Below are positions 1 through 64,000 of a stretch of 64,000 nt of DNA, in pieces (position 1 is the stretch's first letter; each line of letters starts with the position of its first letter). The notes below the pieces were generated by a model. It was given only the letters and a program-made list of their open reading frames with translations, did no database searches and had not been told where the DNA came from. Both the position numbers and the translations under genes were made by a program. Source of the stretch: Rhodocollybia butyracea (taxonomy: Eukaryota; Basidiomycota; Agaricomycetes; Agaricales; Omphalotaceae); the NCBI GenBank assembly GCA_015501585.1, contig JADNRY010000133.1:1-64000 (forward strand), given 5' to 3'.

Positions 1-50
1 ACTAACCTAGGTCATGACCTACCTAACCTAGGTCATGACCTACCTGGCCT
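1..50. repeat. short tandem repeat with self-complementary core
   Basis: A 21-bp unit (CTAACCTAGGTCATGACCTAC) occurs twice in tandem and then runs into the outer end of the large palindrome. The core AGGTCATGACCT is its own reverse complement. The array may continue left of the window. Confidence 0.7.
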
Positions 51-2306
51 ATGACCTAGGCCAATTTAAAAATTACTAAATTAGGAAATTTTTCCATTTT
101 TGCAGTGGATGAGGTCAAAGCTGTTTTTATTACCAAATAAGGCAATTTTCAAACACCTTAACCGGTTTTATGTTTTTTAATAGAGTTAGATACATTTGGA
201 AATTTTTATAAACTACTATATTAGGCAATTTTATTTCAATAGAATTTTATTTCTTAATTAGGCAATTTCAAAACTTTTGCAGTGGATGAGGCCAAAGCTG
301 TTTCCATTGCCTAATTGAGAAGTGACAAATTTGCAGTGGATGAGGTCAAAGCTGATTTCATTACTTATTTGAAAAATGACAAATCTTTTGCAGTGGATGA
401 GGTCAAAGCTGTTTTTCACTACCTAATTAAGAAATGACAAAACTGAACACACAAACTATGTACACTCTTTCCCTAAGGACAATAGCTTGTGGTAAACATC
501 CAGACCTTTTGTTTATACACAGAATAGGTTGCTCACCTAAAATGAAGCCAATCCTGTGATGGGAAGGGGCTGGATTGCAAAATATTTTTTGGATAACCTT
601 TGGTTGTAGTGGATGAGGCCAAAGCTGTATGCCCATAAAAGGAAATCAATGAAAAGTGTTGAGTCTAAAGATTGCTTGATATAACATGCAGATTGGCATG
701 GATAAGGGTGATCCTTTTCATCCCCTGATACCCTGATATGTCGTCTACCCTTTCTGAGTCTCAGATAAATTTAGATGGCCCCTGGGAGATCAGTCTTTAT
801 TGATCTTTGAACTTTCTCATCAAAAACCCTCATTTTTTTCGAAATCAGAGGATAAGTATCAGAGCATCCAGGCCAGGGTGGGCCACAGGCTTCTAGGACA
901 TTGTACCCTGGTATAATAGGTACATTTATACGACTCAGGAGTAGCTTATACTATGCTGGGGGAGTGGGTAATAAGTGATATGTGTCTAATTAGGCATAAA
1001 TTTCGTTTTTTTGCCTGTTAAATCATTAATAGTGGGAGCTGTAGGCAAGAGAAGACTGTCTAGCTTGGCATATAGCATGCTAGGAGTACATAGATTGATA
1101 TCAAAACCTTTCCCCGACAACCCCTTCCCTTATCTTGATGTACCAGTAGTCCTGGGTTCTTAAGTGTCTGATACTTGTGTCAAACTTATCATCACATCTT
1201 GAACCTCAGATAGTTAGTATATTTTGCTATAGAAATGCTATATCAGGTCCTGGTACAGTATTCCTCGAGTTTATCTGCAATCCCTTGCCTACAGCTGCCT
1301 GCCTCTATTAATGATTTGATGGTCAAAAAAGCGAATTTATGCATACATATACAGAGATCAATTATTACCCACTCCCCCAGCATAGTATAAGCTACTCCTG
1401 AGCTGTCTAAATGTACCTATTATACCAGGGTACAATGTCCTAGAAGCCTGTGGCCCACCCTGGCCTGGATGCTCTGATACTTATCCTCTGATTTCGAAAA
1501 AATGAGGGTTTTTGATGAGAAAGTTCAAAGATCAATAAAGACTGATCTCCCAGGGGCCATCTAAATTTATCTGAGACTCAGAAAGGGTAGACGACATATC
1601 AGGGTATCAGGGGATGAAAAGGATCACCCTTATCCATGCCAATCTGCATGTTATATCAAGCAATCTTTAGACTCAACACTTTTCATTGATTTCCTTTTAT
1701 GGGCATACAGCTTTGGCCTCATCCACTACAACCAAAGGTTATCCAAAAAATATTTTGCAATCCAGCCCCTTCCCATCACAGGATTGGCTTCATTTTAGGT
1801 GAGCAACCTATTCTGTGTATAAACAAAAGGTCTGGATGTTTACCACAAGCTATTGTCCTTAGGGAAAGAGTGTACATAGTTTGTGTGTTCAGTTTTGTCA
1901 TTTCTTAATTAGGTAGTGAAAACAGCTTTGACCTCATCCACTGCAAAAGATTTGTCATTTTTCAAATAAGTAATGAAATCAGCTTTGACCTCATCCACTG
2001 CAAATTTGTCACTTCTCAATTAGGCAATGGAAACAGCTTTGGCCTCATCCACTGCAAAAGTTTTGAAATTGCCTAATTAAGAAATAAAATTCTATTGAAA
2101 TAAAATTGCCTAATATAGTAGTTTATAAAAATTTCCAAATGTATCTAACTCTATTAAAAAAACATAAAACCGGTTAAGGTGTTTGAAAATTGCCTTATTT
2201 GGTAATAAAAACAGCTTTGACCTCATCCACTGCAAAAATGGAAAAATTTCCTAATTTAGTAATTTTTAAATTGGCCTAGGTCATAGGCCAGGTAGGTCAT
2301 GACCTA
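29..2306. repeat. 2.28-kb imperfect palindrome (two ~1-kb inverted arms)
   Basis: Position x pairs with 2335-x: the left arm (29 to about 1050) is the reverse complement of the right arm (about 1285 to 2306), with a spacer of roughly 235 bp. Arm identity is high; the same 69-codon open frame is read at 427-636 on the minus strand and at 1699-1908 on the plus strand with identical translation. I regard that frame as a by-product, not a gene. Each arm holds about five copies of GCAGTGGATGAGGTCAAAGC spaced through AT-rich DNA. No transposase is inside. A single arm fragment recurs at 50386-50803 and ends at the same inner boundary (AATCATTAATAG), which suggests that boundary is a genuine element terminus and that the palindrome is two head-to-head copies. 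Confidence 0.9.
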
Positions 2307-2307
2307 A

Positions 2308-2370
2308 ATCGCATAGCCTTTGTCATGCTCTTTCGTGTGAACGTAAGACTCTCGCCTAAGGGTGTTATAC
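2308..2370 (+). repeat. truncated 5' LTR remnant
   Basis: This stretch matches the last ~62 bp of the 3' LTR (12827-12888) with a few transitions: both carry ATCGCATAGCCTTTGTC and a GTGTGAACGTAAGACTCT block and end in GTTATAC. The upstream ~195 bp of the LTR are missing and replaced by the palindrome end. No clear tRNA primer-binding site follows. Confidence 0.8.
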
Positions 2371-2527
2371 TTTTTTGAGCATCAAAAAATCTTTATTAAA
2401 AGATTGTGTGCACAAAACTACGAGAAGTAATAACTACTCGACTAGAATTATAAAGTAATCTAAACAATTATCACCACTCTTACTCCGCATCAAAAGCGCC
2501 AAGCAAAATCAACAAAAGTTCGATCAC
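2371..2527 (+). other. gypsy 5' leader
   Basis: AT-rich untranslated stretch between the LTR remnant and the gag ATG. I see no TGG-starting primer-binding site directly after the LTR; a non-canonical priming scheme or decay is possible. Confidence 0.4.
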
Positions 2528-5221
2528 ATGGACCAAAACAGGAACTCAGAGAAGTCCCAACGAGATGCGAGCAATCGCCACTCACAACATGGTGATGCCA
2601 CGTCACCAATAAATTCACACGACGGTAGTCATAGTTCACGACTACCACCGTATGCAGGACAAAGTCCTGAAATTGAGCCGTCTAACGACAGGCAGAATGT
2701 AAGTGATGTCGAAGACATCCGTGAGCGTGCGTTGAATACGACGCACAATAAACTATCTGAGTCTAATGAGTCTCAGGGCGCCTTTAGCAATAAAGGCTTC
2801 GCAGACATGAATGACCTCAAAGAGGCCATGCAAGAACTATCGCAGTTCTATGGACAAGGTGCGCAAGCACTAAACCGTATAGCTACCGCAGTAGAACGTT
2901 GGTCCGGACCATCCAGAATGAGTAAGTCCAGACCGTTACCAGATAGTGGTAACCTTACGAGCATAGCAATGCCCGTAGCCCGACCGCCAGCGGTATTACA
3001 GGCGGCATTACCGCCTGACAACGAACAAACAAGTCGTTGGGAAGGCATAAAGCCTACCACACATCCGTTCCGTCAAACGATGGGAATATACGAACCACCA
3101 GGTGCCCAAGATTGGAGACCTAAAGAATCTTTCAAGCCAATACATAACGTATGGCATATGGATTCATTCGATCCGATAGACCCACCTGAAGGTGAAGGTC
3201 TATTTGACAACCTTGAAACCGAGGTTGTAGAAGAAGGTGATCGCCAAAGCGATCCCTATAATAACTTTGGCGACTTTGTAACGATAAGGAAGAATAAAAC
3301 TTCCCAAACGAACAAAATGCCAAATAAAGGAGTTCATGCAAATGAAAGCCCAGTCATCGACTTATCAAACTCGACAATGGGTAAATCAAATGAACCCCAG
3401 ACGCTTCGTTACTCTCCAGTAATAAGGCAAAACATCTTCACAGGAAGAATGTCTCCGGCCCCAAGAGGACCGAGATCGTTACCTACTCCGCCTACAATTA
3501 GTATACGGAAGAATGACCCCATCCAACGGACAGAGTCAACAATAGGGGGACCATTGAGAAATGAGTCCCTTATCAAAGCTCACGAAGCATTCATTCAAGA
3601 ATTGAATGAACATTATCGTAAAAACCAACCATTGTTTGATGTTAGTATTCCTACACAAGGAATACAAACGAAAACAATAGCGCCGTCAGCACCGATAACG
3701 GTACGTATGGCGCAAACACAGACAATGACACAAGTCGTCCGTCAACAAAACACGCAAGGACAAGCTGGTCCGAGCACAATGGTACTACATACAGTAGTAC
3801 CACCCGCACAACAACAGTTACCTCTGGTAACCCTTACACAGCAAGTACAAACAGTACCTGCTAAAATGAAGGCTTCTGTAAAGAAAGAGCCAATTACTAT
3901 GGTGATCCCACCAGTAACAATCCAACAAGCAGTACCACAAACAGTAGTACTACCAACACTGCCAGCTACAATAGTACAGGCATTGCCAATAGTAGTACCA
4001 ACACCGGTACCACTGATAAATGAAGTACAGAATAATACTGCACTGACGGCGATAAGATCGCCTAGTATGCCGCTCCCAAACAGGATAGCGAGCGATTGGG
4101 AAAGTCGCGTAGCGATTCAGAGACAACATAACTATAGTCTCAGAACATCCGGTATGATACCGGATGCATTCCCTGACCAGATGGTAGGATTCAATGACGA
4201 CGGCATCCCCGTCGACAAACTAACTACTCCACGAGAAGTTTGGGATCGGGAGTATAATAATACCTCCTCAAAGCAAGCTCAATCGTCACAACACTACAAG
4301 GGTGGCAGAGTTAGGTATGCCTCCGGCACACCTGGAGATCCTGATGATAACTCCGACAGCTCTGACTCTAGCGATAGAGACAAGAAGCGTAAAGGTACGC
4401 CTTGGTCTGATGAATCATCAGACGATAACGACAAGGAGTCCGATTCTGACTCCTCATCTAACAATTCCTGGGTGAATTATATAATTCAACCACAGGCAAA
4501 TCTTAGTAAATCGCAACAGCGTAAGCTGCGACGAAAACTTGCAGCTAAACTGCGAGAGAAAACAGGGGATGACAAATGTTGTGCCCGATGGAAACACCAG
4601 GTACACAGAGTGTATCGACGTATGGTACGTCATGCAGTGGGGAAACCTGTCACAACTACAGACGGAGCTAAGAATATCAAGCTCCCAACGCCTGAGGCAT
4701 ACGATGGTACGCCAGACGTAGAAATTTTCGAGAGATGGTTAGCCATCCTTCTCAGATGGATGGCTGTAAATCGCTATTGTGGTAAAGACCACGATAAAAC
4801 ACGCCTCCAGGTATTGGGGTTATTCCTCAAGGACAAAGCCCTTGATTGGTACAACGACGAAGTCGATGGACCTCATAGGATCACAATATCCTGGAAATTC
4901 GAAGACGCCATAATAGGAATCTTCGATAGATGCGTACAAGCATCTACAATACATCAAGCTGCTCAACAGTTTGAACAAGTAATATACTCACCCGCTAAAG
5001 GCGTACAAGATTATCATGCCACCCTATTAAGATGGGCGGCAAGGATGCAGCAGCCGCCTAATTCGGCTGCGATGCGCAATCGATTCATTAATGGGTTACC
5101 CATTACGATACTGAAACATCTAGCGAACCAAGGCATTGTTCCAGAGTATGCTAAACTCAGAACAATGGTCAAAGCGGTTACTAGACTCGAGGACAACGTC
5201 ATCTCGAAGATTACTACGTGA
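2528..5221 (+). CDS. Gag polyprotein of the gypsy element
   Basis: An 897-residue frame with an ATG start. The first ~640 residues are hydrophilic, rich in Pro, Gln, Ser and Thr (residues ~430-540 are repetitive Pro/Gln/Val), followed by an acidic Asp/Ser run (~600-650) and a basic segment. A retrotransposon-gag (capsid-like) domain occupies roughly residues 725-890, recognised by the order WLAILLRWM, LGLFLKDKALDWY and VQDYHATLLRW. The frame stops at 5219-5221, before the zinc knuckle, which lies in the next frame (2 to 1, equivalent to loss of one base). Gag and nucleocapsid are therefore separated either by decay or, less likely, by a frameshift signal. Gag would package element RNA into cytoplasmic particles. 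Confidence 0.88.
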   Translation: MDQNRNSEKSQRDASNRHSQHGDATSPINSHDGSHSSRLPPYAGQSPEIEPSNDRQNVSDVEDIRERALNTTHNKLSESNESQGAFSNKGFADMNDLKEAMQELSQFYGQGAQALNRIATAVERWSGPSRMSKSRPLPDSGNLTSIAMPVARPPAVLQAALPPDNEQTSRWEGIKPTTHPFRQTMGIYEPPGAQDWRPKESFKPIHNVWHMDSFDPIDPPEGEGLFDNLETEVVEEGDRQSDPYNNFGDFVTIRKNKTSQTNKMPNKGVHANESPVIDLSNSTMGKSNEPQTLRYSPVIRQNIFTGRMSPAPRGPRSLPTPPTISIRKNDPIQRTESTIGGPLRNESLIKAHEAFIQELNEHYRKNQPLFDVSIPTQGIQTKTIAPSAPITVRMAQTQTMTQVVRQQNTQGQAGPSTMVLHTVVPPAQQQLPLVTLTQQVQTVPAKMKASVKKEPITMVIPPVTIQQAVPQTVVLPTLPATIVQALPIVVPTPVPLINEVQNNTALTAIRSPSMPLPNRIASDWESRVAIQRQHNYSLRTSGMIPDAFPDQMVGFNDDGIPVDKLTTPREVWDREYNNTSSKQAQSSQHYKGGRVRYASGTPGDPDDNSDSSDSSDRDKKRKGTPWSDESSDDNDKESDSDSSSNNSWVNYIIQPQANLSKSQQRKLRRKLAAKLREKTGDDKCCARWKHQVHRVYRRMVRHAVGKPVTTTDGAKNIKLPTPEAYDGTPDVEIFERWLAILLRWMAVNRYCGKDHDKTRLQVLGLFLKDKALDWYNDEVDGPHRITISWKFEDAIIGIFDRCVQASTIHQAAQQFEQVIYSPAKGVQDYHATLLRWAARMQQPPNSAAMRNRFINGLPITILKHLANQGIVPEYAKLRTMVKAVTRLEDNVISKITT

Positions 5222-6438
5222 CTTCACGTAAGAAACCGAGCTCTGAAGACTCGAAATATATCACTAAGCGAATACGCCGTGAAGCAAAAGTACAACCAAG
5301 TGGTAGTACAGGACCATATAAATATGGTCCAGTGCTTGTCAAAGGATGACCATTTCAACTGGTGAAGCATTGCTTCTCCAATAATAAATCGAAGCCCGTA
5401 CGCACTGAGAATACACTCAGAAGCACGGGACAGGTAACAAACTCTAAGAGTTCAAGACCTAAACCGTCTAGTGACACAAGCACTAGAAAACTCTGCTACG
5501 GATGTGGCAAACCGGGACATTTTGCAAATGACCCTACTTGTGAACGATACGGGCAACCCCGCATGTATGTCATCCAAGAAGAGGATAAACAAGAGGAGAT
5601 AGAATCTCCTCCGATAGTCGAAGAAGAGATTCAAAATGATGAATCTCCGAACATAACTGATCCTAATGACAAAGAATCGTCCAAAGGAGAATACACCCTC
5701 AAACCATACGAGGATGAATATGTCGGTCGACTATATGACGACGATGATGACTTTAGCGACTACTATGGTCGCATAATGGAACCAGTCCAGACCGATCCTG
5801 AGGATTTTGAAAATCCATTAGATGATTGCGGACCACCGGTCTGCATAGAAGAGGATATGGATGATGATTTATTCTTATCCATAGATCCTCACTATCATTC
5901 ATTCATAATGAATGAAGATCGGTTGACTGCTATCAGTCACCATGAAGACAAAGAACCAAAACCTGAAAAAGGTAAAGGTTTTCAAACTTCAAGTAAACAA
6001 ATGCCGCGACCAAATAGAGGTCCAGCGAAAGATCGTCGTCCAATGACAGCGATAGTAAATATCGGAGGAGTCGAAGTGTTTACGCTATTCGACTCCGGAT
6101 GCACAATAGAGGCATTAAGCCCCTCGTTTGTTTGCATAGCGAACATAAAAGCTCATCAGCTAGCTGATCAGCATTCACTACAACTAGAAACTGTAGGAAG
6201 TAAAGCCAAATTCAATTTTGGCACGAGTGTAAATACCTCCTATGGAGGTATTGATGAAAAAGTATACTTCGACATTATAAATGTTGATAGATACAATGCG
6301 ATCCTAGGAACGCAATTCATGCATAAGCATGGAATACAACTCGACTTTGATAATGATGTAATTCTTATCAAAGGAAAGGTAGCACCATATCTTTCTGTGG
6401 GGAGGACACAATGGAATTTGCGCGCCGAACCGCAATGA
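5222..6438 (+). pseudogene. gypsy nucleocapsid zinc knuckle plus aspartic protease (broken)
   Basis: The frame is open from 5222 onward except for a TGA at 5347-5349 (KG*PFQLVK), where CGA would restore arginine. A CCHC-type knuckle, CYGCGKPGHFANDPTC, lies at about 5494-5541. An acidic linker follows, then a retropepsin-like domain with the catalytic motif in LFDSGCTIEALSP near 6085-6120 (D-S-G in place of D-T/S-G) and a later AILGTQFMHKHGI segment resembling the flap/ILG region. The frame stops at 6436 (CAA TGA). The ORF-predictor start at 5362 is GTG, so it is not a true initiation site; the piece belongs to a longer Gag-Pol frame. Confidence 0.85.
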
Positions 6439-6548
6439 AAAAGGAAACCCTTAACGGGAAATTCCGAAGAACGGAAACGCAAGCTAGTAAAGAGTGACTA
6501 GCTGCAGTTTCAACTTCAAAGAAGTCGAAAAATAACAAAATTCCAATA

Positions 6549-9500
6549 GTGGAAATCGAGACGATAGTGGACGAAGAACATCTTCGTTCAGAATTACAAC
6601 ACTCCGCAAGGAGCTTTCCGCACCATTTCCCAGTAATACTGGAGAAATATGATAATTATGTCGAAGTCTTACAAGAAATATCTCGTGAAATGTTTCCCGA
6701 GAGTGTGCGCAAACAAGTTAAGCTTAGAGCTCAACGAGAAAAGGAGAAGGACAATTCTCCTGAATCCGAACCCGAATCAGGGGACAAGGAATTCAAGGCA
6801 GTTCAAGAGGACAGCCCGATAGACTTTTCCTCGCTACAAAAGCAAGGACCATTTACGGATGATCAAATACTGATGATCCACACGATGATAATCGACGAGT
6901 ATAAAGATATACCCGGGGGAGTACCAGAGGTACTCCCACCACTACGAGAAATCAATCATCGAATTAAACTAATCGATGAACAACAGCGATATAATTATTA
7001 TATGCCTAGGTGCCCAGATCACCTAAAAACGCAACTTACTGATAAAATCGGTAAATACACCAGATCAAACTGGTGGATACAGCAACCTGCTCCGCAGGCT
7101 GCACCTATGCTTTGTATTCCAAAGAAAAATGGTACACTATGTACCATTATTGACTATCGTCAACGGAACAATAACACGGTAAAGGATGTCACTCCTTTCC
7201 CTGACCAGGATAACATCCGAACGGATGTAGCCAAACATAAGTATCGATCCAAGATCGATCTTAGTGATGCGTACGAACAAATTCATACTGAAGCAGGTGA
7301 TGTGTGGAAAACAGCATTCGCCTGCATCTTCGGGACATTCGTCAGTAATGTCATGATGATGGGGGATTGTAATGCCCCAGCCACTTTCCAGCAAATGATG
7401 ACATTCATCTTTCGCGACGCTATTGGGAGATATGTACACGCATATCTTGACGATATCTTTGTCTTCAGTGATACACTAGAAGAACATGTTAAGCACATCA
7501 GAGATGTACTTGATCGCCTTAGGAAGCATCATTTCTTCCTTCGAGCTGCTAAATGCGAGCTCTTCTCTGCTACAGTGGACTGTCTTGGACATTCCATAGA
7601 CGATAAAGGTATCCACACGGATACCGACAAGATGGACAGGATTTGCAAATGGCAAACTCCGCGTACGTTCAACGACGTACAACGATTCTTGGGGTTAGTA
7701 CAATATATAGCCCCGTACATGCCAGATGTAGCCCAGTATACTGGACACTGTCTATAATGACAAGGAACAATGTTCCTTTCGTATGGATGCCAGTCCATGA
7801 AACGTGCTTTCAGCACATCAAAAGACTGGCAACCAAGGCTCCAATACTGAAGCCTATAAATACTAATAAAGACGAACCTATATGGGTCATCTGCGATGCG
7901 TCGGTATCCGGCGTCGGATGCATGTACGGTCAAGGACCTACATGGCAACAGTGTAGGCCTGCCGGCTTCATGTCCAGAAAGTTTACTGCAGCGCAGCATA
8001 ACAATAGAGTTTTCAAAATAGAAACTCTAGCTATCCTCGAAGCTCTTCTCAAATGGGAAGATAAACTTCTTGGATATTGAATTCATGTGGTCACTGACCA
8101 CAAAGCGTTAGAATTCTTTCTAATGCAACAAAAATTGTCCAGTAGACAAGCTCGATGGATGGAATACCTATCCAGATTTGATTTTGATATATGTTATATC
8201 AAAGGAATAAACAACAAAGTAGCCGACGCATTATCACGCTACTACGAATCTGACGCGAATCTGGATGATCTTCCACAAGGAAGAGTCGAAGAATTGGCTA
8301 AGGAACACTTAGCCAATATAGAGTTAAGGCGCTCATCACGCCTGCGCGGTAAACAAACGGCGCAACATCCAATAGTCGAACCCGTTGAACGACGAGACGA
8401 AGAGGCTGCAGAAATGCAAGCCAATGCGGAAATACAGGTACCAAAGGTACCAGTAATCCTCCCAAACGAGGAAGACATTAATGTCTTCCAATCAAGGCCT
8501 AGAGGTGTAGAACCTCTAACAATTCTACCCGAAAGGGACAAATTCATCGAAGAAGTCAAGCGGTTATATACCGATGACCCATTGCTCTGCAAGGTACTCA
8601 GTAAACCTGAGCACCATAAACCATTCTCAGTAGAAAATGGTTTAATCTACACGAAAAATCGTGGTGGAGAAATAGTTCTCTGCATTCCGTCTGGCCGAGC
8701 GGCCAATGGAAAGAGCTTGCGAGGCATAATAGCTGAACAAGCTCACGAAGTAATTGGTCACTTCGGAGGACAACGAACCGCCGACTATGTTTGACGATGG
8801 TACTGGTGGCCATGGGTCAATGGCAACATTGAAGAATTCTGCAAGTCTTGTGAGACTTGCCAGCAAATTAAAACAAGCAATTGCAAACCAATAGGTTTGC
8901 TACATTCGCTTCCGATCCCCACGAAACCATGGGAATCAATTGGAATGGACTTCATAGGTCCATTCCCAGAATTGCAAGGATATGATTACCTGTGGGTAGT
9001 CATTTGCAGGATGACTTCACGAGTACACCTTATACCTGTGAAAACAACGATAACTGCATCGCAATTATCATGGATCTTCGTAAAGGAGATCATGAAATTA
9101 CATGGACTACCTAAGTCCATCGTCTCAGACAGAGACTCGAAATTCACGTCACGATGGTGGCGTGAAGTACCCCACTTACTAGGAGCAAAGCTCCTAATGT
9201 CTACATCATTCCACCCCCAAACGGATGGAATAACTGAACGAGTAAATCGTTCAATTGGCCAAATCTTACAGTCAATGGTCAAAGCAGACCAAAAAGACTG
9301 GGTAGAAAAATGCCCAATGATAGAATTTGCATTGAATTCTAGCGTAAACGAGAGCACAGGGTATGCTCCCTTCGAGGTAGATGGAGGGTACATGCCATCC
9401 ATGGTTCGCGAATACCCGAGCGATGCAAAAGTCTCGCCGGGTGTACGCGAATTCGCAGATCATGCCCTGCAGCACCTCTCTGATGCCCACGATAGTCTTA

Positions 9501-10018
9501 TCAAGGCAAGGGTAAAACAAACCTTCCATGCTAATAAGCACAGAAGGGATGAACCCGAAATTAAACTAAATGATTTAGTTTACCTATCGACAAAAAACTT
9601 AAATTTGCCGAGGGGGAGGGCTACCAAGCTCTTACCAAAATTCTTAGGACCGTACCCCATCGTCGAGGTACACCCAGATTCGTCTAACTAGTGAATCGGA
9701 TTGCCAACAGAGTTGGCAAACAATAACTTCCACGCGTCGCTAATACGCAAGCATCATCCTAATGGTGATGCATTATTCCCTATGCGCTCTGTAGCAGAGC
9801 CATACAATTTCGGCGAACCATCCACAGTGGAATGGTTAGTCGATGAAATAATCAGACATCATTGGGATGGCCGAAAAATACTATTCCGTATTAAATGGAA
9901 CCTTGGTGATACCACCACAGAACCATACACAACATGTAAGGAACTAGTCGCTCTAGATAGATATCTAGAACTTCAAGGCGTTGACGACTGGCGACGACTT
10001 CCACGGACGACCGGTTAG
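6549..10018 (+). pseudogene. gypsy Pol: reverse transcriptase, RNase H, integrase, chromodomain (broken)
   Basis: RT lies at 6549-7757: motif A region SKIDLSDAYEQI and catalytic YLDDIFVF near 7441. After a -1-type frameshift around 7742-7755 the frame continues to 10018 with stops at 8078, 8792, 9689 and 9692. RNase H has VICDASVSGVG and, after the stop, VTDHKALEFF. The integrase zinc region shows HEVIGH and CKSCETC at about 8740-8870. The catalytic core shows MDFIGPFP, SIVSDRDSKF and ITERVNRSIG, giving the D, D and E residues. A chromodomain-like segment begins at about 9830 (VEWLVDEIIRHHWDG through YLEL), expected to tether integration to modified histones. The stops at 8078 and 8792 are TGA where CGA (Arg) fits the family pattern. 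The nominal 6549 start is GTG. Confidence 0.92.
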
Positions 10019-10040
10019 GTCTCCATTCCAATCAAAACAT

Positions 10041-10050
10041 TCTATATAAT
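10041..10050 (+). promoter_or_regulatory. possible upstream TATA-like site
   Basis: CTATATAATAG about 25 bp upstream of an ATG at 10068. Weaker in context than the site at 10167; function inferred only. Confidence 0.25.
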
Positions 10051-10166
10051 AGAATCACACAGAAGCAATGGCATCTGCTTCTTTTAGTAAAAGATTGCCC
10101 CAACAATCACATTTGGTGGCTGTACCTTATGTACAACCACGACCGGGCAACGCCTCATGTCATGCC

Positions 10167-10177
10167 TATAAAAAGGG
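10167..10177 (+). promoter_or_regulatory. internal TATA box before the extra gypsy ORF
   Basis: CCTATAAAAAGGG is a strong TATA match ~45 bp before the ATG at 10218, with a pyrimidine-rich stretch (about 10188-10214) between. This could drive a subgenomic transcript of the 3' ORF. The motif is seen; promoter activity is inferred. Confidence 0.45.
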
Positions 10178-10217
10178 AAAGAAAAATTTATCTTTCCCAA
10201 CTTACTCTTTTACCATC

Positions 10218-12547
10218 ATGGAGAAAGACACGCTGTCGAAAGACAACGAAACACCATCGCTGCCTCGGCAGCAACAACGACAAAACGATGGCGCTGGGCA
10301 ACCAGCGCTATCTCCATCCTCTATACCGGCTCAACTGAGCAATCAGTTGATACCTAATCAACGAACGGTTGGCACGTCGATGAACCCGCCAGCACAACTT
10401 GTGTTCGGCACAGCGAACGCATATCCTGCTGAACCAGCGGGATTACAACAAGCCAGTAACATGGCAGGTACGGGGTCATCATCGATGGCCTTCAACCAGG
10501 TATCCAACAACGTTGGACACCAGTTATCGTGGACATTCCACCCTAATATAGGGTGTCGTCTTCACGAGATTTTGAACATGGGGATTTATCCTCATTGCCA
10601 AAACTTCCTCCAGCATTCGACGGAGGCATTCGTTATGGCGGACCCTAGTTAGACCGCCGCTAGTAACGCTCAAGAGGAGTACTACCGGCAACACCATCGA
10701 CACAATGTGTCAAACAACAAAAACGAATCAGCGGTGCAGCTGGCTATCCAGCTTGGCACCGCTAGCCGTGACTTATCGTCTCTTACGAGACGGTATACTG
10801 ATCTACAGCGCGACTACGATGACGCGGCACGCGCGAAATTCGCAGCCTCCAAGAGAGGTGCGACAGATACTCAGACGAGTTGGAAGGATACCGCTGGTAT
10901 TCATCCACCAGACATGGTCATGGCTCTCCTCGTTATGAGGAGGAAAGCCAGTCTGGGAAACGACAAAGGGTTGAAGCTCCGGCTTCAACCGTATTCTCGT
11001 CTAACGACGACTCAGTGTCATTTGACATTGATAGTAGCGCAGGTCCAATGGACCTGGATCCATCAACGACAGGAGCACCTGCTCCGTCTTCTTCCTACGC
11101 AGGAGCGGTACTTAGTACCAATCCTGCTTCGTCTTCTACCATTCCTCCTGAAACTCAGGAGGACGCTCCGGCAGTACTGCCAGAACTCCCTCATTGAAGG
11201 AGTGATGGTGGCTACTTTGCCACCGATGGCTGGATTCGCTACGGTGAAGATGCCAATCTCGTCGAAGTCAATGACAATCGACGACTTCCCATTTCTTATG
11301 GGATTCACACCACTCGCGAGGCTACCCTCGCTAGAGCAGAAAATCTTATATTCCCGGCTAACAGCCGAGAAGTCATCTGGTATCTTAGGATACTTCGCGA
11401 ACCCACGTTCGCAAGTAGACATGGCTACAACACCTCATGGTGTTGGACCCTATACCGGGTCTTAGACCAGGAAGTCCGATCCCTCCGAAGAGGAGATCTA
11501 ACTCACATAAGTGAGTTACAACGAACTCTGCTCGTCAACTGGTTTGAACCAGTTTTTGTATTGATTGCCCGAACTGCTAAGCAGGACAAGGCTGCTGGCA
11601 TCACTGCTGGCACTCTGGATGGAGAAAACTCCGTCCAAAAGAAGAAAAAAGGGAAAGGCCGTATGAAGCCTGCCCCTGTAGGCTGGTCCAGCAGTACTGC
11701 TGCCGGACCCTCATCCATTTGAATGGCTCCTGCGGGCACTGCACCGCGAGCCAAACTCTCACCGCCGTCCCGACATGGTACGGCTGATGCCTGGGCGGCA
11801 TATCTTGTCACCCCACAAGGGTTGACCGTGCGCCCTTCGGGCATCGTGTACCGTGAAGACGGTGCAGTAAGCGAGCGCTCCATTCGTGGATGCCAGCTGA
11901 TCAATCCCAGGCGGCCTGATCCGCCTTCTGGAACCCCTCTGGACGTATCGTCCAGATATTTGCTGTTGGCGTCGGAAATTATCCTCCGTCACCATTATTA
12001 TCGCCTTTTAGTGGCTACGGGGCGAATTACAATCGCCTCGCCTCCTCTGCCACGAACATTGTTCGCTAATTACCTCAATGGCACCATTGAGGATGTTGCC
12101 CGATTCTTTGCTGAGCAAGGAATCTCTGTTGCGGATCTCGAAGATTCCGCTTTGTATGCAGCCACCTGGCTGCAAACATTCAATCCGCGTAATGCGGAAG
12201 CAGCATTAGCCGCTTCAATACTCAGGGGACGTATGCCCCCTCATCTTCGTCTCCTTGCTGGGATCAACGATCGCTATCGTACCCTTACAGGTACAATAGA
12301 CAATCGTCCACCGGCCATCACTGATGTCCAGCTTACTCCAACGGTGGTGCCTACGGCACCGCAAGTATTCAACCCGCCGCCTGTGCCTGTGCCACAGGCT
12401 TCATCTATTGCATCGACTTTGTCGATGACAAACAACACCGCTGCTGGAGCCACTGCTCCAGCTCATTCTTCATCTGGACCTGCTCCCGCAGGACCGTCTT
12501 CATCATCTGGAGATACGTCTCCCCAGATGGATGAATCTGATGGATAG
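10218..12547 (+). pseudogene. extra 3' open frame of the gypsy element, unknown function (broken)
   Basis: The region between chromodomain and 3' LTR carries ~2.3 kb of coding-like sequence. One frame runs from ATG 10218 (or 10068) to about 10860 with one TAG at 10650; it then shifts by one base to the frame running about 10860-12547, interrupted only by TGA at 11195 and 11720, both explicable as CGA. Removing these lesions leaves roughly 775 codons. Composition: Gln/Pro/Ser-rich start, a possible coiled coil (LSSLTRRYTDLQRDYDDAAR), an acidic segment with DSVSFDIDSS, a more ordered middle (about 11240-11560), a lysine-rich patch (KKKKGKGR), and a final ~270-residue part ending in Ser/Pro/Ala-rich tail. 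I recognise no envelope, RNase H or other domain. Position matches the env or additional ORF slot of LTR elements. Confidence 0.65.
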
Positions 12548-12620
12548 TCCCCCCAGTAATACGTCTTATTGGGGATTTATCCCATCATATCGTTCGATTA
12601 GTACCCTAGGTACTAATCTA

Positions 12621-12631
12621 GTGGGGGAGGG
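12621..12631 (+). promoter_or_regulatory. polypurine tract
   Basis: GTGGGGGAGGG lies immediately before the TGTAACGCC start of the 3' LTR, the expected position of the plus-strand primer. Confidence 0.85.
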
Positions 12632-12888
12632 TGTAACGCCTCCTCCCCATCTTGCCTGATTCCCTTCTGGCCGCGCCTTATGGCGCGGCCTTAACTTTTG
12701 TCGCATCGCGACTCTTATCTTATCTTATCTTACGATTAGATATCATTTCTATTCTATTCATTTCGATTACTATAACTAGTCGAATTACATAAATTACTGT
12801 AGTTCTTCTACACTACCAGTACACAATCGCATAGCCTTTGTCGTGCTCTTTTGTGTGAACGTAAGACTCTTGCCTAAGGGCGTTATAC
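12632..12888 (+). repeat. 3' LTR of the gypsy element
   Basis: Starts TGTAACGCC and ends GGCGTTATA(C), giving a near-perfect terminal inverted repeat. About 257 bp. Contains a short TCTTA tandem (12714-12732). Its last ~62 bp match the 5' remnant at 2308-2370. Confidence 0.85.
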
Positions 12889-12985
12889 CTACCAACCCCA
12901 GGAAAAGACCAACCTGACCTAGGTCATGACCTAATTCCCAGGTCATGACCTAAATCCCAAGGTCATGACCTAGCTGCCCGGGTTT
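12889..12985. repeat. AGGTCATGACCT repeat cluster
   Basis: Three copies of (A)GGTCATGACCT at about 12921, 12941 and 12961 within ~60 bp. The same 12-bp self-complementary core borders the palindrome at 29 and 2306 and recurs at about 49876 and 50348. The gypsy element therefore sits between repeats of this type. Confidence 0.75.
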
Positions 12986-13293
12986 TGCCTAGGTTTTTGA
13001 GTCTTTTTAGTAAGGTCAATGTAACAAAAGTGTAGACTAATAAGACCAAATATGTGGGTGACTGAACTGTTTGCTTTTTTCTTCTTTCTGCTGCCTTCCG
13101 AGTCCTTGTTCTTCACTGGGCCTCCCAACAAAACCTTCGCATTCTCGAGCCTCTCTATCTCTGCAATTAGAGCATAGGTCAAGGCCATTTGATTGTCATC
13201 CCAAGGTATTTGCGGTGCTCTGGCCTTTTTTGCCGGTTCTTTTGCACTGTCATCTTCTTCAGCCATGAAGCGTTCAGTTAAAAAAAAGTGCAA
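12970..13293 (-). CDS. hypothetical small protein, possible Myb/SANT-like fragment
   Basis: A 107-codon frame; a second ATG at 13266 gives an ~98-residue product. It begins acidic and basic (MAEEDDSAKEPAKKARAPQ), then has IPWDDNQMALTYALIAEIERL and a lysine-rich stretch. The W-D-D-x-Q-M pattern near the start recalls Myb/SANT-like DNA-binding domains of fungal transposon proteins, but only the first helix is visible. Probably a gene fragment; function not established. Confidence 0.3.
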   Translation of the reverse strand: MHFFLTERFMAEEDDSAKEPAKKARAPQIPWDDNQMALTYALIAEIERLENAKVLLGGPVKNKDSEGSRKKKKANSSVTHIFGLISLHFCYIDLTKKTQKPRQNPGS

Positions 13294-14290
13294 CGGTCCG
13301 TGGAGGTCACCCAGTGGTCACACTGGGATAACGGGGGTCACAATTTCCAAATCCTTTTGAAATCATTTATATGAAAGTTTATTCAGAATTTCACCGAACT
13401 TTGAGTGTCCCTATTCTCATAGTATAAAGGCCCTGCTAATGCCTTGTAATCACTTCAGGGCTTGTATTAACTTGTATCGGCTTGTAATCTTGTGAACCTT
13501 GTATGCGCTTGTGACCATTCAGTAAAAAACAAGTGCATACAAGGTGCGCCAACCTTGCAAGCTATGCGCAGCTTGTATGGCCTTGTTCCCCCTTGTCACC
13601 ACATACGGTTGGCCTACTCTTTCGCTGATGCGGGCCAAAGGACAGCAGGATGGGATTTGTTTCTGGAGTAGAACTATTAGGTGAGTGATCCTTCATAGTG
13701 CTGGGACCTCTCTGAAGAACGTTCTTTCCCTTTTCCTTCATAGGTCTGTCTTTACTGTAACACCTCTTTCGCATGGCCCTGTGTAGAAGTAGTCAGCCAT
13801 ACAGAGATTGTTGCTCGGACTCCGGATACTTATTCCCAAAATGACAGGCTTCCTCGGGTAAACGTTGCAAAAATATCCCAGTTTATGGTAGGCATTGGCA
13901 TGTAGATTATACCCATCTCAAGATTGAATACTGCAAGTTTTTGTTGCTTCTGACTCACTGGAGCCATTTGAGGGACAAGGGGATGATGAGTTGGAGAATG
14001 AGTTGCTGGACCTGACCATTAATAGGATTTCTGGAGAAAGGGTGAGTATTAAGCATTTGTTCTTATTGCTTTCAGGACAACTCGTATGAAGCTAACAAGC
14101 TGCGCAGGTGCAGCTACCATGTCACAGCTACTGATTGCCTCTAAATAATCGCTGGGCATCTAAGTGGTCAATTTCTTTGGTAGGGTAACCAGGCAAGGTC
14201 ACCAGATTTCCACTTCATCTGGAATAGTGCGTTTGACCTCATTCTGGAGTGGGCAACTACTGTATAGTTACGACCACAAGTTCGCGTAAT
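13294..14290. other. no clear gene; CTTGTA-rich tract and one possible exon
   Basis: 13440-13610 is rich in CTTGTA/CTTGTG words. 13938-14041 (+) reads as an acidic open segment (SDSLEPFEGQGDDELENELL) followed directly by a GTGAGT donor, so it might be an isolated exon. Otherwise nothing recognisable. Confidence 0.3.
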
Positions 14291-14950
14291 GCGTAACACT
14301 ACCCCCCCGAGCCAAGGTACTTTGGAAATCGTAACGCATAGCCCCGATACATGAACTAGTCATTTCTCAAGCATAACAGCGCTCATAATAGGTGCTAAAA
14401 TAAGTATTCATCACTTTTTCCTCCCACCTTCATCAACCTCCAGGTCATGGGTGTATACCCAGTCTTTTTCCTGAAGTCTTCTCGTCGCTGTCTGAAGCCG
14501 CCCTAGCTCCTCCCTTTTCTCCTCCACTTCCGCCTCAGTTATACCTGGAACTGCGATATTGTTACGCGATTTGGCGGCATTGGCGAACTAACTTTGGACA
14601 TCGTAACGCATAACATCAGGCGCCGAACTATGAAATATTGAGTTTGCAGCGTAACACATAACATACCACAAACTTATGGTCATAACCATACAGTATGTGA
14701 GCAACAGCGCACTCCTTCAGCTTCGCCAAATTGGCTCTTTGTGTCTCAAGTTGCCATGGAAAGAGACAGTCATCATTTGGGATGTGAATCCTCGATAATG
14801 ACGGGGAAAACACGTTGTGGACACCTCGTTGCTTCAATCTAGAGGGTAGGTCCATTTTGAAGGTAGAGTTTCCGAAGTCCTTCAGTATCTTGCATGGTCC
14901 AATAAACTTCGGTACTAATTTCCTTGCGTATCCTTTAGGAAAGAAGGATT
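14291..14950 (-). pseudogene. 3' end of a second gypsy element: integrase C-terminus, polypurine tract and LTR start
   Basis: On the minus strand, from about 14950 down, an open frame reads RKLVPKFIGPCKILKDFGNS then DLPSRLKQRGVHNVF and SRIHIPNDDCLFP, the standard C-terminal integrase block of fungal Ty3/gypsy elements. ECAVAHILYGYDHKF after it resembles the start of a chromodomain. A further open segment (minus, 14547-14411) reads ITEAEVEEKREELG to DLEVDEGGRKK and stop. A G-rich polypurine tract (minus strand, about 14308-14301) precedes TGTTACGC at 14298, a plausible LTR start. The rest of the element is missing. Confidence 0.75.
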
Positions 14951-16718
14951 AACCGGCGCGGTACCGTTAAGGAACAGCCGGGGTCTGCACAACACACATC
15001 GCGCCATATGTGTGCCGCAGATGCACACAATCAGCCCTGCTGTGGTATGGTGAAGCCAATAAATGTTATATTCTTAGTGGAGATATTAGTGATGCAAAGA
15101 CCCCCATTTCTCTTGTGCTCTGCTGCCAAAGCCTTCTTTGCTGCACAATGCTCCTTGGCCCCCGTCTGCCATCCGTAATAATCCCAGTATATAATATGCA
15201 GGCGCTTACGCTCCTTCTCTCAAATTGCCACACAGCCGGGGCAAAACACTTGCACTCGTCGACAATGAATATGGTAAGAGGAGGGGATTCTGTGTCAAGG
15301 CAATGAATGTTGCGCGCATCTCCCCAATCAGCAAAAGTGAATTTATGCTTGAGGTCCTCGCCATTAAAATCCTTTGTTCAACTCTTGTGATGGACAGTAT
15401 ACCAGGTAATAAGACGGCGACTGCAAGGATCATAATCAATGAAGTGATGGACTTGCTGGGGGGAATAAATGGTATGGGGAATGATCCCGTCGATTTTGCC
15501 ACAGCCGAGAGTCTCGAATTTTTGAAAAGGGGAAGCGCGTGCTTTTGAGTGTTTCAGTGGCATAGGCGGGCATAGGGAATGAGATTGCTGAATAAAATTC
15601 AAAACCATTGTAGGATTGGCTTGACACGCTCAAAATTGAAAAGCGTATCTACATTGTATGGACTAGCGCCCGTATTAACAACGCCCATGCTGTCAGCGTT
15701 GACAGGCGGCGAAGTCGAGAGTTTATTGAGACTTTCTTCTTCACCATGATCTGTTGGCAACTGTTTTCAAGCAGAGAGTCTTATGGTGAGTTTTTTCTTT
15801 GTTCTTTTCTAGTCTCTGTTCACTATTCACAATAGTAGAATAATCACTTGAATTTAAATTGTTCAAATTTGCAGATTCAGTGGTTTTAGAAGCACTCAGT
15901 GTACTCCTGCCCTCCTGGACCAGCACACGCGGTCCAAGGACACAAAATTGATATTTTCCCTGAGCAGAAAAACATATCAGGACAATCCAAAATCGGTACT
16001 GGCAACCACTAGGTGATGACACCGGGTACGAGGCATCGAAACCGAGTGCAGAGCCAGATGTCCATCTTCAGATTTGGCATCAAAGATTGTGGGTTCCAAT
16101 TGAGCTCGAACACTCCCCAGTGCATCACCGATTCATGTCCACAAGAGTGCATCAGAAACAACATTTGTCTCAGGAACGTACCCAGACACCTCTTTTGCAG
16201 TATCCATGTACAAGCATAGGGTTCTAAGTTCCTGTACTCATCCGCCGTTTAACTACACAGTGGTAGCAAAGTCTCAGGGTTTGATTTGCTTTCACCATCC
16301 CCGCCTTTTGTATTGGAATCCGAGCACTCTTGCCAGAGGTTGGCTTCTCCGAAATCAACCTCATACTCGGACGCTGGGTCCGGTACTATATCTCAAGCTG
16401 GAAACCAAGCAATGAAGTGGTAGTTCATCATCACCGGTCCAGATAAATTTGGAATACCCCAAGTTCGACGATAGCCACAGTGTGCTATCCTCAGACTCAA
16501 AATCGCTTCCAGGCAATAGGTAAGATAGTTCAATGCTTCCCTTGGAGGTAAACACGATCCTCCTTGGCAATTCATCCTTGCTTACAATACTGATTTGTCT
16601 GCATTACAAATTGGTGGTATTTCTCCGCATTCGCTGCACCATCATATTTCTCCGGGTTAGGAAGTCTGGTACGTGGTCAAGAATCCCTAGATTTGCGCTT
16701 ACACTTCTTATCCTTTCA
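14951..16718. other. no recognised gene
   Basis: Contains a 107-codon + frame at 15225-15548 of unknown nature and scattered short frames. No domain, repeat family or splice pattern I can name. A minus frame at 16361-16570 (SDFESEDSTLWL) may continue the Gag-like fragment next to it. Confidence 0.3.
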
Positions 16719-17058
16719 TCAAGCAGAACAAGTACTTTTATGCTTATGTCCCCCGCCACGATGGTGCCTAGAGGAAGAAGCACTAGAAGTATCAGAGTCC
16801 AGACAAAGACTCCGAATCAGACTCCGAGCTGCACGGGCCATCAGGGCCACCCGAAGGTGAGCTAGATGACTCACCGTCAGAGCTGGAATCAGAGCTTGAA
16901 GAATCCGAAGGTATGCGATGAACTCTTCTACCAGAGGAGGAGACCTTCTTACAGTCGTCCTCTGTTGTTTCAATCACACGCGCAATAATACTATTACACG
17001 GGAGTTGCTTCACTGGCTGCGCAGACTTGCGGTCTTCACAATGCAAGTAGTATGGCAA
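16719..17058 (-). pseudogene. Ser/Asp-rich low-complexity fragment, possibly Gag-like
   Basis: A minus frame reads a dense Ser/Asp/Gly run (PSDSSSSDSSSDGESSSSP) followed by a His/Arg/Lys patch (RHHRGGGHKHK, in the overlapping frame). Acidic serine runs followed by basic patches are common in Gag proteins of fungal LTR elements, but no zinc knuckle or capsid domain is visible. Assignment is tentative. Confidence 0.3.
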
Positions 17059-17232
17059 ATTAAGCTAGCTTCCCACTTAATATATTTAATTCTGAGGTCT
17101 AGCGAGCTTTGAGTCCCAGCAGCAACAAGTCCTATATTCATGGTCGGCTGCGATACCCACTAAGTAGGAGTGCACTGCCAGCGACCGTGAGCGCTCTGAC
17201 CGCAGGACTTGGCAAATTCTGGCACAAGAGCA

Positions 17233-17302
17233 TAACCACATCAATATTGATCAACGTAACAGCCACTAACCACATCAATATTGATCAACGTAACAGCCAC
17301 GT
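17233..17302. repeat. two tandem copies of a ~35-bp unit
   Basis: AACCACATCAATATTGATCA plus ACGTAACAGCCAC is repeated twice back to back. A diverged single version lies at about 36335-36385 in the related CACTA-end region. Confidence 0.75.
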
Positions 17303-18325
17303 CAATGAGCCCCTGCTCTGCTTCGTTGAATGCCATCTCCCTCACTGTCTATAATCACGCTGTTCTTAGGAAATTGTCGCATTGGGCTCATCGGACTCGG
17401 AGGGTCTTTTGTTATCCTTGAAATTGTGACCAGTGGTTTGGTGAGTCACTCCATACTTGGAACAATGTAGAATTCTCAAATCTTTTGGCTTCTCATTACG
17501 CTCTCATCAGATCTCTGAGCTTCCATGCGGTGCTTCACCGTTACGCATTACCTATGCCATCTTCGACGCTTGTGCTCCACTCGCCCACATATTATCATGA
17601 ACAATAATTTTGATTCCAAGCTTGTCTAACTCCATGCCATAACCTTTGCCATCCATGTCCATTCTGCCACCATCAAAATCCATCTTATACTTTCTGAGTT
17701 CATCCAGGAGCTTGTCAGGGCAACCCGGATATCCATTATTCTCAGATTCTCAGCAGCCAAACAGAGCAATGGCTATAGCTATCCAACCGTTAGTTTCTCT
17801 CATCAGCGCAATGACCGGTGTGCACAACATACTCCTCTGCATGGTACAACAGTTTGAACACACTACCGGCGGCATTGCTCCACCAGCATTTGCACTCGCA
17901 ATTCCCCTCTTCCCTTCATTCGATTTTTCCTAGCCAAGCCTCGAATGCCCTATACCTACCTCTCCAATCATATGCCCCTCCGTTTACCTTCACATCCACA
18001 TCTGCAGGGCAGCATTGGAGATCATGCATCTCTTTCGTTGGCATAGTCCCCTGGGCAAGGAACCCGCCTTCCACATCCGCAACAGAAACATTGTTTCAAG
18101 ATTGAAAACGCGGATGCTCCTCCGGGAATGCCCTCCCAGAGTCTAAAGGGTGCGTGTTTCGTCTTAAACCCTCCTCTTTTGTCTCTGCATCTCCCGTTCC
18201 CTTCGCTCCTCTGGTTAACGTTGCTGGCGGCTGGATAGTCTTGAGATAGTGCCAGCCGCCAGTGAACGCATTGTAGGCCGCTTGAGTCACAGGTTATGGA
18301 TTGTCCTCTCCCCGATCGCCACCCC

Positions 18326-18481
18326 TGGTCCCTCAGTTCAACGCCCGGCCTCTCCAGGGGACCTGATAGGTTCTTACCTCAACGACAATGCATGCGTGCA
18401 TAAGCCCCGGTCCCTCAGTTCAACGCCCGGCCTCTCCAGGGGACCTGATACATTCTTACCTCGACAACAATGTGCATAAGT
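18326..18481. repeat. ~78-bp tandem duplication
   Basis: Two adjacent units sharing GGTCCCTCAGTTCAACGCCC and CTCTCCAGGGGACCTGATA, then TTCTTACCTC and CATAAG. Lies inside the CACTA-like copy A; copy B has only one diverged equivalent. Confidence 0.8.
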
Positions 18482-19369
18482 CCCGAGAGCCAAACCTCCT
18501 CCTATGCGCAAGGCCTTGACCTCGCTTCTTGGCTTTCGGGTAGTAAGGCCCGTCCCCCAGTCTCTTACGTTGTCTCTGTCCTCACCTAATGCCTATCCGG
18601 CTACCATTCCAATGACGGTATTTGCCGCGCTATCAATTTTGCTGCTAATCCTAACGTTCTTATTCTCACCAGTGGCCACGCCAGACCCCACGCTGTTATG
18701 AAAACCTCCACCAGCCCATTCTCTGCACTTACATTTGGTAAATCCCTTCTGAACGATTCATGGTTCGCTATGCTTGCCAGTTCGAACTGAACTGGTTGTG
18801 TGTGCGCTTATTAGTTCTCCTAGCATCATTCAAGGATTGTCCTTGATCACCAACCCAATTCCAGGCACGTTCTTCCCCCGCATGGAAGGTAGTAGGAACA
18901 CTCTCTAACCCTCGGTTCTAGCTTACGGAGGCGCCTGTTCTTACAGTTCGCACCATCCTTTCTTCAAGTGGTAAGATTTGCATATCTCTTTGTTCCATCC
19001 TCCTAATCAGTACCTATATGTGAGGTTGTCTCTTAGCATCTTCATTCTATACCTTGTGATTATTAGGTACAATGTCATGATAAGTTATTTTCGCTTTGCC
19101 TATGGTAATCGTTCTCACCGTATTTCTCTTGTTCTTGTAGGTCCAATCATGAACGTATGTACATTCTTGCTTAGCTTCGGAGACCATTGATTAGTTTTTT
19201 ATGTGGTAGCCTCAATTGAGCGTAATGTTCGAGTGCAAGCAAGCGTAAGTTTCTGTTCATGCGCTTGATCTCTTTAGTAGTATCTGTAGTAAATATACTT
19301 TTACTAATATACAAGGCCCTTCGAAAGCACTTGAAACCCATTGAAGTGATGGTGTAAGACCCTCTAAAT

Positions 19370-19917
19370 GATTGTTATACTGACTCAGAATGCTTGTCCA
19401 AGACACTTAAAAAGAGTGTCCAAGACAGTCCAAATGACTGTTATAAGCACTCAGAGTGATTGATAGAAATCCCAATGATTGTCTGAAGACACTGTGACCC
19501 ATTTCCAAGAACAATCATTTAGACTGTCCTGAACAGTCAATATGAGTGTCTCATACCATCATTTGGAGTGTTTTTGACAATGATTTAGATAGCTCAGAAC
19601 TATTAAATAGAGTGGTTCAGACTATCATATTGAAAGGTTAGGACAATCATTGAAAGTAGTTCAGGCAATCATTAAGATGAGTTCAGACAATCAATAAGAT
19701 TGGTTCAAACAATCAATATAAAGGTATAAGACAATCTTTTTCAGTAACCTGGACAATCATTAAGGTTGATTCAAACAATCAATTTAAAGGTATAAGACAA
19801 TCTTTTTAAGTAAAGTGGACAGTCATTAAGAATGATTCAGACAATCAATAGGAGTGCAAGACAATCATTTAGATTGTGTTTTGGACAATAAAATTAATTT
19901 GTTTCCTTCCCATAGTG
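19370..19917. repeat. subterminal ACAATCATT repeat field
   Basis: Dozens of AGACAATCATT-type words, direct and inverted, at ~20-30 bp spacing. In CACTA elements such arrays bind the transposase. The same field, in the same order, is at 37790-38345. Confidence 0.75.
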
Positions 19918-20735
19918 CATCAGCACGTACATTTGATTGTATTCTAATAGCCTATACTCCTACTGCAGCTTACTGTCCCTCAAATTTTTCATGAAATTTT
20001 TGCTTCACTAATCTAAGTACATGAGTAGGGTCAGGGATTTTCTTTATTTATAATTGCCCATTGAAATTTGAGCAATCAGAATTCAGAAGGTTTTTCAAAA
20101 CCTCAGGGATAGAACTATCTTCAGAATCATGATCTTTGCCTGATGGCAGCCTGAAAAAGGAAGGACCCTACAAAACAGGACCAAGTTGGGACCAAGTACA
20201 TCTAACATACTGTATGGCTCTAGATAGTGAGGGACCCAGAGCCCATTATCTTCAAATTCCAACATACTTATTTATCAGGCAGGTTAGAATTGATAAGGAC
20301 TCAGAAAATGTGAATAGTAGAATTGAAGTATAGGTGACTGGAAGAATCAACAACCTAACCTCTCTTGAAAAGTTCTGTAGAAACAGCGGTCAGTCAATAG
20401 ATGGTCGACAGCATACTCACCTAGAGTGTGTGGAAGTTACAGGAGATGTAAGAGTGCTTGTTGAGAGCAGAACAAGTGTCCAGACAAATTGTAGGATTCT
20501 TGGTTATTGTTACAGGAAAATATCTACAGTATTTATACTACAGAATATAATAAACCCTATAACAATGTATGGGTCTACTTGAGTCGTACTGCTAAACATA
20601 GTGCATATACATGTGCATAATGTACCCTAGAAGATGGAGTCCGTATGGTAATTCTATAGGTATTGTTCATAGGTACTGCAAGGCAGCGTACAAGCTATGT
20701 ATCATAAGACTAATAGCGAATGGCATAATTGACTA
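19918..20735. other. no recognised gene
   Basis: AT-rich. Two short adjacent + frames (20136-20582) have no recognisable domain. 20715-20738 (AGCGAATGGCATAATTGACT plus ACAT) is identical to 57112-57135 and ends at the start of the next repeat. Confidence 0.4.
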
Positions 20736-20738
20736 CAT

Positions 20739-21065
20739 TGGGAAAAGTCTAAAATACTTAAGTTGACTTGAGTACTTATCCCAACTTCAGGTTGACTTGA
20801 GTTAACTTGGGTAGATATGCCAACTTCAGGTTGGCTTGAGTAACCTGAGCTGACTTAAGTATAAGGCCAATTCAAGCACCAACTTCAGGTTGACTGGAGT
20901 TAACATGAGTTAACTTAAGCACATATGCAAACTTCTGGTTGACTTCAGGTTGACTTAAGTTAACCTGAGTTGGCTTGAGTATAAGGCCTACTCAAGCCCC
21001 AACTTTGAGTTGACTCAAGTTAGCCTGAGTTGACCTGAGAATATATGTCAACCTCAGGTTAAATT
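20739..21065. repeat. GTTGACTTGAGTTAAC repeat block (copy 1)
   Basis: Begins GGGAAAAGTCTAAAAT and continues as about ten degenerate copies of TTGACTTGAGTTAACCTGAG with ACTTCAGGTTGACTT interspersed. The same arrangement starts at 34457 inside the copia integrase. Looks like one end of a DNA transposon with subterminal repeats; no opposite end seen. Confidence 0.65.
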
Positions 21066-21104
21066 TGTACAATGTCTGTATGCATGTACAAGGGCCATTA
21101 GCAT

Positions 21105-22140
21105 TTAGCATCACCCTAGCGTGGGGGTGACGCCGGGTTACGCCTGTTAGATTTATGGTCAGGCTATCTTTATGTTGATTACCCCTCATTTGACAAGTTC
21201 TTTTGGCCTCCATACAGCTCTATTATATATCTACTTAGCTTGAATACACACTATCTCTTTATTAGTTATTTTGCATGAGACAGTGCTAACAATGGGATCC
21301 ATTAGCTCCAATGACAGGGTTGTGCTAACTACAACCTCCAAGTTTGTGCTAAGTCCTTGAAAGGTCACACTAAGTATGTTAAAAGGTTACGCTAAATGTA
21401 GCAAAGGTCACGCTCAATATAGCACTGGTCACGCTAAATATACCAAAGGACACTTCAAGGTTACGCTAAATGTACATAAGGTTACGCTGGGGTGACGCTA
21501 AATGTTGTACAAGGTTACGCTAAATAGCACAAGGGTTACGCCAAATATAATAAAGGTCACGCTAAATAGCACAAATGTTACGCCAGATATAAGAAAGGTC
21601 ACGCTAATTGTAGTAAAAAGTTACGCTACATATTTCAGAGTCACGCCAGGGTTATGCTAAGTATTGCACTCCTGTAGATTGGTAAACAGCTTGCTCATTA
21701 TTTGAGACTGGTGTTAGATATTGTACATACGAGACACTACAGACTCATTGTTATATAGTACTTTTATCTTAGTGATACTTCCCCCTTGCTCTACGTGCTG
21801 TTGAACGGTAAAGACGGCTTAGTGCCACTGATTAATTGTTTCCATCAATTTTTGATGCGTATGTACGTGCGGCCGTACTTCAATGCCATATAGGGTAATC
21901 AAATACTGACAGTAAAAACCAACCATAAATCCATAGCCAACAAAACGGCAGCAGTACTCTTGGCCAAGGTATGATGTTCCATGGCACTCATGAGCTGGAC
22001 ACTTCAATGAATAATAGTCATCCAAACGTCACACAAACTTGGGGTCACGCCAGGGTTAAGCCAGCTTAGAGTGACTCCAGGGTTACGCCTGGGTTACGTC
22101 TGTGGGTTACGCCGGGTCACGCCTGAGGGGTCACACTAAA
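21105..22140. repeat. GGTTACGCTAAATGT / GGTCACGC repeat field
   Basis: From about 21115 to 21665 and again 22030-22135, about twenty diverged copies of GGT(T/C)ACGC(T/C)AAAT spaced ~18-28 bp apart. The stretch between (21670-22025) is unique, with no recognised gene. Probably subterminal repeats of a non-autonomous DNA element. Confidence 0.65.
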
Positions 22141-22204
22141 TGTTCTATGCCCCATGTACAACACTTATGCATACTGTACAAGCTTTTTTATGTGTTTGTA
22201 GACA

Positions 22205-22402
22205 CATGTTCAAGTTTGTAGAGGGTCTATAGCAGACTTATTTGTGCCCTTGACCAGGAAAATCAAATTAAAATGGAACAAGACATGGGTAATTTACAAA
22301 AAAACTCACTTTTGGCCTAGGTGAGGGGGAGGAGGTGGAATATCAGGAGAGTGCATGAGAGGCATATGCAGGTCTCTATAGGGTCTATAGCAGACCTATT
22401 CA
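22205..22402. repeat. dispersed repeat, copy 1
   Basis: Shares with 24190-24370 the ordered blocks ACTCACTTTTGGC, GTGAGGGGGA, AGGTGGAA, GGTCTCTATAGGGTCTATA-like sequence and CAGACC(T/A)ATTC(A/G)TGCC. The two copies are in the same orientation and bracket the candidate solo LTR. Confidence 0.65.
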
Positions 22403-22471
22403 TGCCCTGATACACCCGAACTTGTTTTGTCCTTAGAAATGTGCATATATGCTAATTGGAACAACTGTATG

Positions 22472-23982
22472 TGTAGTACGCAGTGCCGAGGCAGCGTCGG
22501 GAGTGTTTCCCACGCTCTCGCGGTCACTAAAACCCATCCTTAGAGATCTACGACGACCTGAGAAGTACCTAATTGGAGAAACCTGCTGTAATTGGCATTT
22601 GACGTCCCAGTGCTGATTATTTGATAAGCGGCATACAAAAGATGAAGTATGGAAGCGAAATTGGCTGAAGCCTTTTGTAACACCTTTATATCCACTATTC
22701 CCATTCGTTCAAGGCCTCCTCAGCTCGGAGTCCATCAATGATAGCTCATGAAGCAATTATTCCCGACTTAGGGTTTTTCTGCTTTAAGGATTGTTCCTCC
22801 GCATAGACACAGCGAAAGCACGACTTGCGGGGGACACCTATAACTTGAAACGAAGTTTACCCGACTCCGTCGCAGCCATTTCCACCGTTGACGACAAGAC
22901 CACCAGCAATACTCCGCTGGCGGAAGCGAATATACTATAAAAGTCCGAATCTCCGGAAACATTAGTAATTCCCTGCCTTCCCGGTGTCCACATGCAACGA
23001 CATTGCACAAATAGAGTATTTCGGATCCGATTAGACTAGGATAGCTTCAGCTAAGCCATCATCACCGTGCAAGCCACCTAAAACAGCGCCCTCATTAGAC
23101 ATACCTGCCAATATTAGCAATCTGAATGAAAGAGCAAAAGATGAGGTTCAATGGCGCATACAGGCCGGGGAATCATTGAAACTAGTGAGTATCTCATTGG
23201 GACTACCTTAGTTCACCGTTCCGCCGTCGGTATCACTCAAAGAACAGCGGAGTTCACTTGAATCTAAGCGGAACCGAAGAAAATCGGAGTTATGGCACTA
23301 TTTAATGCTGTAATTAATTGAAGCGAGATCTCCGCTCACAATAGCACTCCGTCTCGTCCAGTGGACTAGAGACAACTAACAGAACATTAGAAGGAGTATT
23401 TGGGACAATCCCAATAGTCCCAAGTACGACCCAACAGACACTAGAGCTACCCCCAACCTGGGAAGTGTTTCATTGATAACCAAGATGGAGTACTTGATAT
23501 TTCGGCTCAAGCTCCGAATGACCGTTTAAATGTGCATATATTCCCATAGATGGCTACATCACATCTGGAGGTTGCTGCTTTACAGTTTTATTCCCACAGA
23601 GCGGTGACCTTTCTTGTATAAAAGCTAGCCTAGATTAACCATGAAGCTTAAGCCCCCCACTTCACGGAGAAGGTGACAGCAGCTGTCTAGTTGTTCTTTG
23701 AGGGATTATTGCTTCAGACAGACCATATCATTTTGTGCACCTTGTGTCATTGTGTAATTGGTTGTACCAGAGTTACCAGAGTTTTACCAGAGCTATCGGA
23801 GTCATCAGAACTAGTTGCGCACCAGTGTATCTTGTCAGACTTGAAAGCAGACCAGAGTTGAGAGTGACCTAGTCTTGAAAGTCTTTGTACCACCAATTTC
23901 TAAAGTATTGGGTCAAAGTTCAGTCAAGTGCAGTGTTATTTTCAGTTCAGAAGTCAGAGTCTAGTTTGATTAAAGTATTACA
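22472..23982 (+). repeat. candidate solo LTR
   Basis: Starts TGTAGTAC and ends GTATTACA (imperfect inverted termini, TG..CA). Flanked by GTATG (22467-22471) and GTGTG (23983-23987), a 5-bp target duplication with one transition. Contains a good TATA box (TTGTATAAAAGC, about 23613-23624). No open frame of note and no polypurine tract or primer site adjacent, hence solo. Orientation is taken from the TATA box. The long size (1.5 kb) lowers confidence. Confidence 0.4.
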
Positions 23983-24189
23983 GTGTGTAGTGATAGTCCA
24001 TTTGACTTAAAACAAAACCTGTGTTCGCCTTTTGTGCACCCTTAAAAGCAATAGTTTGATTTGAGGTTTTCTATCTGTCACTAAGTCCTCCCAGAACACA
24101 AAGGAGTTGATTTATTAAGTGTGTGTTGGTGTTAGTAGTTGGTTGTATTGGTTGTTTTATTCCATTGCACCCTACTTTTGTCCTCATAC

Positions 24190-24370
24190 CCAGTCACCCC
24201 TATCAGCCCCTAACAAAGGAAATTGAATTAGAATTGACTAAGATATGGGTGATGTACAAAAACTCACTTTTGGCTAGGGGTGAGGGGGAAGAGGTGGAAC
24301 ACTAGGAGTAATTGCATGGGGGTCATATGCGAGTCCCTAGAGGCTCTATACCAGACCAATTCGTGCCAAC
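24190..24370. repeat. dispersed repeat, copy 2
   Basis: Same family as 22205-22402, direct orientation. It ends ~20 bp before the CACTA left terminus. Confidence 0.65.
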
Positions 24371-24389
24371 AACAAAGAAAATTGAACTA

Positions 24390-24800
24390 CACTACGGGAA
24401 GAAAAAACAATGAATTTGATTGTCTGAGACAATCATTTTTCGAAAAAACAATCATTTTGATGTTTTTTTGCCAAACACTCATTTTGATTGTCTTGAGCAA
24501 ACAATCATTTAGAATGCCCCCAATTTAAGACAATCATTTGGATTGCCTACTATTGAGGACAATCAAAATGATTGTCTTGAGCAAGCAATCATTTAGAGCG
24601 CCCAATTTAAGACAATCATTTGGATTGCCTACTATTATGCACAATCAAAATGATTGTCTTGAGCAAACAATCATTTGAGTGCCCAAAATTAAGACAATCA
24701 TTCAAAGTGTCCAAAAGTAAGACAGTCATTTAGAGTGCCTATTATTGGAGCCAATCACTTGGAGTGCAGCAGTTGATCCAGACCATCATTTTGGAAGAAA
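24390..24800. mobile_element. CACTA-like element, left terminus with subterminal repeats
   Basis: Begins CACTACGGGAAGAAAAAACA and continues into ACAATCATT/GATTGTCT words. The first ~36 bp are the reverse complement of the terminus at 38327-38362 with two or three differences. The flanking dinucleotide is TA at both 24388-24389 and 38363-38364. CACTACxxGAAG is the hallmark terminus of the CACTA (CMC/EnSpm) superfamily. No transposase is present between the ends. Confidence 0.7.
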
Positions 24801-25039
24801 CCATTTGACTGATGTCAGGCTAGACTAACAGTAATCTATCTATTCCTTAGTGAAAATAGGATCTAAGAGCCTAGAGGCCATTACTGTAGTCTCTAATATT
24901 GGTTGGTATATTTACAATCCACTAGAGCAGCATTATTTAACAGGCATGTTTGTAGAGCATGTGAATGGGGAACAAAGTACATTAAAGGGAAGGGGCTCAG
25001 GAGGACAAAAGGAGTGTCTCAAATGATGGAGCCAGAGAA

Positions 25040-25430
25040 CAGAAATCAAACTGGAATGAAAAAATGGGAATACAGAGTATAACAAAATAAAACTGAACCC
25101 ATCTGACTGCTACAGACCATCTGTGCTCACACTGAGATACAAAAATGAAAGAGGACATTCTAAGGGTCCTCCAGAAATGTATTTTGAGTGGATAAGGTGG
25201 ATTGATACATGTTGGCAAGTGATCAAGTGAAGCAAGAATCCTGCGAGACTCAAAAGAAATCAAAATTAAGGAACAAAATATACCGAGAATAACTGAACCG
25301 CTAAAACGGTTACAGCCTTCCTGTGGCCAAACTGAAGAGTGGAATCGACAGAGGGCATGCTGAGGGTCCTGCAAAAATGTATTTTGAGCTGGTGAGGTGC
25401 ATTGATGCGTGAAACATTGACCAGTAAAGC
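25040..25430. repeat. ~195-bp tandem duplication, diverged
   Basis: Two adjacent units share GGGTCCT(C/G)CA(G/A)AAATGTATTTTGAG, TGGATTGAT/TGCATTGAT, GAATAACTGAAC/AAAACTGAAC and GGTTACAGCC/GCTACAGACC. About 75-80 percent similar by eye. Non-coding. Confidence 0.6.
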
Positions 25431-25439
25431 TGGTTGAAT

Positions 25440-26245
25440 TTGTAATAATGGCTACCAATGATTTTTGATGTGCCAAAATCACTGATAGCCATTCCCAGTT
25501 TGCTGAAGTTGTTGTGTGGTCGTGTCCGGAGGTGTGGGAAGAAAGGATCGAAAAAAGAGGTAAAGAATGAAGAGGAAAGATGTGTGAAAGAGATTAAACT
25601 GAAGTGATAATGTTTCTTGTGTACAGAGTGATCTGTAATGTAAGTATATACAGTGAAGGGATAAGAGAATACAACTGTGGTTCTAGTCCATTGCTACTTG
25701 GCCTTCATCCCACTATATCACACACCTTCTTCATCGTGAACATTGCTCAAGCCACGCCCGACCAGGACACACTGAACGAAACTATTGGAAGGCTACTGCA
25801 TAAAGCTAAACCATTTGCCTCGCCTAGTTTCGGGAGTCATGCATGAGAACTTCTGCTGAATGCACGTTTGACTCTAGTGACCTGAGTGATTCTCTTGCAT
25901 GGACTGAACTTCTGTGTGATCGGGGTAGCATTGCGCCGTACTATTATGTGTGTATCTATGCTTCAAGTGTCTTACCAAATCGTGTTTACTTTGTTGTCGC
26001 TTTGAAGATTGATGTACTCACTGCACTCACCTTCTCATGTACCAGTGAGTCCCACTGTCAATAAAGAATTCCGGTTATGATTTTCTATGTAGGTCAAGCA
26101 TTATTGGATCTCTGGGGCTCTGGGTGAGTGAGTTATTTCTACTAATACTTTGACTCACAAGGGGTTAGACCCGTAGCTTGGATCACCTCAAGGGCACTCC
26201 CTTTATCTCCTAAGCTCTAATTTCGCATTGTAGATCTCTTAAAAT
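25440..26245. other. no recognised gene
   Basis: Short overlapping + frames at 25604-26064 show no domain. No repeat family identified. Confidence 0.35.
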
Positions 26246-26251
26246 GTGAGA

Positions 26252-26432
26252 CCATGGTCCATAAGATTATACACAAATGGATCCTGTCAAAATAACAGTA
26301 ATGGAGAACCTGAAGCAGGTGCAGGAATATTCTCACCTGACAGTGCTGAACTCAACCGGGTGGCAATCCAAATCTCAATTGAACTCAAGCAGACCAATCA
26401 AACTGGAGAGATCAAGGTAGAGATTCTAAGCA
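26252..26432 (+). pseudogene. RNase H fragment of a LINE-type element
   Basis: The frame reads IRLYTNGSCQNN, then EAGAGIFSPD and ELKQTNQTGEIKVEIL. This is the N-terminal half of a type I RNase H of the kind found in agaricomycete non-LTR elements: the first strand normally has YTDGSC (the catalytic Asp is Asn here), a glycine loop (AGAGI) and the helix with TNQTGE, whose Glu is a catalytic position. Only ~60 residues are left; neither RT nor the rest of RNase H is adjacent. Confidence 0.6.
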
Positions 26433-26930
26433 TGAAAGATGAAGTGTGACCGTACCGTATCAGTCACTCCCTTTCCTTCCATGATATGGTCACAGACCCA
26501 TACCACGGTACCCCTAAGCCATGTATGGACGGCCACAGTGCTGAGCATGTGCTGGGCATTTAACCTGTGGCACTTGACTACTGCTCTATGTACCAGCAAT
26601 ATCCCCAGACTTGCACATTGCCAGGTACTCTTATAAATGGCAATTGTGTGGTAATTCTTGTTACTTCATTGAGTCTTGAAAACGGTCTACTTATCTCTAT
26701 TGTATATACCTTAATGTAGACTTAAGTCCTCTGGGGAGTTGGGGATCGCCGTGTGACATGCTGCATTAAGCTCACCACCCTCAGCTCCTCTGTGGAGATG
26801 GGATCTGGAATCCACTAACCAAAGCTCTGGCCCTCTTCTGCACACCCACACTGACTGCGTTCATGATAAAATGAAGATGCATACCATACATCCTTGGATA
26901 CACATCCTGATTTATCTCAATCTAAGACCA
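26433..26930. other. no recognised gene
   Basis: Unique sequence without clear coding signal. Confidence 0.35.
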
Positions 26931-26934
26931 GTAG

Positions 26935-27286
26935 CTCATTGCTTCTGGAGGTAGACCAATGCTGACTACACCCGTCACCTCGCTAGGTTTTACTGCTTTG
27001 CTCAATGCAGGTAAATAGGCATTGGGTCCGCTGACTGGAGCCGCAATAGGAATGACATGGAATTCACAAAGACGTGGTAAAAAGGCATGCAATGAGGTTG
27101 TACCTTGCTGAGCCTTTGAGAGTCACTTTGGCACCCACAGGGACACTTGAATGGACCCAGCCACCATCCTGCTTTTTTTCCGCAAACAATCTCGATGCCT
27201 TGGATGTCTTTTGCCAGCGCTCTGCCTCCAGCTTCCGTTTTGCTGCTCAGAGCACAGAGAGCAGCGATGACACTGAGAAGATGCAT
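26935..27286 (-). pseudogene. possible small secreted protein gene, degraded
   Basis: The minus frame from ATG 27286 begins with a signal-peptide-like stretch (MHLLSVIAALCALSSKTEA) then a short mature part with Cys (CGKKAGWWLGPFKCPCGC). Coding-like text continues in the other two minus frames: VPVGAKVTLKGSARYNL near 27130 and VIPIAAPVSGPNAYLPALSK near 27050-27000, ending at a stop near 26935. Either introns or frameshifts separate the pieces. No family recognised. Confidence 0.3.
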
Positions 27287-28233
27287 TTGTGAAGTGATGG
27301 CTTCTTATAGCATGATGTGCATTTGCACAGCTTTGAGATGGATAATATTAGCTGGTGTATTTGGTTCTGTAGCCCTTTCTGCGAATTGTTTGCCACATAC
27401 TGCCTTGTTTTTTTGGTATTTGGAAAATAGGTGTGCTGGGTCCCACCGCAGACACATTTCATGGTCAGGTTTTGGAGGAAGGGATGGTCTGACAGTGTGC
27501 ATGTAGCTCATATACATCAAATTGTCGGCAAGCGTAGAGTGGTAGTGGTCTCCAAGTTGGCATGGTATTGTTGGAGTCTACTCCATATGTACATATCGGG
27601 ACTCAGATACAAAGCTTTGACCATCACTATTCCATATATGCCATGCTTACTTTATACTATACAGCTGGTATTTCATGTAGAGACAGCATATATCACTCCC
27701 TCAGTTGCTTTCTACACAACTGAGGTGAGATCATTTCCATATATTTATCTATCTGCTTACTGACATATGTACAGTTGATCTTACCTTTACAGTGGCGGTG
27801 GGCAAGGCCTGTGAGAAAAACGGCGGGCGCCTAATCGTGGGAAACCAGCCACATGGCGGTTTCCCGTGTTCCCCCTTGTACCACATGAACAAGGTCATAG
27901 ATCACTTAACTCTTGGTAGACAATATTTTCGAAAATGATTTGTCTAGTTGGATATTCAGTTTCGTGAATTTAGAATAGTAGTTAGTGTCAATACATTGCT
28001 ATGTCTGCTGTTTTGGTAGGTCAAGGGGGATTGAACACTTGCAAGGGCCATAACAACGTGAAAATGAACACAAAACAGGTTCGGGTAAGGAATATGAATC
28101 GAGTATCATACTGTGCTTATTCTATAGCGAGGTCTATCTAGGTGAAAGCATACAAAGCATCAAGCACGAGTTGAGCACGAGCATGGTAAAGTGATATATG
28201 TAGCAGAATTTTCCTGCTAGCACTAGAATACAG

Positions 28234-31200
28234 CTAGGCCATTTCCATTCCATCAATATTGTAGTCCATATCATAGTCCATGTTGTCCATATTGTCCATA
28301 TCAACGTCATTATCCATCGAATTTTGCAATCTTTCTATCATCGCTTCCATTGACCCCCGTGGGGCTTGATTCACATCATTTGTCGAGATGCTGGACAGTG
28401 AACCAGCAGTAGGATCCGCGATTAATCTAAACATAGATTAATCCAGAACGAACGGGAAGAGAAATAAAAAGAGAAATAAAAGAACTCACACTCGAGTTGC
28501 AGCTGCAAGGACAGCAGACTGCAAAATTGGCTTGAGACTAACAGACTTCTGTGTGACTTTTGCAAGGACTGGATCGTTCCGAACATTCTTGTAGATGCGG
28601 AACTGGTCCATGAGCTCCTTGACATTCATTTTGACAATCTGGTCACTGTCCAACACAAGTCCAATTGCATCTAAGCGAGCTGTCTCATCGGCTTGTTTCT
28701 GTGTCAGTTTGGCTTGCTTTTCTTGAGCATCTTCTGCGCGCTTCTTTTGTACCTTGAGATACTCATGTTGAAACTTCTTCACAGCTCCACTCGCATCCTG
28801 CTCCCGGGCTTGTCGCATAACGTGAAGCTGGTCCTCGAATGTAGTGTGCTTTACAATGAATTTCTCTGTCCCATTACGAGTTGCACGAGCCTGAGCTGCA
28901 AACATGAAAGAGTTGCTGCTGGGGTTAGAGTGAAGATATACCCGGGTTGAACCTAGAGGTCCTTCATTGGCATTGTTTGTCATGGGAATACGGCCGAGAC
29001 ATGCACGCATTTCTGGAGTAAGTGAAGCAATGCAAACAGGATCAGTCGGATCATCAACATACTCGGGAGTGAAAAGTGTCCACCCATATGCCTCGCCACG
29101 AAACATTGCAGAGATCATGAGGTTAAGATGGGGAAGTTCCGATGATAGTGTCTTCAGTGTTGGAACAATAGTCTGATCAATGAACGGTTTTCCATCTAAA
29201 GTCAATTCGCTCTGTGGAGTCTCTGGATCGAAGAGTTTTTCTGGATGAAGTGCGAGATTTTCACAGAAAGCAGGAATCCGCTGGTGAAGTGCAACCATTT
29301 TGGGGCTGAGAGCATCAACAAACTTTTGACCATTAGGAGCAGATCGAATTAGACCCATGTATGGCCATGATAACACAAGACCATCAACGGCCATAGCAGC
29401 AAGCTCACAGAGTGTTTTGATGCACTGGAGGCCTTTGAGAGCATTTCTCTCAAGATGATTGGGACCCATCTTGGTCTTTCCGTCGCAAATTTCCTCAATG
29501 AGATCCTGGTAGTCATCACAAAGGACTATGAGTTCTGCGGCGGCATAGGAATGAGAGTTATAGCGTGTGTTGGAAACATCGGGGAAACATTTAGATGCCT
29601 CGGACGCAGGCATATCATACATGTCTTGCTTCCAAGCTTGCATAAACATTCGATGTTTATCCTGGTACCCGGTCTCATGGTTCTTATGACGAAGGAGTGC
29701 TCCAGCAAGTTCAGTAAGTTTAACCCCGCCACGTGAACAGGATGCGACACATTTTGCGAGGGCTTCGGGGTTGGTATTATTCTTGGCTATCTGTATTGCA
29801 ACCTCTGTGGCTTTGTTGGCCAAATCACATGGACCTTCGAGTTTTTCCCGTTTCCATGTTTCCTGCATCTCAACAACACCATAGCAAAAGGAGTTTAAAC
29901 ACTTGTGTGCAGAAGAAAAGACAGAGAAGACTTGCTTCATTATCTGGGAGTAATTCAAACACTTCCTTTCCAATGTGCTGTTCCAGGAGATCGAGCGAGA
30001 TTTGGCTGCGCTGAGATTCAGAGCTACTCAGAGTGAGTATGTAAAACTAACCAGATAAAAATTAAAGTACTTACAGTTCATCAATAGCCTTGAACGGTTT
30101 CCCAGCAGCTTTGACAATGTCGGCGTCAGTAATTTTTATCACCTCACTCATGATATCAGTGGCAGACATTAATTTCATCTTCTCCATTGCAAGGTCGCGG
30201 TTCAAGATATGATCCTTCTTCTCCTTCGTAAGTCGAAAGTCCTTCTTGCCGTCAGCAGCATGGTCCTTGTGCTGATAGACCTGTTTCTGAAAGTAATCGT
30301 CAGGTTCCATGGTCTGGCCATCACGTTTTGCCAGTGGACTTTCAGAGTACGCATTTGCGATCTTCATGCCTAGCTCAATTGATCCCTCAAATTGTCGTTG
30401 AGCAGTATGATCAAGAGCAGGGGCAACTTCAGCGAATCGCGTCGCTGTCTTCCAAGTTGAAGGATCCGAATCATCAACCCCAGGTTCATAGGTGGGTGCA
30501 GAGAGAGTTATAGAGCGAGACTCTTGAGTAATACCACTAACTGTTGTCCCATCACTGCCTTCTCCAAAAGCCAAGGTGTTTGTGATCTCTCTTCCAAGCT
30601 GTATCAGTCCATAGATGCCACCTTCCTTGACACATCTTGCCCCAGTATGACAACTCATTACTCGCTTGACAAGAATACCAAATGCCTCGCCACAAGATCG
30701 AATTGCAAGATCGACATTCCGGCATCCCGTGCATTTAAGCTGACGATAGAGTTTACGGGCAGAGGCTGTAAAGATGCCTTTGTTGGTAGGTTTCCATACA
30801 GCGACTGTCTCTAACTTCATACGAGTGGATGCAAGAGAGCTTTTTGCACGTTGTACCTGTTTCCGAAGAGCATAGATTTCTTTTTGAAGGGAAGAAACTT
30901 GTTGACAAAGAGTGGAGGTAAGAGCGGTCGAGGAAGAAAGTGATTCCTTGAGTTCAACTACTTTGAGTTGGAGCTGGGTGTTTTTGGGCTCAGCAAGATC
31001 AATAATGACATGCAATCCCAGTATTTCCTTCTCGTACTTCTTCCTTTCCCTTCTGGCTTTTCTTTGAAGTGCAATCTTCTCCTTCTTTGACTCGACTTTA
31101 CAACTGTGTAATTCCTTCAAAGTTCTACCATGGGCAAAGCAATGGCGGGCTATATCGGATACAAGAGTGGAGTTTTCGGCCTTCAGATCATCCAGTGAAG

Positions 31201-31501
31201 CCAGAAGAGTGAGATTTCGTTCAGAAAGTGAGAGTATTTTTGATTCCCGGGTCTGTGTATCCAATACTGCCTTTGAGACCTTTTCCTTCAGTTCAGCTAT
31301 CTCTAGAACCTTCTCGTCAAGCACAGATTTCAGCAATCCAATATCGGCCCTTTTCTTTGTCTTAGAACGCGTCGATGCGGACGGACTAGTGGCTTCAAAA
31401 AGAACGGGAGGAGTTGTATTTTCGTCAGGTTCATTTTTAGATCTAGAAGCATGTAGAGCCTTCAGTTGAGCAATTTTGGCTGCAGATTTCCGGGCAGGCA
31501 T
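28234..31501 (-). CDS. putative transposase of the 7-bp-TSD element, copy 1 (three exons)
   Basis: Exon 1 runs 31501-30075, exon 2 from 30010 (acceptor CAG) or 30023 (acceptor TAG) to 28490, and exon 3 28426-28234; donors are GTAAGT and GTGAGT. With the CAG acceptor the exons join into one open frame of 1046 codons. Residues ~60-260 are strongly coiled-coil (Glu/Lys/Leu-rich); a zinc-like CTGCRNVDLAIRSCGEAFG follows, then EGSDGTTVSGITQESRSITL, LDHTAQRQFEG, NTRYNSHSYAAAELI, SWPYMGL and MTNNANEGPLGS, and an acidic Asp/Met-rich tail. The Asp of SDGTT, the Asp of LDHT and the Glu of NANEG are candidate RNase H-fold catalytic residues (inference). Compared with copy 2, 14 bp are missing near 29912, removing the VGCGAH part of a GCGAHKxLN motif; the CAG acceptor compensates the frame but garbles ~32 residues. 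Confidence 0.7.
28427..28489 (-). other. intron 2 of the transposase gene
   Basis: GTGAGTTC donor at 28489, TTTAG acceptor ending at 28427; 63 bp. The same intron is at 61614-61676 in copy 2. Confidence 0.7.
30011..30074 (-). other. intron 1 of the transposase gene, alternative acceptors
   Basis: Donor GTAAGT at 30074. Acceptor TAG ending at 30024 gives 51 bp; acceptor CAG ending at 30011 gives 64 bp. Only the second keeps copy 1 open through exon 2. Confidence 0.6.
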
Positions 31502-32148
31502 GGTATAGGGCGTAATAAAGGGTATAAGAGCAAGATAGTAAGCTAGAACGCGGTCCAGCGACGCGAATCGATGCATCGTAGTTGGTGAAAGGCAACAGCC
31601 TAGCGTGGGAATAAGTAATCACGCTCATCTTGCTTTGTCAAATTTTCGGTTTCTTAATTCAGCTGTATATCATGTTCATCACAGAAGTAAGTAGGCAAAA
31701 AGTTGACGAACATCTTGATGATTCCTTATTTCAAGCTGATTCTTCTCCGAAAAAATTCGGTACATAATTAGACACAGTTTTGCTTGCATTCAAATCGACG
31801 TATTTGTCAAAACCAGTTTACTAAAGATTTCTGCTTGAAATAAAGAGCGATACATATTTATTATGATTTTAGATATACCTTACAGAATATTCTCGCGAAG
31901 GGACTGCGAGATTAACTTTAGGACAGCAAGAGCTGTAGTGAGAACGTGGTTTAGCGGTGGGAAAATCCTAAGCGCCCGCCGGTTTTTTTCATAATGAATG
32001 CCCACCGCCATTTACAGGTATATAATATAGTTGCTTTCTACACAAGTGAGTTGATCTTAAGTACTTTAACAGATTATGAGACTTGTGCTCTAACAAAGCA
32101 AATATTGAGAAAACACATTATCAAAAGTATATTACCCACCACAAAAAA

Positions 32149-33069
32149 ATGTCAGGAAATCTACTGAATATACCGAGACTCCCAGATGAGAAACAGCTTG
32201 TTGGCAAAGAAAACTGGAGACCTTTTAAAAGGGAAATCTTATTTGCTATTCAATCGAAAGGCTTGGCAGGCTACCTCGATGGGACTATCACTAGACCAAC
32301 CCCTATGGTTACCTACCTGGGCCCAATCTACATATCACAGCAGACACCACTGTTCAGTCCAGTCCCACAATATGAGGAGTGGGAAGCCCGTGATAGGCTA
32401 GTTGCCGGAGCCATTGTATGAAACGCGGTTGACCCTACAGGACTGGGAATCGACAAGACAAAGAGAGCATCTGAAATCTGGAAAAATCTCATTAAACAAT
32501 TCAAAAAGAAAGATGAGCAGCACATTCACCTTGCTGATACTGCGCTTCGCTCCCAGAGATTCAACCTGTCCAAACAGACCATGGAGGACCACAAAAAGAA
32601 AATGCAAAACCTCCTGAAAAAGGTACATGACCTCGGAGGAAGTATCCCTGACCCACAGTTCTGTCTCATCCTCATCTCATCCATGCCCAGCAATTGGAAG
32701 CGAGACATGTGCACAGTCTCAGGAACATCAAGCGCAGATGCATTCATGTACCTTTGTACCCTCTGGCTCCAGAAGGAAGAGGATAGACTGGCAGAGGAAC
32801 AAGAGAACAAGAAAGTCAAGGCCCGTACCAACAGCGCACCAGAGACAGACCTGCATTCACTTGCCACATGGCTAGGAAATGCTGGGCAAAGGGTGGTGGC
32901 ATGGAGGGACAAGCCAAAACAGGGACAAGCGAACAGAGGAAAAATGGGGCCAAGTGTAAAAGTTGTTACAACAGAGGACACCAAACCCAATGCTAGCATG
33001 CCCATGGCAACCTATTATGTCCTGTCAGTAAATGCCATGGACTCCTTGAGCCATATCATCCCATTCTGA
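32149..33069 (+). pseudogene. copia Gag (UBN2-like), one internal stop
   Basis: Starts at ATG 32149 (MSGNLLNIPRLPDEKQL, GKENWRPFKREI). The frame is open except for TGA at 32419-32421, after which NAVDPTGLGIDKTKRASEIW continues: the classical copia Gag/UBN2 region. The zinc knuckle is in the neighbouring frame near 32945-32985 (CKSCYNRGHQTQC), so a one-base frameshift lies just before it; the printed end of the frame at 33069 is an artefact of that. Gag forms the virus-like particle of the element. Confidence 0.8.
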
Positions 33070-33107
33070 AGGCTACAGGTCAGCGAAAGGAGGAAAGCCA
33101 GGATGTA

Positions 33108-33480
33108 CATCAGGAAAAGCCGTTTTTGCCTAGGTGACCCCAGAGTGGCCTAAAGCAAACTAGGTGACCTATGAATCCTATGGCATCCTATGAATTTGGG
33201 CTCATCCCTTGCCAGTCAAGGCTCTTGAGGATTCCCTAGGCAAGCCTAGGTTTGCCCAGGTTTGCCCAGGTGCTCCTGGGGAACACCTGGGGAACACCTG
33301 GGCAAACCTGGGCAAACCTAGGCTTGCCCTGGGTTTGCCTAGGATACCCTAGGGAATCCTCAAGAGCCTTGATTGGCAAGGGACGAGCCCAAATTCCTAG
33401 GATGCCATAGGATTCATAGGTCACCTAGTTTGCTTTAGGCCACTCTGGGGTCACCTAGGCAAAAACGGCTTTTCCTGATG
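33108..33480. mobile_element. palindromic MITE, 373 bp
   Basis: Nearly the whole element is an inverted repeat: CATCAGGAAAAGCCGTTTTT at one end and its reverse complement at the other, arms of ~170 bp meeting near 33295 around CCTGGGGAACACC. The flanks are TA on both sides (GATGTA can also be read on both sides). It sits between copia Gag and protease; without it and one flank copy the copia reading frame continues as SQDVDKDVL. No coding capacity. Confidence 0.85.
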
Positions 33481-33482
33481 TA

Positions 33483-34456
33483 GATAAAGACGTACTTAGC
33501 TATGCGACTGTTGACCTCAAAGACTGTGCCATATGCAAGGGAACAACATCCCTATACTTGCCTCCTGCTCCCGTAACTCAGACTTTTCTTGACTCGGGCA
33601 CATCAGAGCACTGTTGGGTGCATAAATCAGACTTCATCGAATATACTGAGGTACATGGCCAAGGTGGTAATAGTGCCATATCTGGCGACACGGGGAAATT
33701 CCAGATACTTGGAGTAGGGACGGTACAATTTGTCATGCGTGTAGATGGAGACGAAAGAATAGTGAAGCTCCAGGGCGCAAAGCACACGCCATTGTTTGCC
33801 CACAACCTCATATCACTGTCAACCCTCGATTGTAAAAGAATGAGAGGCACCTGGGGAGACGGCGCAATGATTGTGAAGTCCCCCACAGGGGAGGGAGTGA
33901 TACATGGGTATGGCAAAGCAAAGATGTATGAGGTGGAGATACTGGAGTCAGGGAAAACAGATGTCAATTGCTTGTGCAAGAGAGATAGGCCAACCAATAT
34001 ACTCACCTGGCACAGGAGACTAGGGCACGTAGCACTGATCCAATGGATACTACGTGTGGCCAACCGGAACCTCGTCAATGGACTGAATATCACCAAAAGC
34101 GAGGCAACTGGTATGTGCGAGGATTGCTTATATGGAACAGCAAAGAGACAACCATACTCATGCATGAGAGTGAAGTACTCCAGTGTGTGCATGTAGACCT
34201 ATTCAGACCTGCGAGAATGCAGACACGTGGAGTTTGCAGCTACCTCTTACTCTGCACAGACGGAAAATCCTCCTTCCGAGTACTGTTCTACCTGAATAAT
34301 AAATGCAAAGAGATGGGCGTGAAATGCTTACACGAGTACTGCACAATGGCGGAGAAGCAGACGGGGAAGAAACTGAGGACAATACACATAGATGGCGGCA
34401 GAGAGTTGAACAATGGGGCCATAGACAAGTACTGGGCGGAGAATGGCATACTCCAT
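33483..34456 (+). pseudogene. copia protease, pre-integrase zinc region and integrase start (truncated)
   Basis: Protease: TFLDSGTSEHCWVHKSDFIE with D-S-G at about 33592. GAG-pre-integrase region: NILTWHRRLGHVALI and CEDCLYGTAKRQPY (H..C..C). After a shift to another frame near 34130, the integrase core starts with VHVDLFRPARMQTRG (first catalytic Asp) and IHIDGGRELNNGAIDKYWAENGI (second Asp). The element breaks off in this motif at 34456 where the GTTGACTTGAG repeat begins. RT and RNase H are not in the window. Confidence 0.83.
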
Positions 34457-34700
34457 CAGGAAAAGTCTAAAATCCTTGAGTTGACTTGAGTTGACTTGAG
34501 TATTTATCCTGACTTCAGGTTGACTTGAGCTAACCTGAGACTTGAGTTAACTTGAGTACATATGCCAACTTCAGGTTGACTTGAGTTAACCTGAGTTGGC
34601 ATGAGTATAAAGCCTATTCAAGCCTCAACTTCAGGTTGACTTGAGTTAACTGTGACTGAGTTAGCTTGAGTTAACCTGAGTATAAGGCCCCAACTTATAA
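34457..34700. repeat. GTTGACTTGAGTTAAC repeat block (copy 2)
   Basis: Starts GGAAAAGTCTAAAAT, as copy 1 does at 20739, and continues with the same TTGACTTGAGTTAAC words. It interrupts the copia integrase at a clean boundary. The other end is not defined. Confidence 0.7.
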
Positions 34701-35214
34701 CTAATTCAACAAACATGGATAATTCAAAGGCCCATTAGCATAACATAACTGTTGTAAACTAATGGGAGCTTTAAGAGGGCTCTGAGTAGAAATTCAGGGG
34801 CTGTGATGTGACTGAATTTTTATTCCATCATTACCAAAAAAAAACCAGGAATGTTCCTGGTTTTTGGGTGCCAAAGTGCCATATCCTGGAGATGATAGCC
34901 AGTCTGATTCCTTTCTATGTAGTAGTAAAATGTGTTTCCTAGTCTATCAACAACAAAGCCTTTGATTACAGCTGTAGCTTTGGATGTATTGGGGTCTGGA
35001 AGGAGGGATGACTCTGAAGAAGTAGGACTGTAGAAAGCACTGGAACTGTGTGCATTTTCAGTGCTTGTACAATGTGCAAATACAAGTACTGGACAAACAT
35101 TTAGTATACAGGCTAGTGCTTGCACAGTATCCCATAAATTGTACAGCATGTAATAGAAGCTTGTAATAAGTATGTGGGTATTGTTTGTATAGCTCTTTGT
35201 AAACACTGTCAAGG
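34701..35214. other. non-repeat flank of the minisatellite
   Basis: A minus frame that runs through the minisatellite continues here to a stop at 34820 and reads coding-like text (FVVDRLGNTFYYYIERNQTG). It may be the end of an unrecognised transposon protein. No other feature seen. Confidence 0.3.
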
Positions 35215-35880
35215 CATACCATGCTTGTATAGGCATTGTACATCCATACAGAGCATGTACAGGCGATGTGCACACGTGCAGAGCTTGTACAAGCGTCGTG
35301 CACGCATACAAAGCATGTACAAGCTTTGTGCGTGCACACAACACTTGTACAAGCTCTGTACGCGTGTACAATGCTTGTATGAGCTCTGCATGCGTGTACA
35401 ACGCTTGTACCAGCTCTGAACGCGTGCAAGATGCTTGTACAGGCTCTACACGCGTGCACGACGCTTTTACAAGTGCTGTACACGCGTACGACGCTTGTAC
35501 GAGCTCTACACGCGTGCACGACGCTCGTACAAGCACCGTACACGTGTACAACGCTTGTACCAGCTCTGTACACGTGTAAGACGCCTGTACGAGCTCTGAA
35601 CGCGTGCACGACGCTTTTACGAGCGCTGTACACGTGTACGACGCTTGTTCAAGCTCTATACGCGTGCACCTGCTCTGCATGTTCATACAAGCTTTTTACA
35701 AGCTCTGCACGCGTGCACGGCGCTTGTTCAACCTCTGTACGCCTGTACAAGCTTTGTGTGCGCGCACGACACTTACACGAGCTCTGTACACGTGTACGAC
35801 GCTTGTACGAGCTCTACACGCGTGCACGACGCTCATACAAGCTCTCTACGCGTGTACAATGCTTGTATGTCCATCGCTTG
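35215..35880. repeat. 30-bp minisatellite, about 22 units, CpG-rich
   Basis: The unit approximates AGCTCTGTACACGTGTACGA plus CGCTTGTACG. Units are most alike in the centre (35390-35640) and decay at both edges. Each unit carries self-complementary words (GTACACGTGTAC, ACGCGT, GAGCTC). As the unit length is a multiple of three and contains no stop, open frames run through on both strands (a 288-codon frame at 34820-35686 minus, 162 codons at 35431-35919 plus); I regard these as consequences of the repeat. Confidence 0.92.
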
Positions 35881-36329
35881 AGAAATCTTGCTGAAACAAA
35901 GAAACTTGATACATCTTGAAAACTTGTCTGTTGTTGAAGACATTGCAGGAAACAGGCTGTTGAGTCTCCGAAGATTTGAACTACAACTTGAAGACTTGGT
36001 AATTTTCTGCGGTTATGTTTTGGTTCTGTGGATGGCCCTAGCTTTGATAACCAGTGCTTCATTCCAAACATTCTTGAGCATTGAAACGGCGGAAAGGCAG
36101 GCTGAGGAAGAGAAAACGAAACGAAAAACAAACCGACTTGAAGAAACGTGACTCTATTTTCGCCAAGCGCTCAGCGGAGTCAGCTCAATATTACCAACGC
36201 ATCGACGCGTCGACAGGCGGTACTGTCAGTAAATTCTTATCTATCAACGGTCCCAGAGAATTCTTTCGTATATACTGTAATATCTGAAGAAGAGCCACTA
36301 GACCCTACGCTCCTGGGCCGCGGGCCGCG
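35881..36329. other. no recognised gene
   Basis: Unique sequence between the minisatellite and the CACTA-end homology. Confidence 0.35.
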
Positions 36330-38362
36330 CAATAGCACAGCCACATCAATTTTCAACGTTGCCACGTCACAACGTAACTATGGCTCTTCTTCAACTACGA
36401 TCATGTCCTCTTGTCTATAATCACGCCGCTCCTGGACGAAGCCTCTTGTTAAAGTTATAGTTGGATATTTACTATTATTCAAGTGTCCATGCGGTGCTTC
36501 ACATACATGTCCAACCAAAAAGTACAAGGTTTAGAGATACTTGCACCAAAGAATTTGTCGGCATTGGCGTTGATCAAAGGTACGTCTGCAAGTATTAATA
36601 TGAGAAATACGTTGTCTAATGCTATGATAGAACTCATCTCCTCTGTCTCATCACACGACTTCGACTTTGCAGCCCGGAATTTTGCCATAATGCTCAGCTC
36701 TCTTTGACGTCCTCTTGGGCGCCGTCTTCTTGTCAAAATTACCTACAACAAACACGTAGTTCCCAACTGAGTGTTTTCGTTTAGACGCCATGGATATTAT
36801 TACACTGACTACCTTTCTCGGAACGTCACCGTCACTTCTGCTCAAGCTTCTACGCGATAACCAAACGGAGGGAATATTCGTATCCATATAAAGCGTTGAC
36901 GGTACAGGACCGCAGCCCTCAAACGCAGCTTGGTGTCATCCCCTCGATCCATGGCATAAGTACCTAGGCCAGCGTAATTGTTCCTTTTAATACCGAGCCA
37001 CCATAGGGTGATGCATCGACCAGATTTTTGAGTAAGTTCCCCATATCTCTCTTTTCCATTGCAGCTTTAACTAACCGCAATGTCCGTTCGGCAAGGGACC
37101 CACCGTTGACATCAGCTGCGTGGTCGGAACATTGCTCGCCCTCAAACCCCGCAGTTGTGCATGCCCGCCCGCTTCAGATCCTCTTCCTCTCCCTTCTCTT
37201 GCTCCCCTGTCTCTTTTGTTCCTCTGGCAAACTTGCTCGCGGTTGGATTGTCTTGACATAGTGCCAGCCGCTCGAGTCCCAACAGTCGCCCCTGGTCCCC
37301 CAGCTCAACATCCAGCCTCTATGCGTGACAGGCAGGGAAATGCCATGGCAAGTAATGTGCGGTGAGCCCAGGTGTAAGTTGCGCTTCTCATGCATTCGTT
37401 GCCAATGATTTACCCCTTTGAGGTCTGACCGACAATCATTGTTGTGCAAGTGCTTGTTCAGCAGTAAGTACTTCACGCTTCTCATCCACGGTTCTTCTAT
37501 ACTGATTTAGTTGTCTGAGGTCTGACCACTGACAACGTCACTGTTTCTACCTGTAGTACATAGAATAACATAAACCTTTTTCACTACCTACAGGGAACCG
37601 AAACATCGAGTAAGTCGTTTTATATCCCGTTTTTCTTTGACCGGTTGTTACTTGGTTGAGGACAAACATTCGCTGCGCTGGTAAGTATTTTGGCGTAACA
37701 CCAAAGAAACTTTGCTTAGAGGGAATTGGGGATACGTAGTAGTGGTTGACATGTAGTAATTTGTAAATATCCCTTTATTACTTTGCAAGACCCTTCAGAA
37801 GCAGTTGAAAACCATTGTGTAAGACACTCCAAGTGATTGTTGTATACAGTCAAGATGATTGCCCAAGGCAGTTCAAATGATTGTTTCAAACACTCACTGT
37901 GATTGCTGAACAATCCAAATGATTGTCTCAAGACACTGTGACCCATTTCCAAAAACAATCATTTTGAGTGTCCTAAACAGTCAATTTGAGTGTTTCATGC
38001 CATCATTTAGAGTGTTTTTTACAATCATTTAGATAGTGTAGAACTGTTATATAGAGTGCTTCAGACTATCATATTGAAAGGCTAGGACAATCATTGAAAG
38101 TAGTTCAGACAACCTATAAGAGTGATTTAGACAATCATTAAGATTGGTTCAAACAATCAAGATAAAGGTATAAGACAATCCTTTTGAGTAGACTGGACAA
38201 TCATTAAGATTGGTTCAAACAATCATTATAAAGGTATAAGACAATCTCTTTGATTAAACTGGACAATCAGTAAGAATGGTTCAGACAATCAGTATGAGTG
38301 CAAGACAATCATTTAGATTGTGTTTTGGACAATCAAATCAATTGTTTTTCCTTCCCGTAGTG
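36330..38362. mobile_element. CACTA-like element, right-terminal region (copy B)
   Basis: Homologous to 17303-19917 (see copy A). Ends TTTTTCCTTCCCGTAGTG at 38362, matching in reverse the left terminus at 24390. 37790-38345 is the ACAATCATT subterminal field. Open frames here are short and not recognised. Confidence 0.68.
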
Positions 38363-38471
38363 TAGCGGCATTGACTATTTTTGTGTAATCATCCTGCGAC
38401 AAGGATTTTATCCTTCCGTCAGCCTGATCAAGGGGGACAGTGTAATCTGAGTCTGATGCAGTGTCAGACAT
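38363..38471 (-). pseudogene. N-terminal gene fragment cut by the CACTA end
   Basis: From ATG at 38471 the minus strand reads MSDTASDSDYTVPLDQADGR and continues in frame to the CACTA terminus at 38362. An acidic, plausible protein start with no recognisable family. If real, the gene was interrupted by the insertion. Confidence 0.35.
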
Positions 38472-39423
38472 CGAGCAGAAAGATGAGTGGATCACAAAAA
38501 AAACTGTGTTCAAGCTGGGGTTTTTAAAGCAAATTATGGCTGTGTTTCGATTCGTGAAATCGACATGGCGCAATAAGGCTGTGGAGCAAAACAAGGATAG
38601 TCAGTGCCCAAACTGCTGTATTTCCATTAATGGTTGCAATGGAGCAGCGGCTTGGCGTGTTGTATTTCCATAGATAGTCGGTGGCCGATGTTTCCAGTTG
38701 CCGTTAATGGTCCGCTTGGACTTGGGTTGAAGCAGGCTGGCACTTTTAGTTTGCAGTGAGCTGTATTCAGTGATCTCTATTTTTCTTGGTATGTAGATTT
38801 GCACGTCACTATACAGTACTTGTGTACGCAGTTGGCTCTATGTGCTGGGGTGAATCACTTAAGCCCGCCACAGCAGAGTGAGTTGCATGCATATGGCGCA
38901 ATGTGCCTTGCGCGCGTGTGCCAGCTGCTCCTCAATGGCACTGCACCGGTTTTCCTTCCAGACTTCCTTCCCTACATAGTTGGCGCCTGGTAGCACTGCT
39001 GTATTTCCATTAATGGAGCGGCTGCCGCTGCTAAGTTTTAGTTGTTACAGTGGTGTCATAATGTGCAATTTTATTCCAAGATATCACGCAATTTTGGTGG
39101 AAGAGCATGACAATCTCAAGGAAACTGCTACTCGAGTCTGTGTACACGTCCCTGGCTCAAGAGGTTGTTACAACTGCACAGGATACTCCACAAGCCGGCG
39201 GGAGTACCTGTACCCTCAGACCTGTTACACGTTGCAGGCCGGGTGTGCGGCAGATTATCTGAACACACTGAAGCAGTGGCTGCCAACACTAAAACAATGA
39301 GTCAAGACAAGATAGAAGTCACGTTATGAGCACGTGGTCGTGAAGCATGCTTACAGTCAGGACTTTCCGTTCGTTAAGCCACTGTAGGTGTTGTATTTTA
39401 TCTGTGCTGGACACGTCTTCATG
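38472..39423. other. no recognised gene; short repeated motif
   Basis: GCTGTATTTCCATTAATGG occurs at about 38621 and 38999, with a degenerate third version near 38662-38720. May relate to the end of the neighbouring Helitron, whose 3' terminus should fall here, but I could not fix a CTRR end with hairpin. Confidence 0.35.
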
Positions 39424-42400
39424 CTACAGGTTGGAGCGCTGTGCAGGGTTTTCATAATACCATGATAAACTTTGTTTTGCATAATTATTTGTCGTCAATG
39501 CAAGGGCCTCTGTTCTGTCCAACTCTTGCCTTAGCTCCTGGGATATATGGTTCTTGATTTTATTCAAGTTAAATGGCCTCAAAATGCACAATCCTTTCAA
39601 AGAACGTACTCGTGATAGCATGACATAGGCACTTTGGATTGAACGACAGCTTGCCAGATCTATACATACAACATTAAGAGAGCGCCCCTGTGAGTTATGT
39701 GATGTGAATGCAAATGCTGGAATCAAAGGTAACTGGTGACGTGTTGCTGAATAGATTCTCTCAGAGTTGGGAAGACGGAATTTAAATGATTGGGAGGCTA
39801 GAGACAAAAGAACTCGATGAGGATGCTCTGCATCACTAGGTGTCCCTTTGAAACCTGGAAAATCTACTGTTGCGGACACTGCATATTTCTGGTTGGGTTG
39901 GCGCTCTTCATATTTCACAGAAACTAAAGTTCCAAGTGAACCTTTGGATAAACCAAGCTCAGTTGCAATATTTTCTGTACAAAAGACTGGCATACCCTGT
40001 ATGAGTGGAAGTTTACCTGCTAAATCTTGGGCTTGTTTTACAGGGACTCTCCATGCAGCTTCAGCAGCCACCCCCTTCAGTTCGCGTTGATTTTTACCAC
40101 GCCCCTGTATGTCTGTGGAGTGAAAGAATTGAAGGGTTGACCACTTGCATCTGCAAAAGCCTTTGCACATTTAAAGTTATGTGCATCCCGAGCAGCATTT
40201 GTATAGGTTATGAGTGGGCAAGCATTATCGGGGTTGGTGATCCATCTTCTAATATCTATTAGTGACTTAGTTTCTTCCGAGCAATTTGGGTTGGACAGAA
40301 CATAAAAATCCAGCAACTGCTTGTCTTGCCTTGTACAAGTACCTGTTCAGAGGCGACTAAGCAAGTCAATAAGAATATTATCCCCTTCTGACGCATTATC
40401 TCTGTAAGAACAACCACATGATTTATTTGATGCCAAGCTTGGATCCCTCTAACTTTATACTGAGTCGTTTGATTTAGTGCATTTAAATTATTAGAATTAT
40501 AACAACGAACAAGTTCATGATCAAATAACGGTGATGCGCCAGGAGGCGGGAGCTGAGCTGGATCACCACAGGTAACAATATTGAGTCTCCCAAAAGGGTG
40601 TTCTGTAATACCTTTCGCTATAGAGCAATACTCCGACAGCAAGCTCATGTCACTTGGATCCATAAAATATATCTCATCTACCACTAACGTTCTTACTGGA
40701 CCAAAACGCCGCTCTAGATCATTCCGGACCTTCTGTCCAGAATTAGTATCAGCTTTCATGTTTGCCCTTTTAACACGCAGAGCAGCTTCTGCATGTATTG
40801 TACAGCCGCCGATGTCACTTGCAACAACACCAGTTGGAGCCGTTAAACGAAATTCTTCTGTGCAATTTAGCTCCTGATGAAACTCTGTCCAAGCTTCAAA
40901 GATTCGTGATTTTCCTGTACCACCCGGCCCTGTTACAAGAAGGCGTAATGGTGGAAGCTGGGAATCACTGTCAATCTGTTTACCCACTGCATCGGCAAGA
41001 AGCAAGAAAGCCAAAATTTGACGCTCATTGAGACTATGTATTTTTACTAGTGCCATGGCAAGCTTCTGGTATGGTTTCAAAGAGTCCCAATGTTCTTCAG
41101 AGTTGGAATCACTTGGATGAAGCTTTAAGTACAGTGCCTTTGCTCGTTCAATTTCACTATTGATATTTGATGAAAATGGCAGTGGAACATGTAGAGAGGG
41201 TTCACGATGATGTTGAGTGATGTTCTTCTGAGCAGCTGCCTTCAAGCGGCTATTTATTATGTCTTCTTTTTGCTTAGCAATAGAAATTCGGGAAGCCATT
41301 GCTGCCTCTTTATCTTGAAAAGATGCAAGACTTGATGAATTAAGATCATTTGGTAGTATGGACACTTGAGTAACATTATAAAAACCCTGTGAGCTTGTAT
41401 TTTCAACAATGGAAGCTACGTCACCAGGCAGCTCATCTATTACTTCATTATCAAGTGAATTATAATCAACTTCTGTGTCCATTGCACTCTCCCATTCAGG
41501 ATCATATATGTCAGAGGCATCGTCAAAGGCATTAGTAGAACCTGGTAAGACACGACATAGTTCGGCTAGTCTTTTTCTTCTAATTGCAGCATAATCAAAC
41601 TTTGCATCTTTACTCTCATACTGAAGCTGCATATTTTCCATGATTTTAATATGAGTGTTTCCAGATGTAGAGGATTTCCAGCTGCTAAAAGCAGTGTCCC
41701 AAAGTTGGTTTGGAGCTTTCAGTGGTGAAGCACGGTCATCAGACCAAGGCTTGAACAAAGTAAGCATGGCTACTGCATACTTACTTTGGTCCTCTTCTTT
41801 ATCATTGCGGGGAATTGAGTAACCAACAAGAACTGGGATGCGGGGGTTTTCAGTCACAGTAACTTGCTTTAAACAGTGGGTTGCATATTGTGGATGGCCA
41901 GGTTGAAACTGTAAGTAAGTCTTTATTTGAGTTTCAGTTCGAGGAAGTTTATCTTTGGCAAAATTACACATTATATCCCAAGTGCACCACATCAATAATT
42001 CTGGTGGTCGGAAGAAAAAATCATTGAATAGAGAATTTCCTGTTGAAGAATGCTGATTTTTATCATTACTGACTTTAGGATCCATTAAGAAGATTAAAGA
42101 GTCGTCTTCATCGGGGCTAAGCTGCTGTTGTTCCGGCAGTCCTTCACAGACATTAACATCAGTAATGTTTTCATCAATGGATGTATAGTTATCATCAAAG
42201 ATATCTCGTGCAATTTCACGAAGCATACCCGACCAGTAAAATCTTGGGAATGCACGATTAGTGTAATGCGAAGGCTCCCCTAGAAGTGCAGTTGCCACTT
42301 GCTGACTGGATAACTCACGTTTTGCAATTAGCTTATTGGCAGTCTTGAGAAGTAGTTGTCGGCTTCTTTCTCCAGTATCAATCACACCATCAATGTCCAT

Positions 42401-45376
42401 TGGGGGATTTTCTGCAAGTATCTTGATGGAAGCACATAATGCCAAGAAAACTAATGCTGTATCTAGTGTGAATTTCACTGTGTAGTTGCCTACATATTGG
42501 AACATTGCCATTGCCACAGTACCTGATCCAATGGGTTTAGCATCACTGTTACATCGCTGAGATATTGTAATGAGAGGGTTATGTCCATTCACAAAACCAT
42601 TGTTACATTTGAGAACAAGGGCATCATCCTCATCAAAATGTGTTTTCTCTGACATCTCACGTGGAAGCTGAAAACGGCAATCTTTATTATCATCACGGAG
42701 AGATCTGATATTTTTTGGCAGATGCTTATAGCAAGTGTCACCATGTTCATGAATCATGGCACTACTTTCAAGGACATCCCGTAGGTCTTGAGCAAAACTT
42801 TCCTGGAAAGTGGGCTCTGTTGGATCTTGGGAGCGGCTCATAACAGGTTGACGGATATACATACCTTGTTCTCGAATATATTGATGTGTATCCTCAGGGA
42901 TATTTTGTGAAAATACATCATCATACCAAGCAGTTAACTTTTCCACAAAATTGGGACTAGATTTGCATCTTTGTTTGATCTCCATTGGATTCATACCCTT
43001 CTGGAGCCATACAAGCAGATGTATATGGAGTGTACCTCTACCTTGAGCTTCAACAACACCATAATATACAGAAATTTCACCAAAGATTCCCTTTCCATTT
43101 TTATGTTTAGTTCCAAGAAGAATGTGAAGAAGAGTCCTAACAGAGTGATGAAAAAATTTGGCAGCAGCCACTGGATTTTGTGCCACAAAAGAAGACCTTT
43201 CCAAGTTTTCAGCACCAGGCTTCAAGTCATGAAAGAACTTATCCAAGTCAATTTCTCGGCCAGCTTTAACTTGAGTAATAGGATTATTGGTATCTGTTGG
43301 ATTTAAGGTCAAGAATATGTGTGGCAGAGCATCAGTGTGTACAATTGAATATAATTCTTCACGCATGTGTTGAATTTCAGCCATTGAGCCAGGTACATCT
43401 TCTGCAATGTAGTTGACATGCTGAATAAGCTTTGTGGCAGCTTGCTCCCCTTCAGTCTCTGCACGAGCAAATGGATTTCTTTTGAGTTTGTCAGTGAAAG
43501 ATTCAATGGTTGAATAAGAGGTATCACGACATTGTAGAATATTGTTAACAACAAACATGAAAGACAAATGAGTCTGGAACCGACGATTTGGGCCACTTTG
43601 CAGTAGGTGAGAAACATGAGTCCTCATAGGAAGTTCCTTGAAACCTATAGAATCATTAGAATGTATATTGTCATTTTCCATCATTCCGACCCCATATGGA
43701 AAAAGTGTGGGCCAGAGATGGCCATATGTATCAGGACTGTGCCTTGTGGGCAAGGGAGTAGAACCTGAAGGATATTTGATAAATGAGGTTTGACCAGCTT
43801 TAAGTCTCTGCAGAGCATTAAGCTTACGCATCTTGTAGGTAGAATCTGCATGATCCGCATCAATAACTGTAGAAGAGGGCATACCCAGTGGAGATACATT
43901 CTGGTTGAACTGTTCAGAATTAGCCTGTTGAGTATATGAAGCACCCTCAGAATTGGTATTGACACGTATAATGGACTGAATAGGGATTGGAATACCAGCT
44001 TCAGGGTAATGAGCAGCAGCCTCCTCAACCAAGTCAATGTTGAGGTCAGAGTATAATGAATTATGTTGGATTAGCCATTTAAGAGCTTCAATGATTCGAG
44101 AACGGCGGACAAGTAATGGAGACCGTGATAGCATTTCAATTGTTACTTCAATATCTGGGGACCCAATGAAAATAACACAAACTTCATCATGGAGCTGAGA
44201 CAATGGTGGAGGCAGACATGTACCGAGAGGACTAGGATCTTGAGGGAATATACATACATTTCCACGTGAAGCAAACTGGCCTGTAGGCCCAAGTTCAAGC
44301 TTAAACATACATTTTGTAGTTCGTGCGCGCGCAATGCACTGCTCTTCAAGAAATGTCAAACCTTGTAAGGCAGATGGAAGTGAACCAGTCCAAGTACCAT
44401 TAGCATAACTGCGAACAGGAATACCGTGAAATGAACGGTGTTTTCGTTGGCCATCATCGCCTCTTGTGTATTTAACTTCTTTTTTGCAATAAAAACATAA
44501 GCGATAACAATCATTTTCGATCGTCTCTGGGCAAAAGCATTGAATCTGAGGTTGATTTAATTTTTTACGAATCTCTTGAGTTGCTGTCTCCAACAATGAT
44601 ATATCAAGCTCGGCGCAAGGAATCAAAAAGCAAGTACTACTTGGCTCATATCTTCCACAGAATGAACAATCATAACGATGAACAGACTCGTTACTACCAG
44701 CATCATGAGCTTCTTTGAGAATGTTAACCTTCTCATCCCATGTGAGGATGTTGAGCCATTCCGTATCATCCTGGAGACAATCAATATGCAGGGGAGGAGG
44801 AATAGAACCTTGGTTAACAGTCATGTTTTTCTTCTTGCGTGAAGTATCCAACTGTATTTGTTTACGCTTTTGGGCAGTAGAATGCGGAGATTCATAGTTA
44901 CAAAGGTTCAAAGATTTAGCTGAAGTAATAAAATCATGGTCAGAGATATCATCATACTCTACAGAGGCCTGAAGAGCATGGGCACGGCGGATTAAGCATA
45001 CATTTGTGCAAGAATGCACAGAGAAGTCACTGCGCAGCTCGGCAGTGGTCTTGTACTTATTGTCAGGGTGACGGGATGAAAGAGCAACATGTAAAGTAGC
45101 AAGCTTTCGAAGGTCATTGGTACTGAAGGACTTGGATTGAATAAGATACTTGACTACAAGTGGCTTAAGTTCCACAGGAATGTAAACGAAGTCGGAACGA
45201 AGATATGTAAATGAAATAGTAGTATTCGGAGTTGGTGTAGATGTTGTGGAAGTGAGCAGGTTCAGATCGTGTTGAATGCTGTTCTCATTATCGTTATCAT
45301 TATCGTTATCGTTATCGTTATCATTATCGTTATCATTATCATTAGCGCTAGCGGTTTCAAAGCCATTTTCATACAC
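39424..45376 (-). pseudogene. Helitron Rep/Pif1-helicase protein, frameshifted near its C-terminus
   Basis: A 1705-codon minus frame (45376-40259) followed by two shifted segments to 39424. Order: Asn-Asp repeat; Cys/His-rich region (CSFCGRY, CFCPETIENDC, CFYCKKEV); Helitron-like N-terminal and Rep domain with ALPHIFLTLNP and the HUH motif in EAQGRGTLHIHLLVWL near 43040; then Pif1 helicase with Walker A TGPGGTGKS near 40925, Walker B LVVDEIYFMD near 40680, CGDPAQLPPPGA and, in the last piece, FTSHNSQGRSLNVVCIDL and MLSRVRSLKGLCILRPF. Lesions: a one-base shift near 40390, TGA at 40349-40347 (CGA expected), another shift near 40130. The first codon is GTG; a stop lies eight codons upstream, so the true start may be in an upstream exon. 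Would catalyse rolling-circle transposition. Confidence 0.92.
45284..45348. repeat. coding microsatellite (AACGAT)n
   Basis: About ten hexamers of ATTATCGTT-type sequence encode an alternating Asn-Asp run in the Helitron protein (residues ~11-30). Confidence 0.85.
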
Positions 45377-45399
45377 GAAAGAAGAGTCCTAGCAAAAGA

Positions 45400-46219
45400 T
45401 CCATCAGAAAAGCAGAAAAATTTAAAAAAACATTTGCTACGCACAGAGAAAACCGATAGCTCCTCCAAAGATAACAGATTACCATGATTTAGAACTGCTG
45501 TTTGAGGCTAGAAGACAGGATATGTTGGTAGGTGACATGAGATACATCCGGCAGGACCTTACCAGAGTTGTTGAGCTATGAGAGGACAGAGAAGTGGAAG
45601 CAGATGGAGATAGTTGCCAGGAGTTGTACATTTTTTTTAAAAAAAGTGTGGATGGAAAGATGAACACAAAGGAGAGTCGAAGAGTGAAAGAAAAGTCGTC
45701 GACGACGTTGTCAGTTGACGTGTACCTCACGTGATCACCAGCATACGTGTCAGTACCACAGTTGTTTGTACAAATAAGGAAATATCTCGTCCCAATATGG
45801 TAGTTGTGGGAATAGTTTGGAAATACCTTCAACTTTATCGTAAGGAGCCAAACCTAAAGGTTCGGCAAACAAAGGAATAACAAAGGAATCGGACGCATAA
45901 AACCCCACATGAGCGCGCAAGAGACGGTTGGAAGTCTTACCCCGCGGAGGAAGTTTGCACAGAGGCGACAGAAGAAGATAGTAAGGAGATGTCGAGGGCG
46001 AGTTTCAACTGCGCGATGGATGTGAGGAGGGCGGAAAGGGAGAGAGGCAAGGATTGCAGAACCCAGGTGCCGACAGGGAGGACGTGCAAGGGTGCGATAA
46101 GCATAGGCGTGGGCGTAGGCGTAGACATAGACATCGCCTCTGGCTCCGTGAAATATTAATAAACTCTTGCCATATCCCAACCCGCAGGGATATCAACGTA
46201 AGGAGAAACGGGGACGAAA
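45400..46219. other. no recognised gene
   Basis: Upstream flank of the Helitron frame, then unique sequence. 46104-46136 is a short hexamer-like repeat (GTAGGCGTAGAC). The Helitron 5' end (TC) could not be fixed. Confidence 0.35.
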
Positions 46220-47335
46220 GCAGCTACTTGGGGAGTCTCATCGCGAACGACGTAGTTGGCCCAGAAGTGGTAGAGGCACTCGCGGCACAATCAACGACCT
46301 GAGCCTGAATGTGTTGAATGCGCCAACCCACAGTACATCCCAAGTTCTCGCACAGCACAAAGTGCACTGGGACAACCCACCAGACTACAGCTCCAAGTAC
46401 GCATCCTGCGAGGCGGCCCATGCCCGATCAAGTGCACAGATGCCGCCCGAAGAAATGCATTAAAGTTTAAAGGGTGTAGATGACGAGGGGATATTAGTTA
46501 TAGTGGATTCATGGATGTGGTGCCGAGGGAGGTTTGGAATGGGAGGGATAAAGCGACGGAGACGGCAGTTGTCGAGTGGACTGAAGGGAAGCTGTATTCG
46601 AGGGGATGATTTCCTCGGGATCATGAGGATAATGAGCAATGGAAAGCAAAAACGAGAAAACGAAACGCAAGAGCAATAAGCAACGGTTATTTACGGGAGT
46701 CAAATTTGAAGATCGAGTACATCCGGCTGGTTGCATCCAGCGCACGGCACGCTAGCGAATTGCGGTTCAGCGCGCGCGAAAAAATAAGTGTAAGAGAAGA
46801 TGGAGAAGACCAGGCAATGTCAAGAGAACTAGAGAAATGAAAACTGAAGAAACGTTCACCTGCAAAAAGTATTCATTCTAACCAGCAATTCCTCGATTCG
46901 ATTGGTAGTTGCCTATACCAGCTAGGCATTGTCATTGGGCAACTTGGAATTGGGGCTCTGGGGTTTGCCATCAATTTGCATGTAAAGCATCCTGCGGTGG
47001 TCGACGTTTCGAGAGAGTGACCAGGCGTCTAAAGTTGTCAGCGCTTTAGCTGCGGCATGTGACATCTACCAAATTCTATGACGAGCGTATTCCACTGAGC
47101 TACACGGCATAATGCATAAGTACCCACCATTCGTAGTCCTTGCTTGACACTTCACCCGGTAATCTTGTTCGATGTCTGGGACTCCTCTCCCGACGCTCTA
47201 GTTTCACCGTTTGACCCCAATCCTACAGCGTTTAGAAAAGTATTAACTGCAGAAAGGAATGACATTGCCGTGGCCTCATCAAATATCAAAGTACTCGCAC
47301 AAATCTTATGGTCAACGTACACGAGCCTGTGATGG
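46220..47335 (-). pseudogene. diverged segmental duplicate, copy A
   Basis: Matches 55480-56885 in order: a block with CCAAGTTCT(C/T)G near 46345, GGACTGAAGGGAAGCTGTAT near 46575, and a long block 46845-47330 containing TTGTCAGCGCTT(T/C)AGCTGC. Coding-like text on the minus strand (FVLCENLG) parallels FVLSKNLD in copy B, but frames are broken in both. Probably two decayed paralogues of one unidentified gene. Confidence 0.55.
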
Positions 47336-48348
47336 GAGCACAGTATTCTGTTAATTACCGGGTTGTAGAACCACGCGAAAACTGGGTTTGAAAATTTTGA
47401 CTCCCAGACAGGGATCTGCGTGCCAGATCTCCTTTACTATTTTCAAATAATATTCAATAATGTGCAGGATAGGCTAGAGTTCCTTGTGTATTGATATAGT
47501 GGTAGTCAAGAAGGAAGGGGAAAGGAGATGAGAAGAACTGCTACGCTGCCAGGCTCCATACCTAAATCTTGGGCCCAACTCTCCATTAGTAGCAAGGCAT
47601 CATCAAAAGATAAAGCCGGCTTTTACATACTTATATAAGTTAAATCTCGATGAACCACATTAAGCTCAGGTAGTAAGAGGAGCGGTGTCAGGGTAAAACC
47701 AAGTCCCCGTACAGGCGTAACTGCACTGTGGCCACACGGGCTCTTGCTGGACTTGGACAGCTTCCAGTGTTCTCCTTGTAGACATTGGTCACCAAATCCC
47801 ACGCAACTGGCAATGAAACCAGCACACCAACACCTAAGAGCATCACGCGAGAACAAAAGAGACATACAGGAACGTTAAATGTGATCACCAGTGCCTGAAT
47901 CCCCCTCTTCACCTTCTGAACCATATACAACATGAGTACCCCTAGTGGAAGATGACCAAATCTGAATTGCCTCGTGAATGAAATTTTGCGGTTGAGGCCA
48001 CTCCCAGCCATGAGAAGATATGTTGTTTGAGGTAACGTAGGGCATCCCCGTCACTGAGCTGGCTGTGAGAGACTGGGTCGGGAAGAAAAGAAGTAGCAGA
48101 AAGGCAAAAATGAGCACGTAGATTGACGAGCGCTGGAATGGCGTTACATTTTGATGTCCTTGTTGGACATAAACCAGATTCAACTGAATCTTCCATGACT
48201 TTTTGTAAATTCCATGATTAAGTACATTTGTAGCATCACATTTCATGATTTTCCAATCATCTTTCATGATTCTCCTCAGTCATGCAATTTCTGAATAGTT
48301 TGGCAATCATGAAAGCGGTGTTGAAGAAAATTTGTGACCCATGATTTG
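47336..48348. other. no recognised gene
   Basis: Minus frames at 47688-48267 include hydrophobic runs (IYVLIFAFLLLLFFP; VMLLGVGVLVSLPVAWDLV) that might be membrane segments of a decayed gene. No family assigned. Confidence 0.3.
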
Positions 48349-48640
48349 TAGAGATGTCCACGAGTCCGGATCCAAGGTATACTTGGATCCGGAGCGCAAG
48401 TACTTGTGGCCTAAAAGGCCTGACTCGTGACCCGCGGCTGACTCGTGGGAAACGGGTCACTGACTTGCAAGTATTATCTGCAAGTACTTGCTGGGTCTCA
48501 CAAGTACTTGTATCAAGTAGTTACAGCTATATTCACAAGTATTTACCATTATTTACTTGCATACAGTGATTGTACAGTGTATAATGCTATTAAAAACCTG
48601 TACTTTACTTGTTACACTAATTTCATACTATGGTAAATGT
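48349..48640. mobile_element. hAT-like MITE family X, truncated copy
   Basis: Starts TAGAGATGTCCACGAGTCC and carries the CAAGTACTTG words of the family. No matching right end (GGACATCTCTA) follows, so the copy is incomplete; its right limit is approximate. Confidence 0.6.
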
Positions 48641-48676
48641 ACTGACAGTTAGGCTTTGGATTGTAGACAACCCACC

Positions 48677-48708
48677 GCGATTGGGCGCTAAAATAAGCGC
48701 TCAATCGC
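48677..48708. repeat. 13-bp-stem hairpin
   Basis: GCGATTGGGCGCT and AGCGCTCAATCGC pair at 12 of 13 positions around a 6-nt loop. Looks like a transposon-end hairpin but no CTRR follows at Helitron distance. Confidence 0.5.
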
Positions 48709-49393
48709 TGTGACCCTTAAGATTTTGAATACCCCTTGAGCGGTAGAGATGGTGCCGGCACCCTGTTGGAATTTCAATATGACTCAAATAGAACATTGAA
48801 TATGCAGGAAAATCACTTACAAAACTTGGTGAGAGAAATAAAAGGCATTGCAGAATTTTCCATCCCTGATAGGTGCAATGCAACAAGTATGGGCATTAAA
48901 ACTATTGGCATCCTTGAATAAGTAGTCAATAACAAGTATTAGATGAAGACAGGAGTAATTTTACTGGAGGTTCAAATCCAGAGCAACCGGTTTTCTTATA
49001 TCCTGCTTGTTGGGGAAGCAACAGTGCCAAGTGTTTATTTCAGAATGGCCACAGATACAGGCACCCTCACTGCTTGAGATAAGCCTGAAGCAACAGTAGA
49101 CGCGTATGAGAATATTAAAGGTGCTTCAGTATCAACTATGTAAGCTGAACACTCTTGACTAGCATCGGTACATGAGCGGCAAGGTATGTCGTGGTAGTTA
49201 TAGAAGGAATGGACTTAGGGCAATTATTCAGATTTACTGATGTAGGTTTTTGAAACAATCACGCCAAGATACTGCAGCAATCCTGGATCCTCTTATGCAC
49301 TTCAGGCAACCAATATTTCCTTCTACTTAGATGACAATTTTGTTACATTGACCTGACTAATTTGAAGCAGAATCCTGGGCATGTCCTGGGGCC
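48709..49393. other. no recognised gene
   Basis: AT-rich unique sequence. 49386-49393 is the left target duplication of the next element. Confidence 0.35.
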
Positions 49394-49865
49394 TAGTGTT
49401 GCAACGGTGCGGCTCAGAGCCGGCCCGTCCGGCTTGGCTAAAGCTGATTCTTTGAGCCGCTTGGAGCTAGCTCGAGCCATAAAATTTACAAATCTGGTTT
49501 CCCAGCTAACTAGCACTCTAGTAAGATAGTATTCACTTGCTGATGTATGATCCTCCAAAATTATGAACATTTGCAAGTCAAAATTGTGCGCCTCGGCAAT
49601 GTTTGTTCATGCATAGCCACTCAGGAGCTACCGGATTCAGTTGTCATTTAAATATAGATTTTTTAAAAGTGTGCTTTATTGAAGTTCAGTGCTTTCAAGG
49701 TGTTCTACTAGGTCCAAATGGAACCAATATCCATTATGACAAGTGTTTTTTGCGAGTTTATTACTCAGAAAATGGTATATACAATTTTGGACTCCGAGCT
49801 GCTCAAGCTGAGGCTTCAGCGGCTTTGCAGCCGGAGCTGAGCCGAGCCGCGCCATTGCAACACTA
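49394..49865. mobile_element. hAT-like MITE family Y, 472 bp
   Basis: Ends TAGTGTTGCAACGGTGCGGC and, in reverse, TAGTGTTGCAATGGCGCGGC, with longer GC-rich imperfect inverted repeats inside. Perfect 8-bp direct repeats CTGGGGCC flank it (49386-49393, 49866-49873). An 8-bp duplication and a T/CAGxGTTG terminus are hallmarks of the hAT superfamily. No coding capacity. It inserted next to an AGGTCATGACCT motif. Confidence 0.85.
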
Positions 49866-50385
49866 CTGGGGCCTAGGTCATGACCTGGGATGATTTTTTT
49901 AGATGCTCTGGGATGGGTAGGGACACACCAGACAGGGCAGAACATGACCTTTTGGGGTAGAATGTGAGCTGAAAGGGCAGGCGATAACCTATGGGAGTTG
50001 GAGAGTGCCTGGGGAGAGATTAGGACACAACATTATGGGAATTGAGATGACTCAGGGCAAGATATACAATAGTGGTGAGTGATTTTGGACAAATCAAACT
50101 TGAATGAAATATACATGTAACCATTCAGATATTTGAAACTGGAGAAATGGAAAAGGAGAAAATACTATAGAATAACAACTCAAAATTGGTGGAAAAAATA
50201 TGAGGATATGTGATGTATCTAGGCAAGATTACCACAAGTTTTCACTACGTCACAGGTATCTGTGCTAGGGTGTTACCTAGATGAATAAGATCATGCCTAG
50301 TTAGAGACAATCTGCTTGGCTTATCTGATGTATTTGAACCTGATCTAGGTCATGACCTGGATGACTTAGGCTATGATCTACTTGT
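49866..50385. other. AGGTCATGACCT-containing unique region
   Basis: Two copies of the 12-bp palindromic core or close variants (about 49876 and 50348). No gene seen. Confidence 0.45.
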
Positions 50386-50803
50386 CGAGGCCAAAGCTGT
50401 ATGTCCATAAAAGGAAATCAATGAAAAGTGTTGAGTCTAAAGATTGCTTGATATAACATGCAGATTGGCATGGATAAGGCTGATCCTTTTCATCCCCTGA
50501 TGCCCTAATATGTCCTCTACACTTTCTGAGTCTCAGATATATTTAGATGGCCCCTGTGAGATCAGTCTTCATTGATCTTTAAACTTTCCCATCAAAAACC
50601 TTTTTTTTTCGAAATTAGAGGATAAGTATTAGGGTATCCAGGGCAGGGTGGGCCACAGGCTTCTAGGACATTGTACCCTGGAATCATAGGTACATTCAGA
50701 GGGCTCAGGAGTAGCTTATACTGTGCTGGGGGAGTGGGTAATAATTGATATGTGTCTAATTATGCATAAATTTCGCTTTTTTGCCTATTAAATCATTAAT
50801 AGT
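50386..50803 (+). repeat. solo arm fragment of the 2.28-kb palindrome family
   Basis: Matches about 616-1033 in the same direction at roughly 93-95 percent: GAGGCCAAAGCTGTATG, AGATTGCTTGATATAACATG, through AATCATTAATAGT. Homology ends at 50803, at the same place where the palindrome arms meet their spacer. Confidence 0.9.
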
Positions 50804-50870
50804 AGCAGACTCACCAAGACACATTCCACCCTAATCATCATCACCGGTCCTTCAAACGACAGCTGCAGGA

Positions 50871-51305
50871 TAGAGATGTCCATGAGTCCAAGTCACACAC
50901 AGGTACTTGCAAGTAGGGTACTTGCGAGTCCAAGTACTTGTTTCCCACGAGTAGCAACAAGTCACAAGTATTGCCTTTTGGTCCACAAGTACTTGGACCA
51001 TAAGTCAAGGACCATTATTGTGTGCCCAGGTAATGTTATTAGGTGTCATTCTGGATATTAAATACCCTTGTGATGCTGCTTGCATGAAATAAATGTTCTT
51101 TACATGGTATTATAACAATAGAATACTATGGAATAGCTGAATCATCTTTGTAAGTACCAACTACTTGCAGGTACTTGTGAGTATAAGTCGTGGGAATACT
51201 TGTGAGTCCAAGTACTTGTTTCCCACAAGTCACAACAGGTCACAAGTATTGCCTTTTGGTCCACAAGTCCAAGTATTACTTGACTTGGACTTGTGGACTT
51301 CTCTA
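50871..51305. mobile_element. hAT-like MITE family X, 435 bp, inside the LINE
   Basis: Starts TAGAGATGTCCATGAGTCCA and ends ACTTGTGGACTTCTCTA. Flanked by CTGCAGGA (50863-50870) and TTGCAGGA (51306-51313), an 8-bp duplication with one transition. Interior rich in CAAGTACTTG words. Removing it restores the LINE frame (RQLQDGILHCL). Confidence 0.82.
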
Positions 51306-52937
51306 TTGCAGGATGGCATCTTACATTGCCTTGTTCAATGCTCGTCTGACTCAGGAGCGTTTTGGAGGCTATACAAACGCATTCACTACCCAGGGAATGC
51401 TCCCACCTTGGTGTCCTTGTCAAGCCTTGTTGAATGTTTTGTACCAAGGATGAACCCTCCACAGAATATTCCTCAGTCCTTACAGGACCGTCTCATGCAG
51501 GAATGTGAGCTATGTGAAAGGACTAAACAGTCAAAACCATCCTTCTTTCCAGCACTGAATGAGAGGCTTATGGTTTATGATATTGAACAGGCCAAGGCTC
51601 ACCTCACTCAATCCAATCCATCATGGGCTACAGGCATTGACGGCTCATCCTACTCATGGATACTAGATCTAGACAACGACATCCTATGTGATCTCCTTAA
51701 TGCTTGCGTGGATGTGGGCGAGGTACCAACAGCATGGCTAACCATGCTTATTAGAGCAGTTCAAAAGCAAGGCTTGCATGACTTCACCAATCCAAACAAA
51801 TACCATGCTGTGGGCCTGGAGAGCTGTATTTTAAAGTTTCTGACTCTCATTATCCACATGAAACTTTCGGATGCGGCAGAAGCTGTAGGCATTATTCCTC
51901 CTTCCCAGAATGGTTTCCGTGAACACCACCGGACCAATAACAATGTCTTCATTCTACAAGCTTTGGTTGAGGATACAAGGTCGAGAGGAGAGACACTGTA
52001 TGTAGCTTTTGTCAACATCTCAAATGCTTTCCTATCTACCAACCAACACCGCCTGTGGAACAAGCTGTATGATTATGGATTGATTGGTCGTTACTTTGAC
52101 TGGCTCAAAATCTTGTACAAGCAAATGTTGTACAGCAATGGTGAACTCTCAGACAGCTTCCATACTCTCTGCAGTGTTCTGATGGGTGACCCTGCATCTC
52201 CAACTCTTTGGAACTTGTTCCTATCCTCTCTAGAGCTTGTACTGGACCCAGACAATGTTGATCTCTGTGGTATCACAATTTTTCATTTGGAACATGCAGA
52301 TGACATTGCCATCATCTCCAGAACAGCCCATGGCCTACAAAGACACCTACACAAGCTCGGATCCTGGTGTAGCAATAACTTCCTTAAACTTGACACAAAG
52401 AAATCAGTCATCATGATTTTTGGGCCACTCACTAATCCACTTCCTACTCTCTCCCTTGCAAATTCTCCTCTTCAAGTCAAAGAATCTTGGCCCTACGTGG
52501 GTGTATGGCTACAGTCTTCATTGCATGACATTTTCGCAACACATTACAAGAAAAAGATTGAAGCAGCTGTTGGATCAGCGTGAAATGTATTTGGGTGTGA
52601 ATGCCTAGTCGGCAGATCTCAGATTCCCCCTCACATTGCTTGCCTCCTTTACGTCACCCTCATTGATTGCCACCTCACTCATGCTTGTGATGTTGCCATG
52701 GATGTGGATCCATTGTTGATGGATTCTTTATATCAAATCCAGATTCTCTGCCTTTGCCGCATCCTTGGTCTCCCTCACAACTCAACAATCTCTCCTCTCT
52801 TTACTGAACTAGATCTTTTACCTATCTGTACCTGTCGGCTTCAGCTCAGTCTCAAATTCCTTTCCTATCTTATTTCATCACCAGATTCTAGCCTCGTTAC
52901 CCTCGCGTTACAGGCAAACAGTAATCTATGTTCTAAT

Positions 52938-53953
52938 TAGAGACGTCCACAAGTCCAAGTACCCGCAAGTAGTTAGTAGTACTTACAAAAATAATTCATC
53001 TATTCCATAAGTATTTTATTCCTATAATACCATATAAAAAACATTTATTTCATGCAAGGCAGAGTCACAAGGGTATTTAATGTCCAGAATAGCACTTAAT
53101 AACATTACCTGGGCGCACAATAAGGGTAGTCAGTCACTTGATTCAGAGTCAAATCAGAGAGTTGATTCATACATTGATTCTAATATTGTATCGTAGTCAG
53201 AATTGGTGGATCAAACTGACCACCCCTTTTGTATCCTAACCTTTACCACTTGGATTTGTACTCAATTCATATGCTGCATGATGCCTCAGCTCACGCGATC
53301 ACACTCCCTCAACAAGATGCTATGCATGTGATTCGAGATCATGTTAGGTTCTGGAAAATGCATAGGAAAATGGCAAAAAAAAAACTCAACCAGTAGATGA
53401 AATGTGAATTGCTGAAATGCAGTCTCCCCCTAGGCATACTTACTCGAGCTACGGTACAGCCTACGCAGGAGAAATTAGGGTACTTGCAGGCCTTTATAGT
53501 ACATGACAAGCTTTTTTTCCACCCCTTGCAGTGGTAAATGGTTGTAACAATGAGAGCTACAAAATAAACTTTTACAGCACATAGTAGTAGAGAATCGGCA
53601 CCCAATTTTGACAGTTGTCCCAGCTCCAGAGCTGGGACAACAATTCAGGAGAATCAACAGAATTGACCATCAATTCTTGATCTCAAATCAACTTCTGAAT
53701 CAACTGCCTGAACCAACTCAGAATTGAGTGACTGACTACCCTTAATAATGGTTCTTAAGTATGAGAGGCTCAGATAATATATGCTGCATAGGGGGGAACA
53801 CATTGCAGGCCACACTTAAGCAGAAAATTTTTTATTGTGGGCCTACTCAAAAATACTTCCAAGTATCTGCAAGTAGTGCAAATTTCCCTGAGCAATACTT
53901 GTGACTTGTTGCAACTCATGGGAAACAAGTACTTGGACTCATGGACATCTCTA
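52938..53953. mobile_element. hAT-like MITE family X, 1016 bp with a nested insert, inside the LINE
   Basis: Starts TAGAGACGTCCACAAGTCCA and ends GGACTCATGGACATCTCTA. Perfect 8-bp direct repeats GTTCTAAT at 52930-52937 and 53954-53961. Removing it joins NSNLCSN to GKLCWLMDIDWA in the LINE frame. Its interior is homologous, in reverse, to the 435-bp copy; the extra length is the nested element at 53122-53743. Confidence 0.9.
53122..53743. mobile_element. nested MITE, 622 bp, inside MITE family X
   Basis: Inverted ends AAGGGTAGTCAGTCACTTGA and its near reverse complement (TTGAGTGACTGACTACCCTT). The related MITE copy shows the unoccupied site: CACAATAATGG there (read on the minus strand near 51015) versus CACAAT - element - AATAATGG here, giving a 3-bp AAT duplication, although the AATAAT context leaves the exact edge uncertain. 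Short frames inside are not recognised. Confidence 0.8.
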
Positions 53954-54420
53954 GTTCTAATGGCAAACTGTGTTGGCTCATGGACATTGACTGGGCCTTG
54001 TCCAATTTACCTGGCTCTCAGGATCGTCTTCCCACTCTCGGAGACTTGTCTCCTTCACGAATTAATTCCATTATCTCAAATGTTGGAATTGTAACTTGCC
54101 ACCACCTTGATAACAATCTTAGTTCAATGGGAAAACTCTGCCTCCTGAAAGATCACCTTGAACCCCAGGAGCAGGGACCACCTGTAGCTTTTTCGATCCA
54201 CCTCTGTCATTACCTTGTACAGGTAAACAACTTCCGACATAGGCATTCCCTGACACGCCTTCTATGCGGTTCTCTAGCTCCTGGCCTTTTCCAGGCAACT
54301 CCAGGCAAGTGCGTCCTCAGTGATGGCCAGCTACCAACACACATTGCTTGTTCTTGTTGTCAGGCTCCATATGGAACACCTGAGCATGTTTACATCTTTT
54401 GTTCTTCCTTCCTGGTCCAT

Positions 54421-54451
54421 GCCAAAGCTGGGTTCAACTCCCAGCCAGGGA
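54421..54451 (+). other. tRNA-like T-arm and 3' acceptor half
   Basis: CTGGGTTCAACTCCCAG forms a perfect 5-bp T stem with TTCAACT loop, followed by CCAGGGA. The same 3' half ends the tRNA-like unit at 57802-57910. It overlaps the end of the LINE frame, suggesting a SINE or tRNA fragment fused to the LINE 3' end. Confidence 0.45.
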
Positions 54452-54452
54452 G

Positions 54453-54976
54453 TTGCTGTTCTATTGGATCTTCCCTTTGTTTTTGTTTTTCCATCCCAAC
54501 TGGCTTGAAAATCCCGGCTATTTTGCTATTTTTATCATAAAATCTGCCAATCCGATCCTAATGACCTTGACTAAAAGGAAAACATCAATGTTCATGCCAA
54601 GTCTTTATGTTACATGTTCCATCAATGAAATTGAAAACCTTACACGCACCGACAATGAATAGCTCTGAAAGCCACACGTATCTACACCTACCTATAAGTA
54701 CACCTATGCTTACACTTCTCATTTTGCCATCTTATCTCCTATCTCCCATACCACACCATGTAGCACGCATGGACTACAGTTGTAGTCACCAAAACCTTGG
54801 GCCATCAAGCACAAATTCATATAACGGCAAAAAACAAATACAAATTGTTTCCTACAAGTACTTATATTGCGTAAAAAACAAAAACAAGACTAGACTAGAC
54901 AAAGCAAACAATATGCCAGAAGAAGAGACGCAATGCAACAGCAAAGGATAAAACAACAAGGGGAATTATTCACCTT
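54453..54976. other. no recognised gene
   Basis: AT-rich sequence downstream of the LINE; T-rich tract at 54475-54492. Confidence 0.35.
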
Positions 54977-55240
54977 CCAAGGAACATGTAGTATATCACA
55001 TAATCCACCGCAGCCCCACCCGATAATCTCAAACAGCCATGGGGTGAGCTCTATGGGGAGAATGGCAATCCCAGTGTAGACTATTACTTTTGTCAGTACT
55101 GTGTGGGGGAAACGGGAGGAAAACAGATGTTGGTTAGCTAGGAACATATAACCGAGAGGGAATGAAGGAAAGACAAAAAGACAGTGTGTAACAAACAACC
55201 AAAAAGAAAGAAAAGACGCTCACCATCAGCATCAGCATCA
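54977..55240 (-). CDS. possible exon pair of an unidentified membrane-protein gene
   Basis: On the minus strand an exon 55099-54977 is bounded by CCCCCACACAG and a GTGAATAA donor and reads LTKVIVYTGIAILPIELTPW then LFEIIGWGCGGLCDIL, partly hydrophobic. Upstream, GATGCTGATG followed by a GTGAGCG donor near 55224 gives a phase-compatible exon end reading RQRRHYDADADV. The pieces look like real coding sequence but I do not know the family, and the continuation on either side is not clear. Confidence 0.4.
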
Positions 55241-55334
55241 TAATGCCTACGCTGCCTGACCCCGCTTCCCTTTACTTCTCCTCACCCAGAATTGCAACAA
55301 TCAGCTTTTCCTTTTCCTGACTCCATTCATCTTC

Positions 55335-56885
55335 TCATTTTAGTTCTGGTTCTCCTCCCACCATGACGTTGATGTCAATTTTGATTTCCGCTTCATCCCC
55401 ATCTGCCTTTTCAAGCACATATCCTTCAAGTGCATCCCTGGCGCCAACTCCATCATCCTCAATGCCGACCCACAACAAACTCAGGGAACGAACTTGGTAA
55501 ATTAATAACAGATGGAATTGGACAGATAAGGCTTCCCCCCTCCTCATTGTCACTCCCCGGAAACCCATACACCCCTCCCATGAAAAGCCGATCTTCCACA
55601 GGTAGAGGCACCCATGCGCATGACGCACTCGACGACCCATGCCTGTAATTTGTTGGGTGCACCAAACCCTTGTATGGTCAATCCAAGTTCTTGGACAACA
55701 CAAAATCAAGTGCATCACGGTATGATGTCCGAGGACAATGGAGCAGACAATGGAGCGGGTGTATATGACAAGGGAAAGTTGATTGGATGTGGAAGGGAAG
55801 TGGTATGTCAGTGTGCTGGATGTGAGGAAGGGATGGAATAGGTTGTAGACATGGCTGTAGAAGAATAAATTGCATTTGTCAAGTGGGTTGAAGGGAAGGC
55901 ATATTTGAGCGGATGATTTCCTTGAATGTAAAGCGATACACAGCACGCGTCACAAGAATGCAACTCTGAGGAAACGGGACAACGCAGATGCAAGAAGTTA
56001 GAACAATGAGGAAAGGATATGGGAGTCACAAGCGAAAACTGAGTAAAGCCCGGTGGAGGTTGCATAACAGCAATGGAGACGGTATTGGTCAAGTACATTG
56101 AGGGGAAGTTGTATTTGAGGTAGTGGTTTCCTAGAGCTGACGCACTGATGAGAGAATGCGTAGTTAGTAAGAATCAAAAAGCCCAGGAAATGGAACAAGA
56201 CAGAGGTCAAAACTGAATCAGCAAAGCCCACTGGCTGCATAGCAGCAAACAGCACACTCACATTGTGATCCAGCACGTGAAAAAAAGTTGCGAAGACCAG
56301 ACAGGAGAACAAGAGAAATGAAAACTGAAGAAATATTCATGGGTGGGTCATAACAAAGTAAGCCAGCACTGGTAGTTCATTGATTCGATTGGGTAACTGG
56401 CCAGACAGCCAGATAGGTATAGTCTTTGCGCAGATTAGAGATGGAGCTCTGGAGTCTTCTGAAGCTTGCCATTGATTTGCATGCAAAAGGTCCTGCGATG
56501 GTCAACATTTTAATAATAAGATGAGCGGGCATCAAAGTTGTCAGCGCTTCAGCTGCGACATGTGACTCCAGTGGCTTTCTGCTATCTATGTTGAACCTTG
56601 AAACAGCTCTCAAGGTCCCGAGGTATTTCCACCAAGCTACATGGCATAATCGGATAAGGACCCGCGATTCACAGTCCTTACTTGATGCTTCAACTACTGA
56701 TCCTGTTCTGAGATCCCTCTCCCGGCGATGCTCTAGTTTGTTAGTAATCATATAGCGTTTAGGATAGTATTCACTACAGAAAAGAATGCTGTTATCGCGC
56801 CCTCATCAAGTACCAAGAACACGCTCAAATCTTATGGCCAAGAATCGCAGAGCTTAGTCGATGGAGGTCAGAGCCATGATCTATC
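55335..56885 (-). pseudogene. diverged segmental duplicate, copy B
   Basis: Counterpart of 46220-47335. Minus-strand coding-like segments: RDALDFVLSKNLDWPYKGLV, WVPLPVEDRLFMGGVYGFPG, SVINLPSSFPEFVVG and GVGARDALEGYVLEKADGDE, in different frames and separated by stops. The best conserved block with copy A is 56325-56880. Gene family not recognised. Confidence 0.5.
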
Positions 56886-57798
56886 TACGAGAAACATACT
56901 CAGCTACATAGTGGTCAAAGTTGATTTGCCCGTGCCGCCCCATTTAGCTCCTGGACAAGCAAGAACTTATTGTGCCTTCAGATCTGTCATTTATTATCTT
57001 TTTGTCTTCGACTGAACTATTATCATCTGAACATGCTACTTCATTCGGGATGTTCATCTTTCTACTTGCTTTGTGCTTTTTCCTTTTGCCAAGAGCAGCA
57101 GGACTGTTTTCAGCGAATGGCATAATTGACTACATCTATATGAACCTGCATAGAGGCTGCGTCTAGTGTTTGAGGGTGAGTTTCAACATAGCATATATCG
57201 ACAGTTCATCGATCATATAGCAAGTGTGTCTAGTCGACTCACATTACTGATTAGATATGACTCATAAGCGGTAATCTAGTTTCAACATCAGCGTTTCTGG
57301 AGAGTATAAATCATTCAAGCTCCTGCATGAAAACTTGTACTTATTGTTGTTTTTGTGCTCACCTGCTCCCCCACGTTTCGTAGATTCTCACAACCATGGC
57401 AAAACAGTAGTGGTGAGCCCACCAGTGCCTCAGGCTTGTGTGCTGTAATACCATTACCACTGCTTTCAATCCCCTTGCTCAGACCATCATTATGCTCCTT
57501 GGATGGTAAATATGATGAATTGGTTGTTTTACGATTTGACTACTTACTGGATGACCGTGCTCTACAAAACCTTACATCTCCATCGGTTGCGTTCCTGTTT
57601 CTCTCTGTTGCTACCAGGCACTGAAAAAGCACCGGCACAACATATGAAGAATACAACAATCGCTGAAGTTTGAGCTATCTCTTCAAGGGATACTTAGTCT
57701 GTGGTGGCCTTTTGGCAGTCCTATCATCGAGTTTTACTCCAGATGGTCCCTCTCTCTTTAAATTTGCAATACTTGAAATTGGCCAAAGCCTCCCTACT
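56886..57798. other. no recognised gene
   Basis: Contains the 24-bp match to 20715-20738. Short frames only. Confidence 0.35.
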
Positions 57799-57801
57799 TA
57801 A

Positions 57802-57910
57802 GCCCTGGTAGCGTATCGGTTAATGCACGCAGCACCAAGGGGTATGCCTCATTGCGCGGCACAAAATTGCCATCATTGTGCAAAAGCTGGGTTCAACTCC
57901 CAACCAGGGA
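57802..57910 (+). tRNA. tRNA-like Pol III unit (tRNA pseudogene or tRNA-derived SINE head)
   Basis: Acceptor stem GCCCTGG (57802-57808) pairs with CCAGGGA at six of seven positions. D arm GCGT-ATCGGTTA-ATGC has a 4-bp stem and the GG of the D loop; A box TAGCGTATCGG. T arm TGGG-TTCAACT-CCCA; B box GGTTCAACTCC. Between them is ~60 nt with CGCAG/TTGCG pairing and a 19-nt loop, plus GGCA..TGCC, like a long variable arm. The anticodon loop lacks the expected U33, so it is probably not a working tRNA. A T6 run near 57934 would end transcription. Confidence 0.5.
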
Positions 57911-58163
57911 CTCAGGTCGATGGGATTACCAGCGTTATTTTTTACCATTCTCATCAACAGGTCTGTTGCTTTAACGTGAATCTGAATCCTGATGGCCTTC
58001 AGTTGGCTCCAATCTCGAAATCTCTAAGTATCACATTACACATTAACAGTGGAAACGACTCCCTGGTTCTGGTAAAACAGCGACTGGAACCTTTGACCGT
58101 ATCTATAACCCAACAACAAATTACTTGTAAGCCTGGTCTACATCTACTGGAAACCCGGGATAG

Positions 58164-61100
58164 TGGCAGTGGGCATTCGTTATGAAAAAACCGGCGGGCG
58201 CTTAGGATTTTCCCACCGCTAAACCACATTCTCACTACAGCTCTTGCTGTCCTAAAGTTAATCTTGCGGTCCCTTTGCAAGAATATTCTGTAAGGTATAT
58301 CTAAAATCATAATAAATATGTATTGCTCTTTATTTCAAGCAGAAATCTTTAGTAAACTGGTTTTGACAAATACGTCGATTTGAATGCAAGCAAAACTGTG
58401 TCTAATTATGTACTGAATTTTTTCGGAGAAGAATCAGCTTGAAATAAGGAATCATCAAGACGTTCGTCGACTTTTTGCCTACTTACTTCTGTGATGAACA
58501 TAATATACAGCTGAATTAAGAAACCGAAAATTTGACAAAGCAAGATGAGCGTGATTACTTATTCCCACGCTAGGCTGTTGCCTTTCACCAACTACAACGC
58601 GTCGATTCGCGTCGCTGGACCGCGTTCTAGCTTAATATCTTGCTCTTATACCCTTCATTACGCCCTATACCATGCCTGCCCGGAAATCTGCAGCCAAAAT
58701 TGCTCAACTGAAGGCTCTACATGCTTCTAGATCTAAAATGAACCTGACAAAAATACAACTCCTCCCGTTCTTTTTGAAGCCACTAGTCCGTCCGCATCGA
58801 CGTGTTCTAAGACAAAGAAAAGGGCCGATATTGGATTGCTGAAATCTGTGCTTGACGAGAAGGTTCTAGAGATAGCTGAACTGAAGGAAAAGGTCTCAAA
58901 GGCAGTATTGGATACACAGACCCGGGAATCAAAAATACTCTCACTTTCTGAACAAAATCTCACTCTTCTGGCTTCACTGGATGATCTGAAGGCCGAAAAC
59001 TCCACTCTCGTATCCGATATAGCCTGCCATCGCTTTGCCTGTGGTAGAACTTTGAAGGAATTACACAGTTGTAAAGTCGAGTCAAAGAAGGAGAAGATTG
59101 CACTTCAAAGAAAAGCCAGAAGGGAAAGGAAGAAGTACGAGAAGGAAATACTGGGATTGCATGTCATTATTGATCTCGCTGAGCCCAAAAACACCCAGCT
59201 CCAACTCGAAGTAGTTGAACTCAAGGAATCACTTTCTTCCTCAACCGCTCTTACCTCCACTCTTTGTCAACAAGTTTCTTCCCTTCAAAAAGAAATCTAT
59301 GCTCTTCAGAAACAGGTACAACGTGCAAAAAGCTCTCTTGCATCCACTCGTATGAAGTTAGAGACAGTCGCTGTATGGAAACCTACCAACAAAGGCATCT
59401 TTACAGCCTCTGCCCGTAAACTCTATTGTCAGCTTAAACGCGCAGGATGCCGGAATGTCGATCTTGCGATTTGATCTTGTGGTGAGGCATTTGGTATTCT
59501 TGTCAAGCGAGTAATGAGTCGTCATACTGGGGCAAGATGTGTCAAGGAAGGTGGCATCTATGGACTGATACAGCTTGGAAGAGAGATCACAAACACCTTG
59601 GCTTTTGGAGAAGGCAGTGATGGGACAACAGTTAGTGGTATTACTCAAGAGTCTCGCTCTATAACTCTCTCTGCACCCACCTATGAACCTGGGGTTGATG
59701 ATTCGGATCCTTCAACTTGGAAGACAGCGACGCAATTCGCTGAAGTTGCCCCTGCTCTTGATCATACTGCTCAACGACAATTTGAGGGATCAATTGAGCT
59801 AGGCATGAAGATCGCAAATGCGTACTCTGAAAGTCCACTGGCAAAACATGATGGCCAGACCATGGAACCTGACGATTACTTTCGGAAACAGGTCTATCAG
59901 CACAAGGACCATGCTGCTGACGGCAAGAAGGACTTTCGACTTACAAAGGAGAAGAAGGATCATATCTTGAACCGCGACCTTGCAATGGAGAAGATGAAAT
60001 TAATGTCTGCCACTGATATCATGAGTGAGGTGATAAAAATTACTGACGCCGACATTGTCAAAGCTGCTGGGAAACCGTTCAAGGCTATTGATGAGCTGTA
60101 AGTACTTTAATTTTTATCTGGTTAGTTTTACATACTCACTCTGAGTAGCTCTGAATCTCAGGCAGCCAAATCTCGCTCGATCTCCTGGAACAGCGCATTG
60201 GAAAGGAAACGTTTGAATTACTCCCAGATAATGAAGCAAGTCTTCTCTGTCTTTTCTTCTTCGTTGGATGCGGTGCACACAAGTGTTTAAACTCCTTTCG
60301 CTATGGTGTTGTTGAGATGCAGGAAACATGGAAACGGGAAAAACTCGAAGGTCCATGTGATTTGGCCAACAAATCCACAGAGGTTGCAATACAGATAGCC
60401 AAGAATAATACCAACCCTGAAGCCCTCGCAAAATGTGTCGCATCCTGTTCATGTGGCGGGGTTAAACTTACTGAACTCGCTGGAGCACTCCTTTGTCATA
60501 AGAACCATGAGACCAGGTACCAGGATAAACAGAACACACGCTATAACTCTCATTCCTATGCCGCCGCAGAACTCATAGTCTTTCGTGATGACTACCAGGA
60601 TCTCATTGAGGAAATTTGCGACGGAAAGACCAAGATGGGTCCCAATCATCTCGAGGGAAATGCTCTCAAAGGCCTCCAGTGCATCAAAACACTCTGTGAG
60701 CTTGCTGCTATGGCCGTTGATGGTCTTGTGTTATCATGGCCATACATGGGTCTAATTCAATCTGCTCCTAATGGTCAAAAGTTTGTTGATGCTCTCAGCC
60801 CCGAAATGGTTGCACTTCACCAGCGGATTCCTGCTTTCTGTGAAAATCTCGCACTTCATCCAGAAAAACTCTTCAATCCAGAGACTCCACAGAGCGAATT
60901 GACTTTAGATGGAAAACCGTTCATTGATCAGACTATTGTTCCAACACTGAAGACACTATCATCGGAACTTCCCCATCTTAACCTCATGATCTCTGCAATG
61001 TTTTGTGGCGAGGCATATGGGTGGAGACTTTTCACTCCCGAGTATGTTGATGATCCGACTGATCCTGTTTGCATTGCTTCACTTACTCCAGAAATGCGTG

Positions 61101-62311
61101 CACGTCTCGGCCATATTCCCATGACAAATGACGCCAATGAAGGACCTCTAGGTTCAACCCGGGTATATCTTCGCTCTAACCCCAGCAGCAACTCTTTCAT
61201 GTTTGCAGCTCAGGCTCGTGCAACTCGTAATGGGACAGAGAATTCATTGTAAAGCACACTACATTCGAGGACCAGCTTCACGTTATGCGACAAGCCCGGG
61301 AGCAGGATGCGAGTGGAGCTGTGAAGAAGTTTCAACATGAGTATCTCAAGGTACAAAAGAAGCGCGCAGAAGATGCTCGAGAAAAGCAAGCCAAACTGAC
61401 ACAGAAACGAGCCGACGAGACAGCTCGCTTAGATGCAATTGGACTTGTGTTGGACAGTGACCAGATTGTCAAAATGAATGTCAAGGAGCTCATGGACCAG
61501 TTCCGCATCTACAAGAATGTTCGGAACGATCCACTCCTCGCAAAAGTCACACAGAAGTCTGTTAGTCTCAAGCCAATTTTGCAGTCTGCTGTCCTTGCAG
61601 CTGCAACTCGAGTGTGAGTTCTTTTATTTCTCTTTTTATTTCTCTTCCCGTTCGTTCTGGATTAATCTATGTTTAGATTAATCGCAGATCCTACTGCTGG
61701 TTCTCTGTCCAGCATCTCGACAAATGATGTGAATCAAGCCCCACGGGGGTCAATGGAAGCAATGATAGAAAGATTGCAAAATTCGATGGATAATGACGTT
61801 GATATGGACAATATGGACAACATGATGGACTATGATATGGACTATGATATTGATGGAATGGAAATGGCCTAGCTGTATTCTAGTGCTAGCAGGAAAATTC
61901 TGCTACATATATCACTTTACCATGCTCGTGCTCAACTCGTGCTTGATGCTTTGTATGCTTTCACCTAGATAGACCTCGCTATAGGATAAGCACAGTATGA
62001 TACTCAATTCATATTCCTTACCCGAACCTGTTTTGTGTTCATTTTCACGTTGTTATGGCCCTTGCAAGTGTTCAATCCCCCTTGACCTACCAAAACAGCA
62101 GACATAGCAATGTATTGACACTAACTACTATTCTAAATTCACGAAACTGAATATCCAACTAGACAAATCATTTTCGAAAATATTGTCTACCAAGAGTTAA
62201 GTGATCTATGACCTCGTTCATGTGGTACGAGGGGAACACGGGAAACCGCCATGTGGCTGGTTTCCCACGATTAGCGCCCGCCGTTTTTCTCACAGGCCTT
62301 GCCCACCGCCA
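58164..62311 (+). mobile_element. TIR DNA transposon with 7-bp TSD, copy 2 (4148 bp)
   Basis: Starts TGGCAGTGGGCATTCGTTAT and ends GCCTTGCCCACCGCCA. Perfect 7-bp direct repeats GGGATAG at 58157-58163 and 62312-62318. Inverted relative to copy 1 (27793-32010) and ~97 percent similar. Size difference is explained mainly by an 81-bp deletion here and a 14-bp deletion in copy 1. Confidence 0.94.
58672..61872 (+). pseudogene. putative transposase of the 7-bp-TSD element, copy 2 (disabled)
   Basis: Same three-exon layout as copy 1: ATG 58672, intron 1 60098-60148, intron 2 61614-61676, stop at 61870-61872. Lesions against copy 1: one A lost near 58735, TGA at 59472-59474 where copy 1 has CGA, one C lost near 60161, a 27-codon in-frame deletion near 60530, and one A lost near 61240. 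It keeps the 14 bp missing in copy 1 and so shows the motif FFFVGCGAHKCLNSF near 60255-60300. Later motifs NTRYNSHSYAAAELI, SWPYMGL and MTNDANEGPLGS agree with copy 1. I recall this protein type as highly amplified in mushroom genomes; no characterised function known to me. Confidence 0.75.
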
Positions 62312-62318
62312 GGGATAG

Positions 62319-63440
62319 CGCCGGAGTGACCGCACATGGCTGCACGCGACGACCTCAGGATTGTTACATCGTCAATTTTCCTCTATGATGGTTTCCTCTC
62401 TTTAAACAGATTCTTCATGAACCTACATTGGTCGCACAAATACGCCAGTGGCCAGCCACTCAGATCTACGCCTACGCCTATGCTTCCCATCTCAAAATTA
62501 ATGGCGCGGCGTCTGAGCAATGTTACAAGATGGCTGGCTTGTTCGGCGGCCCCTCAGATCGGCGTAATGGCTGTTTGGTGATGGTGATGTGACAGAGGTA
62601 GTCCACTATCCCGATTTTGCTCAGTCTTTGTCTGACAACAGTATATCATCCCTCAAGTACCTTAGCACTTTGGAGTAGAAGACTTTGGCCCTACGGAAGG
62701 TCAAATCAGATTTTGAAAAGTTGTTAAGAATTTTTGCATTCAGTAAACTGGCAGGCGGGGACAAGGCGGGGAACTATCCTGAGCACCTGGCATAACAAGA
62801 CAGCCTCGTTATAATTATTATATTGTAGTAATCTCATCCATGTTGATGCGCGCGCCTGCCGCCTGCCTCCCCATCGTGACGCCCCTCCCCTTTGGGTATG
62901 CGAACTCATCCTTCAAGCCGGTAAGGGTCAGGCACATTTTTTTCATGCCAACGGCTTGGGCGGGCCAAATGTGCCCTCCCCCAATCCCTAACTATTGCGC
63001 TCTGTGCACACCGCCAACCTAACTTTTAAAAAAGAACAGTAGAGGTTTATTGGACTGGTAACCCGCCGATCACGTCCCTGAAAATGTGACCTTGCTACAG
63101 AATTTTTTATTGCTATTCAATCATAAGACACCTGCCATTGATCTGAGTTGATAGTAACGATAAACAACTGTACAATCTCTTGGCATTGCATAGTGTTGCA
63201 TCTATCCTCATGTTTGGGAATGTTCTTGACCCTTATGAGCTTGCGCCAGCGTAAAGTACAGCATGCCGGCGCAAACTTGTGGCCGTAGCTAAGTGCCAGT
63301 GGAACGGTCAAGCAATGTCCAACAGGAACAGCTCCATATAGAACTTAGGTAAGGCCTACAGTTTCCCATCTGGATATGTCAAAAGTCGCAAGGCTTGTGT
63401 TTGAATCAGAATCTGATTGACAATGAGCGCTTGGGAACCA
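62319..63440. other. no recognised gene; upstream region of the NLR gene
   Basis: Unique sequence with short frames. No repeat family recognised. Confidence 0.35.
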
Positions 63441-63449
63441 TTGGAAACC

Positions 63450-63457
63450 TATAAAAA
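63450..63457 (+). promoter_or_regulatory. TATA box of the NLR gene
   Basis: CCTATAAAAACC lies 140 bp upstream of the predicted ATG. Consistent with a Pol II core promoter; activity inferred. Confidence 0.5.
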
Positions 63458-63589
63458 CCTGGTTGCTTGCACGCCAAGCAGGAATTTGACTTTGATTCCT
63501 ATTAGAAGAGACGTGGTTCTCAAGGCACTCCGCAAGCTCCAATTGATACATCCACAGACTGCAGGCCAATACCAAGGTATTCACAAGCT

Positions 63590-64000
63590 ATGAGCAACAA
63601 TAGGTAAGCAGTAAAATTTGAGTAAAATTTGAGCTTTAACTTTGGCTTGGTCAAGCATGTTTGAGCATGCCTCTAATTTCAGCATCACTGATAGCCGCTT
63701 TCAAGTTGTTGGCAACATCACAAACTATCATGTTAAGTGTAAGCTAAATGCTCCCTTAGTATACTGTGTCTTAATGATACGTCTTAATGATGATCAACTG
63801 ACAACTATTTTTTACAAGCAAATGATATTACGGAAACCAAGATCTACGAGTGGCTTAGAGCCCCCGACTGCTCTGCAAATTTTCAAGCAGCTGCTGACAA
63901 AAAAACAGAAGGTACTGGCGAGTGGCTCCTCAAACATCCTGGCTACCAAAGGTGGAAAGAAACTCCAAGTGGACTTTGGGTGCAGGGCAAAGGTTGAGTT
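63590..64000 (+). CDS. NACHT-type NLR protein, N-terminal exons (partial)
   Basis: Exon 1 63590-63603 (MSNN plus two bases), intron 63604-63682 (GTAAGC..TTTCAG), exon 2 63683-63738 (ITDSRFQVVGNITNYHV), intron 63739-63819 (GTAAGC..CTGAC..ACAAG), exon 3 63820-63992, then GTTGAG as a likely donor at 63993. Phases agree at each junction. Exon 3 reads IYEWLRAPDCSANFQAA, KKTEGTGEWLLKHPGYQRW and SGLWVQGK: the standard lead-in to the Walker A loop of fungal NACHT STAND NTPases, with the third intron falling inside the expected GKxGxGK(S/T). The SRFxxVxGN motif is the usual N-terminus of agaricomycete NLRs. These act in non-self recognition and regulated cell death. The NACHT core and repeat region lie beyond the window. 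It appears intact so far, unlike its transposon neighbours. Confidence 0.75.

Follow-up and report, generated by a model that had tools for sequence, protein, structure and literature searches.

The 64,000-nucleotide stretch of Rhodocollybia butyracea DNA analysed here (the window) carries, with a probability that we put at roughly 0.85, two dead copies of a DDE cut-and-paste transposon whose transposase is hAT-like in its working and forms, by sequence, a lineage separate from the families with which we compared it. The elements belong to a real DNA transposon family: their ends match, the 7-bp duplications are exact, empty sites are found, and the ends enclose a conserved protein that is under purifying selection. 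A cut-and-paste DDE mechanism is very likely.

The two insertions of the original prediction were recovered as described, namely copy 1 between two TTTACAG and the inverted copy 2 between two GGGATAG (Table 1). The proposed ends are exact in copy 1 (TGGCGGTGGGCA / TGCCCACCGCCA), where their first 12 bp pair without mismatch and a less exact pairing extends to 41-42 bp, but one end of copy 2 departs from them by a single mismatch (TGGCAGTGGGCA). Both ends of copy 1 share a GC-rich subterminal block, CGGCGGGCGC, at about positions 29-39, and copies 1 and 2 agree at 4049 of 4131 aligned bases (98.0%).

Table 1. Features of the two transposon copies, in window coordinates.
Feature	Position	Strand	Remarks
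Copy 1 transposon	27793-32010		4218 bp; gene on minus strand
Copy 2 transposon	58164-62311		4148 bp; gene on plus strand, opposite orientation to copy 1
Target site duplication TTTACAG, left of copy 1	27786-27792		single at four empty sites
Target site duplication TTTACAG, right of copy 1	32011-32017		
Target site duplication GGGATAG, left of copy 2	58157-58163		
Target site duplication GGGATAG, right of copy 2	62312-62318		
Left terminal inverted repeat, copy 1	27793-27833	+	perfect for 12 bp (TGGCGGTGGGCA), then imperfect up to 41 bp; contains CGGCGGGCGC
Right terminal inverted repeat, copy 1	31969-32010	-	
Exon 1, copy 1	30075-31501	-	start codon, coiled coil, helical N-terminal domain, putative first and second catalytic D
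Exon 2, copy 1	28490-30023	-	CxxH region to C-terminal part; predicted borders
Predicted last exon, copy 1	28234-28426	-	acidic C-terminal tail, stop codon 28234-28236; predicted border
SDGTT motif, copy 1	30542-30556	-	putative first catalytic D, in strand 1
DHAADGKK motif, copy 1	30242-30265	-	putative second catalytic D (either D of DHAAD)
TNNANEG motif, copy 1	28960-28980	-	putative catalytic E
SDGTT motif, copy 2	59616-59630	+	
DHAADGKK motif, copy 2	59907-59930	+	
GCGAH (CxxH motif), kept in copy 2	60266-60280	+	
TNDANEG motif, copy 2	61124-61144	+	putative catalytic E

Further copies came from a DNA search of the R. butyracea assembly (95.6 Mb, 1381 contigs), the one species for which ends and duplications are shown here. 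Near-identical copies beyond the window are found at C537, C716 and C2, with pairwise identities of 97.6-99.9%; C537 lies at copy 1's own site and is therefore an allele or duplicate of it. A second family, about 71% identical, is represented by C390, whose site is also occupied by C944 and C800. Exact 7-bp duplications flank C716 (ATAATAG), C2 (CTACAAA) and C390 (ATGTCAA), and two CCCTGTG flank a remote relative at C402:5259-8964, which starts with TGGGTGTGAGCA and ends with the complement of TGGGTGTGGGCA. This element encodes P0112, which is 26% identical to the Gymnopus homologue P0001 over the aligned catalytic part and 24% over the full alignment; the gene for P0112 was matched on C402, that for another protein, P0163, on C650. 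The full form of the GC-rich block is absent from the right end of C390 and from both ends of C402. A 5-bp duplication can be read at C390 with ends two bases further in, and at C402 with one extra base at each end, where we prefer the 7-bp reading because the match is longer and agrees with the other sites.

Altogether, a 7-bp duplication with paired ends was present at 6 of the 12 independent insertions or loci tested, a count that leaves out C19, C1038, C244 and C576. The six loci at which this combination was not found (C1094, C425, C1291, C169, C223 and C494) are decayed or covered only in part. When stretches of 1400 and 1300 bases were shuffled in 9-bp blocks, a 7-bp duplication with an inverted repeat of at least 11/14 arose in 20 of 3000 trials, related termini not being required; six insertions with related ends lie far beyond this chance expectation. 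By eye, the six target sites share no consensus.

The copy at C223:474450-475219 (L077) measures only about 770 bp, and its two ends are 71-73% similar to the C402 element; too short for a transposase gene and without a target duplication, it is probably an old non-autonomous derivative. At C944:3316-14709 (L021, L022) the element of the second family extends across some 11.4 kb, compared with 4.0 kb in C390, so that about 7 kb of other DNA, with frames of gag-like appearance, seems to have been inserted.

Empty counterparts were sought by splicing together the two flanks of each of the six sites, with the 7 bp kept once, and running the joined sequences against the genome, where 40 of the 105 candidate places were scored. 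The site of copy 1 is uninterrupted at C619, C432, C750 and C473 (97-98%) and at a further 14 places at 82-88%; its target sequence thus recurs at no fewer than 18 other places in the assembly (82-98%), with at least four shorter matches besides, so that copy 1 lies in a dispersed repeat. C716 has its empty site at C787 (99% over 190 bases across the junction, with one base differing directly after the 7 bp) and C402 at C402:4784-5006 (95%). All six alignments hold the 7 bp single and intact, and for copy 1 and C716 this demonstrates insertion with duplication of exactly 7 bp. The C402 site confirms insertion, and fits a 5-bp as well as a 7-bp duplication. Among the places scored, no empty counterpart of the copy 2, C2 or C390 sites was found. 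The independent insertion, 7-bp duplications and inverted ends proposed for the window thus hold, backed by the further copies and by three empty sites.

Other mobile DNA also lies in the window. Copia-type gag and pol frames (32422-34196) adjoin copy 1 (window 27600-34500), and a Helitron at 39424-45388 (minus strand) has DUF6570, Helitron_like_N and PIF1 helicase domains within 40262-45388. On the plus strand are an LTR-type retroelement at 2459-9691, with RVT_1 and rve (integrase) frames and frame breaks, and a reverse transcriptase frame (RVT_1) of LINE-like appearance at 51141-52583. A 30-bp unit array (also 60, 79 and 90 bp) occupies 35245-35867, with long frames open on both strands.

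An intact gene was found in none of the five near-identical copies (copy 1, copy 2, C716, C2 and C537). The borders of exon 2 in copy 1 were placed from GT/AG sites and the frame in C716, whose predicted exons join to 1055 codons with two in-frame stops, both TGA. In copy 1 itself, 14 nt are missing at the CxxH motif, near 29913, so that exon 2 is out of frame; copy 2 is interrupted by an internal TGA and by frame breaks and carries its own deletion; in C2 an internal deletion takes out the NEG motif, and the reading frame of C537 is broken several times. Of the motifs first listed for the protein, SDGTT and NEG are present in both window copies, but GCGAHKxLN survives in copy 2 only. The 1046-residue product put forward originally is therefore a composite: copy 1 has lost the CxxH motif, and copy 2 is itself broken. 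Among the two-state differences between four copies, 138 of 146 are transitions, 115 of these in CpG, as would be expected of decay driven by cytosine methylation. Between the two families, dN is 0.16-0.17 as against a dS of 3.4-3.9 (stretches of 204 and 160 codons), so the protein has been under strong constraint through purifying selection.

Residues 240-880, used as a query, gave 120 matches at E 1e-3 or better (7996 candidates scored), and a search with a 28-member profile gave 45. The database names of the 120 are hypothetical, uncharacterised or unnamed, with the sole exception of one Myosin-10, and all the named ones are, as we take it from their genera, Agaricomycetes. None of 30 members has a Pfam match above the cut-off, and no transposase domain was found in them (10 members at E ≤ 1, 20 others at E ≤ 0.1). 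In P0001 numbering, the columns conserved among 68 aligned homologues are D249 of SDGTT (66), D345 and D349 of DHAAD (65 and 66), C446 (68), H449 (66) and E762 (67). The aspartate of LDHT is unlikely to be catalytic, since its column is D in 38 homologues and N in 25. Conservation and secondary structure would make D249 and E762 the first and last catalytic residues and either D345 or D349 the second. An RNase H-like fold that carries D, D and E where they are expected, a signature of DDE transposons that the original prediction had proposed to look for, is thus present by secondary structure, fold matches and conservation, with the roles of single residues remaining putative.

We envisage the following course of transposition. 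Recognition of the ends would fall to the helical N-terminal region, which in the near family may use the GC-rich block CGGCGGGCGC for this, and the coiled coil may aid multimerisation of the enzyme. The RNase H-like core (D249, D345 or D349, E762 and C446xxH449 of P0001) would then excise the element and join it to the target strands at points separated by 7 bp; once repaired, the staggered gaps would give the 7-bp duplication. The copies would afterwards decay chiefly by CpG transitions, as expected of methylated repeats.

We see about an even chance that the family represents a superfamily of eukaryotic DDE transposons not described before and spread across Agaricomycetes, with TGG..TGNGCA ends, 7-bp duplications and a Hermes-like fold shared with hAT from which it split beyond sequence recognition, and that many 'hypothetical proteins' of mushrooms are its transposases, some perhaps domesticated. 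Repbase, which counts 24 DNA transposon superfamilies in the cited version, defines one by transposases that do not converge with another superfamily in an iterated search at E < 0.005; here, one single-sequence and one profile search (about 8000 candidates scored in each) matched only the family itself. The results give a large number of unnamed proteins from mushrooms a function, supply end sequences and a duplication length with which to annotate them as transposons, and add to the hAT group a fold-level relative missed by sequence searches. Confirmation would mean one more deep lineage in the branching of eukaryotic DDE transposases.

Several other readings have to be weighed against this one. 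That some other transposase moves the element, with the gene inside it a passenger or of host origin, we regard as barely credible: no other transposase-like gene was seen inside the elements, the protein has a transposase fold, and ends of the same type surround even the distant C402 copy. The mobile role first suggested for the protein family stands, the further copies with ends and duplications and the three empty sites adding to it. It is possible, though we doubt it, that the family is already catalogued under another name, in Repbase or in a subscription paper, and nothing here is new. Repbase and most subscription journals lie outside the literature that we covered, yet full-text searches of the open-access literature listed no description of the family that we recognised, and the uninformative names of its public proteins and the blank Pfam results of the 30 members scanned point the same way. 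A relationship with Kyakuja/KDZ is very improbable. Kyakuja shares the 7-bp duplications and the Agaricomycete hosts and is common in mushrooms, KDZ is abundant in the R. butyracea genome (144 matched pieces), and hhalign placed the same weak stretch in both comparisons. Unlike our family, however, Kyakuja has CA..TG termini without inverted repeats and a PF18758 protein of another predicted layout, and neither PF18758 in the 30 members nor similarity at the profile level was found. A fast-evolving branch inside the hAT superfamily, like hAT7 and to be filed there, is also unlikely; it draws on the fold discussed below, on the CxxH-x-x-LN motif, which recalls CLAHIINL of hAT frames in the same genome, and on the range of duplication lengths among hAT families. 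Against it, hAT dimerisation domains are readily detected in the R. butyracea genome (46 matches), yet family members gave no hAT domain in the Pfam searches described above.

Among known systems, the length of the duplication is not by itself distinctive. The original prediction held that a 7-bp duplication with these ends could not be placed in a standard superfamily; this is so by sequence, but Kyakuja, hAT7 and Galileo also have 7 bp, and Dada 6-7 bp. The P superfamily (Galileo) resembles the family in its inverted repeats and its CxxH-class DDE enzyme. Its duplications share the consensus GTAGTAC, in contrast to the six sites here, and the P-element transposase domain was not found in 30 members by Pfam. 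Dada, too, has a C/DxxH-class DDE transposase, but Dada-U6 and Dada-U1 have no terminal inverted repeats, unlike copy 1. Dada also inserts into small RNA genes (snRNA or tRNA), which the sites of copies 1 and 2 do not fit, since the 64-kb window has no Rfam match and copy 1 lies in a dispersed repeat.

Termini in the hAT superfamily follow the consensus YARNG, and its BED finger may be lost; the family described here ends in TGGCG / TGGGT, where the second base is G, and has a long N-terminal coiled coil. No BED zinc finger was found in 30 members (several of the 20 in profile A3 being without an N-terminus), nor any hAT sequence homology, the hATC domain included, in the same number against Pfam; a PDB search with profile A3 still missed Hermes at E 10. 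Because sequence and domains gave no such match, we do not file the family as hAT. The 7-bp target duplication stands beside a hAT standard of 8 bp and the 5-, 6- and 7-bp duplications of hAT5, hAT6 and hAT7. Hermes is the best fold match, aligned over core and insertion at 9-10% identity, and the predicted fold has a Hermes-like core with a helical insertion ahead of the putative catalytic E. Overall, the family is hAT-like in fold and unplaced by sequence, and the word 'uncharacterised', which the original prediction gave to the transposase, suits the sequence family better than the mechanism, because the fold is that of a hAT-like enzyme.
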